Translations under genes and position numbers: made by a program
The notes under the pieces: generated by a model
Database searches by the model: none
What the model saw: only the letters and a program-made list of their open reading frames with translations
Told to the model about the DNA's origin: nothing
Source of the DNA: Rugalucina vietnamica
Lineage: Eukaryota > Mollusca > Bivalvia > Lucinida > Lucinidae
Direction of reading: 5' to 3'
DNA length: 64,000 nucleotides
NCBI GenBank assembly: GCA_964017185.1
Contig: OZ024879.1
Coordinates: 46,301,383-46,365,382, forward strand
In this document: one piece after another, positions 1 through 64,000 of the stretch
How positions within the stretch are numbered: the stretch's first letter is position 1
Layout: the number at the start of each line of letters is the position of its first letter

Positions 1-106
1 TTATTCGGCTCACGTTTCATAGTATTCGTACCTAATTGTCAATTAAGTTTTTTTCCACCTCGGTATTGGAGTGTGAATTTTTCTGATTGCGCCTTTTCCA
101 GATTAT
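1..106 (-). repeat. R1 dispersed repeat, partial copy
   Basis: Start of the window. The sequence matches the minus-strand copies at 6105-6440, 21645-21985 and 62600-62845: the 'cacctcggt...ggagtg...ttctgattgcgcc' block is shared. The copy stops at about 106, where a Helentron-type element begins. A short remnant resembling the R1 end (gtgtaccttttg) follows that element at about 2080-2092. R1 encodes nothing I recognise; its origin is unknown. Confidence 0.7.
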
Positions 107-2066
107 TAGCTCACCTGAGCCGAAGGCTCACAAGTTGAGCTTATAGGATGACCATGATCCGGCGTCCGTCCGTCGTCCGTCCGTCGTCCACAATTTCAAA
201 GATGAATATCTCTGAGACCAGTAGGCCGATCACAATCAAACTTTATATGCAGCATCATTGTGGTGGGCCATTGCCTGCATTAGGTTTTGAAGCAGATTGA
301 ATCAGAATTCTGGTTGCTATGGCAACAGACAACTCCCATAGACTTTGTATGGAGAAAATGTTGTCCACGCATTATCTCCGCTATTTTCAATTGGATCTTT
401 TCCATACTTGCAAGTAACAACAACTTACATAAGAGCTCGGATGAGTTCGAAATTCAGCCAGATCCGACCTAGGGCTGCGGAGTTATCTGCCCTTGAGCGT
501 TTGAAAAAATCCCTGTAGACTTATAATGGGAAAATGGTGTCCACACATTATCTCCGCTATTTTCAATTGGATCTTTTCCATACTTGCAAGGAACAACAAC
601 ATGCATAAGATCTCGGTTGAGTTTGAAATTCAGCCAGATCCGACCACGGGCTGCGGAGTTATCTGCCCTTGAACGTTTGAAAAAATCCCCATAGATTTTG
701 TATGGAGAAAATGTTGTCCACACATTATCTTCGCTATTTTCAATTGGATCTTTTCCATACTTGCAAGGAACAACAACATACATAAGAGCTCGGACGAGTT
801 CGAAATTCAGCCAGATCCGACCACGGGCCGCGGAGTTATCTGCCCTTGAGCGTTTGAAAAAATCCCCAAAGACTTTGTATGGAGAAAACGTTGTCCACGC
901 ATTATCTCCGCTATTTTCAATTAGATCTTTTCCATACTGGCAAGGAACAACAACATTTATAAGAGCTCGGACGAGTTCGAAATTCTGCCAGATCCGACCA
1001 CGGGCCGTGGAGTTATCTGCCCTGGAGCGTTTGAAAAAATCCCCATAGATTTATAATGGGAAAATGGTGTCCACGCATTAACTTTGTTATTTTTGATCAG
1101 ATCTTCTTCATTCTTCCATGTAACAAGGACAGCCATGAGATCTCGGTTGAGTTCAGAATTCCACGAGATTTGACCATGGACTGCGGAGTTAGGTGCCTTT
1201 GAGTCCGTCATCCGTCCGTCATCGTCAACAATTTCAAAGATCTTCTTCTTTGAAACCGCTTGACCGATCAAGTTGAAATTTTATGTGGAGCCTCCTTGGG
1301 TAGCGGCATTTCAAGTTTGATTGCGAAATCCAGGTCACATGACCAAGATGGCCGCCACGCCCATATATGGTAAAAACCACTCAAAAATTTTCTTGTCCAG
1401 AACCGGTGGGCCGATTTCCACGAAACTTGGTATGTAGCATCGATGACTCATCATAGCCCATCATAGTTTGATAAAATGATGACCCTGGGATGACCTTGAC
1501 CTATTTTACAGCAAGGTCAATTTTGGAAACAAAGGCTTTTACATGGGAAAAAGTAAAAACTATGGATTTTTGAAAACTATCGCAGCCTGAGACATGAAAA
1601 GTGGTAGATGCAAACAACCAATGGAGTAGATGAAGGTTTGTGATTAATTTAGATCAAGGTAATCTCTTAACCATGGCCATGGTCTGTCGTCCATACACAC
1701 TTTTCAAACATTTTCGTCTCTGAAACCCCTTGGCCAATCAAAGTGAAATTTTATGTGGAGCATCCATGGGTAGGGGGAATGAAAGTTTGATCGTGAAATG
1801 CGGGTCACCTGACCAAGATGGCTGCCATGACCATATCTGGTAAAAATCACTCAAAAATCTTCTCCAGAACTGGTTGGCCAATTTTCACGAAACTCAGTAT
1901 GTAGCATTTAGGACTTCAGTCCATCATAGCTTGTACATATGATGACCCTAGGATGACCTTGATCTATTTTACTGCAAGGTTAATTTTGGAAACATAGGCT
2001 TTTACATCGAAAAAGTGATAACTAGGTCTCAGGTGAGCTTTACAGGACCATTGGTCCTCTGGTTTC
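107..2066 (+). mobile_element. Non-autonomous Helentron-type (pearl/HINE-like) element 1
   Basis: Starts TTAGCTCACCTGAGCC with a short hairpin-like motif (GCCGAAGGC), then a CCGTCCGTC-type microsatellite at about 159-190, a tandem core, and unique sequence. It ends with CTCAGGTGAGC at 2028-2038 and the hairpin AGGACCATTGGTCCT at 2044-2058. The terminal motifs GCTCACCTGAG and CTCAGGTGAGC are inverted copies of each other. No coding capacity. Both flanks match R1, and the junction falls in a run of T, as expected for Helentron insertion between T and T. The same family occurs at 37604-39404 and 48891-51475. The architecture is that of the pearl/HINE elements described in bivalves. Confidence 0.75.
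336..1215. repeat. Tandem array, five units of about 176 bp
   Basis: The phrase 'cc(a/t)tagactt..tatgg' recurs near 336, 511, 687, 863 and 1040, a period of 175-177 bp. Each unit carries 'attatctccgctattttcaa', 'ccatacttgcaaggaac' and 'cagatccgaccacgggc'. The last unit is more diverged. This is the central tandem core of the surrounding element. Open frames that run through it on both strands are by-products of a period that is nearly a multiple of three. Confidence 0.9.
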
Positions 2067-2350
2067 CTTCGTGTACCTTTTGTTTGGCTTTTTATGTAGA
2101 ATGTAATGCTAAATACCAGGTTTCATATAACGCGGACGATACTGCTTTCTCAAATTCTACTTGATTATGCGAATAGTCATATTTAAACATTACACCACAA
2201 TTTCACTTACGTTTTGTCATTTAAATATTTAATTTGTATTAGAAATTGACACAAATAATATTTATCTAATAATTTCCGTGCCCCAAGGCATTCAGCAATC
2301 TACAGTAAATTATTTAAAGTGTTTTAGAAATTACGCATAAAGTGCGTATA

Positions 2351-2514
2351 TGGTTGGTTGGCTGATTCGGGTTTTAAAGCCCAACCAACAGCTAAGGTAA
2401 TATGGAGACAGGACCTCGGTTTATAGTCCCATCTGACGGACTTGAAAAGCCCGGGATTCAACCTGCGACCCCTGTTTTACAAAGCGAGTGACATAGCCAC
2501 TGCACCACGGAGGC
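2351..2514 (-). mobile_element. tRNA-derived SINE, minus strand
   Basis: The reverse complement starts GCCTCCGTGGTGCAGTGG (an A-box-like segment). It then has a B-box-like GGTTGAATCCC and a tail with repeated TTGG motifs near 2351-2362. The head is shared with a truncated piece at 61842-61890. I found no clean target duplication. A functional tRNA is unlikely, because the 3' part continues into a SINE body. Confidence 0.65.
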
Positions 2515-2896
2515 TTCTTAAACAATGCTTATATCATAAAGTAAAGCATTAGTATACACTAAGATTAAGTTTCCATTCAAAACACCAAATACACCACTTC
2601 GATTATGCCAAACTGTATTGTTTCAAAATAACGAGGCGCTCGGTAATTTCCAGATTTCCAGACTTATACAAAACAAAGCAGTTTTTTTTTTCAGAAATGC
2701 AAAATGAAGCGATGGATTTGACCCGTCATGCGTAAAATTGTAGAAAGCGACTCAAGTTAAACCTTAATACAAAGAAACAAAATACTTCCCGCTTTATTTT
2801 TACGTACCTCTCATGCTTGGAAAATGGACCCTTCATCCAAGATTTATTGCAGGATGAGGGGCATTATTAGAGTAAGCCGGAGGAGGCTTGAGCATG
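2515..2896. other. Unassigned AT-rich spacer
   Basis: No convincing coding frame, RNA gene or named repeat. It lies between a SINE and the left terminus of the DIRS element. Confidence 0.5.
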
Positions 2897-3000
2897 TAGA
2901 AACTGCATGTTACTGCGCTAATTTGAACTAGGCGCGCTTTCAAGCAGACTAAAAATAGAACCACTAGGCCATATCACGTGATGACTCATGACCCTAGCCT
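2897..3000. repeat. DIRS left inverted terminal repeat
   Basis: The reverse complement matches 6966-7073 with scattered substitutions. Shared blocks include 'ccactaggccat', 'tcacgtgatg' and 'aactaggcgcgctttca'. Confidence 0.85.
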
Positions 3001-3205
3001 CCCAGTGCGGTACTACTAATAATGGTTCACTCACTTCATCTTCTAGTAATTTGTTTAAACAACGGCCTATTACGGCAAAAGGTGGAAAAATATATGGCCT
3101 AAAACTGTTCCATGAAAAACTGAAGGCATCATTTCTAAACGCCCCTGGTTCTGAAAACCAAGACACAATTTTTTCCACCTGATAATTTAATCTGGAAGCA
3201 ATCAA
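2918..3205 (-). pseudogene. DIRS RT/RNase H C-terminal remnant
   Basis: A 95-codon open stretch with the phrase DAFSFSWNSFRPYIFPPFA, followed by LLVVPHWEA. This resembles the end of the RNase H region in DIRS polymerases, where a D-A-F-S-W block and a proline-rich segment precede a V-P-x-W motif. The frame runs into the terminal repeat at about 3000, so the last 28 codons are not protein-derived. It is separated from the RT remnant by about 220 bp with no recognisable coding sequence, which suggests a deletion. Confidence 0.6.
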
Positions 3206-3426
3206 TATGTATGATTATAAACGCATTTTATGCGATTTTGGAAGCTCCTGTAAGGACTTAATTAGGACTGGTTTACAGGTTAATTGATATGTTTCAATAG
3301 ATTGATATGGTAATTTTGTTGAGGGATGTAGTAAATTGGTTGTTTAATCAAGGATGCTATGTCTCGTACAACAACACTTTTTTTCGATAAGAGAAACCTT
3401 GCCAGATTAATGATTTGATTAATGAT

Positions 3427-4192
3427 TTAATTAACTTTCTCAGCCGGACGAAAAACTTTGAACTGTTCAGAATCGAGAATAAAACCAAAATAAACAATTC
3501 TCTGTGTTGGTTCCAAAAGATATTTTTCTCTTTTTACATCGTATCCAAGAGATGAAATAGTGTCTGCAATAAGCAAAGCATTCTGTCTACAAATGATTTT
3601 ATCTCGATTCATGTTCAAAGAATCATCAATATAATATGAACATCTTATTCCTTGCTGACGAAACCAATAAAAAAATTGGTTTAAAGATGTTTTGTAAATA
3701 ATCGTGGCAGGGACGAAAGTCCGAAAGGAGGACACATGAATTTGTATAACTGCCCCGTCACGAAATTTTGAGATAATTTTGAAATTCCACTTTCACATAC
3801 ACGTATAAACTAAAATACCCATCTTTCAAATCCATTGACGTGAAAAAGTAAGTCTTTTGGATCAGATCCAAAACTACCATAAACGTTTCTTGTTTAAAAT
3901 GTTCGTATGCAACAAACTCGTTAAGAAATTTGAGGTTTATTACTGGACGAAATTTCTCATTCGACTTGGGAACAATAAAAATGGTAGAAATGATTTGTCC
4001 AGGTTCGTCAAAAGATGGCACGATAGCTCCTTTTGACAATAATGACTCTATTTCTGAGTCAAGAATTTCACTTCGAGTGTCACAGATATGAATCTCATTG
4101 GGAATGTGTTGTTGTACAAGACAAGAATCGAACTCTATTTCGTATCCCGACACAGAATTTAAAACCCAGGGATCACTGGTATATTTTCCCAT
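3427..4192 (-). pseudogene. DIRS reverse transcriptase, frameshifted
   Basis: Two adjacent minus-strand frames make one broken reverse transcriptase. The upstream part (4192-3758) has FIVPKSNEKFRPVINLKFLN and MDLKDGYF, which are RT motifs 1-3 in the DIRS style. The downstream part (3735-3427) has the catalytic box YYIDDS, then PTQRIVYFGFILDS. Between them the 'CPPFGLSS' block lies in a third frame near 3715-3735, so at least two frameshifts separate the fingers from the palm. The YIDD aspartates are kept. The relation to the gag remnants upstream and the inverted termini supports DIRS rather than LINE or LTR origin. Confidence 0.8.
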
Positions 4193-4199
4193 TCATTAA

Positions 4200-4930
4200 G
4201 ACAAAATCTTATCTTACCTATGCCTACCTTATTGGAAAAGGTCCCTCAGGACCTTTTCCACAGTGTTTACTTTGAATATGAAGAAAATTGTACCCATGAT
4301 CGACTGCTCTCCCTCAATTACGCGTTTTGTCACATAAAGCGCTTACTAAAAACTAGTGAACCCGTCTATAGGGACTAGACAGTTCACCACAATCAATTTA
4401 ATTTATCAATTGTTGACACTCCCCGTCAAATAGCGGTAAATATCTAGCAAGCAATCTCGGTCGTGGTGACTGCTTATCATAGCGCATCTAGGATTACATC
4501 GTATATACCCTGACGAGGGGTACAGAAACTACAGAAACTCTATATTGCTGACTTTTGGTCCATCACATCGCACTATGGGTCTGTTTCTGGTAGTGTGGCA
4601 CAGGTCAAAATTCAGAACTCTGTCACAAATTGACTGCTCTGCAAAATGGTTTTCTACAAATCGACATATTGATTGTAATCGTGCTCCCTTTAGTATCGGC
4701 TTTGATTCCATAACATCAAAATTTTTTGTCATTGCCTTGAGCAACAGATACACACACTGGTCAAGCTTCATTACAAGAAACGACATTCATGTATAGGAAA
4801 CGAAACTGAAATGTATGAGAATCGAAATTAATGACGAACCAGAGAATCAACAACACTGAATTTTAGAGCAAAAGGGAATATCTCTTATAACAAACGGCTG
4901 CTGACCTTTTCATTGGTTTCTTTTTAAAGA
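4200..4930. other. DIRS gag-pol spacer, nothing assignable
   Basis: Sequence between the RT and gag remnants. An 85-codon open frame on the minus strand (4786-4529) has no motif I recognise and could be polymerase N-terminal sequence or chance. Confidence 0.4.
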
Positions 4931-4942
4931 AGCCAACTTGTA

Positions 4943-6810
4943 TCAGGCAGTGTTATCTTCTGTATTGGTGACAGTAGCCGACTTTCTCGACTTGCGTGGT
5001 GGGCCCTGGTACTGCTGCTGGTACCCGTATCGAAACTGATTGGCCTGTTTTGTGTATGGCTGATAACTGCCCCGGTAGTTAGCATTCCCGTAATATCCTC
5101 GCACGGGACCTCCCCGCCCTCTGGCTCTGCCCCGACCAAATCTTGGCTTATATGGGTTATCGTAATAATTGGCCTGATAATATTGATTATTTGTAACTGT
5201 TGTGCTAGCGTCACACTTCTTTATTTCCTTCTGGATAAAATGATGACACTGGTGTGTTTAAACTTCACAAATTTGAGTATTTCTTCTTTAGGTTTGGGCG
5301 TATCATGTATCTCCTCCTGAGGGAGAGATTAAATTGGGTTTGTCCTAACAAAGTTATCGCGTCTGAGATCATAGTTTTGGCTTCATTGTTTTGCGATATT
5401 TGCTCTCTCAAAAGTTCCGCCAACTTAATTACTGGAATTAAACCCTTGGCCAGCAATGTCTGAATGTCTCTCAGGAATTGGTCATAAGTCTGGGCTTTTT
5501 TAGTAATTTCGTTCCAGATTTCTAGATTAACCAACGGCGATGCAAACTTATCGCAGTTAGAGGGCAATTTATAACGGGACGCAATTTCCTCCGTCTCGCA
5601 CTGTGCGTGCATGCTGTGTTTATCAACGAAGCCAAAGAACTAGCTATCGGTTCCCCTCTTTGAGGGGCTTTAAGTCTAGGCAACTGCCAGGCTGAATCAT
5701 CAACAACCTCAGCTTCGACCGGCTGACTGCCAGCCGTGGGTGGTGGGTTATCAAGGAAAGCACTAATTTGATTTCCAATATCCGCAAGGGGCCTGGGCGT
5801 GTACGTTTGGCAGAATACGGGAGATTACTCCGACCCCGGGTTTTCTCCCTCTAAATACACTTCTGTGTCGCTTTCGGGCTCATTTTCAACCTCAACGTGT
5901 ACGTTGGGCAGATTTTGGAGATCTTCAGCAAACAAGTACTGATACTGTTCCTCAGCCATTGCGTCAGAGCTTTGTCTTTGCACTGAAATACCAAGAAGGT
6001 CTCTTAGCATAACTATGTCATTCTGTGACAGACTGGAAGTACCCAGTGAGTCCTTATTTTGTGAGTCCTTATTTTTCGATACAGGCTTCAACGAGGTTAG
6101 GCGCCTGTAAAACCGGTTTAAGCTTGCCAGTAACTTTGTGTTACTGATCGTTCCAAGGCGATACTTCTTTAGTGTTTTTTTTTAGTTTTATGTCTTGGTG
6201 TTTATATTGTTTTTGTGCTGTTGGCGCCTTTGGTGTGTTTTCATAGTTTTAGTTATGTTAAGCTAACTGAGTGGCCACCTATTGGGAAAATAGCTGCTCA
6301 TTCGGCTTACGATATGTTTCATGGTATAAGTTCCTGACTGTGAGTTTGGTTTTTTTTCCCACCTCGGTTTTTGGAGTGGGAATCTTTTTCTGATTGCGCC
6401 TTTTCCTGATCTTTGCCCACCTGTACCTTTTCATTTCATTCGAAGCATTTTGCACATATTTGCCATTTGCGGCATTATTATGAGTACTAGTACTATGCGA
6501 ATTTTCATTTGTATTCATCGAATTACAAATGTCGGCTGAACTAGACGTGGCACCGGAAGTGCTTTTATTTAGTGATTTTGACGAAACCGACTTGCTCTTT
6601 TTACTTATTTTTTTCTTTTGAAGAAGGAGTTTTACTCCTCGTTTCTGGTTTTGAGTTGACACCGTCAACCTGCTTCGGAATATCGGCTTCGTCGAAGCCA
6701 GAAAATTTGGACTCGCCGCCATTGTCAGATAATGACAGGACATCGTCCTGTTCAGCAGCCATTCCAGCCAATTTTCTGCCAAACAGAGAATATCTCAAAA
6801 GCCTGGACAA
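4943..6810 (-). pseudogene. DIRS gag-like gene, interrupted
   Basis: Fragments in consistent order on the minus strand. The acidic/serine-rich N-terminus (6810-6601) includes DDVLSLSDNGGESK. A lysine/serine-rich stretch follows (6600-6445), then an R1 insertion (6105-6440), then an acidic segment (6091-5825). Next is a segment (5612-5265) with YKLPSNCDKF, VNLEIWNEI and LLGQTQFNLSLRRR, which resembles the conserved core of DIRS gag proteins. The C-terminus, in another frame (about 5196-4943), is rich in RG/RGG and Tyr/Gln and ends at a TGA (4943-4945). The RGG tail would suit nucleic-acid binding. Frameshifts and the insertion make it non-functional. Confidence 0.65.
6105..6440 (-). repeat. 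R1 dispersed repeat inside DIRS gag
   Basis: Nearly complete R1 copy. Read on the plus strand it runs from GGTTAGGCGCCTGTAAAACC, through 'gtaactttgtgttactga', 'gtggccacctattggg' and 'cccacctcggtttttggag', to GCCCACCTGTACCTTTT. It splits the gag remnant. A target duplication could not be fixed. It arrived after the DIRS insertion. Confidence 0.85.
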
Positions 6811-6965
6811 TGTCCTTAGCTAGCTGCCATATTTAACTAATAATTGCACTCGAAAAATCGAGTTGACAACTTACGATACCGAGAACTCAGCGCCTTCTTC
6901 ACAGTAGATAGTTCAAACGCAAAATAACTAATGACTCGTGCGGCGGTGTTTCCGGATTTATATCG

Positions 6966-7073
6966 AGGCTAGGGTCATAGGTCATCACGTGACATGGCCT
7001 AGTGGTTCTATTTTTACGTCTGCGTGAAAGCGCGCCTAGTTCAAGTAAGCGAAGTAAAATGCAGTTTCTACAT
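6966..7073. repeat. DIRS right inverted terminal repeat
   Basis: Inverted counterpart of 2897-3000, running from 'gaggctagggtcat' to 'atgcagtttct'. It marks the 5' side of the element relative to its genes. Confidence 0.85.
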
Positions 7074-7284
7074 ACGATATAGCTGAAGGCTTTACGGGAA
7101 ATAATGTCCGACTGAAAATTTTAACATTAATGATATTTCGATGACCTAATGATACCTACAGTAGATATCATTGGTTTGACTGGAGTTGTGAATAAAATAA
7201 TTGTTCGTTCGTTCGATATAGTCGGTCGGACAGCATCCTCTGCATAAGCGGCATACAGTCCTGACGAGGTCAGCGAAACGCGTT
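7074..7284. other. Short unassigned stretch
   Basis: No supported gene. Contains 'ttcgttcgttcgatatagtcggtcgg' type short repeats and ends where a foldback arm begins. Confidence 0.4.
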
Positions 7285-8425
7285 GACATAAAGTTTGCAT
7301 AGTGATGATAATGCAAAATTTCGGGGGCAAAAAGTGTTAAATTGAATTTTTTGGGAAACATTTGTTATTGATGAAAATTTGCAATGAGTTTTCATTGTAC
7401 GTTTGATCTGCATCATTACAGAAGCAGAGAAGCAACAAAAAATTTTTATAGAATTTTGAAAAATGGCATTCGGAGAAGTGGTTTTGAAAACTTTCTTTAA
7501 ACAGCAAAGACACCAAACAAAATTTATTATGAGGCTATGACAAGTCATACCCCACCTGACTGTTTTGAAAAGTTTCATAAACAGAAGTCATATTCGTTTA
7601 CTGTACTTCCGGTCTGTATGCAAGATTTTGTATTTTGATTTTACAGTTAGCATTTTCATATTCTTTTAATTTTTATGTGCTATTGTAAGGAGTGAAGATA
7701 AAACAACTGTCCAGAACAATGAATTGATAGGAACAACGCAAATTGTCGCAGTAAAGCAGCTCAAATTAAGTGCTTTATTAGATGCGCTTTGTCTTTGTTT
7801 TAAAACTGTACAAAATAAAGCACTGTCTTTACGCTACTTTGCTTGGACTGTTTGTTTATCCCCCCCCCCCCAAAAAAAAAAAAAAAAAAAAAAAAAACGA
7901 TTGTGTGGGACAAGTTGTTCAATCTCCAAACAGTACAATGGTACATGAAAACCCCCCAAAATACTAGATGATAGTTGTAAAATCAAAATTAGAAATTCCT
8001 GCAAGCAAGCAAACCGGAAGTAGAGCATATGGATAGGACTCATTTGTCAAAAGAGTCAAGTGGGTTGTGTGCTTACCTGTCATAGCCTAAGAATGCATTT
8101 TTGTTTGTTTTATTGTTGTTTAAACGATATTTCAAAACTAACAGTTAATTTGCCGAAAATGCAAATTTTTATATTTAAAAAAAAAAAAACAAAAAAACTC
8201 CAAATTCCCTAAAATTCAAAATGTTTTATTGCTTTCCTCCTACTGTCATGATGCCAATGACATGTAAATGAAAATTCGTTGAAAAGTTTCATTGATGATA
8301 ATTTTTTAACTAAGAATGCAATTTTACACTTTTTACCCCCCCCCCCCAAAAAAAAAAATGCACTGTGATCCACACAATTGAATTCGCTGCAAAGTCTAAG
8401 ATTTGATATGGAATTAACCATAAGT
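7285..8425. mobile_element. Foldback A, copy 1 (large inverted repeat)
   Basis: The left arm (about 7300-7735) and right arm (about 7900-8420) are inverted, diverged copies. Paired blocks include 'gtacttccggt'/'accggaagta', 'aggctatgacaa'/'ctgtcatagcct', 'gcaacaaaa'/'ttttattgc' and 'ggggcaaaaagtg'/'cactttttacccc'. The loop holds a C-run/A-run at 7861-7897. A second copy lies at 41770-42950. Non-coding. An R1 remnant (gatctttgcctacctgtacc) follows at 8453-8474. It may be a foldback transposon or a non-autonomous element with long inverted repeats. Confidence 0.7.
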
Positions 8426-8636
8426 TATGTAAGTAATAAAAATAATTGATTGATCTTTGCCTACCTGTACCTTTTTTCAATTAATCATAAAAATAATTAA
8501 AAAATAGGGCGGTACAAGTATTTCTTTTCAGTATATATACTGCATATTGTCGATAATCGATTCCATTTGCATTGATTGTTTTCAGACGCGTTTGTAACCT
8601 CTGGATAACTGATATGAGTTTGTCTTTTAACTCAAG

Positions 8637-8944
8637 GTCTATAACGGAGAGGATATTGATGTTATAACCAACGAACTGAAGCACAAATACAAGTACTCAT
8701 ATTCCACTGTACACGACTCCACTGGTATGGTCCCAAACCATGGTCTTACTACCGAACCCGCCTGCCCAGGCCCAGGCTTTATGACGTTCGTGGATTGTCT
8801 TCAGGCGAACAGCTGCCCACCAAATCTATCTGATCAAGGTGCATGTGTTGGAGCGAATTGCTTGACCGAGTTTGCAGCCCTGCTAGGAAAGTGCGCTGCA
8901 TGCGTTGTTGCCGCTGCTACGAATCTGACACACGTTATCAATAC
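8637..8944 (+). CDS. Putative internal exon, cysteine-rich secreted-type protein
   Basis: A 308-bp open stretch with an acceptor-like CAG/AAG before 8637 and a strong donor, AC|GTAAGC, at 8945. An in-frame stop lies just upstream, so an exon border is needed near this point. The product is a little over 100 residues. It starts VYNGEDIDVITNELKHKYKY, and its C-terminal half has eight cysteines in a regular spacing (ACPGPG, DCLQ, SCPPN, ACVGANC, KCAACV). The first part vaguely resembles a segment of endonuclease/exonuclease/phosphatase proteins from molluscs that carry a Cys-rich insert; that link is from memory and weak. The exon ends in phase 2. No neighbouring exon was found, so it may be an isolated or decayed exon. 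Confidence 0.4.
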
Positions 8945-8956
8945 GTAAGCATTTCT

Positions 8957-9254
8957 ATTATCTAATTACATCAAAAATTGTATAGAAATGCCTATTTGTT
9001 GTTTTCTTCTATTCTATAACTATTTTAATACCATGAAATAGTACCAGGCAGTAAAAATTCTATTGCCTGGCCAGTGATCAGTCTATTGCCTGATCATATG
9101 ATACATGTATATCACATGACAGCAATGTTAGAAGGTAAGTACATGAAATGTTATCAGGCAATAGAAAATTCTATTGTCTTGTCAGCTGCCTATTGCCCGG
9201 TCACATGATAAGTCACATGACTGGAATGTAATAAAACAGTTATTTCAAGCTTAA
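8957..9254. repeat. Short duplicated 'attgcctg' sequence
   Basis: A segment containing 'caggca(g/a)ta..aaattctattg', 'attgcc(t/c)ggtca' and 'tcacatgac' occurs twice, at about 9045-9125 and 9155-9225. The word 'aggcaata' also opens the element at 9255. Confidence 0.5.
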
Positions 9255-12001
9255 ACAGGCAATAGTGCAAAACATTTCCCTTCGGTGCAGGTACCGACGA
9301 CACGTTTTTGCCTGCCAAGTCGGTACAGCACAGTGTATATCCGAGCGTATGCAGAACAGACGGTTACGGAACGGACAGACGTTTACAGGAGCACGCGCTT
9401 TTTCGCGCCAAAATGTTTTTCCGTTCTTTTAAAGTGACTAATGCAAATATTGAGACCAAACTAGAGCAGACGTGTTGCATACATACCCGTCTAGTTGTCT
9501 GTGCTCAAGAGCACAATGATTTTTCAGGGGGTTCGCCATAACTGCCCAAGACGTGTGAAAAATGGCATATTTTGTATTTTTTTCTTTGGCTGTGTGTCGA
9601 GATTGCTTGCAAAATAAGCCATTGTCAACCTTTTGGATTTAGTCCGTATGTAGTTAAATATGTCCTGAACCACCAGACATTAAATATTTTATATGTTTTC
9701 CATAAAAATAGCCAATATTTGTTTTTTTTCTGAAGCGTATGGTAATTTCATGGTTACGGGGCGGTACAGTCGTTTGTTACGGAGCGGAACAGACGAAATA
9801 ACGCATTTCCATACGAAACGGAACAGACGCAGGCGAGCTTTAGAATACGGATAGAAACAGACGCTGTATAGTAGAAATGTAAGATACAAACATGTACAAT
9901 CGTAATTTTGACAAAACATTCAATTACCCCGTGTTTACTAGCATTTTAAGTCAAACGCAGAGAAAGAGACATTAAATTTTAGTGAGATACTATTTTTTCT
10001 ACATTTATTACAAGATACAAGACTTTTATTTCCCAATTTTGGACCCAGCAAGGGCATACAAAGATGTACATGTGACATGAGAAATACTGACGAATGAGAG
10101 ACGAAAAGACAAAAAAAAATAAATAAATAAATACAAGTATAAAATTGGATACCCATAGATAAGAGTAGAAGTAATATTCCGTGATTTTCACAAATAACGC
10201 AGAACAAGTTCTATATATGCCCTGGACACAAACTGAATGATAATTGCCGCGCGCCACTTATTATAATATGCAAATATTGTAACAAAGCATTCTGCCTCAC
10301 AATGATTTCTGTAGCTCTCAGACCAATCAGTGTCCATACACTTGACACAAGGAGATATAATCAGCACGAAGCATGGACAAGGTCGAAAAGTGAACGTTTA
10401 TTTTTGGAACATGACTACATTCTATTTAGTAATTACAGTGTCGGTGTCGAATTAGCAGTTTCATTGAGTGTTGTGTAAACAGAAATGTATTTCACTTCTA
10501 TCATCTAACAATAAAATAAGAAATCAAACAATTTTAACCCAGGTGCAGTGTCATGAACAACTATGCCATCTCTATCGGATCGCAGCTAGCTAGTGTCTGA
10601 CAGTCGGTATTGTGTCCTTGTCACAGCTAGACGACACTAGCACTTCAATGAGTTATCAGGGAGCGGAAGCCATTTCCCGACAGGTTTTTGTCATGACATC
10701 TAAAATTCTAAATCCTTTCTTTAATAAATGTTTATGGCGTACGTCATAACAACATGGATTCATTCGATGCTTCATCATGTTCATATTCCGATGCTTCATC
10801 GTGTTAATATGCACAAGCATGGCTAAATAGTAATAAACTGCGAGTAAATCAAATAAGTAAGATGCATGACAGAATCATATATGCTTACAAATCGCGCCAA
10901 AGATTTATCTCCCGCCGCAAGCTCCCTTTTGCGGCGTTTTGGCTGATTCTCACGCATCATTCATATATGGAACGACTTTGGAATACATGACCGATGCTTT
11001 GGAGAGTACTCCCGCCGGTGTGTACGGAGATGGGTGTTCGCTTGATGACTTTGCTTAAGGACTGAGTATGCAAACAGGGAACCTTTTCCTTTGACCGAAA
11101 TTCTAGGGTCTCTATATTACTAACGTATTCAGCACGAATGCCAGCCTTCCATATAGACCTCCGGTTAAAACAGACATGAGTCTTATTATCGGACCTTTTC
11201 AGACTTTTTTCAGTCTTTTATTTTAGAATTTATTGTTAGATATGCACTATTTGTGATACTATATTTAAAGGAGAAGAAAAACCGTGATTGCCTCGTGATG
11301 CTGAGCACCAAGGAAGCCATTGGTACCATTTTAACGCATTTGATATGGCGCGGCCTGGGCGAACCCACGACATCTCGCCCCCGAAGCGGGCGCTTTTACC
11401 ACTGAGCTATCGGGACCTCTCCCCCCTCTCTCTCTGATCTGCTGTTTGCCCCCAAACAATTTTTTTTTCACAACATAGTCGATGCTATTCTGATACATGT
11501 ACGATGCTGATCCAGGTCACCAGGTGTATTCCATCTGGTCACGTTCGAGTGCTACAATACAGAAGGTTGCCGCAAAGTGTTATATTTGACATCACAGTGT
11601 TGTTCATGTAGTATTCATGACCGTCTGTGACCGCTCCGTATGCTGATTCGTCTGTTTTTTTTCGTAGGCTACGTCTGTTCCGCCCCGTAACATAAACGAA
11701 TCTGTAGACTGTTCCGCTCCGTAATGTTTTTGTTGCTAAGCAACAAAATTCTGCTTAAACTACAAGGCTTCCATGCCGGAAATTATGGTGTTTTGGAAGA
11801 TAGTAGATGGACATGCAAGGTCGATATAACAATACATTCGAAGCGTACAGTTTTGGATGAAAAACTGTACAAAACATTTTGGCGCGAAAAAGCGCGTGCT
11901 GCTGTAAACGTCTGTCCGTTCCGTAACCGTCTGTTCTGCATACGCTCGGATATACACTGTGTACAGGCACCTCGGGGAAATATTTTGCACTATTGCCTGC
12001 T
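9255..12001. mobile_element. 2.7-kb element with long inverted termini
   Basis: The left end (from about 9255, CAGGCAATAGTGCAAAACAT) is the inverse of the right end near 11965-12001. The inverted arms also share a block with 'gagcgtatgcagaacagacgg' on the left at 9340-9430, mirrored at 11865-11960. A further inner pair of 'gttccg(c)cccgtaac'-type words is at 9755-9800 and 11670-11725. No transposase frame was seen in the interior. It contains a SINE at 11290-11417. The target duplication is unclear. It could be a non-autonomous DNA transposon of unknown superfamily. Confidence 0.55.
11290..11417 (-). mobile_element. tRNA-derived SINE, minus strand
   Basis: The reverse complement begins GGTCCCGATAGCTCAGTGG (A box TAGCTCAGTGG), followed by AAAGCGCCCGCTTCGGGGGCG and a B-box-like GTGGGTTCGCCC. 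The body (gcgccatatcaaatgcg, ttaaaatggtacca) is not tRNA. It differs from the SINE families at 2351 and 20924. Confidence 0.75.
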
Positions 12002-12109
12002 GAAGCATGAAATGACTGTATAATATTTAACCCATTTTGGATGAGTGCTTTTTTCTATCTTTATCATAGTATGGAACATCATCTATTGTTTATTTTATTA
12101 TTTCGACAA

Positions 12110-12402
12110 AGGTGATAGTTGGCAGTGATCAGGAATGGCACAAAAGAAAGAAACATCCTCGCAAAACCGAGTTGGGGACAAAAACTCGTTATGCGGGGCA
12201 ATGTCTGGGGGAAAATAGATTTTGCGAGTATTTAGTCATTTTGTGTCCAGGTAATTTCTTGACCACTTTGGTCATTTTGTAACCACTTTATATCCATTTT
12301 GGTCATTTCGTACCTACTGCTATCATTTCGTACCTGCTTTTATGTTATCTTTAAGATTTGTTAAGATTAAGTCATTTCGTTATCTAGTTTTTTCACATTC
12401 AT
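12110..12402. repeat. R1 remnant plus degenerate 'GGTCATTTCGTACC' repeats
   Basis: 12120-12200 is a diverged R1 piece (ggcagtgatcaggaatggc, aaaaccgagttgggga). At 12232-12340 a word close to GGTCATTTCGTACC recurs about six times with decay. Similar words occur at 29905-30330. Confidence 0.5.
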
Positions 12403-13480
12403 TATGTCTCCCCCCGACAGGGTCGGGAGACATATTGTTTTTCCCCTCGCGTCTGTCTGTCCGTCTGTCTGTCTGTCCGTCTGTCCGTCCGTCTGTCCGT
12501 CACAAATCGTGTCCGCTCTATAACTTGAAAACTGTTGAAGATTTTTCAATGAAACTTGGTACACTTGTAAACCACGATGAGACAGTGTGTCATGCACAAG
12601 AACCATAACTCTAGCTTGAGTATTTTTGGAGTTATTTCCCTTTGATTATTTTCGATACAATTTCGCGTCCGCACTATAACTTGAAAACCATTTAAGATTT
12701 TTCAATGAAACTTGGTACACTTGTAAACCACGATGAGACAGTGTGTCATGCACAAGAACCATAACTCTAGCTTGAGTATTTTTGGAGTTATTTCCCTTTG
12801 ATTATTTTCGATACAATTTCGTGTCCGCACTATAACTTGAAAACCATTTAAGATTTTTCAATAAAACTTGGTACACTTGTAAACCACGATCAGACGATGT
12901 GTCATGCACAAGAACCATAACTCTAGCTTGAGTATTTTTGGAGTTATTTCCCTTTGATTATTTTCGATACAATTTCGTGTAATTTCGTGTCCGAGTTATT
13001 TCCCGTACAATTTCGTGTCTGCTCGAAAACCGTAAGAGATATTTCAATGAAACTTGGTACACTTATACAGCATGATGAGATGATGTGTCATGTTTAGCTC
13101 TTGTTTGCGTATCTTTGTAGTTATTTCCCTTTGATTTTATTTTTTTTTCATACAATTTTGTTATTCCATGCAATTTCATGTCGTCTATAATTTGAAAACT
13201 GTCAAACATATTTTAGTGAAACTTAACACACTAATAAAACACAATGGGAGCATTTGTCTTGGAAAAAAAACCATAACCCTTTGTATATTTTCCGAGTTAT
13301 TTCTCTTTGATAATGTTTCCATTTACATTGGTGGCCGCTGATTTTGAAAACCGTCAAGCATGCTTTCGGAGTCAATATTTTGATGAATCTTCAGACATTT
13401 CTGCAGCATGTTACGACAATGTTATGTACAAGAACCATAATATAGGTAAGTTTTTGGTTTGAATTTTAATTTCTATAGAT
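12403..13480 (+). mobile_element. Pearl-like element with 160-bp tandem core
   Basis: It begins with the hairpin ATGTCTCCC..CCGACAGGGTCGGGAGACAT (about 12403-12432), then a (TCTG/TCCG)n microsatellite at 12450-12500, then units near 12501, 12661 and 12821, which share 'tataacttgaaaac', 'aaacttggtacacttgtaaacc' and 'gagttatttccctttgatta'. Later units decay. No clear 3' end. This microsatellite-plus-core layout is that of the bivalve pearl family. Confidence 0.7.
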
Positions 13481-13743
13481 ATGCAATTGTCAGTTTCTCA
13501 GCTACTCATTTCTTTTCACTCACTAACTCACATTTTGATGACACTGAGGACATTTCACATTTCTGCAGCATGTTGCGATAATGTTATTTACAAGAACCAT
13601 ATTTTATGTAAGTTTTTGCTTTGAATTCTTATGTGCAAATGTCAGTTTCTTAGCTGCTCTTTTCCTTTAACCTAGTAACTCACATTTATTTATCTTTCTG
13701 TTCATTGGCTCCTTTGCAATGTTGAAATCTGAATTAGTTAACA

Positions 13744-14022
13744 CATCACGAAAACATATCAGTGCAATGTATACCCCCTCATACCCCACTTTTATATAGA
13801 AAAACTGGGTTTTGCAGGGGTATACTTAATTTTATTATTTTTCATCAACAACGTACATTATCATGGGTACTCTTTATAACTGCCTCGCCGAGGCTGTTCT
13901 AATGTGTACCCACTCTGTATTTTTGAGCAAATATAGTAAACATATCAATTTTCTTACACTGAAATTTTCAATTTTTTCAACTGAAAAAAATCTGTATATT
14001 GCATGGGCAAGTTTTCGTAATG
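13744..14022 (+). mobile_element. MITE-A, copy 1
   Basis: 279 bp. Begins CATCACGAAAACATATC and ends GGGCAAGTTTTCGTAATG; the ends are imperfect inverted repeats of about 25 bp. Internal landmarks are 'gtatacccc', 'aaaactggg', a central GGGTACTC...GCCTCG/CGAGGC hairpin, and 'tttttgagcaaa'. The length equals that of the copy at 22556-22834. No coding capacity. Confidence 0.8.
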
Positions 14023-14108
14023 ATTGTGTAGTAAAATAACAAGACATTGGCACCAGTTCTAGCTATGGGCATTGTTTTTCCACTAAAATTGTTTTCAAAA
14101 TAATTATT

Positions 14109-14857
14109 TCCCTTAAGGGGATGCCAATTGTTAAAATCTAATACTTGTATAATTTTACCTGTATAAAGAAAAATGACAATTTTTCCAAGGAGACTGGATA
14201 TTCTTGAAACATTCTTGTATGAGTCATTCAAACATCGAATACAGATTATTTTATGCCCAAAAACTCAGCTCTAGAGGGCTCAGCAGCACGCTTATCAGCA
14301 TTGGTCAAGTTACTTCCTGGTTTGATTCCGTTGTCATCTGTCTGGCATGCTGGATAAGTTTTACTAAAAGCTACCACCATAAACATGATCTCCAAAAGCC
14401 AGCCTACAATCTGTGAAAGTTTGTCCACTCGGAGATGATTTCTTCTCGGGGAAAACATGGTATTTATCATATATGCTGAAAACCGTATACAGCAGATACA
14501 GTAAGTAGTATGATTTCTCCCAAAATATTGACTTTTTGTTCAAAATACTATCACAGATTGTAGTCAAGACATTGGAGATCATGTTTACGGTGAAAGCTTT
14601 TAGTAAAATTTATCCGGCATGCCAGACGGATGACAATGGAATCAAACCAGGAAGTGACTTGAACAATGCTGATAAGCGTGCTGCTGAGCCCTCTAGAGCT
14701 GAGGTTTGGGGCATAAAAGAATATGTATTCGATGTTTGAATGACTCATACAAGAATGTGTCAAGAATGCCCAGTCTCCTTAGAAAAATTGTCATTTTTCT
14801 TTATACAGGTAAAAATTATACAAGTATTAGTTTTTGACAATTGGCATCCCCTTAAGT
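14109..14857. mobile_element. Foldback B: 750-bp near-palindrome
   Basis: The left arm (14109-14420) and right arm (about 14548-14857) are inverted copies with high identity. Ends are CTTAAGGGGATGCCAATTG and its inverse. Other paired words are 'ctctagagggctcagcagcac' and 'aacatcgaatac'. The loop is roughly 125 bp. A transcript would fold into a hairpin of about 300 bp. It lies about 85 bp downstream of MITE-A copy 1. Confidence 0.8.
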
Positions 14858-14879
14858 GACAAGTGGCACCTGGCACATA

Positions 14880-15930
14880 CATTTCAGCCTATTTGGAACT
14901 CTTGACTGATGAATTATTAAACCATTTAGTATGTGAGAGTCGTTTTGTTTAATAATACATGTTTACTAATTACATGTATTAGACACTATTAAGTGCTTCT
15001 GCCAAGATTTCAGTTTTGCTGTATACATGAAAGTAAATTTCATAAATATGTTCATAGCTAGAATTAAAAAGGCTTGGGTCCACGTCCCGGTGCTGGTAAC
15101 ATTTTTCATCCATATATAGCCATAATGCTAGTGACATTGTGTAACCTGCATGACACTTCATATATATACCGGTAGTCACCATGCTGTAGTGCTTGTAATG
15201 TTTTCACTTTAACATTGTGTAGCTTGCTTTGCACTCCTCATCCCTTTAGCTTGTAGTACCTTCACTCTACACATAAACAGCTATTAGTCCAAAAACAGTG
15301 TTAGTATGGAACAGCAGTTTAACACCATCAATTAATAAAAAAATCAATTATACATAGAACCAGTGTTTCAATGTTTATGCATCTTTTTGGCATTGCTTGA
15401 ATATTTACCCATTACTATAGAGTAATAAAACCAAATATATGATGGTTGGCTTTTTCATTTTTTAAAGTTTATAATCTCTGTCATTTAAAGGGGTTTTATA
15501 AACTGATTTTTTTTTCCATTTGTTTGACCCCAATCAGACGCTGCATTATGAGTCATTTGATATCGTGACACAGTGGGTTACACTATAAATCACTATGCTG
15601 TAGGGCTATTTATATGAATGAGGAATGGCTGAAAGCCTATTTATAACCCAACTACTATGCATAATTTTTGGGTATTTTGTATTTCTTATAATCCTACATC
15701 AAAAACTATTAGGAAACAGCTGTTTGTTATTTTCTATTTCCATAGCTTGGTAAAAAGTTTATATTTTCGTAGACATCAGAGAGTCAGTAACAAAATGCAA
15801 TCATTTAACTTGGAAACCTTGATAATTAATCTTGAAGCAAAGATCATAAAGAAATGATTATTATCTTAACTTATGATTGAATTCAGTTGAATTGAGCATC
15901 CATGCATCTCCAGTATAATACCGGGTAGTT
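14880..15930. other. Unassigned AT-rich sequence
   Basis: No supported exon, RNA gene or repeat. Short open frames here have no recognisable motif. Confidence 0.5.
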
Positions 15931-15934
15931 TTTT

Positions 15935-17034
15935 GTCCCCCGCCTTTTCGAAGAAAAGCGGAGGGACATAGTTTTTGGCTTTCCGTCCTTCCGTCCGTCC
16001 TTCCGTCCGTCCGTCCGTCCTTCCGTCCGTCCTTCCGTCCTTCCGTCCCCCTATAGGAGTATGTACCTTGTGTGCGCAACTCCTACAGTTTTATTCCGAT
16101 TCTTTTGAAACTTCACAGATGTCTTCATCATGCTTTGAAGATGTGCATGTGGTTTGGATATAATCCTCAGATTAATTTTTGACACTTTTTTCGCAATTTG
16201 AACTTAGTCATTTTTCGGGCATTTTGATAATGAAAGTGAATAGACAGTGGGTACCTTGTGTGCGCAACTCCTCCTACAGTTTTATTCCAATTCTTTTGAA
16301 ACTTTACAGATGTCTTCATCATGCTTTGAAGATTTGCATGTGGTTTGGATATAATCCTCAGATTAATTTTTGACACTTTTTTTGCAATTTGAACTTAGTC
16401 ATTTTTCGGGCATTTTGATAATGAAAGTGAATATACAAAGGGTACCTTGTGTGCGCAACTCCTCCTACAGTTTTATTCCGATTATTTTGAAACTTTACAG
16501 ATGTCCTGATCATACTTTGAAGATGTGCATGTGGTTTGGATATAACCCTCAGATTAATTTTTGACACTTTTTTTGCAAATTGAACTTAGTCGTTTTTCGG
16601 TATTTTGACAATGAAAGTGAATGGACAGTGGGTGCCTTGTGTGCGCAACTCCTCCATCAGTTTTTAATTCAGATTCTTTTGAAACTTTACAGATGTCTTG
16701 ATGATGCTTTGAAGATATGCATGTGCTTTGGATATAATCCTCAGGTTAATTTTTGACACTTTTTCGCAATTTGAACTTAGTCGTTTTTCAGGCATTTATA
16801 CAATGAAAGTGAATGGACATTGTGTACCTTGTGTGCAAACTCCTCCCTCAGTTTTATTCTGATTCTTTTCAAACTGTACAGATGTCCTCACCATGATTTG
16901 AAGATTTGCATGTGGTTTGAATATAATCTTCAGATTAATGTTTGACACTGTGACATGAAGTAAATGCATGTGATTTGGATATACATTATTGTCAGATATA
17001 TTTGTGTAACTAAACAATTAAGGCGGGGGACATA
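15935..17034 (+). mobile_element. Pearl-like element with 190-bp tandem core
   Basis: Starts GTCCCCCGCCTTTTCGAAG and ends AAGGCGGGGGACATAA, giving inverted ends (GTCCCCCGCC/GGCGGGGGAC). A (TCCG/TTCCG)n microsatellite at 15983-16047 is followed by five units near 16063, 16249, 16441, 16631 and 16825. Each carries 'ccttgtgtgcgcaactcctc', 'ttttgaaactttacagatgtc' and 'ttgcaatttgaacttagtc'. Non-coding. Confidence 0.8.
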
Positions 17035-17154
17035 AATTCTCTGAATTTGCTTGTTTTTTGTGTGATTATTCCATGACTGTTTGGTGATTAGTTAATAGCC
17101 AACAGTCCTTTCACTCAATCTCAGCACCATGGGCAATAGTTTTGACTTTTCACC

Positions 17155-17376
17155 AATTGAGTCCTCCGTCAAACCACCCATCATTAATATTCATTTTATA
17201 TTGACCATTCAAATCTGCACATTAGCTAACGGTCAATGACGGTTAGACAACACGTGGGTTAGACAAACAAACCAACACGTGCTTTTTACAGGTAAATATA
17301 GGTGCAAAAACACAATGTTTGTCTAAGGAAATAGGGGTGGGCGTGGCTATACCTTGCTGGCGGAGGACTCAATTAC
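17155..17376. mobile_element. Small MITE with 14-bp inverted ends
   Basis: AATTGAGTCCTCCG at 17155 and CGGAGGACTCAATT at the right end are exact inverses. About 222 bp, AT-rich centre, no coding sequence. Confidence 0.65.
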
Positions 17377-17379
17377 AAC

Positions 17380-18200
17380 CATAGAATAATCATATATTAG
17401 TCACACCTGTATTCTAACCCTGCTTTAATATGTATGCACAACAGGTTTATATTCTTTGGCTTCTTGAAAATACATGTGCTTGTATTTACATTTCTTGAAA
17501 TGCATCTTTTGAAACTTAAAAAACTTCAAATACTTAAGACGCAATCAGACATGCACAGAATACATTTTATTTGAAGACACAGAATTTGAAAAAATTAGGA
17601 CTTCTGAGCGAGCATTAAACCAATGCATATATGCATTGTTGTGGCCGGGCATAAGTTCCACATACATGTACTTTTAGCCTTAAATAATCGATAAAGGTCA
17701 GTTGGACAAAAACTATATCTATATATTATTTAGTTTTATTTAACTTTTTGGGGAAAATGCATATGGGTCATAACCAGACAAAATAATCTGGCCTTGGACT
17801 TTAAAGGAACATAATTAATCGATGTGGCAAAATTTATACTGCACTAGTAGGTCGGAATAGGGGAAGAAATAAAGATTTAATTATGGCCATAGTGAAGCAT
17901 ACATTTGACACATTGTGGTCAAATTCATTTCATTATGTATATATGAGCCACATGATGAGATAACCTGTTTTTGTGAGGAACAAACAGGCCACACACAAAC
18001 AAGCTTGTACAGTCACAGAAAATTGAAATTTCAGGTAAAAGAAGAAGAGGGATTTTACTATTTATGATGCAAAAATAAATTCGCTGATCAGCTGTGTAGA
18101 TACTGATCAGCTGTGCAGTGTGCTGTTTACTGCATAGCTAATCTTTATATGTAAAAAGCAAGTTTTCTCATGATGGGGCTCATAAATTTCTTGTTTGTAT
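17380..18200. other. Unassigned stretch before the Helentron gene
   Basis: AT-rich, with no exon or repeat I can support. The 5' terminus and promoter of the Helentron should lie here, but I could not recognise a terminus like the TTAGCTCACCTGAG of the non-autonomous elements. Confidence 0.4.
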
Positions 18201-18264
18201 GATTTTTAATTTGGAAATAAAAAAATTCAGATTGAAGCCTTTGTAGATCATCCTATGTGAAAGT

Positions 18265-18321
18265 ATGAATCGCCGTAAAAAAGAAGCCGACAGAGAGAGG
18301 AAACGTCAAGCAAGAGGCTCT
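18265..18321 (+). CDS. Helentron first coding exon (basic leader)
   Basis: ATG at 18265 opens 19 codons (MNRRKKEADRERKRQARGS), ending at a donor-like GTAAAT at 18322. It joins in phase 0 to the acceptor at 18721-18722 (ttggtttcag), giving ...ARGS-TTMNQV. The strongly basic composition could serve as a nuclear signal. No other ATG exon was found before the protease domain, but translation could also start at the ATG at 18729. The assignment rests on splice borders and phase only. Confidence 0.4.
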
Positions 18322-18722
18322 GTAAATGTATGTTGTTGTAGATTTGATTTACTACATTTATATATTTGTAAACTATAAAATGAGCTGCTATGATAGGAGT
18401 GAAAACATTTTAATTAGATTTTATATAAAAGCTTTATTTCTATGGCAATGCTTCCAATTCTGCTTATAGAAGAATGACATTAAATTTTGTCAGTTAGTCA
18501 CTTAGTGGTTATAGAAAGAAAAATTTCCAAAGTTTTGGTAGTACGTCTAAGGGATACTTGCCCCTGAACAGTATGGCTAGGATAGATGACAATGTCAACA
18601 TGACCTTAGCTGTTTACCATGCACATAAAGCACTAAATTAAATAAATAAAGTTGCTTTTGTTGTAAATTAAGTTCTTTTCTTTTGAACAGTTTTTTACAA
18701 TTAAATAAACATTTGGTTTCAG

Positions 18723-19916
18723 ACAACAATGAACCAGGTGATCTCTCTGATTGGTACAGATGACAGTGAAATACCAGATGATGTTATTCAGTATGTATTG
18801 ACCCTGATGCAAGCGCATAATACACAACAGCTCAACATCGGGTTTTATACACCAGCTGAGATTATGCTGATGACAAGTCAACGAGATTACATTCATACAC
18901 TGAACAGAAGCATACCTAGAACTGCTAGTTCTGTTCTAATACATCCCTTGACAGGACATTGGGTGACGTCATATTATGATGTTTATACTAAACAAGTAAC
19001 TGTGTATGATTCCTTACTCAAAGATAGTCATTGTGCTGAAGTAAAAACTCAAATCAAATTAATATATGGAGAAGAAATTGCATCAATCATAAGGTATGGA
19101 AATGTAACTCAACAGAATGTTTTGCCAGTTTGTGGGGTACTTGCCATTGCATTTGCAACATCATTGTATTTTGGAAAGGACCCAGAATCAGTAAAATATG
19201 ATATTTTAAAAGCTAGAAATCATTTGAAATCATGTCTTGTTAGTGGCCTTATTCAACCATTCCCATCTAAACAGTCACAATCACAGCTTCCACAGAACAA
19301 AAAAAGTCAAACTCAATTTCATCAAGAACATGATCTTTTAGACTCATACTTTATGGATCAAACATACAAGAGAGAAAGAAAAAGGCTCTTGTCTGACCAT
19401 AATGTTTCGGATCTACCAACAAAAAAAGCCCGGACATGTACAAGTAATAGTTCTAGAGAAAGGAAAATAAGATCAAGACAGAATCCTATTGTACATGAAA
19501 GAGAAAAACAATGCGATAGGAAGAGGAAACATTTACAAAGACAAGACAAACAGAAGAAAAATGAAGAAAATATAAAACAAAGAGAGTACAGACAAAAAAT
19601 GAGGCAGAATGAAGAAATAAGGAAAAGTGAAAGACAAGCAGAGAAAGATTATAGACAAAAAAGAAGACAGAATGAAGAAATAAGGAAAAGTGAAAGACAG
19701 GGGCAGAAGGATTATAGACAAAAAATGAGACAAAATGAAGAAATAAGGAAAAGTGAAAGACAGGGAGAAAAGCATTATAGACAAAAAATGAGACAGAATG
19801 AAGAAATATGGAAAAGTGAAAGACAGGGAGAAAAGCATTATAGACAAAAAATGAGACAGAATGAAGAAATAAGGAAAAGTGAAAGACAGGGACAGAAGGA
19901 TTATAGACAAAAATGA
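18723..19916 (+). CDS. Helentron C48/Ulp1-like cysteine protease with charged repeats
   Basis: The frame is open from the acceptor at 18721-18722; the first internal Met is at 18729. The N-terminal 180 residues look like a C48 (Ulp1/SENP-type) peptidase. His77 lies in PLTGHW, Asp94 in VYDSLL, Gln129 six residues before Cys135 in QNVLPVCGVLA. That His-Asp-Gln-Cys set and the Gln-Cys spacing are the family signature. A Ser/Gln-rich and then basic linker follows, then repeats of a 21-residue unit (RQNEEIRKSERQGEKHYRQKM). The frame ends at 19916 because one A is missing from the six-A run found in the other repeat units, and the sequence continues in the next frame. In Helitrons, cysteine proteases are accessory; their substrate is unknown. 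Confidence 0.8.
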   Translation, partial: TTMNQVISLIGTDDSEIPDDVIQYVLTLMQAHNTQQLNIGFYTPAEIMLMTSQRDYIHTLNRSIPRTASSVLIHPLTGHWVTSYYDVYTKQVTVYDSLLKDSHCAEVKTQIKLIYGEEIASIIRYGNVTQQNVLPVCGVLAIAFATSLYFGKDPESVKYDILKARNHLKSCLVSGLIQPFPSKQSQSQLPQNKKSQTQFHQEHDLLDSYFMDQTYKRERKRLLSDHNVSDLPTKKARTCTSNSSRERKIRSRQNPIVHEREKQCDRKRKHLQRQDKQKKNEENIKQREYRQKMRQNEEIRKSERQAEKDYRQKRRQNEEIRKSERQGQKDYRQKMRQNEEIRKSERQGEKHYRQKMRQNEEIWKSERQGEKHYRQKMRQNEEIRKSERQGQKDYRQK

Positions 19917-20353
19917 GACAGAATGAAGAAGTAAGGAAAAGTGAAAGACAGGGAGAAAAGCATTATAGACAAAAAATGAGACAGAATGAAGAAATAAGGA
20001 AAAATGAAAGACAAGCAGAGAAAGATTATAGACAAAAAAGAAGACAGAATGAAGAAATAAGGAAAAGTGAAAGACAGGGACAGAAGGATTATAGACAAAA
20101 AAGAAGGCAAAGTGAAGAAATAAGGAAAAGTGAACGACAGGGACAAAAGCATTATAGACAAAAAATGAGACAGAATGAAGAAATAAGGAAAAATGAAAGA
20201 CAAGCAGAGAAAGATTATAGACAAAAAAGAAGACAGAATGAAGAAATAAGGAAAAGTGAAAGACATGGACAGAAGGATTATAGACAAAAAAGAAGACAAA
20301 GTGAAGAAATAAGGAAAAGTGAAAGACAGGGACAAAAGCATTATAGACAAAAA
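19591..20353 (+). repeat. 63-bp coding tandem repeat, about 12 units
   Basis: Units begin at 19591, 19654, 19717, 19780 and 19843 and continue to about 20350 with a period of exactly 63 bp (21 codons). Variants alternate between GEKHY, GQKDY and AEKDY. The encoded repeats are rich in Arg, Lys, Glu and Gln and should form a long charged helix or coiled coil. One unit (near 19905-19912) has lost an A. Confidence 0.9.
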
Positions 20354-21257
20354 AGGAGGGAACACGAAAACATAAGGAATATGGAACATAGGACAAGAAA
20401 ACATAATATAGAATTGAAGCAATCAGAAATAGACAGGGTAATCCAGCAGTTCAAAGAAAACTGTAAACAAATGCCAACTTTCATATGTGTAATTTGTTAT
20501 CGGCAGTTGTTTAAAAAACAAGTTAAAACATTTACATTCTCTAAATATGATGATTCTGAATGTGTTTCTGAGTGCCTGAGAGCAAACAAATTACATCAAT
20601 GCAGACCTAACTGTAACAAAAGTTGCCCAGAATGCGCAAGGTGGATTTGCTTTACCTGTGATAGATACTTGCTTCTGAATAAACTCCCTAACCAAGCATC
20701 AGTGAATTCTCTTGCTCTACCAATACAACCACCATGTTTGGCAAATTTAAATACAATTGAGAAGCATCTTATTACGCCAATTATACCTTTCATGAAAATT
20801 ATACCTTTACCAAAAGGTCTACAAAAAGGTCTCCATGGACCAGTTGTGTGTGTTCCTTCAAACCTGTCATCAGTCACTGAGGTTCTACCCAGACAGCTTT
20901 CTGACGAAACTCTGGTGAAAGTGTTAGGGAGCGCGGTGGCGTAGTGGTAGAGCGTCGGACTCCGAATCGAGAGGTCCTGGGTTCGAACCCCACAAGCGTC
21001 ACCGTGTTGTGTCCTTGAGCAAGGCACATCTACTCCCTACAGTACTGGTTAAACCCAGGAAGCGTTGGCTCCGTCCCGACATGACTGAAAAATTGTTGAC
21101 TGGGACGTTAAGCCTCAACACAAACAAACAAATCTGGTGAAAGTGAAATTGAAAAGAAAACTTGAATACAGAGGACACCATCTTTTCCAACAAGTGTCAT
21201 TGCAGAAGTTGAAGAATGCACTGGAGTACCTCAAAGCATACAATCCATACTATAAAG
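19913..21257 (+). pseudogene. Helentron repeat/DUF6570-like exon, split by a SINE
   Basis: Continuation of the protease-repeat protein after the A-run frameshift. After more 21-residue repeats comes a Cys-rich region from about 20460: CVIC, then CVSEC, then CRPNCNKSCPEC and CFTC, likely zinc-binding. This leads into PPCLANLNTIEKHLI, IPFMKIIPLPKG and GPVVCVPS, a block typical of DUF6570 domains seen at the N-terminus of Helitron proteins. A SINE enters at 20924, and its TAG at 20942-20944 stops the frame. After the second target copy the same protein resumes (VKLKRKLEYRGHHLF ... LKAYNPYYK) up to a donor at 21258. The exon ends in phase 1. Confidence 0.8.
20924..21145 (+). mobile_element. tRNA-derived SINE with 13-bp target duplication
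   Basis: The SINE (20924-21132) is followed by the second copy of TCTGGTGAAAGTG (21133-21145); the first is at 20911-20923. A box TGGCGTAGTGG lies near 20937 and B box GGGTTCGAACCCC near 20980. The body has 'ccttgagcaaggcacatct' and 'ctgggacgttaagcc', and the tail is (CAAA)n. The total insertion is 222 bp, a multiple of three, but it carries a stop. A truncated head of the same family is at 47404-47447. Confidence 0.95.
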
Positions 21258-21364
21258 GTAATTTAATTGTTATCATTCACTGTAAATTATTGTATACTAT
21301 TAACAAAAGCTTTATATATTGTCACTTTGATGTCTGATATAATTTTGACCAATTTAAAGTTTGT

Positions 21365-21990
21365 TGTTGCCTCACGATCTCCATCTTCGGGCAGCTTACT
21401 GAATCTGATTATCTGTGAGTCCTGGTTTTTGATTCATCAGGATGTTCCTATCTTTTGAAGCTCAAGGTATATATTTTGTACCAAAATGCACTGGGCAGCC
21501 TGAATCTGTGTCCTGGTTTTTAATTCATCAGGATGTTTATCATGATTTATATGTTTCTTCTTGATGATTCATTGACTAGTTAGAGATTCACCACGAAGAC
21601 CGAAGAACTAACTAAATATTATGAAACACTGCAGAAGCTGAGGGTGAGGTTATGGCCATGTAAAACCGATTTAAACCTGCCAGTAACTTTTTGTTACTGA
21701 TTGTTCCAAGTCGATACTTATGTGGAGGTATTTTTTGTTTTATGTCTTGGTGTTTAAAATTTTTGTGCTGTTGGCGCCTTATGTATGTTTTCATATTTTT
21801 AATTAAGTTAAGGTAACTGAGTGGCCACCTATTGGGAAAATAGCTGATCATTTGGCTTTATACGAAATGTTCTCATGGTATAAGTACCTGATTGTTAGGG
21901 GGTTTTTTTCCAACCTCGGTTTTTGGAGTGGGAATCTTTTTTCTGATTACGCCTTTTCCTGATCTTTGCCTACTTGTACCTTTTAATATT
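21365..21990 (-). repeat. R1, long copy in a Helentron intron
   Basis: The longest R1 copy with the one at 63322-63830, of which it is the inverse. Beyond the usual R1 it includes 'tctccatcttcgggcagctta', 'gactagttagagattcacca' and 'gaaacactgcagaagctgagggtgagg'. It lies in the intron after the DUF6570-like exon. Confidence 0.8.
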
Positions 21991-22044
21991 TGCTTTTACA
22001 CAGTTATTTGCACTATGACAGTTATTTGCTCTTATGTTTCACAG

Positions 22045-22176
22045 ATATAACAGTTGATATGGCTTCATCTCGTATTGACCCAGAGGGAGAAGGAAACATC
22101 CTCATACCAGATGACCAGCAGTTTGACAGAAATTTACTGACCACATTATCTGAGGATGAAGATTCAACTCATCAAG
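22045..22176 (+). CDS. Helentron cassette exon a
   Basis: 132 bp between a CACAG acceptor and a GTATTT donor. It starts in phase 1 (G|AT) and ends in phase 1 (CAAG|gt). It encodes ITVDMASSRIDPEGEGNILI and then an acidic Ser/Thr-rich tail (LSEDEDSTHQ). It joins the upstream exon (..YYK-D) and the Rep exon (..HQ-DVSES) without changing frame. Five related copies follow one another. The sequence is acidic and probably unstructured; I recognise no domain. Confidence 0.7.
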
Positions 22177-22440
22177 GTATTTATTTAAAACATTGAAGTA
22201 AGAATACAGGGTCCAGAAATTTATAGAATGAATTTTGTTTCTCTTTGGTAAGTGAATTATCTATCAAACAAAGGCTTTTAAGGGCCACTTTGATGTCTGA
22301 GCTATTTTTGACCAATTTAATTTTTTTCTTGGCTTCACAGACAGAGAAACAGCCTCATCTTTTTCATCATCCAGTGAAAGCTAAAATCTGAATTTCAATC
22401 CTAATTTCCATTTCACAGTTATTTGCACTATGTTTCACAG

Positions 22441-22852
22441 ATATTACAGTTGATATGGCTTCATCCTGTACTGACCAAGAAGGAGAAGGAAACATCCTCA
22501 TACCAGATAGCGATCAGTTAGACAGAAAGTTACCGACCACATCATCTGAGGATAACATCAGGAAAACATGCCCGTGTAATGTATACCCCCTTGAACCCCA
22601 CTTTTATATAGCAAAACTGGGGTATGCAGGGGTATACCTATTTTTCTTATTTTTGCTCCAAAACATAGATTGTGGGTACTCGTTAGAACCGCCTCGACGA
22701 GGCGGTTCTAACATGTACCCACAATCTATGTTTTGAGCAAAAATAAGAAAAATATCAAAATTTTTCAGCTGAAAATTTTCAATTTTTTTAGCTCAAAAAA
22801 TCTTTGTTTATTGCATGGACAAGTTTTCGTAATGAACATTCAATTCATCAAG
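22441..22852 (+). pseudogene. Helentron cassette exon b, split by MITE-A
   Basis: Starts after CACAG at 22440 and ends at CAAG|GTATTT at 22852, as in the other copies, but a 279-bp MITE-A (22556-22834) sits inside. The remaining 133 bp match the 132-bp exon, with perhaps a 1-2-nt duplication at the insertion. It encodes ITVDMASSCTDQEGEGNILI before the break. Confidence 0.7.
22556..22834 (+). mobile_element. MITE-A, copy 2
   Basis: 279 bp from CATCAGGAAAACATG to CAAGTTTTCGTAATG. The centre is a nearly perfect hairpin: the two arms share 'agattgtgggtactcg' and 'ttagaaccgcctcg' with their inverses. It is inserted in cassette exon b. Confidence 0.85.
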
Positions 22853-22989
22853 GTATTTATATAAAATGTTGTAGTAAGAATACAGGCTCCAGAAATTTAT
22901 AGATTGATTTTTTTTTCATTTATTGAGTGAATTTTCTATTTATATCCAAAGGCTTTAGAGCCATTTTGACATCTGAAATACTTTTGACC

Positions 22990-23150
22990 AATTTAAAAAA
23001 AAGCAATGATCAAGAAATGGCGCAATCAAAAAGAAACTCCCACTCCAAAACCCGAGGTGGGAAAAAACAAAATTAACAATCAGGTACTTGCACTTGTAAC
23101 ATATTGCAAGCTGAATGGGCAGCCATTTTCCCGAAATGTGGCCACAAAGT
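22990..23150 (+). repeat. R1 remnant in cassette intron
   Basis: Contains 'caatgatcaagaaatggcgc', 'ccaaaacccgaggtgggaaa' and 'aacaatcaggtacttgca'. The same piece recurs after the next cassette exon at 23505-23670, so R1 was present before the exons were duplicated. Confidence 0.7.
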
Positions 23151-23228
23151 TTGTTGTAGACTTTAGAATTTAATATTTGCTTTTTCACAGTAATTTGCAT
23201 ATGACAGTTATTAAACTTTGTTTCACAG

Positions 23229-23360
23229 ATATTACAGTTGAAATGGCTTCATCTCATAGTGACCCAGAGGGAGAAGGAAACATCCTCATACCAGATGACG
23301 ATCAGTTAAACAGAAAGTTACCGACCACATCATCTGAGGATAAAGATTCAATTTATCAAG
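23229..23360 (+). CDS. Helentron cassette exon c
   Basis: 132 bp, phase 1-1, acceptor CACAG and donor GTATTT. It encodes the same acidic peptide type as exon a, with the variant MASSHSDPEGEG and tail SSEDKDSIYQ. Uninterrupted. Confidence 0.7.
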
Positions 23361-23504
23361 GTATTTATATAAAAAATTGTAGTAAGAATACAGGCTCCAG
23401 AAATTTATAGATTGATTTTTTTTTTCATTTGTTGAGTGAATTTTCTATTATCCAAAGGCTTTAGAGCCACTTTGACATCTGAAATACTTTTGACCAATTT
23501 AAAG

Positions 23505-23670
23505 AAAGATTAAAAGTAAGCAACGATCAAGAAATGGCGCAATCAGAAAGTAAACTCCCACTCCAAAACCCGAGGTGGGAAAAACAAAATTAACAATCAG
23601 GTACTTGCACTTTTAACATATTGCAAGCTGACTGGGCAGCCATTTTCCTGATAGGTGGCCACAAATTTTG
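23505..23670 (+). repeat. R1 remnant in cassette intron, second copy
   Basis: Near-duplicate of 22990-23150, produced together with the cassette exon. Confidence 0.7.
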
Positions 23671-23746
23671 TTGTAGACTTTAGAATTTAATATTTGCTTT
23701 TTCACAGTAATTCGCATTATGACAGTTATTAAACTTTGTTTCACAG

Positions 23747-23878
23747 ATATTACAGTTGAAATGGCTTCTTCTCGTAGTGACCCAGAGGGAGAAGGAAACA
23801 GCTTCATACCAGATGACGATCAGTTAGACAGAAATTTACTGACCACATCATCTGAGGATAAAGATTCAATTCATCAAG
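23747..23878 (+). CDS. Helentron cassette exon d
   Basis: 132 bp, phase 1-1, acceptor CACAG and donor GTATTT. Variant MASSRSDPEGEGNSFI with tail SSEDKDSIHQ. Uninterrupted. Confidence 0.7.
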
Positions 23879-24162
23879 GTATTTATTTAAAACATTGAAG
23901 TAAGAACACAGGGTCTAGAAATTTATTGATTGAATTTTGTTTCCCTTTGGTAAGTGAATTATCTTTTAAACAAAGGCTTTAGAGCCACTTTGATGTCTGA
24001 CCTATTTTTGACCAATTTAATTTTTTTCTTGGCTTCACAGACAGAGAAACAGCCTAATCTTTTTCATCATCCAGTGAAAGCTAAAATCTGAATTTCAATC
24101 CTAAAATTTTTCCATTTCACAGTTATTTGCACTATGACATTTATTTGCTCTATGTTTCTCAG

Positions 24163-24294
24163 ATATTACAGTTGATATGGCTTCATCTCGTATTGACCCA
24201 GAGGGAGAAGGCAACATCCTCATACCAGATGACAACCAGTTAGGTAGAAAGTTACCAACCACATCATCTGAGGCTAGAGATTCAATTCATCAAG
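24163..24294 (+). CDS. Helentron cassette exon e
   Basis: 132 bp, phase 1-1, acceptor CTCAG and donor GTATTT. Variant MASSRIDPEGEGNILI with tail SSEARDSIHQ. It is the last copy before the Rep exon at 24909. Confidence 0.7.
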
Positions 24295-24299
24295 GTATT

Positions 24300-24908
24300 T
24301 AAATTCTTATTGGATTTATCGAGTGAATTATCTATTATCTGATTGATTCTTATTGGATTTATCGAGTGAACTATCTATTATCTGATTGAATCTTATGTTT
24401 CAGTTAAACATTTATCAGAGATATGGTCCATGTAATTCATTATATGGCTTAGACCATCTGTAATTTATTTGTAGTCTTTCTTAGAAGCAGAAGATCTATG
24501 TGACTTTTGAAAAGCTATTTAAAAGAAAGCTCACAAGCTGACTCATATTGATTAAAAAAACACCATTACTGAAACCATACTTCTCTTTTTTCATTCATTC
24601 AATATATACATCACAATAATAGTAAATAAGTCCAGTTGTGTCAGTGAAGACTGATGAACCCTATTATCTGTCACGTCACGGATATTAGTCTAATTACACA
24701 ATATACTGCCTTAAACATTTTCCTTTCTTTCAAAGAAGAAAACATTGTTTGTTCATAAGGCTAAGAGTCCTCTTGTTCCTAATGTGCCCAACAAAGATTC
24801 TGACCATACTAGTTATTGGAATAGTATGATCTTAATCGTTGTTTGAGGCATTTCTGAATATAGTCAGGCTTTCTGATGATATTACTTGTGTCATATTTAC
24901 TGTTTCAG
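24300..24908. other. Intron before the Rep exon
   Basis: Contains a short direct repeat (ttattggatttatcgagtgaa, twice at about 24307-24400) and ends with the acceptor ttactgtttcag at 24908. An open frame continues upstream of the acceptor to 24839, but it is intron sequence. Confidence 0.6.
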
Positions 24909-27900
24909 ATGTATCAGAGTCCTCAGCACCTATGGTGTCATGCCTACAACCAGAGGATCTGCAACAATCACAGCAGGATCCAAATGACCATATATCACTA
25001 GGTCCTGGCGAGGGACAAACTCCGTGTAGTGTTAATCAAGAAATGAAGATTTTTCCATACCTCTTTCCAGACGGAGTTAATGGTTTTAATGAAACCAGAA
25101 ATACCAAACTTGGACTGGGAAGATACTTCAATAGTAGACTGTTCAGTAAAGACAATAGATTTGCTAGTGATCCACAGTATATTTTTTTTGCCCAATACCT
25201 ACAAGAATTGAATAATATCAATAGTGCTATTAGTATTGCAATGAGAAAAAGCTCAAAGAAAACGGTAGACACTAATAATGTTACGGCTGGAATGATAACA
25301 GATTCAAGTCAGCGAGACAAGCTTTTGAACTCCGATAAAGGTTACAGATACCTCAAAGCAATACGAGGATCACCAACATATTGGCAAAAAGTCTTAAGAG
25401 ACCTTTTTGCAATGCTAAAGCAGTTAGGAATACCGACATGGTTTTGTAGCTTTTCCGCAGCAGACAGGCGATGGCCTGAGATTCTTGAAGCGATTTGTGT
25501 CCAACAAGGTCTACCTATACCAGAAAATCCAGACTGGACCGAATATTGTGAGATAATTAATGCTAATCCAGTTACAGCGTGTCGCATGTTTGAATCGCGT
25601 GTGTTGTCATTCATTTCTACTGTCATCTTGTCACCAGCAAAGCCCATAGGGGAAGTCATAGATTTTTTCTACAGAACAGAGTTTCAAAGTAGAGGTTGGC
25701 CACATATACATTGCCTTTTTTGGTGCAAAGAGGCTCCAAAATTTGACAGTTCTACTGACAATAAGGAATTTATAAGTTACATTGACAAATATATAACATG
25801 CGCTATTTCAAATCAAGAACAGGAGCCTGATTTCTATGAAATTGTGTCAAGTGTTCAGTTACATTCAAAGAGTCACTCACGATCATGTAAAAAAGGAGGA
25901 AAGACGTGCCGTTTCAATTTCCCCAGGCCCATTGCCAATGAAACATTTATAGCAACACCAGCCTCTCCTCCAGAAGATATTTGTCCCATCTTGTTTAAGA
26001 AAAATGCTACAAATTTGCTAACCTCAGTTTGGGATGCTATGAGCTCTCCTGATTGCACATATAAAAGTGTTGAAGAGGTATTTGAACAGCTGAATGTTAC
26101 ACACGAACAGTATGAAAAAGCACATTGTGCTCTGGCGCAAAGAAATACCATCATTTTCAAGAGAACAGTACCAGATGTTTGGGTTAATCCTTATAACAAA
26201 CATATCCTTGAGGCTTGGAATGGTAACATGGACATCCAACCTGTGCTAGATGCAGAAAGTTGTCTCATGTATATGGTGAAGTATATCTTGAAGGCAGAAC
26301 GTGAGCTTGGAGATGTACTAAGAAAGGCTCAGCAAGAAGCAGAAGAAGGACATATGGAACCGCTCAAACAACTTAGAAAGCTTGGAAATGTGTATTTGAA
26401 TGCAAGAGAGATTTGTGTAATGGAGGCAGTTTACCGAGTGTGCGGCATGAATTTGAAAAGCAGCTCTCGAGAAACTTTTTTTGTTCCAGCTAGCCAAAAT
26501 AGTGCTAGGATTACTAAGCCTATTTCAGCATTGAAACAGCAAGACACTTCAAGTGAGGATGTATGGATGACAAGCATAATAGACAGATACATTGCAAGAC
26601 CTGAAACTGAAGAGTTTGAACACATTTGTTTGGCTGAATTTGCCAGCAAGTACAAAGTTACTCAAAAATCTGTAAACAAATTTAGTGAAACAGAAGATAC
26701 AGAGAGTCCTACAACCAATGTGTATACACTCCTTGATAACAAAGGAACCATTAAAAGAAGAAAAACACAGGCAGTGATAAGATATCCTGACTGTAACAGA
26801 CAAAAGAAGTCAGAAGATTATTATTACACAATGTTGGCAATGTTTTATCCATGCAGACAGCAAGACTTCAAACCAGAGGATGTTGACACATATGAACAAA
26901 TGTTCCACCAGTTCTCTGACATAATCATACCAAACATGCAGCCTTATGAACAATTATCTGAAGAACTTAGTGATGCTTGGCAAGCTATACAAAATGGTGT
27001 TATACCAGAAGATGCTTGGGCTGAAATTGCTGCTAATCAAGAAGTTCAGAGACTTGAAGAAGAAGAGGAATTAAACAGTATCAGAGCAGAAATATTGGAA
27101 GACATGGAAGAGATAAACATTCCAGATATCTGCCAAGAAGAGGTAAAAGTGCCAAAAAATGCTCCTGCATGCCATACATCCTCCACAAGAACATCACAAA
27201 GTGATCACTGTCAAATGGTGAGATCGTTGAATGAAGAACAGCGTAAATTATACATGTTTATAAAGCATTGGGCTGAACAAAAAGAACAAGAAAATGCTAA
27301 ACCATTCCACATTTTCCTCACAGGTGGTGCTGGGACTGGCAAATCTCACACAATCAAATGTATAATCAATGAAGTTGATCGTATTATGAGTAGAAAAAGT
27401 GAAAATGCCGATATGCCAGTTGTGATTCAGGTTGCCTATATAGGAACAGCTGCTTTCAACATAGATGGCCAGACTATTCATTCAGCTTTCAACATCAGTA
27501 AGTTCTCAGGTGATTTCCTGTCAGAGGATGCAGCCAATACTCTGCGAAGTAAACTACATGATCTTCAGCTCCTTATTATAGATGAAGTATCTATGGTATC
27601 AACAAAACTACTCAATACCATACACTGTAGGCTCCAGCAAATAAAAAGGCCTTCACAACCTAACAGTGTTTTTGGAAATATATCTGTGCTGGCAGTTGGT
27701 GATTTTTACCAAATACCACCAATTTCAGGAAAATCTCTTGTTTCTGTCAACAAATCTCTAACAGATTTGTGGTGCCTTTTCAGTATATGGACTCTTCATG
27801 AAGTGGTTCGACAGAGGGGTGATGATAAATTTACTGAGATGCTAAACAGAATAAGAACACAGCCCCAAAACCAACAACTAAAGCAAGAAGATATGGAATT

Positions 27901-29350
27901 TCTTAGGAGCAGACTTGTCAGTGAAATATCTCCAGATTTTCCCAGACACATTCTACATATAGCCCCACTTCGTAGGCAAAGAGATGCTCATAATGCTGAA
28001 ATGCTGAAGCTTATTTCAGAAAAACAAACATTGTATGAAATAGAGGCAGTAGATATTTGTCATGATAAGAAAACACAGAAAACCTACAGAAGAAACGATC
28101 CTCTGAAGGTAGAAGATGCTACTATACCTGCCCATTTTTCCGTATGTGTTGGAACTAGAATCATGCTCACAATGAACCTGGATGTCTCAGATGGCCTTAC
28201 TAATGGTGCAATAGGCACTGTTTCAGCTATTATCCCAGGGCATATGCCACTAGGCCAGCCAGCAGCCATATGTGTAGTATTTGATAATGAAAAGGTTGGC
28301 ATCAAGTCCAGAAGCAAAAACAAGCCTCCACCACATGTGGATCAGAGATCAACAGTAATAACACCAGTGACAGAAGTAATTCAGTCATCTCCATATGAAG
28401 TGACCCGCCATGGTTATCCATTTATTTTAGCATGGTCAGTTACAATGCACAAAGTACAAGGTATTACAACAGATAAGGCCCTTGTATCATTGAAAGGTAT
28501 TTTCAAACCAGGAATGGCATATGTAGCTCTAAGCAGAGTAACAAGTGGCAAAGGCTTGTATCTCCTGGACAGTGACTTTGACCTTAATGTTATATATAGT
28601 AACCCAAATGTAAAGAAACAGCTTGACTCAATGCCTAAGGCAGACTCATTACCAGAATGGAAAATCCTTTTCAAGGCAGATGAAATAACTGTGGATCCTG
28701 AGACCCTTATTCTAGCAAGCCATAACTGTGAGGGATATTTACCCCATTTACAAGACATTAAACAGAATAATTTCCTACAAAGAGCAGACATCATAGCCCT
28801 TCAAGAGACGTGGACTTCCTCTGGCATGACCCTCACAAGTCTATCAGAAAGACATGTCCCAGTATTCAAACACAGAGATTAGGTTTCTCATGTGACACAG
28901 GGTGTACAAGGTGGTGGAGTAGCAATATTTGTTCATGAGGACTTTGATTACAGTGTTATAGATACATCTTCTATCAATCTGGAATGTATTGGGATAGAGG
29001 TGAAATCACCCCCAATGTCTGTATTTAGCATCTACAGACCACCACATCTCCAACTAGCAGAATTCTGTAAACAGATAAATTTGGTTCTCAAATGTATCAA
29101 AACCCGCTTCTCAGTGTTAATGGGGGACTTTAATGTGAATCTCTTAAATGAAGTCAACAACAAACTCAAGAACACTCTGTCAAACTATAGCCAGGTTATC
29201 TGCTCTCCAACAACTAGAAAAAATACACTGATTGACCATATCTACATAAAGGGTCAGGAATATGTGCCTACACAGTCTGGGATTGTTCCAACATACTACA
29301 GTTTCCATGAAATGACATTTGTATCTATTAACACAGGCTCTGGTATCTGA
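24909..29350 (+). pseudogene. Helentron Rep-helicase-endonuclease, one internal stop
   Basis: The exon starts at the acceptor before 24909. Residue numbers below count from 24839, the start of the open frame. The Rep part has the HUH motif in GWPHIHCLFW (286-295), a HSRSCKKGGKTCRF segment (347-359) and the paired tyrosines Tyr478 and Tyr482 in YMVKYIL, the usual two-Tyr nickase site. The SF1/Pif1-like helicase has Walker A GGAGTGKS (829-836), Walker B LLIIDEVSMV (911-920), VGDFYQIPP (about 953-961) and the late motifs VTMHKVQG and YVALSR. It should nick and unwind DNA for rolling-circle transposition. A TAG at 28880-28882 interrupts the C-terminal APE-like endonuclease, which continues in the same frame to 29350. 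That domain has LQETW before the stop and MGDFNVN and LIDHIY after it. The final SDH motif reads SFH here. Confidence 0.9.
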
Positions 29351-29550
29351 GAGACACAGAATCCTGTAGCATAGAAAACTTCTCCAGATTAACCTTCAGC
29401 TGTGCCCAGGGTTTCAAGCAAGTGAGTATATAAATTGCTGTATGCAAGGAAAGAAAGTACAAGAAATTTAAGAATTTTATTGTTACCTTACTAACACAGA
29501 AAATATTCTCTGCAGTTTCATTTCATTGTAAATTTGCAAAGGCCAGATGT

Positions 29551-29590
29551 CAGGTGAGCGCTCACAGGACCAATGGTCCTCTCGTATTAC
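29551..29590 (+). other. Probable Helentron 3' terminus with hairpin
   Basis: CAGGTGAGC at 29551-29559, then the hairpin AGGACC-AAT-GGTCCT at 29566-29580, then CTCGTATT. The same arrangement ends the elements at 2028-2066 and, inverted, 37604-37630. It lies about 200 bp after the last codon of the endonuclease. It could instead be a solo end of a non-autonomous copy. Confidence 0.65.
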
Positions 29591-30815
29591 ATGTTCAGTT
29601 TGGATTTTATAAAAAAATATGAAAAAAGAATAGATAATAATCTTTTATCATATATTTTTTCACAAATACCTCTGTGCAATTTAGTGTATAATCACACATA
29701 CAGGATGTCTTGACTGGATCTTAAAAGATTGTTATTCCATACACACTGCCTTTTAAGTATTTTGATCCTTCTGGCCCCAAAAAGGGGGGAGACATCTGTT
29801 TTTTTCCTAGAAAAACAAATTCTAGTTTCAAACCTGTTTTTGTTTTTATTTCTTTTAAAACTTATTATGCTCATTACGTATTTAGTTGTTGTTGTTGTTG
29901 TTTTTAAATTTCCGTACCCAAGTAATTTTGTACCAACTTTGGTGATTTTATACCCAGGTCAATTTGTACCTAGGTTCGAAATGACTAAGGTCCGAATATA
30001 CTTAATTTAATTTCACTTAAACTGGTGCAAACTGACTTGGGTACCAAATAATTGTTTTCATTTAGGGTTCAACCTTGTTCGAGCAAGACAGAAAAAAGAC
30101 AGTTGTATATGCTGTATATGCTGCAATTGTTATCGGAATGGATAGTTTGAGTTCCTTTAAGAGTAGCGAAAACCTAATGCAGTGCAAAATTACAGAAATA
30201 TTTCACCAAGCTTTTAGGTGCGAATCGACTTAGGTACGAAATGATTGCTATTTTGGCGCGAAATGACCAAACAGTGGGCATGAAATGACCAAAGATGTAA
30301 CGGAATGACCTGGTGGCGAATTGACTGGAATCCGTTTGGCGAATGCCCCATAAATACGACGCGAGGGTTGCGAGTTTTATGCGCTGCGGTTTTCATTGCT
30401 GTGAAATAATTAATTGAGATATAGCGTTTGATAGTTTTATATTTTGCTCAAAAAATAAATTTGTTTGAATTTATGCTTTATGTCCCAGTCAACTGCTATG
30501 GTCATATCAGGACGTTGCCACTGTGTTTTGGGACTTTTACAAAGACATCCAAAAATGCTTCAAATATAATCACCAAAGTAAGTCACAAAGGGTTTATGTA
30601 TTGATGTGTTTGACAAGAAACCACTTTTCCTGGGAAGGCTCAGACCTGAGTGGTTAAACAGTAATCAGATGGACAGTCAGTAGCGCAAAAGCTTTGCCTC
30701 AGGATCATCTATTTCTTTGGGTCCCAATGAACAGGGACGCATATTCCTAACCGATCGTCCTTAAAATTATCGAATAGATAAATTAATCATGAGAAACATT
30801 TTATTTTTGTTTCAG
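29591..30815. repeat. Spacer with degenerate 'TTTTGTACC / GGTACGAAATGACC' words
   Basis: At 29905-30005 short words like 'aattttgtacc' and 'tttatacccagg' recur in one orientation. At 30220-30330 the inverse words ('ggtacgaaatga', 'gcgaaatgacca', 'atgaaatgacca') recur. The two clusters face each other. Similar words are at 12232-12340. Otherwise no gene. Confidence 0.45.
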
Positions 30816-30966
30816 ATGTACCAACCTTTCATCCAGTGGTCCATTCGCGGAAACAAACACACCAGGTCTTCTTCTATTGAGTCGAACACCTATGATAGAC
30901 AAGCTATATACAGATTTACATCCAAATACAGAGGAAGTCTTTGAAAGGGGAGTCCTGCAAGCAAAG
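30816..30966 (+). CDS. Putative internal exon of an unrecognised host gene
   Basis: 151 bp between a strong acceptor (tttttgtttcag) and a donor (AAG|GTTTGT). One frame is open throughout. After one nucleotide that completes a codon it encodes 50 residues, with the phrases SGPFAETNTPG, LLLLSRTPMIDKLYTDLHPN and TEEVFERGVLQAK, ending in phase 0. Composition looks like real protein. The candidate exon at 44386-44533 could begin in phase 0, which would fit, but 13 kb of repeats lie between. I do not recognise the family. Confidence 0.5.
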
Positions 30967-31013
30967 GTTTGTTTACTCAAATAGAACTATAGATCGTAGA
31001 TAATTTATGGAAA

Positions 31014-31345
31014 AAAGGTACAAGTAGGCAACGGTCAGGAAAAGACGCAATCAGAAAGAAATTCCCACTCCAAAAACCGAGATGGGGAAACTAAATTAAC
31101 AATCAGGTACGTATACCATGAAAACATATCGTAAGCTGAATTAGCAACTATTTACCCAATAGGTGGCCACTCAGTCACCCAAACTTAACTAAAAATATGA
31201 TAACATACATAAGGCGCCAACAGCACAAAAAATTAGATACCAAGACATAAACAATAAGAACCACCAACCACCACAGAAGCACCGCCTTGGAACGATCAGT
31301 CATATAAAATTACTAGCGGGCTTAAATCAATTTTACAGGTACCTC
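31014..31345 (+). repeat. R1 dispersed repeat, nearly complete
   Basis: From GGTACAAGTAGGCAACGGTCAGG, through 'caaaaaccgagatggggaaa' and 'caataggtggccactcagt', to 'ttttacaggtacct'. It starts 48 bp after the exon at 30816-30966. Confidence 0.85.
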
Positions 31346-31579
31346 TCCTAATCGTTATAAACAAAGAAGATTGACTCATTTAGGGCTAATTTACCGGTAT
31401 TACGTATTTACTACTACATATTATTGTTTATTTCAATATGCAACACTACAATGTATCCCAGGTGCTAGAATGTATTGGTACTGATTAGTTGTTTAACGTT
31501 ATTAACCTGTTCGTGCGACAAATGGTTACTGCACTGCTGATCTGCGCCGTTGATTTCGCAACACAGATATAGTTGGGAC

Positions 31580-33825
31580 GATGAAACTCATGCGACACTT
31601 AGTTTTGACGAACAATACACCCATGATTCTAAAGGCTAAATTGGGTATCAAATTAAAGGTTATTATGTCTCCTTTCGTTTCCCGGTTGTTGTTGGGTCAA
31701 AAAAAGTGTAGCGTCATATTGGAAAATGAGGAGATAACTCTATGCTGCACTATACTTCATATGTGCTAGTATGAGTAGTAAAATGAATGTATCTCACCCA
31801 ATCTTCAAGACAAATCAGCAAACGTGGTACCAAATTAGAGTGAAGATATTTATTCTTCATCTGAATTTAAATACGCAAATAATTCGTAATTCTGAATCTA
31901 TGAATATTCATGATTACTCATGAAAACTGACGATTTTATCAAATTATTGATCAAAATGTTCAAAGTAAGCACAGTTTGAAGCCAAGGCAATAGAAATACT
32001 CAACAAATACATCAAGAATTTCTTCCAGTATGTCAAACATCTACATGTATAATGAAACAAGTATGTGTAATTTTGCTTACGTAACTACCAGCTAATTTGC
32101 ATACTAATTAGCTTATTACCATATCCTGTTTTACCCTAATTTTACCTACCTTGCACCCCTAGGACAATTTTTCATGGGTGCCAAATCGTTCATTTGGACC
32201 CCAGAAATGCAAAGAATTTTTATTCTCAAAGATAATAGTCTTTTTGCACCATGAAATAGAAAACCGCATGGTTTCCAGGGCAACCGTTAACGTGATTCTT
32301 GAGCATTGGGGGTGTACATACAAAATTGCTCATGTCTCCACTATTACTTATCCTACACCACTGTACCTGGTCTCATTTTAAAGCTTAGACATGTCTTTAT
32401 ATCCTATTATAAGAACTGCAAGTTACCATATTTGCATAGTTATGAATTTTAATGAAAACACTAAAATGACAAAAAATCGTAAAAATCCATAAACTGATTT
32501 CAGGCCCAAATTATCACTGCGACGCTTTGTTAATATCATATTACAAATTTATTGATGTCATGGGCCTAAATGAAAATTATCTCATTTGCATATTCATGAA
32601 TATTAATAAAAACGTCGAAAATAGAGGAAAAACGAGGGAAAAGCTATAGCCATTGCAAGGTTTTGGATGGGTTATAAGATGACCTATCTTGCATCAATGA
32701 CCCCAATTTTCATTACTGATAGTGTGGTCAGAGGGACCACATTACTGCCATAAATATTGTTCTCGATGAACACATTTGCATGATGTAAAATCACATAGTT
32801 CCACACACCCCTAGTGTGATTCTAAGGAATAGGGTGTACTAAAAAAATAGTCATATTACAACAATAGCATGCTCTGGAATACTATAATTGGTCTGATAGT
32901 GATGCAACGACCTAGCGATTTTACCTTAATCCCTATTAGGCAAATCGCTGAATTTGCCTATTCATGAAAACTAATAAAACCCACAAGCAATCGGGGGAAA
33001 ATCTTGGAATAATTAGGGGGTATACGAACAAAATCAGAGTTGTTAAAAACCCAGGATGCTCAAAGAAGTATCAAATGAGCAAATGAATACTATGGCAATG
33101 TTCTATGACCCTAATGTCTCATATAAGAATGATTTGAATTTCAATTTCATGAATTTTATTGAAAAAAATCATAAATAGGAATGAAAAAGTGGAAAAATTA
33201 AACGACATAATGACTTGCATCTCGGCAACCAAAAACACTTACATGCTTATTCTTATATGAGACTTCAGTGTCATTCGTAAACATGTGTAATGTCGAAAAA
33301 AAACAACATTGAATTAAAAGCTTTAGTCGCAAAATGGTAATACTTGCTGAGAAAATGAAACAAAATAGTATAATATAATATTTGCTGAGAAAATGAAACA
33401 AAATAGTCGCAAAATAGTCGCAAAACGTCCAAGGATGCAAAATATATGGAAACTATAACACGTGTAAAACCCAAGATTTGTACAATCATTTGCTTTGATG
33501 ACGTAAAAGCAAGTGACCGAGCGTCTATTGTACAATAAGCAAGTGACCGATCCTTCCACTGTACTTTCGCAAGTGCCGTTACTTTCGTTCACTTCCGCTT
33601 CCCTACTGTGTCAGTGGTCTAGGATAAGTAATAGCGGAGATATAAGCAATTTTGTATGTACACCCCCATGCTCTAGAATCATGTTAACGATCGCCATGGA
33701 AACAATGAATTTATTCATAGTTTATCTTTGAGGACAAAAATTCTTTGCATTTCTTGGGTCCAAATGAGCGATTTGGCACCCATGAAAAATTGTCCTGGGG
33801 TGCAAGGTATGTCAAATTAGCTCCC
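31580..33825. repeat. Repeat mosaic with inverted blocks
   Basis: 32150-32365 and 33604-33815 are inverted copies: 'ggacaatttttcatgggtgcc', 'tttggacccca(g)aaatgcaaag' and 'gggggtgtacatacaaaattgc' are mirrored. The word 'gtgtagcgtcatattg' at about 31707 is the inverse of 'caatatgacgctacac' in the 340-bp units. 32460-32830 recurs directly at 35455-35800 ('gatgtcatgggcctaaat', 'tgatgtaaaatcacat'). No coding sequence. Confidence 0.7.
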
Positions 33826-34850
33826 GGGGTATAGGTTGAGATATGCTTGATTGCGCTGATAGACCGCCCGTGTGTTTAAAAATGTACTATTGGGTTATCT
33901 CCCCATTTTGCAATATGACGCTACACTTCTTGGAACCAAGAATAAATGCAAATCGATAGGAGATGTACTTTGGTTTAAATTAAGATAATTTTTGTTCTTT
34001 AATTCGATATATTAGCTGATTAAATGGGTAAAACACAGGAGTCATTTATCGTAAAATAAGTGATAGATGATTAAAATTAGCATATTCATTAATATGCAAT
34101 CAGGTAATTTGCATATTTAAACATCATTCTGACGCACAATGCCTACTCTTTACTTTGATACTAACTTTATTAATTTAAGACGAACGTGGGCTGAGATAGG
34201 CTTGATTTTGTTGGTAAATTACATGTATGCATACACTGTACTATTGGATTATCTCCCCAATTTGCAATATGACGCTATACCTCTTGGAAGCAAGGAAAAA
34301 ATGTAAAAAAAAAAGATGGAAGAGGTATCAAGGTTAGATTTAAGACTGTTCTTTAAAACGATATTTTACCTGATTTAATGGGGGTAAGACATCGGAGTCA
34401 TCTATCAAACAATATCTGATAAGTAAAATTTGCATATTCTAATTTGCATATTAAAACATTATTCTGAAGCACAATTCCTACCCTTTACTATGATACTAAA
34501 TTTATAAATTAAAGGCGAACGTAGGCTGAGTTTGATTGAGTTGGTAGACCGCCTATATGTATAAAATTATACTATTGGGTTATCTACCCATTTTGCAGTA
34601 TGACGCCACACTTCTTGGAACCAAGAACAAATGAAAATCTATAGTTGTACTAAGGTTCAATGTAAGTCAATTTTTGTTCTTTAAATCGATACATTATCTG
34701 ATTCAATGGGTAAATAAAATAAGTGACAGATGAGTAAAATTTGCATATTCATTAATATGCAAATCAAGTAATTTGCATATTTAAAAATCATTCTGAAACA
34801 CAATGCCTACCCTTTACTTTGATACTTAATTTATTATTTTAAGACGAACG
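33826..34850 (+). repeat. 340-bp tandem array, part 1 (three units)
   Basis: Units start near 33835, 34193 and 34527 with 'ctgagatag/tgcttgattttgttggta'. They share 'ggttatctccccattttgcaatatgacgctac', 'cttggaaccaagaa', 'tttgcatattcattaatatgcaaatc' and 'ccctttactttgatact'. The same unit recurs at 40565-41420. Confidence 0.8.
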
Positions 34851-35430
34851 TAGTACTTGGCAGTCCAAATCCAAAAAAGTGGCTTAGTTTTGGTTTTGTT
34901 GGCATTTTTGAGAACATTATTCTACCTATGATAATAATATTCCTTGGCATGTGCCAAAACTCGTACGGGTGGATGCCAAGTCTGTAAATGACCCTGGGCC
35001 ACAGAACAAGGTCAAAGGTCAAACGATTGCAAAATAGCAAAAATCTGTTAAAATGAAAATAAACATTATTGTTTTGGAAAATAATGGACTGATTATAGAT
35101 AACTTGGACTCATGTCATTCCTTGACATGTGTCTAAAGACTTAGAGGTGGATACCAAGACTGCAAATGCTCCTGAGTAACAATATTAGGTCAAAAGTCAA
35201 ATGAGTGCAAATTAACAAACACTCGTTACAATAATCAAGTATTTCTTAAATCAAACATGAACTGACTAAAGGCAACATGTGCTTATTGTATTCATTGACA
35301 AGTGTTTAAACTCATACGGGTATATTCCAAGTCTGTAACTGCCTCTGGGTCACATAATTAGGTCAAATGTCATATTAGTGCAAACATATCAAAACCTGTT
35401 ATGAAAACTAATAGTCTTCTAGCTATCCAT
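34851..35430 (+). repeat. 182-bp tandem repeat, three units
   Basis: Phrases near 34935, 35115 and 35295 share 'ttccttg(g/a)catgtg', 'acgggtggatgccaagtctgtaaatg' and 'aggtcaaaggtcaaa'. The inverse of this unit appears near 40245-40500. Confidence 0.65.
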
Positions 35431-35839
35431 ACCCCCTCCCCCAGGGGGGGATTTTTTTACAGTATCCCATAAAAACTAATTTCATGCCTAAACTATCATT
35501 GTGGCTCATTGTAATTGTACCAATAATACTATTTGACAAATTTGCTGATGTCATGGGCCTAAATAAAAAAAAATCATTTGCATTTTCATGAATATTGATG
35601 AAAATGACGAAAATCAAGATTTACAAAGGGGCAATCTATTGCCATTTGAAGGGTTTAGGGTTGGATATCTATAGGATGTACATTGCACCCTTAGAACAAA
35701 TGCCCATAGGTGCCAGTTTGGTCAGGGTGTCACTTTATTGCACATTTGTGTCATGTAAAATCACAGAGTGTTTACCCCCACCCCTAATAAGCAGAGGAAG
35801 TAGTGTGGTACAACTATATTACCACATGTTTCTTGGCTA

Positions 35840-37603
35840 CTGATACACCTAGAGAGCAGAAATAGGTAACGATTGATTCCTCTTACAATGCTTGATAACC
35901 ATGTAATAAGACGTAAATATCAAACTGACTTCCTGGTGTTCGAATATAAATGAGAACTTTATATATTAGAAAAAAATCACAGAAAAATGGAGTATACTAG
36001 CATAATTGCTTATATCTCGTCAACCAAAAGCCCTAAAGAGCTTAAATTGGTATCAAATGATTGGTATGACAAGGTTCTATAACCACGTAATAAGATATAT
36101 AAACTGGCTATCTTAATGCTCAATATTAAAGAGTACTTCAGATATTAGAGAAAAATAAATTAATGAAGGGGGTCTACCAACAAAATTGCTTATATCTCAG
36201 CAACCAAAAACTCTAGAGAGCTGAAATTTATATCAAATGATTGATATGATAATGGTTTATAATAATGTGGTAAGACACAGAAAGAATTAAAGTTTCTTGG
36301 GGTTCAAATCTTGATGAGAACTTTAAATATTAGAGAAACATCACAGACGATGGAGGGGGTATACCTACATAAATGTTTATAGCTCAGCAACCAAAAGCCA
36401 TAGAGAGCAGAAATTGTTATCAAATAATTGCTGTGACAGCATTCTAAAACCATAAAATAAGATATATAAATAATCAGACTTTCGTGTTGTTAGAATATTG
36501 ATGAAATCTTATAATATTAGAGAAAAAAAAACACAACAAATGGAGGGGGTATACCTACAGAAACGTTTATATCTCAACAACCAAAAGACATAAAGAGCAG
36601 AAATTGGTATCAAATAATTGCTATGACAATATTCTACAACTATGTAATAAGGTATACAAACAAGCTGACTTTCTTGTTTCTCAAATATTTTAAGAAAACT
36701 TAAGATATAGGAGAAAAATCACTGGCAAACCAAGGGGGTATAATAATAAAAATGTTAATATCTCATTGACCAAAAGCTCTAGAGAGCTGAAATAGGCATC
36801 AACTGATTGCTATAATAATGTTCTATAATACTTTGATAAGATGCATAAATAATCTGACTTTCTTATTGTTGGAATAGTGATGAGAACTTTAAATATTAGA
36901 TAATAATCTCAGAATAATAGAGGGGGTACACCAACGGAAACGTATATATCTCAACAACCAAAAGTCATAGAGAGCTGAAATTGGTATAAAAAGTTTGCTA
37001 TGACAATATTTTTAAACCATGTGATAAGATATATAAACAAGCTAACTTTCTTGTTTCGCAAATATTTAAGGAAACTTAAGATATAGGCAAAAGATCCTTG
37101 GCAAACGAAGGGGGTTTACCAATAAAACTGCTAATATCTCAGTGACCAAAAGCTCTAGAGAACTGAAATTGGTATCAAATGATTGCTAAGATCATATTCT
37201 ATAACCATGTTGTAAGGCACACAAACAATCTGACTTTCTTGTTCTTCGAATATTGATAAAATCTTTAAATATTAGTGAAAAACCACAGAAAAGTGGATGG
37301 TGTATGCCAACAAAATGTTTTATAACTTAGCAACCAAACGTCCTAGGCAGCTGAAATTGATATCAAATAATTTCTATGATAACGTTCTATCAACATGTGA
37401 TAAGATAAATGAATAGTTCGACTTTCTTGTTGTTTGAATATTGACGAAAACTTAAAATATTTGATAAAAAATCACAGAAAAATAAAGGGGGTATACAAAC
37501 GAAAACGTATATATCTCAGCAACCAAACGTCATAGAGAGCTGAAATTGGTATCAAAGAATTGCTATGACAATATTCTTTAACCTTGTGATAAGATATATA
37601 AAT
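35840..37603 (+). repeat. 187-bp tandem array, part 1 (about ten units)
   Basis: The phrase 'gctgaaattggtatcaaatgattgct' recurs near 35858, 36046, 36222, 36405, 36598, 36787, 36974, 37162, 37349 and 37539, a spacing of about 176-193 bp. Units also carry 'tatctcagcaaccaaaagc' and 'ataagatatataaac'. The array is cut by the element at 37604-39404. Confidence 0.85.
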
Positions 37604-39404
37604 AAAGGACCATTGGTCCTGTAGCTCACCTGAGATATTATCACATTGTAAGCTCATGAGATTTAAATTAATTGAGAATCGACCAATGAAAGTCTATGCA
37701 TGGACACTATTGACTCCCGGGGCATGGCCAAATTTGACCCAGGGGCATGAGCGGCACAATTTATAATGGGGACTACCAAACATTGCTACATACAAAATAT
37801 AGAAGCTCTGGGCCTTTTGGTTTCAGAGAAGAAGATTTTTTTAGTTTTTCCCATTGTAAGTGTATGGAGACTATCTACCCCCGGGGCGTGGCCAAATTTG
37901 ACCCCAGGGGCATGGCTGGCACAATTTATGTAGAGGACCATTAGCCATTGCCACATACAAAATATCAAAGCTGTGTGCCCTGTGGTTTCAGAGAAGAAGA
38001 TTTTTGAAATTTTTTCCCAAAGCAAGTCTATTGAGACTATCAACTTCCGGGGCCTGGCCAAATTTGACCCCAGGGGCATGAGTGGCACAATTTATGTAGA
38101 GGACCATTAGCCATTGCTACATACCAAATATCAAAGCTGTTGGCCTAGTGGTTTCAGAGAAGAAGATTGTTTTAGTTTTTTTCCTATTGTAGGTCTATGG
38201 AGACTATCGACCCCCGGGGCGTGGCCAAATTTGACCCCAGGGGCATGATTGGCACAATTTATGTAGAGGACCATTAGCCATTGCCACATACAACATATCA
38301 AAGCTGTGGGCCCTGTGGTTTCAGAGAAGAAGATTTTTTAATTTTTTCCCATAGTAAGTCTATGGAGACTATCAACCCTTGGGGCGTGGCCAAATTTGAC
38401 CCCAGGGGCATGAATGGCACAATTTATGTAGAGGACCATTAGCCATTGCTACATACCAAATATCAAAGCTGTGGGCCTAGTGGTTTCAGAGAAGAAGATT
38501 TTTTTAGTTTTTCCAATTGTAAGTCTATGGAAACTATCCACCCCCGGGGCGTGGCCAAATTTGACCCCAGGGGCATGGCTGGCACAATTTATGTAGAGGA
38601 CCATTAGCCATTGCCACATACAAAATATCAAAGCTGTGGGCCCTGTGGTTTCAGAGAAGAAGATTTTTTATTTTTTTCCCATAGTAAGTCTATGGAGATT
38701 ATCGACCCCCTGGGGCGTGGCCAAATTTGACCCCAGGGACATGAATGTCACAATTTATGTAGAGGACCATTAGCCATTGCTACATACCAAATATCAAAGC
38801 TGTGGGCCTAGTGGTTTCCGAGAAGAAATAAAATATAAAGGTTTGATCCTTTGGAAGCAGTAAAAACATTCAAAGGGAGATATTATGGACTATATTGCAC
38901 AATTTCGGGTAATGAACCCTCATCAGTAGCCCTTTTTAAACCGGCAACGAACGCCAGACTATTGTGTGCTCCAATTTCGAGAATTTACATGAGGAGTCTA
39001 AATCAAAGACATATTCCTAAATTGGGTCAAATATGTTTAAACATTGCTTAGAAGTATGTTTCTAAACGTGAGTGTTTTGAACGCTCTGAATATCTTTACT
39101 GATCTCAAAGGACCGAAATAAAAATACAATCTTTTTAGATTTTTTTAGTTTTTCCCATTGTAAGTCTATGGGACCTATCTGTTGCCATGGAAACCACAAT
39201 TTTGATACAATCTGCTCCAAAACCTAATGCCATCAATCCCCCAACCCAATTATGGTTCACAATAAATTTGATCAAGATCGGCCTACTAGCTTCAGAAATA
39301 TTCTTCTTTGAAATTGTGGACAGACGACGGACGGACGACGACGGACGACGGATGCCTGCCTATCCTATAAGCTCACCTGTGAGCCTTCGGCTCAGGTGAG
39401 CTAA
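37604..39404 (-). mobile_element. Non-autonomous Helentron-type element 2
   Basis: Read on the minus strand it begins TTAGCTCACCTGAGCCGAAGGCTCAC at 39404, has a (CCGT)n-like tract near 39320-39350 and a tandem core, and ends CTCAGGTGAGC followed by AGGACCAATGGTCCT (37606-37620, read in reverse). It splits the 187-bp array, whose sequence resumes on both sides. The junction falls in a T-rich word (TTGTT/TTTATAT). Internal sequence at 38840-39120 is unique in the window. Non-coding. Confidence 0.8.
37690..38830 (-). repeat. Dimeric higher-order array (about 168-bp units in A-B pairs)
   Basis: Seven units, with 'atatcaaagctgtgggcc' near 37797, 37962, 38130, 38299, 38460, 38628 and 38797. Even units read 'ttgccacatacaaaatatc ... 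ccctgtgg'; odd units read 'ttgctacataccaaatatc ... cctagtgg'. The two types alternate without exception, so the true period is about 335 bp. Confidence 0.85.
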
Positions 39405-40145
39405 CAAGCCTACTTTCTTGTTTCTCAAATATCTAAGGAAACTTAAGATATAGGAGAAAGATCCTTGGCAAACGAAGGGCATTTACCAATAAAACTGCTA
39501 ATATCTCAGTGACCAAAAGCTCTAGAGAACTGAAATTGGTATCAAATGATTGCTAAAATAATATTCTATAACCATGTTGTAAGGCGCACAAACAATCTGA
39601 CTTTCTTGTTTTTCGAATATTTATAAAATGTTTAAATATAAGTGAAAAAACCACATAAAAGTGGATGGGGTATACCAACAAAATGCTTTATAACTTATAA
39701 CCAAACGTCCCAGAGAGCTGAAATTGATATCAAATGATTGTTATAATAATGTTCTATAAAAATATGATAAGATAAATGAATAGTTCAACTTTCTTGTTGT
39801 TTGAATATTGATGAAAACTTAAAAAATAGTTGATAAAAAAATCACAGAAAAAATAGAGGGGGTATACCAACGAAAATGTTAATATCTCAGCAACCATAAG
39901 TCCTAGAGAGCTGAAATTAGTATCAAATGATTGTTATGACAATAATGCATAACCATCTTATAATACATATGACCAAGCTGACTATCCCGTTGCAAAAATT
40001 TATGAAAACTTAAGATATAAGAGAAAAAACACAGACAAATGCAGGGGACTATACCAATAAAATTGGCAATATCTCAGCAACAAAAAGATGTAGAGAGCTG
40101 AAATTGGTATCAAATGATTGCTACGATCATATTCTATACACAATT
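39405..40145 (+). repeat. 187-bp tandem array, part 2
   Basis: Continuation of the array interrupted at 37603, with four units near 39529, 39718, 39911 and 40100. Confidence 0.85.
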
Positions 40146-40564
40146 GATACAAAAAATACCTAAAAGAACTTTATCTCCATTAGAATACCACTGACACTGA
40201 TGTTTATACAGACAATTGTAAAAGGGCATGAAAATAAGCATTTTTTGCACTAAAGTGACCTTTGACCTAAGTCTGCATTACTTTGTTAGAACAATTGTAC
40301 TTGATTACACCATACAAATGTATTAGATGTAATTTGGGGCGTTTTTTACACAAAAAATGAAAATATTTCATAAGATACTGCTATAATGTTGAAATACCTT
40401 AAATTTTGCACTAAGTTGACCTTTGACCTATTTTTGGGACTCTGGGGTATTTTCAGACTTGGCATCCACCCTAGCGTGTATTGTTACACATTAAGGTACA
40501 CATTGGGCATGGATGCCAAAATGTACTAAAAATGCCAACAGAAAAATATTTGGGGGGCTTGGGA
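40146..40564. repeat. Inverted relatives of the 182-bp unit
   Basis: Contains 'agtgacctttgaccta' twice (about 40254 and 40421) and 'cagacttggcatccaccct' near 40457, which are inverses of words in 34851-35430. Confidence 0.5.
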
Positions 40565-41420
40565 GGCCAACTATGGGCTGAGATAGGCTTGATTTTGTTG
40601 GTTAACTTCATGTATGCATAAACTGTACTACTGGGTTATTTCCCCATTTTGCAATATGACGCTACACTTCTTGGAAGCAAGGACAAATGTATAAAGATGA
40701 AAGAGGTACATTGTACGAAGGTTAAACTTAAGACACTTTCTGTTCTTTAAAACGATATTTTACCTGATTTAATGGGGTAAGACATTGGAGTCATCTATCA
40801 TCTATCGAACAATATGTGCTAAATAAGTAAAATTGCATATTCAGTAATATGCAAATCAGAAAACATTATTCTGAAGCACAATCTCCTACCCTTTACTTTG
40901 ATACGAAATTTATGAATTTAATACGAACGTAGGCTGAAATATGCTTGATTGTGTTGGTAGACCGTCGGTGTGTATAAAAACGTACTATTGTGTTATCTCC
41001 ACATTTTGCAATATGACGCTACACTTCTTGGAACCAAGAACAAATGTAAATCGATAGAAGATGTACTATGGTTCAATTTAAGACAACTGTTGTTCTTTAA
41101 ATCGACATATTATCTGATTCAGTGGGTAAACATAAGAGTTATCTATCGTTTAATAAGTGATAGATGAATAACATTTGCATATTCATTGATATGCAAATCA
41201 GATAATTTGCATATTAAAACATCATTCTGAAGCACAATGTCAACCCTTTACTTTGATACTTAATTTATTATTTTAAGACGACCATAGGCTGAGATATGCT
41301 TGATTTTGTTGGTATACTGTCTGTATTCAAAATACGCGTGCTATAGAGTTATCTCCCCATTTTACAATATGCCGCTTCACTTTTTACAACCGGAAATCGA
41401 TAGAAGAGGTACTTAGCTTT
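40565..41420 (+). repeat. 340-bp tandem array, part 2
   Basis: Units near 40570, 40935 and 41290 match those at 33826-34850, with the same 'caatatgacgctacacttcttgg' block. Placed symmetrically on the other side of the 187-bp array. Confidence 0.8.
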
Positions 41421-41423
41421 AAT

Positions 41424-41765
41424 TTGAGACCAAGTTTGTCCTTTAGAATGATGGGTGTATTTTATCCCTCAGAAATCCCAACTAATAGTACAATTCATAT
41501 TCTTCTTAATTCCGAAACGTCACGCGCCTTGCATTCTTCTGCGACTGTACAGGTCGGTTTGTGTCCGACCTGGTCGGAACCCCAAATTGTTGGTTTTCTT
41601 ATGCACATGCTCAATTCTTTTAGCAGCCTTTTATACATCAATTGCCCCTCCCCTTTAAATTCATTATTACTGACGTGATTGTGCTTTTGTCAATATATAT
41701 TGAAAATCAAAAATCTTGCACCACCCTGTTTTTGTTATTTTTTATGATTAAGTGAATTATTTTAT
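41424..41765. other. Unassigned, repeat-derived open frame
   Basis: An 84-codon open frame (41424-41678) includes SSATVQVGLCPTWSEP, which I associate from memory with translated interspersed repeats in molluscs rather than with a gene. Low support. Confidence 0.3.
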
Positions 41766-41769
41766 TGCA

Positions 41770-42950
41770 AACATTATTTGGGGTTATTCCAATATCAAGT
41801 CATTGACTTTTCAGCAAATTCAAAAATGTGGATGACAATGCAACATTTATTGGGCAAAAAGTGTGAAGTTGCAAATTTTCTGAATTAAAAATGATTACCA
41901 ATGAAAAATTTAAATCAGGTTTCATTGTACATGCGATCTGCGTCATGACAGTAACAGAAAAAACAACAAAACATTTTTTTATTATAGGGAATTTGGAGCT
42001 TTTACAAAATTTTGAAAATTGGCATTTTCGAAAAAATTGCAAATGGTTTTAAAAAATCCCTTTAAACAACAAAGAAAACAATTAAAAATGCATTCTTAGG
42101 CTATGGCAGGCAAGCACATACCCCACTTGACTCTTTTGACAAGCTTAATAAACAGAAGGCATGTCCGTTTGCTGTACTTCCGGTTTGCATGCAGGAATTA
42201 TAAATTTTGATTTTACACCTACCGTTTAGTAATTTTGGGGGTTTTATGTGATATTGTACTGCTTTGTCATTTAACAACTTGTCCCATACATTCATTTTCG
42301 GGGACTAAACAAACAGTCCCAGCAAAGCAGCGCAAAGTTGCTTTTTTGTACAGTTTTAAAACAAAAGTAAAGTGCTCCAAATAAAGCTCTAACATAACGC
42401 TGCTTCCTGCTTTGTTCCTATCAATTTATTGTTTTGGACAAGTTGTTTTATCCTCACGCAATACAATGGCACATAAAAACAAAAAACATAAGAATACGGT
42501 AGCTGTAAAATCAACAATAAAAAAATATTGCATACAGACCGGAAGTACAGCAAACTGATATGACTTCTGTTGATGAAATTTGTCATAAGAGTCAAATTGG
42601 GTATGTGCTAATCTGCCATAGTCTATGAATGCATTTTTGTTTGTTTTCTTTGCCGTTTAAAGGAAATTTTCAAAATCACCGGTTAATTTTCCGAAAATGC
42701 CATTTTAAAATTTTTTGTAAAAACTTCAAATTCTCTAAACTTCAAAATGTTTTGTTGCTTTCTGCTAATGTCATGATACAAATTACATGTGCAATGATAA
42801 ATTATTGAAAATTTTCATTGATAATCATTGTTTTCCAAAAAAATGCAATTGTACAATTTTCGCCCCAAACATTTTGCATTATCATCAACTATATTGAATT
42901 TGCTGCAAAGTCATAAAATTTTATATTGAAATAAACCAAAAATAATGTTA
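41770..42950. mobile_element. Foldback A, copy 2
   Basis: The left arm (about 41800-42310) and right arm (about 42380-42950) are inverted. Paired words include 'gctgtacttccggtttgcatgca'/'tgcatacagaccggaagtacagc', 'atgcattcttaggctatggcag'/'ctgccatagtctatgaatgcat' and 'tttcgaaaaaattg' with its inverse region. It matches 7285-8425 throughout. No coding sequence. Confidence 0.75.
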
Positions 42951-42959
42951 GAAATAAAA

Positions 42960-43330
42960 ATAGTTCTACTTAATCATAAAAAATAACAAAAACAGGGTTC
43001 TTCAAGATTTTTGGTTTTCAATATATATATTGATTATAGGTTACGGACCTCGGTTTGGTTGCATGTGTACATCTAACATTTTATGGGGACGCACCTTACA
43101 TCGAAGGTATGTGTGTTGTTAGTTTGTATTATAGTGTTAATATCAATATTAATTTTTAATCAGGAGCGATATAGGTTAAAACAAAAGTATCTATCTAGCG
43201 AAAACAATTGTGCTGGTCTACTAATCAGTCACTAAAAAGATATATCGGCTTCGATTTCGCTTACGCACACGCACATTCTGTTTGTCCTATTGCACAATGC
43301 GTTTCTGCTTACATGTGTCTGTATTATCAG
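42960..43330. other. Unassigned spacer
   Basis: No supported feature between foldback A and the degenerate exon-like repeats. Confidence 0.4.
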
Positions 43331-43334
43331 CCCA

Positions 43335-44110
43335 GCGACAAACTGAGGGTTTCAAAAGTAGAGATGCGTAGGACGGGGTTGAAGTAAGCCGGCTAATAGA
43401 AATGTTTGAATGCGATGGAACTCTTAGCTCGTATTATTACAAAACGAAGTTTTACTATCAATGTCTATGTTTTCAATTTGTATTTTAAGCAAAACTTGAG
43501 GGAGTCAGCCAACAGGAATGAGCGGCTTCGTCTTGACGTCTGCCGATTAATTACATTCAAGCAAGAGAAAACAATGTGCCTCCTCTTTCCTTTGGAACTA
43601 ACGTTTATATTTTAAGCTCAGCTTCAGCTGATCGACGGTTTCACTAGCAGGGATGAGCAGGGTGGTGTTGAAGTGAGCCGGGTTATTGAGAAGCGGGGAA
43701 GATCTTTCTCTTAGCTTGTATTTCCAGCCCAACTTGACAAGTTCGAGGGAATAACTAGCAGAGACGTGCAGGGCAAGGCTGAAGTGAGCCGGATTATTGC
43801 GATATTTTATGGAGTTAGGAAGGTTTTTCTCTTAGCTAGGATAAGAAACGTTAGGTTAGCGCAACTATAACAGTTCGAGGGTTTCGCTAACAGTGGCAGG
43901 CAGGGTGGTGTTCAAGTGAGCCAGGATTGGACTGTTTGAGGGATGGGGGAGATCTAACTCCTAGCTTGTCTTTTTACTAATTCTATATGTATTCAGCACA
44001 ACCACAGCAGTTCGAGCGTTAGACTAGCAGAGACAAGCAGGGTGGGGTTGAAGATACCCGGGTTATTGAGATATTTGATGGGTCGAAGAATATATTCGGT
44101 GTCCAAGGAA
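43335..44110 (+). repeat. Degenerate tandem exon-like repeats
   Basis: About six decayed copies near 43340, 43490, 43620, 43735, 43875 and 44000 of a segment with 'gaggg(t/a)ttcactagcagagatgagcagggtggggttgaagtgagccggg'-type words. They match the better-kept sequence at 44386-44533. Several copies have in-frame stops. Read in the same frame they give variants of EGFTSRDEQGGVEVSRVI. This looks like an exon that was amplified with its flanks and then lost in most copies. Confidence 0.6.
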
Positions 44111-44159
44111 AAGTGGTTTATCTTCATTATACTACTGTTTATTGTGCCTACCTCTCTGT

Positions 44160-44345
44160 CGTACTCGTTCCCTTTCGTTCCTGTTGAAACCTAGCCGGAT
44201 GGCCACCTTGTTGGGAAAGAGCTAGTCATTCTGCTCTTCGAGTGTTTTGTTGTGTTTTATGTATTTTCTTTCCCACCCGCTGTCTATGTTGGGACTTCAA
44301 ATTTAATTGCAACCGTTCCTGGTCCCTCTATTCTTACTTCCTCGC
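44160..44345 (-). repeat. Diverged R1 remnant
   Basis: Weak but ordered matches to R1 ('gtggccacctattgggaaa', 'cccacctcgg...' in decayed form). Confidence 0.4.
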
Positions 44346-44385
44346 TCGTATTATATAAACGATTGTAATTTCAGCTCAACTTCAG

Positions 44386-44533
44386 CAGGTTGAGGGATTT
44401 AGTAGCAGAGATGAGCAGGGTGGGGTTGAAGTGAGCCGGGTTATCAAGATGTTTGAGGGGGTGCGGAACTTGTTTCTCCTGGGTGATGTCAATGTCGGTC
44501 CACAAGTTGGAGATGTTCCGGCCATACACCCAG
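44386..44533 (+). CDS. Putative exon of the plus-strand gene
   Basis: Open for 49 codons plus 1 nt. It follows a TTCAG acceptor-like site (several AG choices lie between 44374 and 44388) and is followed by GTGATA at 44534. It reads QVEGFSSRDEQGGVEVSRVI and later NLFLLGDVNVGPQVGD, ending in phase 1. The next exon at 44987 begins with the two bases that complete the codon. It is the best-kept member of the tandem family just upstream. The start is uncertain. Confidence 0.4.
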
Positions 44534-44986
44534 GTGATATAATTATTTCCCCACCCAGATAATATATTGCTTTCCCCACTTTTGTAAATTTACGTGTAAG
44601 AGTATAGTTCTTCATTTCGACCTTTGGTCCTAAACACATCTCAATAATTAATCGATACAAATGACACTGTCAATTTTAGTGACGCAGTCTAGTACGTATG
44701 TAGTAGGTCCGTAAGAGGTCCTGAAGCTAGAAGTTGGGGGTTTAATCATATTGCAATGGTTATATACAAAGAATCGTTTGCTGCCGAAACGCAATATTTA
44801 TATTGTAAATCCAGAAATGTTGCTTCGGTTTAGATATGATTTATTTTTACACATGCAATAATCTGAAATTCTCCTTTCTTAATATTGAATTTAATGTGAT
44901 AGTTTGCGTTGCCGTTTCTTTACCGCCAAGTATATGGATTGATTGTATCAAATCCTGGAATTTCTAATGTTACGTCAATGTTTTAG
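44534..44986. other. Intron or spacer
   Basis: No repeat or exon recognised; ends with the acceptor gtcaatgttttag. Confidence 0.5.
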
Positions 44987-45132
44987 AGTATTTCGCCATG
45001 CTTGCTGACAAGTATCGTGTTAAAACTATTCAACAGTGCACGTTTTGTAACGCCACAGAAAACGCTTATCTTGTGCCAGATGAAAACCGATCAGTGGATG
45101 ACCACATCTTCTCCAGGGGTTACAGATCAGTG
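44987..45132 (+). CDS. Internal exon of an unrecognised host gene
   Basis: Acceptor gtcaatgttttag before 44987 and a consensus donor GTG|GTAAGTGG at 45133. After two bases that complete a codon it encodes YFAMLADKYRVKTIQQCTFC, then NATENAYLVPDENRSVDD and HIFSRGYRSV, ending in phase 0. It joins the terminal exon at 47593, also phase 0. A CxxC pair (CTFC) might bind metal together with CPC in the next exon. I do not recognise the family. Confidence 0.6.
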
Positions 45133-45169
45133 GTAAGTGGACCTATCAATCATTCACATATTATCCAGA

Positions 45170-46443
45170 CATCAGGAAAACATGTCCGTGTAATGTATAC
45201 CCCCTTTAAACCCCACATTTATATAGCAAAACTGGGGTAAGCAGGGGTAAACCTATCTTCTTAGTTTTGCTCCAAAACATACGAGGGGGTATCCGTGGAC
45301 TTTTCCCATAACTTGACAACGATTCAGGCAAACATATTCAATTTTCAGCTGACAATAAACTTGCTTAACTCCACTAGATTCTGAAAGTTTGGTTAATGTT
45401 TTATTAGCAGTTCGTGATGTTTTTTCTTACCCCACCCTCCCCATCACGGAGCACATCAGAAATGACATTAAGTTTGGCACTGCAGTATCGCATTTCTTTT
45501 GCGTTTTCTTCAAAACAGTTTTGCAGATCACAGCCAAACGTGCCATGTGTCTCAATGAATCCATAACAAAATTTATGCTTGCTTAAAAATTACGGTGCAC
45601 CTACGTCGTTTTGCTTAGTCATACATGTTTGCTTTTTTATAATGTTTAAGTACTGTCTGAATTTCATGCAACACAGATCAACCGGCAATATTGTACAATT
45701 CCCATTTGAAACTAATCCTAATTTCTTATTTGCCGGTAAAACTTTAAGGTCCTTCGATAAAGCATTACAATTGCAACATTGCGTGCACGTTTGAACAAAT
45801 AAGACGCAAATAAATATTGCAATTCATAATCGCCATTTAAAATGTTCTAACGTCTAAACCATAATGTTAAAAGTCAGCATCCTTATATGCCCAGTCCAAT
45901 GTTTTTCTCAAATCGAGGCAATACATTAAAATTTTATACAGATTGGTAATTTTAAACATGCTCCAATAGTTGAATAATCTTTTAACATACTTTGAGCAGT
46001 AAAACTGTAAAAATCAGTAGCTCTAAAAATCACATTTTGTGGTTAACAATCAGTGTTTTTGCGTCGACGTCACTGACGTCATCGGAGTGCTCCATGGTGG
46101 CGAAAGTGGGTCTTTTCATTTCACAATAATTTTGTAACGAATGAAGGGATTGTGATGAAATTCTGAACACTGCTGCATATTACATAGGTCCATGTGGATT
46201 AAAAGTTTGAGTGGAATCGAGTCATATAATCATAAGTTATAGGAAAAGTCCACGTAATTTTTGATAATCCCACGTACATTGTGGGTACTCGTTAGAAACG
46301 CCTCAGCGAGGCGGTTCTATTGGGTACCCGCAATGTATTTTTTGAGCAAAAATAAGAAAAATATCAGAATTTTTCAGCTAAACATTTTCAATTTTTAAAG
46401 CTCAAAAAGTCACTGTATATTGCATGGGCAAGTTTTCGTAATG
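45170..46443 (+). mobile_element. MITE-A, copy 3, carrying a nested insertion
   Basis: Starts CATCAGGAAAACATG and ends CAAGTTTTCGTAATG. Removing 45282-46274 and one TA leaves a copy of about 279 bp, the standard length. It lies in an intron of the plus-strand gene. Confidence 0.8.
45282..46274. mobile_element. TA-flanked DNA element nested in MITE-A
   Basis: 993 bp bordered by TA on both sides (45280-45281 and 46275-46276). Ends are imperfect inverted repeats: CGAGGGGGTATC...CGTGGACTTTTCC on the left, against GGAAAAGTCCACG...GATAATCCCACG on the right. TA duplication suggests a Tc1/mariner-type mechanism. No transposase frame. The neighbouring MITE-A halves show the empty site. Confidence 0.75.
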
Positions 46444-46639
46444 GATAAAACCACCGCGACTTTGAACATTAAACACAGATTAAACCAATAAAAGGGTATG
46501 GTATGCAAAATATCTGTAGTTATTCTTCCCAGGATGCTATTAAAAATATCTAAAGCCTACGTTCGCCTGTTGATTTTATCAGGATAGGTTGTTTACAGTC
46601 ATGTGAGTTGTCCAGATAACCTCTTCAAGTCTGACACAT

Positions 46640-47150
46640 TCTTTTCTTAAACATACGGTCAAGAAATACTTCTAATGCCATTCTTCCCTGCCGACTTTTT
46701 CAATATGGACAGTTGTCCCTGTGGTGGCGAAAGTGCATGTACAACGAAACAATTACATGTATAAATGACATGTTCACTCAGGAACAGTGTTGTTAGGAGC
46801 AATAACCATCCCTATATGGCATCAACTGTTGAACGTTGGCATTAAACTAACTAATCAACTTTCTCATACTGATCAAGTGGATGAGCTTTCTTTCAATTTG
46901 AGCCACGTCATTAGAAAACCAGCATTTTGCATATGCGAAAACAAAAGCGCAGCTCACCTTCACAGAAACTGCAAAGCTGATCAGCACATTTGTTTTCTCT
47001 ACTCGGACAGCACAGTTCCTCTTCTTAGATCCGAAATTTCAAGCAATTTTTGACAATGAAAGTATTTCTTGACAAATCTTTCTAGCTTTCTCCTGTAACT
47101 GTACAGCTCAAATAATGTCGGACCTGTTCAAAAACTACATTTTTTGTTTT
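46640..47150 (+). other. Repeat-like region with an 88-codon open frame
   Basis: The frame at 46787-47053 includes KPAFCICENKSAAHLHRNCK and STVPLLRSEIS. I associate such phrases with translated interspersed repeats in invertebrate assemblies, not with a known protein. It sits inside an intron and has no splice sites that fit. Confidence 0.3.
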
Positions 47151-47197
47151 CTCATGACGCGGCTTATTGTAGGGACATCGGGCTCAAGAGTAACAAT

Positions 47198-47382
47198 CAT
47201 CAGGAAAACATGTCCGTTCAATATATACCCCTTAAACCCCACTTAATATAGTAAAACTGGGGCTTGCAGGGGTATACATGTACTCACAGTCTATGTTTTG
47301 AGCAAAAATTTTTCTAATGAAATTTTCGAATTTTACATGTGAAAAAAATCCCTGTTCATTGCATGGACAAGTTTTCGTAATG
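47198..47382 (+). mobile_element. MITE-A, copy 4 (internally deleted)
   Basis: 185 bp with both ends (CATCAGGAAAACATG ... CAAGTTTTCGTAATG) but lacking much of the central hairpin. Confidence 0.8.
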
Positions 47383-47403
47383 TATACTACAATTAGTATA
47401 TGT

Positions 47404-47447
47404 GCGGAGCGCGGCGGCGTAGTGGTAGAGCATCAGACACCGAATCA
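47404..47447 (+). mobile_element. Truncated SINE head
   Basis: GGAGCGCGGCGGCGTAGTGG, then 'tagagcatcagacaccgaatc', closely matches the first 45 bp of the SINE at 20924. It then stops at 'aaaacaaac'. Confidence 0.75.
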
Positions 47448-47592
47448 AAACAAACTGGTCGACATTTTATGCATCGCCCACTATTTCGACAATTATATGA
47501 TGTATTCAGAGGTATCTTTCATTGTTAAGAATGTCAATGATGTTTTCCTATGAGAAGTCCTGCCTTTTTTCATTTATATCTTATTCTTCCAG

Positions 47593-47724
47593 AGGCAAAA
47601 TCGGATCTTCGATGAAGCCTTGGTGAACGGTTATCCATTATCACTCCAATTCGGTGTCCTGCAGAAATTCAGACGGTTGTCTCCGGTTTGCCCGTGTGGC
47701 CAGGAAGTGGACATTTGTAATTAA
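47593..47724 (+). CDS. Terminal coding exon of the plus-strand gene
   Basis: Acceptor ttattcttccag before 47593, phase 0, 43 codons and a TAA at 47722-47724. It encodes RQNRIFDEALVNGYPLSLQF, then GVLQKFRRLSPVCPCGQEVDICN with four cysteines near the end. An AATAAA follows 185 bp later. The fit of phase, stop and polyadenylation signal supports a real 3' end. Function unknown. Confidence 0.6.
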   Translation, partial: RQNRIFDEALVNGYPLSLQFGVLQKFRRLSPVCPCGQEVDICN

Positions 47725-47908
47725 AATGTTGGGAGTTATCTGTGATATGTGGATGCTTCTGTCCTTCAACCTTTATCCTGCTTTCCTAAAATGCAGTGGC
47801 TTTGAATAATGTCATTACCAAACATTTAATCAACACTCCATGTTACGATGACGACTTTGATGCTGACGCTGACAGAGAATGACAGACTTCGAGGAAACTA
47901 GGCTGTGA

Positions 47909-47914
47909 AATAAA
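47909..47914 (+). promoter_or_regulatory. Polyadenylation signal AATAAA
   Basis: Canonical hexamer 185 bp after the stop codon of the plus-strand gene. Confidence 0.55.
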
Positions 47915-48254
47915 GTCAAAGTTTTTAGTCTTGAAGTTAATCATAATTAAAAAATCTAGAGACAACGCATTCTTCTCATCTCGTGTTGTATTTTCGTAAA
48001 TCATTTGGAAAAGAAATTATGGTCATTCAGTATAAGAATCACTCGATAATGTTTCTGCGTAGTCACTGTGAATAAGCATGCAATCGCTTTGTAACTTCTG
48101 TTTTTTGCGTATTTACTTTTTTTATTTCTTTTTTTTTTTCAAAACTGCCAACATACTAAGTCTTAAGAGATAACCCAGTGAGTGGCATGCATGTATTAGG
48201 CCAATGGAAATGTCCAAAGTAGGCTGCTGTCGCATTACTGTGATTTTACAAGAT
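47915..48254. other. Intergenic spacer
   Basis: Between the 3' ends of two convergent genes. No feature beyond a T-run near 48118-48140. Confidence 0.5.
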
Positions 48255-48469
48255 CATCAGGAAATACCCCCTTAAACCCCCATTTTATATAGTAAAACTG
48301 GGGTATGCAGAGGTTTACCTATTTTTGCTCTAAAACATAGATTGTTGGTACTCGTTAGAACCGCCTCAGCGAGCAAAAATAAGAAAATTATCAATTTTTT
48401 TCTACTAAAATTTATTATTTTTTCAACTTCAAAATTCTCTGTATATTGCATGGGCGTGTTTTCGTAATG
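48255..48469 (+). mobile_element. MITE-A, copy 5 (internally deleted)
   Basis: 215 bp with CATCAGGAAATACCCCC at the left and GTGTTTTCGTAATG at the right. One arm of the central hairpin is lost. Confidence 0.75.
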
Positions 48470-48653
48470 TTAACGCTGAATGTTGAATAGCAGATTGCGA
48501 TGTTAATCAATCACTTGGCTTAGGTCAACACACGTTGTTACAATCAAACATGTATATTTACATTTCAATATTACTTCAACAAAATGATAGCACAGTTCAT
48601 AATAGCATTGATTTCATAGTCTTGACTTCTCGTTTGATCTCAATCGTTGTCGA

Positions 48654-48822
48654 TCATGTACATGATACTCCTGCATCTTCGTAATGGGTACAGTCATGGT
48701 GTAGCCATGCGATACGTCCACAGTCAAATATTGTACTCTCAGATCCAGTACAAGCGACGTCGTTAAGAGTGATTCTCCCTGTGCCTTGACCAAAGTGTGC
48801 CCGATCGTAAGCAGTGCCACCA
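48654..48822 (-). CDS. Terminal exon: C-terminal half of an SRCR domain
   Basis: On the minus strand, after the acceptor tatattttcag, the exon starts in phase 2. It encodes GGTAYDRAHFGQGTGRITLN, DVACTGSESTIFDCGR and WLHHDCTHYEDAGVSCT, then TGA. FGQGTGRI, LNDVACTG, the spaced cysteines and HYEDAGVSC are hallmarks of the scavenger receptor cysteine-rich fold. The missing first half lies in the exon at 53029-53167; the two join at the usual ...LGF-S-GGTA point. The protein ends right after the domain. SRCR proteins are extracellular and often act in recognition or immunity; that role is inferred from the family only. Confidence 0.85.
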
Positions 48823-48890
48823 CTGAAAATATAAATAATTTTTAAAAAGGTTTATGAAAAGGAGTTCGAGCTTGAGTTATGCCGGATGTT

Positions 48891-51475
48891 TAGCTCACCT
48901 GAGCCGAAGGCTCACAAGGTGAGCTTATAGTATAGTAGTCGAGCCGGCGTCCGTCCGTGCGTCCGTCTGTGCGTCCGTGCGTCCATCCACATTTTCAAAC
49001 TTCAATATCTCTAAGACAACAAGGCCAATCGTGACCAAATTTTATCTAAAGCATCATTGAGGAGCGGGAAAGGTTGTATTAGGTTTTGGGCCGCCAGGTC
49101 GGATCAGAACTCTGGTGTCCATGGCAACGGATAGGTCCCATAGACTTACAATGGGAAAAACATATAAAAATCTTCTTCTCTGAAACCACAAGACCAAGAG
49201 CTTTCATATTTTGTGTGTAGCCATGTCTTATGGTCCTCTTCATAAATCCTGCCAACCGTGCCCCTGGGGTCCATACGGGCCCCGCCCCGGGGGCGTCATG
49301 ATGAAAATATAAAAAAAAAAATCTTCTTCTCTGAAACCACAAGGCCCAGAGCTTTCATATTTTGTGTGTAGCAATGTTTAGTGGTCCTCTATATAAATCC
49401 TGCCAATCATGCCCCTGGGGTCAAAAATGGCCCCGCCCCGGGGGTCATTAGCTCCCATAGACTTACAATGGGAAAAACATAAAAATATCTTCTCCGAAAC
49501 CACAAGGTCCAGAGCTTTCATATTTTGTCAGTAGCAATGTATAGTGGTCCTCTTTATAAATCCTGCCAACTGTGCCCCTGGGGTACATACGGGCCCCGCC
49601 CCGGGGGGTCATGGGTAAAACATAAAAAAATCTTCTCCGAAACCACAAAGCCCAGAGCTTTCATATTTTGTTTGTAGCAATATATAGTGTTCGTTTTTAT
49701 AAATCCTGCCAACCGTGCCCCTGTGGTCCACACGGGCCCCGCCCTGGGGGCGTCATGATGAAAATATAAAAAAAAATCTTCTTCTCTGAAATCACAAGGC
49801 ACAGAGCTTTCATATTTTGTGTGTAGCAATGTTTAGTGGTCCTCTATATAAATCCTGCCAATCATGCCCCTTGGGTCAAAAATGGCCTCGCCCCGGGGGT
49901 CATTAGCTCCCATAAACTTACAATGGGAAAAACATAAAAAAAATCTTCTCCTCTGAAACCACAAGGCCCAGAGCTTTCATATTTTGTGTGTAGCAATGTA
50001 TAATGGTCCTCTTTATAAATCCTGCCTACCGTGCCCCTGGGGTCCATACGGGCCCCGCCCTGGTGGTGTCATGGGAAAAACATAAACAAATCTTCTTCTC
50101 CAAAACCACAAGGCCCAAACCTTTCATATTTTGTATGTAGCAATGTTTAGTAGTCCTCTATATAAATCCTGCCAATCATGCCCCTGGGGTCAAAAATGGC
50201 CCCGCCCCGGGGGTCATTAGCTCCCATAGACTTACAATGGGAAAAACATAAAAAATCTTCTTTTCCAAAACCACAAGGCCCAGAGCTTTCATGTTTTGTC
50301 AGTAGCAATGTATAGTGGTCCTCTTTATAAATCCTGCCAACCGTGCCCCTGGGGTCCATACGGGCCCCGCCCCGGGGGGGGGAGTAATGGGTAAAACATA
50401 AAAAAAATCTTCTTCTCCGAAACCACAAGGCCCAGAGCTTTCATATTTTATTTGTAGCAATATATAGTGATCCTCTTTATAAATCTTGCCAACCGTGACC
50501 CTGTGGTCCACACGGGCCCCGCCCCGGGGGCGTCATGATGAAAATATAAAAAAAATCTTCTTCTCTGAAACCACAAGGCCCAGAGCTTTCATATTTTGTG
50601 TGTAGCAATGTTAAGTGGTCCTCTATATAAATTCTGCCAATCATGCCACTGGGGTCAAAAATGGCCCCACCCCTGCCAACCGTGCACCTGGGGTCCATAC
50701 GGGCCCCGCCCCGGGGGGATAATGGGTAAAACATAAAATAAAATCTTCTTCTCCGAAACCACAAGGCCCAGAGCTTTCATATTTTATTTGTAGCAATATA
50801 TAGTGATCCTCTTTATAAATCCTGCCAACCGTGCCCCTGTGGGCACACAATATATAGTGATATTCTTTATAAATCCTGCCAACCGTGCCCCTGTGGTCCA
50901 CACGGGCCCCGCCCCGGGGACGTCATGGGAAAAACAAAAAACATAAAAAAATCTTCTCCGAAACCACAAGGCCCAGAGCTTTCATATTTTGTTTGTAGCA
51001 ATGTATAGTGTTCCTCTTTATAAATCCTGCCAACGGTGCCCCTGGGGTCCATACAGGCCACGCCCCAGGCATGTCATTATCTACCATAGACTTATAATGG
51101 AAATAAATGAAAAAAAATCTTCTCTGCAACAGCATGACACAAAGCTTGTATATTTGATATACAACATTGTCATGTGGAGCTCTACATAAATCCTGCCAAT
51201 CTTGCCCCTGGGGTCAAATATGGCCCAACCCCGGGGGTCATTATAGGACCCTGACCTTGTTTGATGATTTTTTCAAGTGAACCGAAATGGCAGAAAAGAG
51301 GATACACAATCCAGACAAGAACTCTTCTGCTGATGTAAGTAGGGTTTCAAGGTCACATGACCAAGATGGCCATCATACCCATATATATGGTAAAAACCCC
51401 AACTACTTCGTCCAGTGACTGTACTTGTTGGCTCTCAGGTGAGCGATCGTTGCCCCTGGGCTACTTGTCTTAGTT
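48891..51475 (+). mobile_element. Non-autonomous Helentron-type element 3, in an SRCR intron
   Basis: Begins TTAGCTCACCTGAGCCGAAGG at 48890, then (CCGT)n-like 'gtccgtccgtgcgtccgtc' (48949-48985), a long tandem core, and unique sequence. It ends with CTCTCAGGTGAGC near 51431-51444 and a decayed hairpin (TGCCCCTGGGCTA). It lies between the two SRCR exons. Non-coding; open frames through the array are by-products of the repeat. Confidence 0.75.
49060..51240 (+). repeat. Trimeric higher-order array (about 155-bp units X-Y-Z)
   Basis: Twelve units, with 'agagctttcatattttgt' near 49197, 49350, 49511, 49652, 49803, 49970, 50113, 50281, 50430, 50580, 50769 and 50974. Three unit types can be told apart: X has 'ccaatcatgcccc' with 'tcaaaaatggcc'; Y has 'ccatacgggcc' with 'atgggtaaaac'; Z has 'tttgtagcaatata' with 'gtcatgatgaaa'. 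The order is Z X Y Z X Y X Y Z X(Y) Z, a three-unit period with slips. Homologous to the inverse of the array at 37690-38830. Confidence 0.85.
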
Positions 51476-51598
51476 AGTTTGCAACGCATTTCGTTGCAAT
51501 TGAGTACTGTGAGTGGCATGTGTGTCTTTATCAAGCTTATCGAAAAAATATAGAATTGTAAGGCTATGTCTTGTACGCGAGAGACTGTTAACATTTAA

Positions 51599-52526
51599 GG
51601 ATGTTCGCTGCCAACATTTGACATTTCGGAACTTCCGGTTTTTATTTTGTTGAATACCTCTTAAACGGTTGCAGATATTTTCCTAATATTTTATATTTGG
51701 ATACATATTGGTGATATGCATTGAATGAGCCATGAAAATTGTCAATCTAAGGAACTTCATTTTTTCACCCCATTTTCAGCACTTTTCCAGAAAATTATAG
51801 TTGTCAGTAAAATTTAGGGGGTAGGGTAGGTTAAACTTGCAAATTACACATCTTCAAGTAAATTTTACTAGTTCTATGGTTATTTTAGCAGCAGTTTTTG
51901 TGCACATTGTATTTTAAGTTTGGTGTGCTAGTTTTAAAATTTTGGCGTGTTTTATGAAATGGGCTTTATGAAATAAAACAGCCGAAAAAAGGCTTAAAGT
52001 GGCAATTTTCAAGTTGTTGGTTCTCTCTTATATGCACACTACCCTATATATTTCTTTCTTTTGTCTAACAATATTACCAAGTTCTATGTTGTGTGAAAAT
52101 ACAAGAAAAAGTTTGAGTCTACAAATATGGGTTTGGCACCTTTTAAACTATTGACTTTTTCCGACTTTTCAAGTATGGGGGTAAGGTTGGAAAACGACTC
52201 GTAAAATTTTGTCCTCCACTTCAAGTTGCAAATTTTTTCTATGCTTTTGGTCCAAAATAGTCTTCATTACGTAAATATTATGACTTTTGAAAGCTTTCTG
52301 GATGTATTTTTGTTCAAGACGGGTATGTTTCAAAGAATTAAAAATTAAATCAATTTTACTAAATTTTAAACATGGTGTTCAGAGGTCTCATTCACAGGCA
52401 TGTAGCTTAAAAAATGCACACTACCCTATACTTATTTTGTTTTCAAATGTCTTGTATTGTATCTTGGAATCAAAAAAGAGTGGTTAGAAAAAAAGTTTGA
52501 ATACTTTTTCATTGGCAGCGAACATC
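51599..52526. mobile_element. PIF/Harbinger-like non-autonomous element
   Basis: Ends GGATGTTCGCTGCCAA and TTGGCAGCGAACATC are inverted repeats of about 15 bp, flanked by TAA on both sides (51596-51598 and 52527-52529). A TAA/TWA duplication is typical of PIF/Harbinger. 928 bp, AT-rich, no transposase. In an intron of the SRCR gene. Confidence 0.65.
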
Positions 52527-52699
52527 TAATAGTATCGTGGGTTTTGCTCGGTTTTAGATGCTCGATTAGTTTGCTTCTGGGAATGGTGACAAAGTTCAAA
52601 TATTTCTTTCCGGTGATGATTTAGCGCTGTTCTACAGAGATCACCCATCACGATAGATTTATTTGTGGGTACATGACAAATTTAAACTTCATTAGAGGG

Positions 52700-53010
52700 G
52701 CGCGTATCAAATAGGCAATGATCAGGAAATGGCACACAATCAGAAAGATATTCACACTCAAAAAGCCGAGGTGGGAAAAAATTAACAATTAATACTTATA
52801 CGTACTAATAAGAATATCGTAAGCCGATTGAGCAGCTATTTGTCTAATTTGCGGTCACTCAGTTACCCAAACCTGGCTAAAAAAATGAAAACACATATAA
52901 GACGCAAACAGCACATTGTTCAACACCACAACATAAAACAATTACAACCACAACAGAAGTATCGCCTATAACTCGATGACTATGTTATCAGATGTTAAGT
53001 TAAAGAGCTG
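52700..53010 (+). repeat. R1 dispersed repeat, diverged
   Basis: 'aaataggcaatgatcaggaaatggc', 'agccgaggtgggaaa' and 'ggtcactcagttaccc' follow the R1 order. Its end lies about 20 bp from the splice donor of the SRCR exon at 53029. Confidence 0.75.
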
Positions 53011-53027
53011 TACGTAAAATGGTGTTA

Positions 53028-53174
<147 letters not shown>

Positions 53175-53276
53175 TTAGAGATGAAAGGACGTCTTTATCT
53201 GCTAGTCAATAAAACTAAAAACTGGTCAGATAAAACCGTGCAATTTAGCCGATGAATGCAATTATATGAATCCGGG

Positions 53277-53412
53277 TCGTTTCGGCCGTGGGTCGTTTCG
53301 CCGGGTCGTTTCGCCCTGAGTCGTTTCGCCCTGGTTTTATGGGAGGGTCGTTTCGCCTTTATTAGACGGGTCGTTTCGCCCATGAGTTGTTTCGCCCGTG
53401 AGTTGTTTCGCC
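53277..53412. repeat. GGGTCGTTTCGCC minisatellite
   Basis: About eight copies of a 13-16-bp unit (gggtcgtttcgcc, gagtcgtttcgccc, gagttgtttcgccc). The inverse array is at 56818-56950. Confidence 0.85.
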
Positions 53413-53473
<61 letters not shown>

Positions 53474-53700
53474 GAAGTTATTGTTGTTGATGCTGCTGGT
53501 AGGTAGGTAGGTAGGTAGGTAGGTAGGTAGGTTAAAATGAGTATCCTGACGTGCAATGTATCTTGTTAATATAATACATATTTAAACATTTTAGCGCTTC
53601 CGCTTCTGTGGCGTTTAATGTTTTAGAAAGATCATACAAGAAGAAAGGAAGGAAGGAAGGAAGGAAGACAAGAAGGAAGGAAGGAAAAAGGAATAGATAG

Positions 53701-53798
<98 letters not shown>

Positions 53799-53859
53799 TG
53801 ACAGATGGACGGACGGACGGACATACAGACAGACAGACAGACAGACGGACGGACGGACG

Positions 53860-53935
<76 letters not shown>

Positions 53936-53940
53936 TGGTA
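53413..53940. repeat. Cluster of microsatellites
   Basis: (ATT)n at 53416-53474, (GGTA)n at 53500-53531, (GGAA)n near 53643-53690, and (GATA)n at about 53694-53800 and 53862-53935, with (GGAC)n and (CAGA)n in between. The open frames here are only repeat. Confidence 0.95.
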
Positions 53941-53989
53941 TTTTGACAGTCAGTTAAACTAATCAAATAATTAATAGAACTGTGATATT

Positions 53990-54340
53990 TGTCCAAGTCA
54001 ACTGATTAATGCGATACTCCATTAATAAGTTTACGCCTTTAATCACACGTTAGGTGACAATAATCGTGTTTGTCAATTAAAGGTGATGTGTGAATGCTTT
54101 GTCTTTTGCGGTGACTGATGGCCGACATTCTTGAAATGTTAAAAGGTAAAATAATAAAAACATGGCTCCGATTATAGTATGGTAGAAATTTAAGCAAGCT
54201 GACTGTATTTTCTGTTCCAAAATATTTTTGCCGAAATATCCTCTATTCTAAAAGAAATAATAATAATCGCAACCAATTTTCAAAGTCCTTTAGTTTATAT
54301 ACCCAAAAGACAGTTATGAACTAGAAGGAGTTTTCAGAGG
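53990..54340. other. Unassigned intronic sequence
   Basis: No exon or named repeat recognised. Confidence 0.5.
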
Positions 54341-54344
54341 AAAA

Positions 54345-55541
54345 CATATGTCCCCCCTCTCTGCCCCAACCCACTTTTAATTTTGTAAATTTTTACATAT
54401 AACCCTGAAAAATATATACAAAGACATTTTAAATTAAAACCACTATATACCAACAGACATTTTAAAATATCACATGTTTCAGCTGTAAAAAGTAAAGGAC
54501 CACCTCGGCCCCAACCCTTAATTTTTACAAAAATGCAATTTTGAACATAAATCAAGGGCCATAACTGTAAGGTCGTTTCTCGAAATTTACCCATCTACAA
54601 TCCCAAACCAATCCTTGCCGGTATCAACTGATATGCAAAGTTTATAGAAAATCGGTAAAAAATACTCAAGTAAGAGAGCGGAAACGAAAAAAAATGCAAT
54701 TTATAACCTCAATCAAGGGCCATAACTCTAAGGTCATTTGACGAAATTTACCCATCTACAACCCCAAACCACTCCTTGCCGGCATCAACTCATATGCAAA
54801 GTTTGAAGAAAATCGGTCAAAAACTACTCAAGTTAGAGAGCGGAAACGAAAAAAATGCAATTTTTAACATCAATCAAGGGCCATAACTCTGAGGTCGTTT
54901 GATGAAATTTATCCATCTACAATCCCAAACCACTCCTTGTCTGTATCAACTCGTATGCAAAGTTTGAAGAAAATCGGTAAAAAACCACTATATACCAACA
55001 GACATTTTAAAATATCACATGTTTCAGCTGTAAAAAGTAAAGGACCACCTCGGCCCCAACCCTTAATTTTTACAAAAATGCAATTTTGAACATAAATCAA
55101 GGGCCATAACTGTAAGGTCGTTTCTCGAAATTTACCCATCTACAATCCCAAACCAATCCTTGCCGGTATCAACTGATATGCAAAGTTTATAGAAAATCGG
55201 TAAAAAAAAAATACTCAAGTTAGAGAGCGGAAACGAACAAAATGCAATTTTTAACCTCAATCAAGGGCCATAACTCTGAGGTCATTTGAAGAAATTTACC
55301 CATCTACAATCCCAAACCACTCCTTGCCGGTATCAACTCATATGCAAAGTTTGAAGAAAATCGGTAAAAAACTACTCAAGTTAGAGAGCGGAAACGAAAA
55401 AATGCAATTTTTAGCCTCAATCAAGGGCTATAACTCAAAGGTCATTTGACGAAATTTACCCATCTACAAATCCAAACCACTCCTTGCCGGTATCAACTCA
55501 TATGCAAAGTTTGAAGAAAATTGGTCAAAAACTACTCAAGT

Positions 55542-55590
<49 letters not shown>

Positions 55591-56735
55591 TCTTTATTTT
55601 AAGAGGATGGCATATTAAGCAAATACAATTACTTATCTAACATATGGTCCTCTGCAACTAAAAACAGAACAATAGAACAAAAAATATTAACAACTTGTAC
55701 AATATATACATACGTTTTAAAATAAGTCTAGGAAACAGGATATGAGTAGATCTCTGACATTGATAGAATAATGCAAATGTGCTTAAGACATTCGGCTAAA
55801 AAGTTAAAATATTTGTTGTGAATTAAACTTAAATTGATAGAAAGATCCTAAAGTGTTTTAAAAGTTATGCTTTAAAATGGGAAAAGCTTCTTGAATTGAT
55901 AAATTTATCTAAAATGAAAACATGATGAAAATATTTATAAAACAGAGATCAATATTGAGTTAAAATCTTATATAATTCATTAAAGGTGTTAAGATGAGTG
56001 AATCATATGAAAAGGACAATTAAACTGAATGTGCGTGTCAGAAAACTGTCTGATTTGGCTTTCCCTACCTAGGTCGTTTCTGACACGCATGTAAAATGTT
56101 ATATTGAGTTTAATACCCTGAAGAAATATACAGCAGATCCTGTCAGGCAACTCACAACCAGTTGAGTGTGAACATGAATAATAAAATAAACGAACAGTCC
56201 ATCTATTTTTTTGTATAAATCCATACAGTGTCCTCATTGCAAAGAGAATAAAGCACTATGTTGAATAATTTTACCTACGTTAAAGGTGCATGTGTTTAAG
56301 TTGATAAGAGATGCATTTTAACTTTGTGTTTGAAACTAGTAAGCGAAGGTAACGACAATTAAACTGAATGTGCGTGTCAGAAAACTGTTAGAGAGCGGAA
56401 ACGAAAAAAATGCAATTTTTAACATCAATCAAGGGCCATAACTCTGAGGTCGTTTGATGAAATTTATCCATCTACAATCCCAAACCACTCCTTGTCTGTA
56501 TAAACTCGTATGCAAAGTTTAAAGAAAATCGGTCAAAAACTACTCAAGTTAGAGAGCAGAAACGAACAAAATGCAATTTTTAACCTCAATCAAGGTCTAT
56601 TACTCTAAGGTCATTTGAAGAAATTTACCCATCTACAATCCCAAACCACTCCTTGCCGGTATCAACTAATATGCAAAGTTTGAAGAAAATCGGTAAAAAA
56701 CTACTCATTCGGCTGCTTCGGAGTGGGGACATAAT
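54345..56735. mobile_element. Pearl-like element with 165-bp tandem core, interrupted
   Basis: The left edge reads ATATGTCCCCCCTC and the right edge GAGTGGGGACATAA, roughly inverted. Units carry 'acccatctacaatcccaaaccactccttgcc', 'atgcaaagtttgaagaaaatcgg' and 'aatcaagggccataactct', near 54591, 54750, 54913, 55136, 55303, 55467, 56469 and 56630. 54438-54660 and 54978-55205 are identical apart from the length of an A-run. A foreign block at 55538-56390 splits the array. Confidence 0.7.
55538..56390 (-). mobile_element. Probable retroelement 3' end with (ATT)n tail
   Basis: On the minus strand the sequence ends in 'aaaataaagaatttattatt' and a (TTA)n run (55543-55588), like the tail of several invertebrate LINE or LINE-dependent elements. 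No RT motif. Words around 'gacaattaaactgaatgtgcgtgtc' occur twice, at 56018-56050 and 56355-56388, so the copy is rearranged. Confidence 0.45.
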
Positions 56736-56817
56736 GATCAGCCCAAGACATATCCTTAGGTTATAAATAACAAATAATACACCAGATTACACATTTGGGC
56801 ATGGTAGAAAAATAAGG

Positions 56818-56950
56818 GCGAAACAACTCACCGAATAGGGGCGAAACGACCCAGGGGCGAAACGACCCAGGGCGAAACGACCCAGGGCGAAACGACTCAC
56901 GGGCGAAACGACTCACGGGCGAAACAACTCACGGGCGAACGACCCGGGAG
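56818..56950. repeat. GGGCGAAACGACCC minisatellite (inverse orientation)
   Basis: About nine copies of a 14-16-bp unit (gggcgaaacgactcac, gggcgaaacgaccca), the inverse of 53277-53412. Confidence 0.85.
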
Positions 56951-56954
56951 CCAT

Positions 56955-57720
56955 GCCCGGGAATTGGGGCTAAAGGTCAAATCTATATCACCTTTTAAAT
57001 GTGTTGTTTACAATGTTAGTGTTTCTTCTCTAAGTCCAAATCTTAAAAACAAACATAGGAATGTGTTCTTATTTAGATCACATATGCCCTGTATGGTTTG
57101 CTTTTATTCAATTACACTATATTCTAGGTACCTTTTCCAGGGGGTGGGCCTACATGTCAAAATCTAGGACATCTTTGTAAAACTGAATTTCATAAACATT
57201 TTTCTGTAAGTCTATATCATGACATCCACAGTCTAGTAAAAAACCATACTTAAGACCATAGATGCCCTGTGATGTTTGGACTCGAGGGTCCATGTGTGGG
57301 GATGGGGCTAGAGGTCAAAATCTAGAACTTCTTAAAAATCGTATTTTTATATTTTTCCAAACAGAAAAAACGGGTTGTTAAGAAGGCAAATATGAAATCT
57401 TTGGTTTGATGCGCCTTTATTCATCTAGAAATAACATTGACCTTGAATACTAACACATCTTTATTGACTTCATATGCTGTCTGCATCTGCCAAGTTTCAT
57501 TTCTCAGGCTGCAATAGTTTCCAAAATGTCCATTATGCATTGTTTTCAACTTTTCACATGTAAAAGTCTATGTTTCCAAAATTGACCTTGCCGTAAAATA
57601 GGGCAAGGTCATCCCTGGGTCAACATTTGATCAAACTATGATGGGCTATAGAGTCCCCAATATTACATACCAAGTTTCGTGGAAATCGGCCCACCGGTTG
57701 ATTTGTTGAATGTTTTTTTT
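56955..57720 (-). repeat. Fragment of the Helentron-type non-autonomous family
   Basis: 57480-57710 is the inverse of 1395-1640: 'aaacttggtatgta', 'gatcaaactatgatgggct' and 'ttttccaaaattgacct'-type words. 56955-57400 holds three decayed units with 'ggtcaaaatctag' and 'catatgccctgt'. No termini. Confidence 0.6.
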
Positions 57721-57729
57721 TATATAATA

Positions 57730-60290
57730 TATGAGCGTAGCGAAGTCATCGCGCATATCATAAATTTTAGAAGAAACAAATCCATTTGCAACAGAAAGAT
57801 GTAGATCTAAAAAGGGGGCTTCGTCATCTGAGATATTAGCTTTGTTCAACTGAAGTTCAGGTGGATAAATTTGATTGACCATACCTTCAAAATAAGGGTT
57901 GTCAATGTTCAAAAGGTCATCGAGGTACCTAGATGTGGAATTAAGAGCCTCGATAACATCAGGTTGATTATCATGGTTAAGAGAATCCATGAAATCTCTT
58001 TCGTAGCAGTATAAAAATAAATCAGCTACGAGAGGTGCGCAATTTGTACCCATCGGAATTCCAACAATTTGTCTGTATAACTTGGTCCCAAATCTAATAT
58101 AAATATTATCAAGGAGATAGGATAAGGCGTCGCACACATTCTGACATGACCAAAGTGTAAACCGACTTTGGTCAGAGGAAGTGAAAAAAGCATTTCTGTC
58201 ATTACATGCCAAATAAAGTGAACCATAGTTTTTAATGCCCTTTTGAAGGTCCACTCTATCAAATCCAGAAGTTTTTATTTAATTAGATTATGTGGTAATG
58301 TTGTATACAGAGTAGAAAAATCATTTGTGGACAAGCTTGTCGCACGGAACCCTCTACACTTCAATTTACTGAGCACCTCACCAGAATTTTTTATTGACCA
58401 AAACCAATTTTTATTTGAAGTTTCATACACTGTCTCACAGTATCTTATAATATGAGATTTGATAGCAGTAAGACAGGAAGTTAATAATTTAGAAAGTTCA
58501 GTGGTAGTACAAGAGCTAGAATTTGCAATAAATCTAGCTTTGTATGGTCTTTTGTGAAGCTTAGGTAACCAATACATCGTAGGAAGTTTGTCTTGGCCTT
58601 CATAGACACAAACAGAAAACTTAACAGGTAAATCGTTTAAGTGGGCATTTACTACAGACACCTCATCGGTATCTGTCTCCAGATAAGCCCTGGTACCATC
58701 AAGCTCCTGTTTTAAGATGTTAACGTAGTGAAGCCTACATACGACAACAACATTGTTTGCGGCTTTATCTGGCGGAACCAAGACATACTTTCTATGAAAT
58801 TCTTGGATACCCTGCTTCAAATGCCTAAATGACGATTTGGGTTTAGGAGGTAAAAGATTAGTATTTTGTAAATAAAACTTAATACGTTTATCCACGATAG
58901 TGAAGATACTTCTTTTCCATTCTTTAAGAGCATTATCCTCAACACCCTCTCGTTTACACCATCGATTACTGAAATCATTTAATGCAGATGCAATCTCCTC
59001 TCTACATTTGTCGAAATTAATGTAGGAAGGGAATCTATATTTCTGACCTTTAGAAACAATTTTGCGAATTCTAGAATCCGAAATTAATTTCAAATTTCCA
59101 GTAACTATATGTCCAGCTGGTTGATAAACATATTTTGAATCTTTACAATCTCTCAAGACTTAGGAGTATTAGCATGGATATCAAGATCAGAAACAAGTTT
59201 ATTGAAATTAAAAATAGTATTTCTGATTGGTTTGTTATATTTGTAACAAATAATAGGAGGTTCTGAATTTTGGAAGTAGGTAGGTATAGACTGTATCACT
59301 GATTTATCCTGGAATATGATTGGTAAATCAATAAAGTCAATTCCTTTATTGATGAAAGGAATTTTAATAAAACTTCTAATGTGAATAGATGCGGAATCGA
59401 TAAATGGACGAAGAGCATGCTGAGTATAACATCTTGTTAACAGTGCAGCGTCATACATTTGATGGTTTCTATCGTAAAATCTATTAGCCTCTGTGTCCAA
59501 GGAACGTAATGCAGCAATAGGTAGAGAACTAAGATAAGACAGCATTGGATGTCGACCGTGAATCCTTAGTTTAACAGCTAAATCATTAAGGGAAACGTTC
59601 AATTTCAATGCAGCGCACCGTTTACGTTTGTCATTACCCTTTTTCCGTATACCATGAGATCTAGATTTACGTTTACGAGACTCTGAAAGTGTAAGTACAT
59701 CAAAATCGGGCATTTTGGAAATATTGCCTTCATGGTAAATGTTGCCGTTAAATCCCAGTGGAAAGGGTGTTTGCAGTAATTTTATCCATTTAAGTTCCGT
59801 TTCAAATCGTTTAATGTTTTTAATCTAACTGAAGAATTTTCATCATATGAGATTTTCTCCACTGGTTGAACTTTAACATCATTGGGAGAATGACCAGTGC
59901 GCTTAAAATGCTGGTACAGAAAGGTATCATTATTTTTGGGCTTTCTGATTCTACGATAGTGCTCACCAAATCGTTTTTGTAAAGTTCGACAAGTTTGTCC
60001 AACATATTGCAACCTACAATTGTTTGTATTTCGAGTAAGATCATATACAAGATCCATTGATTTTCAGTCTAAATCAGAATCATTAACCACTGAAAATGTC
60101 CTACCATTCACAGATGAAGTGATAGTAGTCTTTCAGCATAAATGATTGCAACAGTTGCACTTCTTGGCATTGCACTTAGAAATACTAGGGTACATTCCAG
60201 GTCTCTTGAACGGATTAAGTCGAGACCATCGCAGAGTCTGATGCCCGACCCGTCGGTGTAAAGGGAGGAATCAGCACATCTGTTTCTCAC
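57730..60290 (-). pseudogene. Penelope-like element with N-terminal GIY-YIG, degenerate
   Basis: Minus-strand order: a Cys cluster (about 60170-60125, KCNAKKCNCCNHLC); a GIY-YIG endonuclease (60057-59782, LQYVGQTCRTLQKRFGEH); a linker (LLQTPFPLGF, GNIYHEGNISK) leading into MPDFDVLTLSESRKRKSRSH; then a reverse transcriptase to about 57730. RT motifs are LVPPDKAANNVVVVC, WLPKLHKRPYKARF, GIPMGTNCAPLVADLF and the catalytic RYLDDLL. An endonuclease before the RT is the permuted arrangement of the Chlamys-type Penelope-like elements; classical ones carry it after the RT. Lesions are two stops near the Cys cluster, frameshifts near 59800, 59155 and 58260, and loss of everything after KIYDMRDDF. It lies in an intron of the SRCR gene. 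Confidence 0.85.
59782..60057 (-). pseudogene. GIY-YIG endonuclease domain of the Penelope-like element
   Basis: 91 codons: LVYDLTRNTNNCRLQYVGQT (the YVG half of the GIY-YIG signature), the arginine in QKRFGEHYRR, and HFKRTGHSPNDVKVQPVEKI. The product would nick target DNA. The frame shifts near its end (RLKTLNDLKRN), and the adjacent frame continues ELKWIKLLQTP into the RT part. Confidence 0.8.
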
Positions 60291-60407
60291 GGTCCAAAGG
60301 GGCGGGGGATAATATTATCTCCGGACCGAAGAAGTTAGCATATAACCCTACTTGTTTGCAGAGATAAGCCGCAAAAATCATTGTAATGTCTTGATTGCGC
60401 TACTTAC

Positions 60408-60560
60408 AGCAAATCCGCTGCGTTGTTGAATCACCGATGCACCCATGACCAGAAAATGAAGGCGGCGGGTTATTACATGTACGGGTTCTTTGTGATATAC
60501 CGATGTTGAAGGGCCTGGAACAGCTTGACCATGAAGTCCAGGAACTCCACCGTCCATTTA
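60408..60560 (-). CDS. Exon: thrombospondin type 1 (TSP1) repeat
   Basis: 153 bp on the minus strand between acceptor atatttttcacag and consensus donor GCT|GTAAGT. Phase 1 at both ends, the usual class for extracellular modules. It encodes NGRWSSWTSWSSCSR, then GISQRTRTCNN and GHGCIGDSTTQRIC. The W-SSW-SWSSC tryptophan ladder and the RTRTC motif define TSP1. Four cysteines are visible, where a complete repeat has six. Phase allows direct joining to the SRCR exon at 53167. Together they suggest an extracellular TSP1-SRCR protein whose upstream exons lie beyond this point. Confidence 0.85.
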
Positions 60561-60564
60561 CTGT

Positions 60565-61090
60565 GAAAAATATAATAAACAATTGTAAACAGGCTCGCAA
60601 TATCGACTATGTATAATCCTTGCATTGTTGATTGTCACCTCCCCGTGACCAACTGTGTCCCGTTTAGCGGTTAAGTTAACGGAACACGGAACCAAAGTGA
60701 CCTTTGCCATGACATGATTACATAATGAGATTGTAAGTTAATTCTCACTGTTGTGGTGAGACTGATATGGTGGGACTGAGTGCTGTTCTAAACCGTAAAT
60801 ATTGTAATGACTTTGTATGTAGTATTTGTCTTATACTGTGTTTCGTCAGACTAAGTGGCTGGTTGTTATATTATGTTTTATGTCTTACATTATGTTTCAT
60901 TTGAATGTTGACTTGTCAATAAACGTTTACGTACTTACTGTTTCATGTTTGTGTCGACTTGATTGGAGCTAAGCATAGACAACGTTTAGTCACGACTCAG
61001 AGTGTTTTTGCAACGGAAAAATTGAGTATTGTGTGTCCAAATATATCGCTTCTTTGGTAGCCTCGTAAATTACTACATTTCAGTTCTTAT
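60565..61090. other. Intron or upstream spacer, nothing assignable
   Basis: No supported feature. Confidence 0.5.
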
Positions 61091-61094
61091 AGAA

Positions 61095-61240
61095 GGTAAG
61101 CAATAATCAGGAAACGCGGGCGCAATCAGAACGACGGCCCCACTGTAAACTACGAGTCACAATTAGGAATAAATACAAAGAGAACAAAGCCGAGTAAGCA
61201 TCTTTCTCCCAATAGGTGATCACTCAGTTACCCAGACATG
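61095..61240 (+). repeat. R1 remnant
   Basis: 'ggtaagcaataatcaggaaa' to 'cccaataggtgatcactcagttaccc' in R1 order. Confidence 0.6.
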
Positions 61241-61841
61241 AGAAACTATACAGCTCCGTTTTAAAAATAATATACCCCTGTAAATGTCGCAAAATAAGTT
61301 GACCCCATCACCTGCATGGTATCTTTTATTGCCGGATGGCTATAATTCTGGCCTGAATGAAATTTCTATATTTTGTGTATACATTCATGTATGTTAAACT
61401 GGTATTTAGTTTATATTGATCATGAGCAGTCCTGGACAGGCAGCTACCTTCGGCATGAACCAAAATTCTGGTAGATTTAATGTCAAGTTTTCAAGTTGTG
61501 GCGAGTGGTATTATGTAAGTACTGTGAATATTGCCACTTCCTGATATGAATTTTGTTCATTGATCCTCAAAACATCCGGTAACCCATTTGTGTTTCAACT
61601 ACTAGATTTACATGAATAAGAAGTAAATTGTTCTGTTTTTGTCCATTTGAAAATTACATGGCAGAATCTGGTGTGTCAATTGCCCTTTGACATACAGTGT
61701 TAATCGTTTGCGCATGCTCAGTATTAAACGCCGATGTTTTACGGTTATATGGAGCCGACTTGACGGGTTGGGATTGAGAAAGCAAGTCCAGCCCTGTGTC
61801 TCTCCCATGCTTGCTCCATCAGACACAACTGCAGCATAGAA
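61241..61841. other. Unassigned sequence
   Basis: No exon or repeat that I can support. Confidence 0.4.
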
Positions 61842-61890
61842 GCCTCCGTGATGTAGTGTTAAGCTACTCACTTTGTAATCGGGGCTCAGT
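61842..61890 (+). mobile_element. Truncated SINE head
   Basis: GCCTCCGTGATGTAGTGTT and 'actcactttgtaatcggggc' match the head of the SINE at 2351-2514; the B box and body are missing. It is followed at once by an R1 piece. Confidence 0.55.
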
Positions 61891-62110
61891 AACAATCAGG
61901 TACTTATACCACAATTCTAACAATTTTGGGTGACCGGAATTTGAGGGAGTATATATGAAAATATACATAAAAGGGGCAAACATGACAAAATTCCAAAACA
62001 TAAAAAATTAGAACCACAACAAACGTATCGCCTTGAAAGTCAGTAAAATTACTGTGAATTTAAACCGACCTAAAATTGTCCTAACCTCGCCCTCAGCTTT
62101 TAACAACGAA
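61891..62110 (+). repeat. R1 partial copy
   Basis: 'taacaatcaggtacttatacca' through 'accacaacaaacgtatcgccttg' to 'cctaacctcgccctcagc'. Confidence 0.65.
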
Positions 62111-62595
62111 TAACAGCATAAAGTTAGTCGTTTGGTCCTCGCAGTGAATCTCACGGACACACAAATAAATTATGATATGCACCATGATGCACAGAAGACA
62201 CAAATACAATATGCTGCTGGGAGATTGTAAATCCATAGAAGCAAAACGTCACTGAAAATCTGGTTGAGCCACGGTGGGCCCCAAGCAATTAAAATAAATA
62301 GGGATGCATCTGGAATCGAACAGGCCAAAGGGGTTTTCTCTAACTGGCTTACTTTGCCTGTTAATTTGTTATTTTCACATGCCACAACAGGCCGCCATAT
62401 AGATCCAGAATAATCTGATAAAATCTTCTAGGGCATCACATTGGTTTTCCAATGTAAAACCAGTATATCATAGGAAATAAACAGTGTTAAAAGGTACATA
62501 AGGACTGGATGCATTTAACTAGCATTATAATCATAGGAAAAATAGTGGTGAATACTGATTATTACATACTTTGATAAAGTTTTCTTTTTCTTTTT
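62111..62595. other. Unassigned sequence
   Basis: No supported feature. Confidence 0.4.
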
Positions 62596-62599
62596 GTTT

Positions 62600-62845
62600 T
62601 ATGTCTTGGTGTTTAAAAATTTTTTTTGTGCTGTTGGCGCCTTATGTATGTTTTCATATTTTTAGTTAAGTTAAGGTAACTGAGTGGCCACCTATTGGGA
62701 AAATAGCTGCCCATTCGGCTTACGATTGTTTCATGGTATAAGTACCTGATTGTTAGTTTGGTTTTTTCCCACCTCGGTTTTTGGAGTGGGAATCTTTTTC
62801 TGATTGCGCCTTTTCCTGATCTTTGCCTACTTGTACCTTTTTATA
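62600..62845 (-). repeat. R1 partial copy, minus strand
   Basis: 'tgttttatgtcttggtgttt', 'gagtggccacctattggg', 'cccacctcggtttttggagt' and 'gatctttgcctacttgtacc'. Confidence 0.85.
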
Positions 62846-62849
62846 TAAT

Positions 62850-63320
62850 ATGAGTTCCTGTTAAATCCTCAATCACAGGCGCATCTGCCATTCTCCGATT
62901 TTGAATGGATTCAGAATAAGGAAAATATTAAACCTTGAACTGGTTGACCCAGTAACAATCCCTCTATTTATGTCGGTCAACTCCGGCACCAGAAACTGTC
63001 AACTTCACTTACCATGGAGCACCGGCGGTGTACAAATTGACCGTTTCTCAGGCTTAAAAGCAAGCGTTAACTTTCCAACTTAAAAAGACACTGTGGGTTG
63101 TGTAAACACATTGTAGGATTTTCATGGTAAAGTATTTTTTATAACATGTCATATGATGTTAATAACGTCATGTACGTAATAAGGTGTTAAGGGTGTAATG
63201 AGTATTATATAGGACAAACTGGTTGAAAACTAAGAGACAGACGCACAGTGCATGCGCAACAAATACGAGATCCCTCGACAAGACAAATTCCTTTAAGCGC
63301 ACATTTAGACATGTGTAGTA
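62850..63320. other. Unassigned sequence
   Basis: A minus-strand stretch near 63010-63080 ends in a good donor (CATG|GTAAGTGAAG read in reverse) and is open for about 22 codons, but no domain or matching acceptor supports an exon. Confidence 0.35.
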
Positions 63321-63321
63321 A

Positions 63322-63830
63322 AAAGGTACAAGTAGGCAAAGATCAGGAAAAGGCGCAATCAGAAAAAGATTCCCACTCCAAAAACCGAGGTTGGAAAAAC
63401 CAAACTAACAATCAGGTACTTATACCATGAAACATATCGTAAGCCGAATGAGCAGCTATTTTCCCAAAAGGTGGCCACTCAGTTACCTTAACTTAAAGAA
63501 AAATATGAAATCATATATAAGGTGCCAACAGCACAAAAAAATTTAAACACCAAGACATAAAACAAAAAGAACCACCACAGAAGTATCGACTTGGAACGAT
63601 CAGTAACACAAAGTTACTGGCGGGTTTAAACCGGTTTTACAGGTACCTAACCTCACCCTCAGCTTCTGCAGTGTTTCATAACATTTAGTTAGTCCTTCGG
63701 TCCTCATGGTGAATCTCTAACTAGTCAATGAATCATCAAGAACAAACAAATAAATCATGACAAACATCCTGATGAATCAAAAACCAGGACTCACAGATTG
63801 AGTAAGCTGCCCGACGATGGAGATCCCTGG
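63322..63830 (+). repeat. R1, long copy
   Basis: Inverse of 21365-21990. It starts GGTACAAGTAGGCAAAGATCAGG and runs past the usual end through 'caccctcagcttctgcagtg', 'tggtgaatctctaactagtca' and 'gtaagctgcccgacgatggaga'. With 21365-21990 it shows that R1 is a piece of a longer element. Confidence 0.85.
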
Positions 63831-63937
63831 GCGCCGAATAACCTACTGACTCCGGAGCAAAAGAAAAACACCAGTTGTACCCCGGTGGGCCAAGCAACAG
63901 ACAAGAAGTCTGTCACTCCAAAATTTGTCATGTTTCC

Positions 63938-63938
<1 letters not shown>

Positions 63939-63975
<37 letters not shown>

Positions 63976-63976
63976 C
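63939..63976. repeat. Poly-T tract
   Basis: About 37 T residues near the window end, followed by 'tctccaaaattaaaaccgagg'. It may be the tail of an inverted retroelement. Confidence 0.8.
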
Positions 63977-64000
63977 TCCAAAATTAAAACCGAGGTAACT

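What the first reader, a model, noticed from the sequence alone, without database searches (positions are those of the whole stretch)
29551..29590. Helentron and non-autonomous elements share a 3' terminus
About 200 bp after the Helentron's last codon lies CAGGTGAGC plus the hairpin AGGACC-nnn-GGTCCT. The same pair ends elements 1 (2028-2058) and 2 (37606-37630, inverted), and a decayed form ends element 3. These three are non-coding, carry (CCGT)n and tandem cores, and sit in T-rich targets. The Helentron family in this window is therefore a good candidate for the machinery that moves this pearl/HINE-like family.
Basis: partly seen in the sequence, partly recalled or inferred. Interest (0 to 1): 0.8.

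Follow-up and report, generated by a model that had tools for sequence, protein, structure and literature searches.

The report
Two Helentrons and their satellite-carrying offshoots
The marked sequence is not the end of the jumping gene in this stretch but a leftover scrap of another repeat inside it; the same genome holds a different, gene-carrying jumping element with exactly that repeat's two ends, the likely engine behind a repeat family whose end motif occurs some 25,000 times.

Summary
The motif is real: CAGGTGAGC plus AGGACC-AAT-GGTCCT lies 201 bp after the Helentron's stop codon and matches the 3' ends of elements 1 and 2. It is not the Helentron's terminus. Five other copies carry it internally (one with part deleted); window, A, C and D end together 241 bp further on, at GGGGGGAGACAT...TTCTAG|T, 29825. 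The window copy is a 17,424-bp Helentron, F1 (12402-29825), with 12/12-bp subterminal repeats, microsatellite and 156-bp array; its non-coding partner H1 belongs to another family. The motif is a ~73-bp relic of a HINE end that has 24,842 exact copies.
It starts TTAGCTCACCTGAGCC and ends CTCAGGTGAGCGTTTACAGGACCAATGGTCCTCTGG|T (3' end seen in 14 of 15 copies, 5' end in 7 of 8). F4 has Rep, PIF1 and endonuclease, a CCGT microsatellite and a repeat shared with element 1.
An oyster study left autonomous partners of such elements unresolved (PMC7492417); here two pairs with distinct ends are visible in one genome.

The parts
12402..29825 (+). Complete Helentron (family F1), 17,424 bp, with nested insertions
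   Evidence: Same ends as copy A (17,432 bp, C1); flanks of the two copies unrelated over about 1.5 kb upstream and 1.3 kb downstream
12404..12433 (+). 5' subterminal inverted repeat ATGTCTCCCCCC (12404-12415) and its IR GGGAGACAT (12425-12433); 12402-12437 folds at -21 kcal/mol (RNA parameters)
   Evidence: 933 exact copies of this 31-base end in the genome, 0 for the reversed control
12450..12980 (+). GTCY microsatellite (12450-12501) and 156-bp x 3 tandem array (12507-12980)
   Evidence: copy A has 6.2 and HINE H1 7.8 units of the same 156-bp period
18705..20944 (+). Upstream ORFs: protease-like (recalled resemblance, no Pfam hit), repeated basic stretch, DUF6570
24836..29350 (+). Rep (Helitron_like_N) - PIF1 helicase - EEP endonuclease; in-frame stop at 28880-28882 in this copy, the frame is open in copy A
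29512..29584 (+). The finding: internal relic, 3'-terminal piece (~73 bp, 5' limit by eye) of an AGCTCACC-family HINE
   Evidence: L007/L008 align to 29514-29603 and 29514-29592 at 84-86%; present in copies A-E, with part of the hairpin deleted in B
29784..29825 (+). True 3' terminus: subterminal repeat GGGGGGAGACAT (29784-29795) and hairpin CTAGAA-n7-TTCTAG (29807-29825)
   Evidence: Window, copies A, C and D diverge right after TTCTAG, each followed by T; B and E are broken off before it
106..2062 (+). Element 1: AGCTCACC-family HINE
37606..39404 (-). Element 2: AGCTCACC-family HINE inside a 188-bp satellite array
48890..51470 (+). Element 3: AGCTCACC-family HINE, 3' hairpin decayed (end approximate)

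Best explanation
The window holds a complete rolling-circle transposon (Helentron F1, 12402-29825) whose own ends are TTATGTCTCCCCCC and GGGGGGAGACAT...TTCTAG. The AGGACC hairpin at 29551-29584 is a fossil: the last ~73 bp of an AGCTCACC-family HINE that entered the 3' untranslated part of an F1 ancestor and has been copied along since. Two separate Helentron/non-coding pairs exist: F1 with the GTCTCCC HINEs (H1), and F4 with the AGCTCACC HINEs (elements 1-3). Shown: the boundaries, the shared ends and microsatellites, the shared array (F1/H1) and shared repeat (F4/element 1), the coding domains, the end-motif counts. Inferred from Helentron biology: each family's Rep/helicase nicks at the 5' junction, peels a strand, stops at its own 3' hairpin, recognises its own ends, and so moves HINEs with the same ends in trans into T-rich sites.
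For: Copies A-E carry the AGGACC motif internally, and four F1 copies (window, A, C, D) end together at 29825. 5' end shared by window, A and C. H1 (about 1.34 kb, its array filling bases 81-1280) matches F1 in 40 of 40 bp from ATGTC on and 85% of the 3' end, and has an exact empty site GCAATAAT|TTATTTTG in F4 copies L026/L031. F4: 3' ends in 14 of 15 listed copies, all 14 followed by T, and 5' ends in 7 of 8 examined. Terminal ~40 bp: F4 against elements 1-3, 92-95% at the 5' end; against elements 1 and 2, 83-94% at the 3' end; F1 against the same, 52-60% and 47-49% (element 3's decayed 3' end was left out of that table). F4's 456-bp repeat matches element 1 at 1203-1983 at 74-79%. F4 domains. 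Number of AGGACC termini.
Against: F4 did not match the 177-bp array of element 1 (335-1203), the array of element 2, or that of element 3 beyond its 5' end and a 53-bp piece, so the partners share ends and part of the core, not all of it. Copy C has 23 N at its junction and cannot serve as a deletion derivative; only one clean F1-type HINE (H1) was read in full. F1's Rep motif has W where the published Helentron signature has S, and the base before F1's 5' TT is A in 3 of 3 copies, closer to the A|T rule of the proto-Helentron than to a pure TT rule. F4 on C12 has an in-frame stop between an 814-aa and a 1807-aa frame. Movement in trans was not tested. How the relic got in is not known.
Confidence: 0.93

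Rival explanations
1. One reading: 29551-29584 is the 3' terminus of the window Helentron, which therefore moves elements 1-3.
For: Position 201 bp after the ORF and the strong match.
Against: Five other copies continue past it, and window, A, C and D to 29825; the 5' end is a different sequence that matches the 29825 end.
Confidence: 0.02
2. The relic is not an inserted HINE scrap but a former 3' terminus of the F1 lineage: replication once ran past it to a new end, and the element later swapped both ends.
For: Same orientation as the gene; shared by all copies read, including E at 87% identity.
Against: On the gene strand of the F1 copies scanned, no AGCTCACC 5' end within one mismatch, apart from a one-mismatch site inside the coding frame; a minus-strand end in E lies 6.7 kb before its F1 part. 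The other Helentron groups whose ends were reached, apart from F4, end in TTCTAG|T like F1. AGCTCACC elements do insert in Helentron 3' regions (L038). A random insertion is plausible at one exact terminus per 44 kb, both strands.
Confidence: 0.18
3. F4 and elements 1-3 share ends by common descent, but another, unseen Helentron family with the same ends does most of the moving.
For: Only 35 of 634 candidate Rep loci were scored; F4 lacks the TRF arrays of elements 1-3; 15 F4 copies stand against 24,842 exact end motifs.
Against: F4 copies are recent (96-99% identical near the 3' end) and 14 of 15 have no stop inside the matched Rep-helicase region.
Confidence: 0.15

Closest known systems
Helentron / HINE pairs of mite, Culex and Drosophila (Thomas et al. 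2014, PMC4067079; passages read)
   Same: Rep-PIF1-endonuclease protein, subterminal inverted repeats, 3' palindrome, T-rich targets, no TSD seen, non-autonomous partners with the same ends, 5' IR and microsatellite as in DINE-1
   Different: Here the autonomous elements themselves carry tandem arrays next to the 5' end; F1 has 5' TT, 3' CTAG and A before the element, like the proto-Helentron of that paper
Cg_HINE elements of the Pacific oyster and the Pearl family (Vojvoda Zeljko et al. 2020, PMC7492417; passages read)
   Same: 5' subTIR, complementary IR, GTCY-type microsatellite, satellite-like array, 3' subTIR and palindrome, T-rich insertion without TSD
   Different: There no autonomous partner could be related to them; here two are found. 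Sequences could not be compared (supplement and Repbase not available to me)

Membership tests
Helentron (F1, window) | HUH Rep (Helitron_like_N) plus PIF1 helicase | tested here: met
   PF14214 5.3e-31, PF05970 3.1e-25
Helentron (F1, window) | AP/EEP endonuclease fused at the C-terminus | tested here: met
   PF03372 1.8e-10 in the open frame of copy A; split off by a stop in the window copy
Helentron (F1, window) | Diagnostic F/Y-x-R and S between G and P in Rep motif 2 | tested here: inconclusive
   FYR present, but W in place of S: FYRTEFQSRGWPHIH in the window, GWTHIH in copy A
Helentron (F1, window) | Subterminal inverted repeats and 3' palindrome | tested here: met
   12/12 bp; CTAGAA-n7-TTCTAG
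Helentron (F1, window) | TT/T-rich target, no TSD | tested here: inconclusive
   The 3' flank begins with T in 4 of 4 copies, but the 5' flank ends in A in 3 of 3; no empty site for F1 itself, one without TSD for its partner H1
Autonomous partner of elements 1-3 (window Helentron F1) | Shared 5' and 3' termini | tested here: not met
   52-60% at the 5' end, 47-49% at the 3' end of elements 1 and 2
Autonomous partner of elements 1-3 (Helentron F4) | Shared 5' and 3' termini | tested here: met
Autonomous partner of elements 1-3 (Helentron F4) | Shared central sequence | tested here: inconclusive
   456-bp repeat matches element 1 at 1203-1983 at 74-79%; the 177-bp array of element 1 and the array of element 2 not matched, element 3 only by a 53-bp piece
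Autonomous partner of elements 1-3 (Helentron F4) | Helentron-type Rep motif, PIF1, endonuclease | tested here: met
   FYRVEFQQRGSPHIH; PF14214 1.3e-27, PF05970 5.7e-19; PF14529 5.3e-5 and PF03372 7.4e-5, both under their curated cut-offs
Autonomous partner of elements 1-3 (Helentron F4) | Moves them in trans | not testable with these tools
   Needs a transposition assay
Pearl family | Sequence similarity to CvA/CvE/CvG | not tested
   No pearl sequence at hand; resemblance is structural only

The most novel reading that the evidence does not exclude
Satellite-like repeats in this genome are spread by at least two separate Helentron systems, each with its own end code. The autonomous elements themselves carry tandem arrays, so the non-coding satellite carriers are trimmed offspring of coding parents, and scraps of one system's ends are fossilised inside the other.
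Probability: 0.65. Interest if true: 0.68.

Novelty: new member of a known kind. Interest (0 to 1): 0.6.

Why it matters
HINE/pearl elements carry satellite-like repeats in bivalves (PMC7492417). That study could not relate any autonomous Helentron to them, and a later oyster assembly detected no autonomous elements and judged them likely inactive (PMC7992393). Here coding Helentrons with matching ends and recent copies lie in one genome, which makes the source and present activity of such repeats testable. It also warns that an end motif next to a Rep gene is no proof of partnership when that motif has some 25,000 copies.

Tried and rejected
My first scan of 16 other Helentron 3' flanks of about 2 kb found no TCAGGTGA and no AGGnCC hairpin; that negative misled, because F4's end lies about 2.5 kb after its ORF and only the longer stretches reached it (which also found the inverse 8-mer TCACCTGA in 2 of the 16, L038 and L039). 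Copy C was first taken for a deletion derivative, then set aside because of 23 N at its junction. Viral contigs gave nothing: the Rep protein (5 stretches matched a pattern, none confirmed) and both end motifs (0). Printed-motif search: 16 papers listed, none on molluscs by title. Rows dropped by my own cut-offs: under 120 bp; under 85% or 150 bp; under 60 bp; under 150 bp; under 30 bp; under 30 or 60 bp; 92% or less. In one search stretches L056 (3' end not reached) and L062 (no match) gave no end and are counted as misses.

Full report
Observation. The sequence at 29551-29584 reads CAGGTGAGC GCTCAC AGGACC AAT GGTCCT CTCG and lies 201 bp after the stop of the Helentron frame. The 10-mer GCTCACCTGA occurs seven times in the window: at both ends of elements 1, 2 and 3, and here. 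A third-order Markov model expects 0.045 such 10-mers in 64 kb and about 4e-9 joint motifs per strand. The Helentron's downstream region aligns with the ends of elements 1, 2 and 3 at scores 44, 45 and 23, against maxima of 26, 23 and 21 in 1000 simulated regions each. The end of another HINE in the window (15935-17053) scores only 8-11 against these ends, so this is not a generic HINE feature.

Exact ends of elements 1 and 2. Element 1 sits in an interspersed repeat with uninterrupted relatives elsewhere in the window: CCTTTTCCTGATC|TTTGCCTACTTGTACC. Its 3' end is therefore ...GGTCCTCTGG|TTT at 2062. Element 2 sits in a 188-bp satellite. Both lie in T-rich sites with no target duplication detected, with about 3 bp ambiguous at each.

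The window Helentron does not end at 29584. The window's own assembly (G000, 1.09 Gb) answered. The 350-bp query around the motif found the window itself and five further long copies at 92-99%, all running over the whole query, that is past the hairpin; the other 36 of 42 matches were short. Read out (copies A-E), window, A, C and D agree up to GGGGGGAGACATCTGTTTTTTTCCTAGAAAAACAAATTCTAG and then go into different flanks, each beginning with T; B and E are broken off within that last stretch. The 12-bp GGGGGGAGACAT is the exact inverse of ATGTCTCCCCCC at 12404, the start of an unnoticed 5' module with IR, GTCY microsatellite and a 156-bp array. Copy A has the same start (17,432 bp against 17,424 bp) and so does C; D's 5' end was not found. 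Flanks of window and A are unrelated over about 1.5 kb upstream and 1.3 kb downstream. In copy A the Rep-PIF1-endonuclease frame is open over 1503 aa; the window copy has one stop in it.

A non-coding partner of F1. In L030+L040 a 1.34-kb element, H1, matches F1 in 40 of 40 bp from ATGTC on, has a 156-bp array over bases 81-1280, and F1's 3' end at 85%. It interrupts the 3' region of an F4 Helentron, and two uninterrupted F4 copies give the empty site GCAATAAT|TTATTTTGAATTAG. The 31-base F1 5' end occurs 933 times exactly in the genome, control 0. Copy C would have been a second partner, but it has 23 N at the junction and is not used.

What the marked motif is. L007, a HINE with the 5' ends and core of the AGCTCACC family, and L008, a 3' end with a 90-bp piece of element 1's core (its 5' end was not seen), match 29514 to 29603 and 29592 at 84-86%. 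The exact terminus TCAGGTGAGC-AGGACC-nnn-GGTCCT-CT has 24,842 copies, one per 44 kb, control 0; how many belong to full-length non-coding elements was not counted. The simplest reading is a 5'-truncated HINE piece in the 3' untranslated part of an F1 ancestor. A former terminus of F1 is not excluded (rival 2). In L038 an AGCTCACC end sits in the 3' flank of a further Helentron where L037 has none, so such insertions do happen.

The real partner of elements 1-3. Protein search with the window Rep gave 36 rows (35 of 634 candidates scored). Fifteen rows share one range (54-1325, 35% identity): family F4. Two F4 copies agree at 98.6% over about 3,040 bp and part at CTCAGGTGAGCGTTTACAGGACCAATGGTCCTCTGG|TT; a third ends at the same place. 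Of 12 further copies, 11 stretches show the same end and one stopped short: 14 of 15 in all, each followed by T. The 5' end, T-run then TAGCTCACCTGAGCC, is seen in 2 copies and in 5 of 6 more. The copy on C12 spans 10016732-10030116, 13,385 bp, with frames of 814 and 1807 aa parted by one stop. It carries a CCGT microsatellite and a 456-bp x 4.3 array that matches element 1 at 1203-1983 at 74-79%. It does not match element 1's 177-bp array or element 2's array, and matches element 3 only at the 5' end and over 53 bp. Its Rep has the published Helentron motif FYR...VEFQQRGSPHIH, with PIF1 helicase and a weak endonuclease match.

Specificity. Identity of terminal ~40 bp: F4 against elements 1-3, 92-95% (5') and, for elements 1 and 2, 83-94% (3'); F1 against H1, 100% and 85%; F1 against elements 1-3, 52-60% (5') and, for 1 and 2, 47-49% (3'); the internal relic against F4, 89%. 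Four further Helentron groups were read at the 3' side. Three reach an end, TTCTAG|T or TTTCTAG|T as in F1; L028 stayed unresolved.

Literature, read as passages only. PMC4067079 defines Helentron/HINE structure and partners in arthropods. PMC7492417: 11 oyster HINEs, none related to any of 10 autonomous elements, relationship 'unresolved'. PMC7992393: no evidence of autonomous elements detected in the oyster assembly. Also PMC5139131, PMC11136912, PMC10294476, PMC12628747 and PMC8268682. In listings 14, 16, 17, 31 and 93 (titles and starts of abstracts) and in these passages I saw no autonomous partner of bivalve HINEs named; the library holds open-licence papers only.

Limits. Copy counts are exact-match lower bounds. 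Transposition and trans-mobilisation are inferred.

Noticed in passing
L055, L057, L060 (3' flanks of F4 copies): In 3 of 11 F4 3' ends another AGCTCACC element begins within about 6 bases, head to tail: insertion of one element at the T-run next to another's end.
   Followed up: no
window 15935-17053: A third HINE-like family (GTCCCCCGCC / GGCGGGGGAC, hairpin AAATTC-TCT-GAATTT, end GCTTG|T) is nested inside the window Helentron and absent from copy A.
   Followed up: partly
window 17157-17374: Small element with inverted ends TTGAGTCCTCCG, absent from copy A.
   Followed up: no
window 21980-24310: A short exon-like unit with splice-like borders appears about five times at 86-91% identity inside the Helentron.
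   Followed up: no
window 13300-17900 against copy A: The 3' part (22832-29828) is 99.4% identical to copy A, but this 5' non-coding part keeps only scattered collinear blocks of 70-88%, as if the window copy were a mosaic.
   Followed up: partly
L024, L025, L029, L034, L037, L039; L027+L044, L032+L043, L045: Three Helentron groups with different subterminal repeats all end AATTCTAG|T, AATTTCTAG|T or ATTTCTAG|T, a possible common Helentron 3' signature that F4 and the AGCTCACC HINEs lack.
   Followed up: partly
G000 C1:5689566-5689626: Two GTCTCCC 5' termini in direct succession, overlapping by one base.
   Followed up: no
window 57646-59824: Three minus-strand ORFs of 210-294 aa without any Pfam match at 1e-3.
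   Followed up: no
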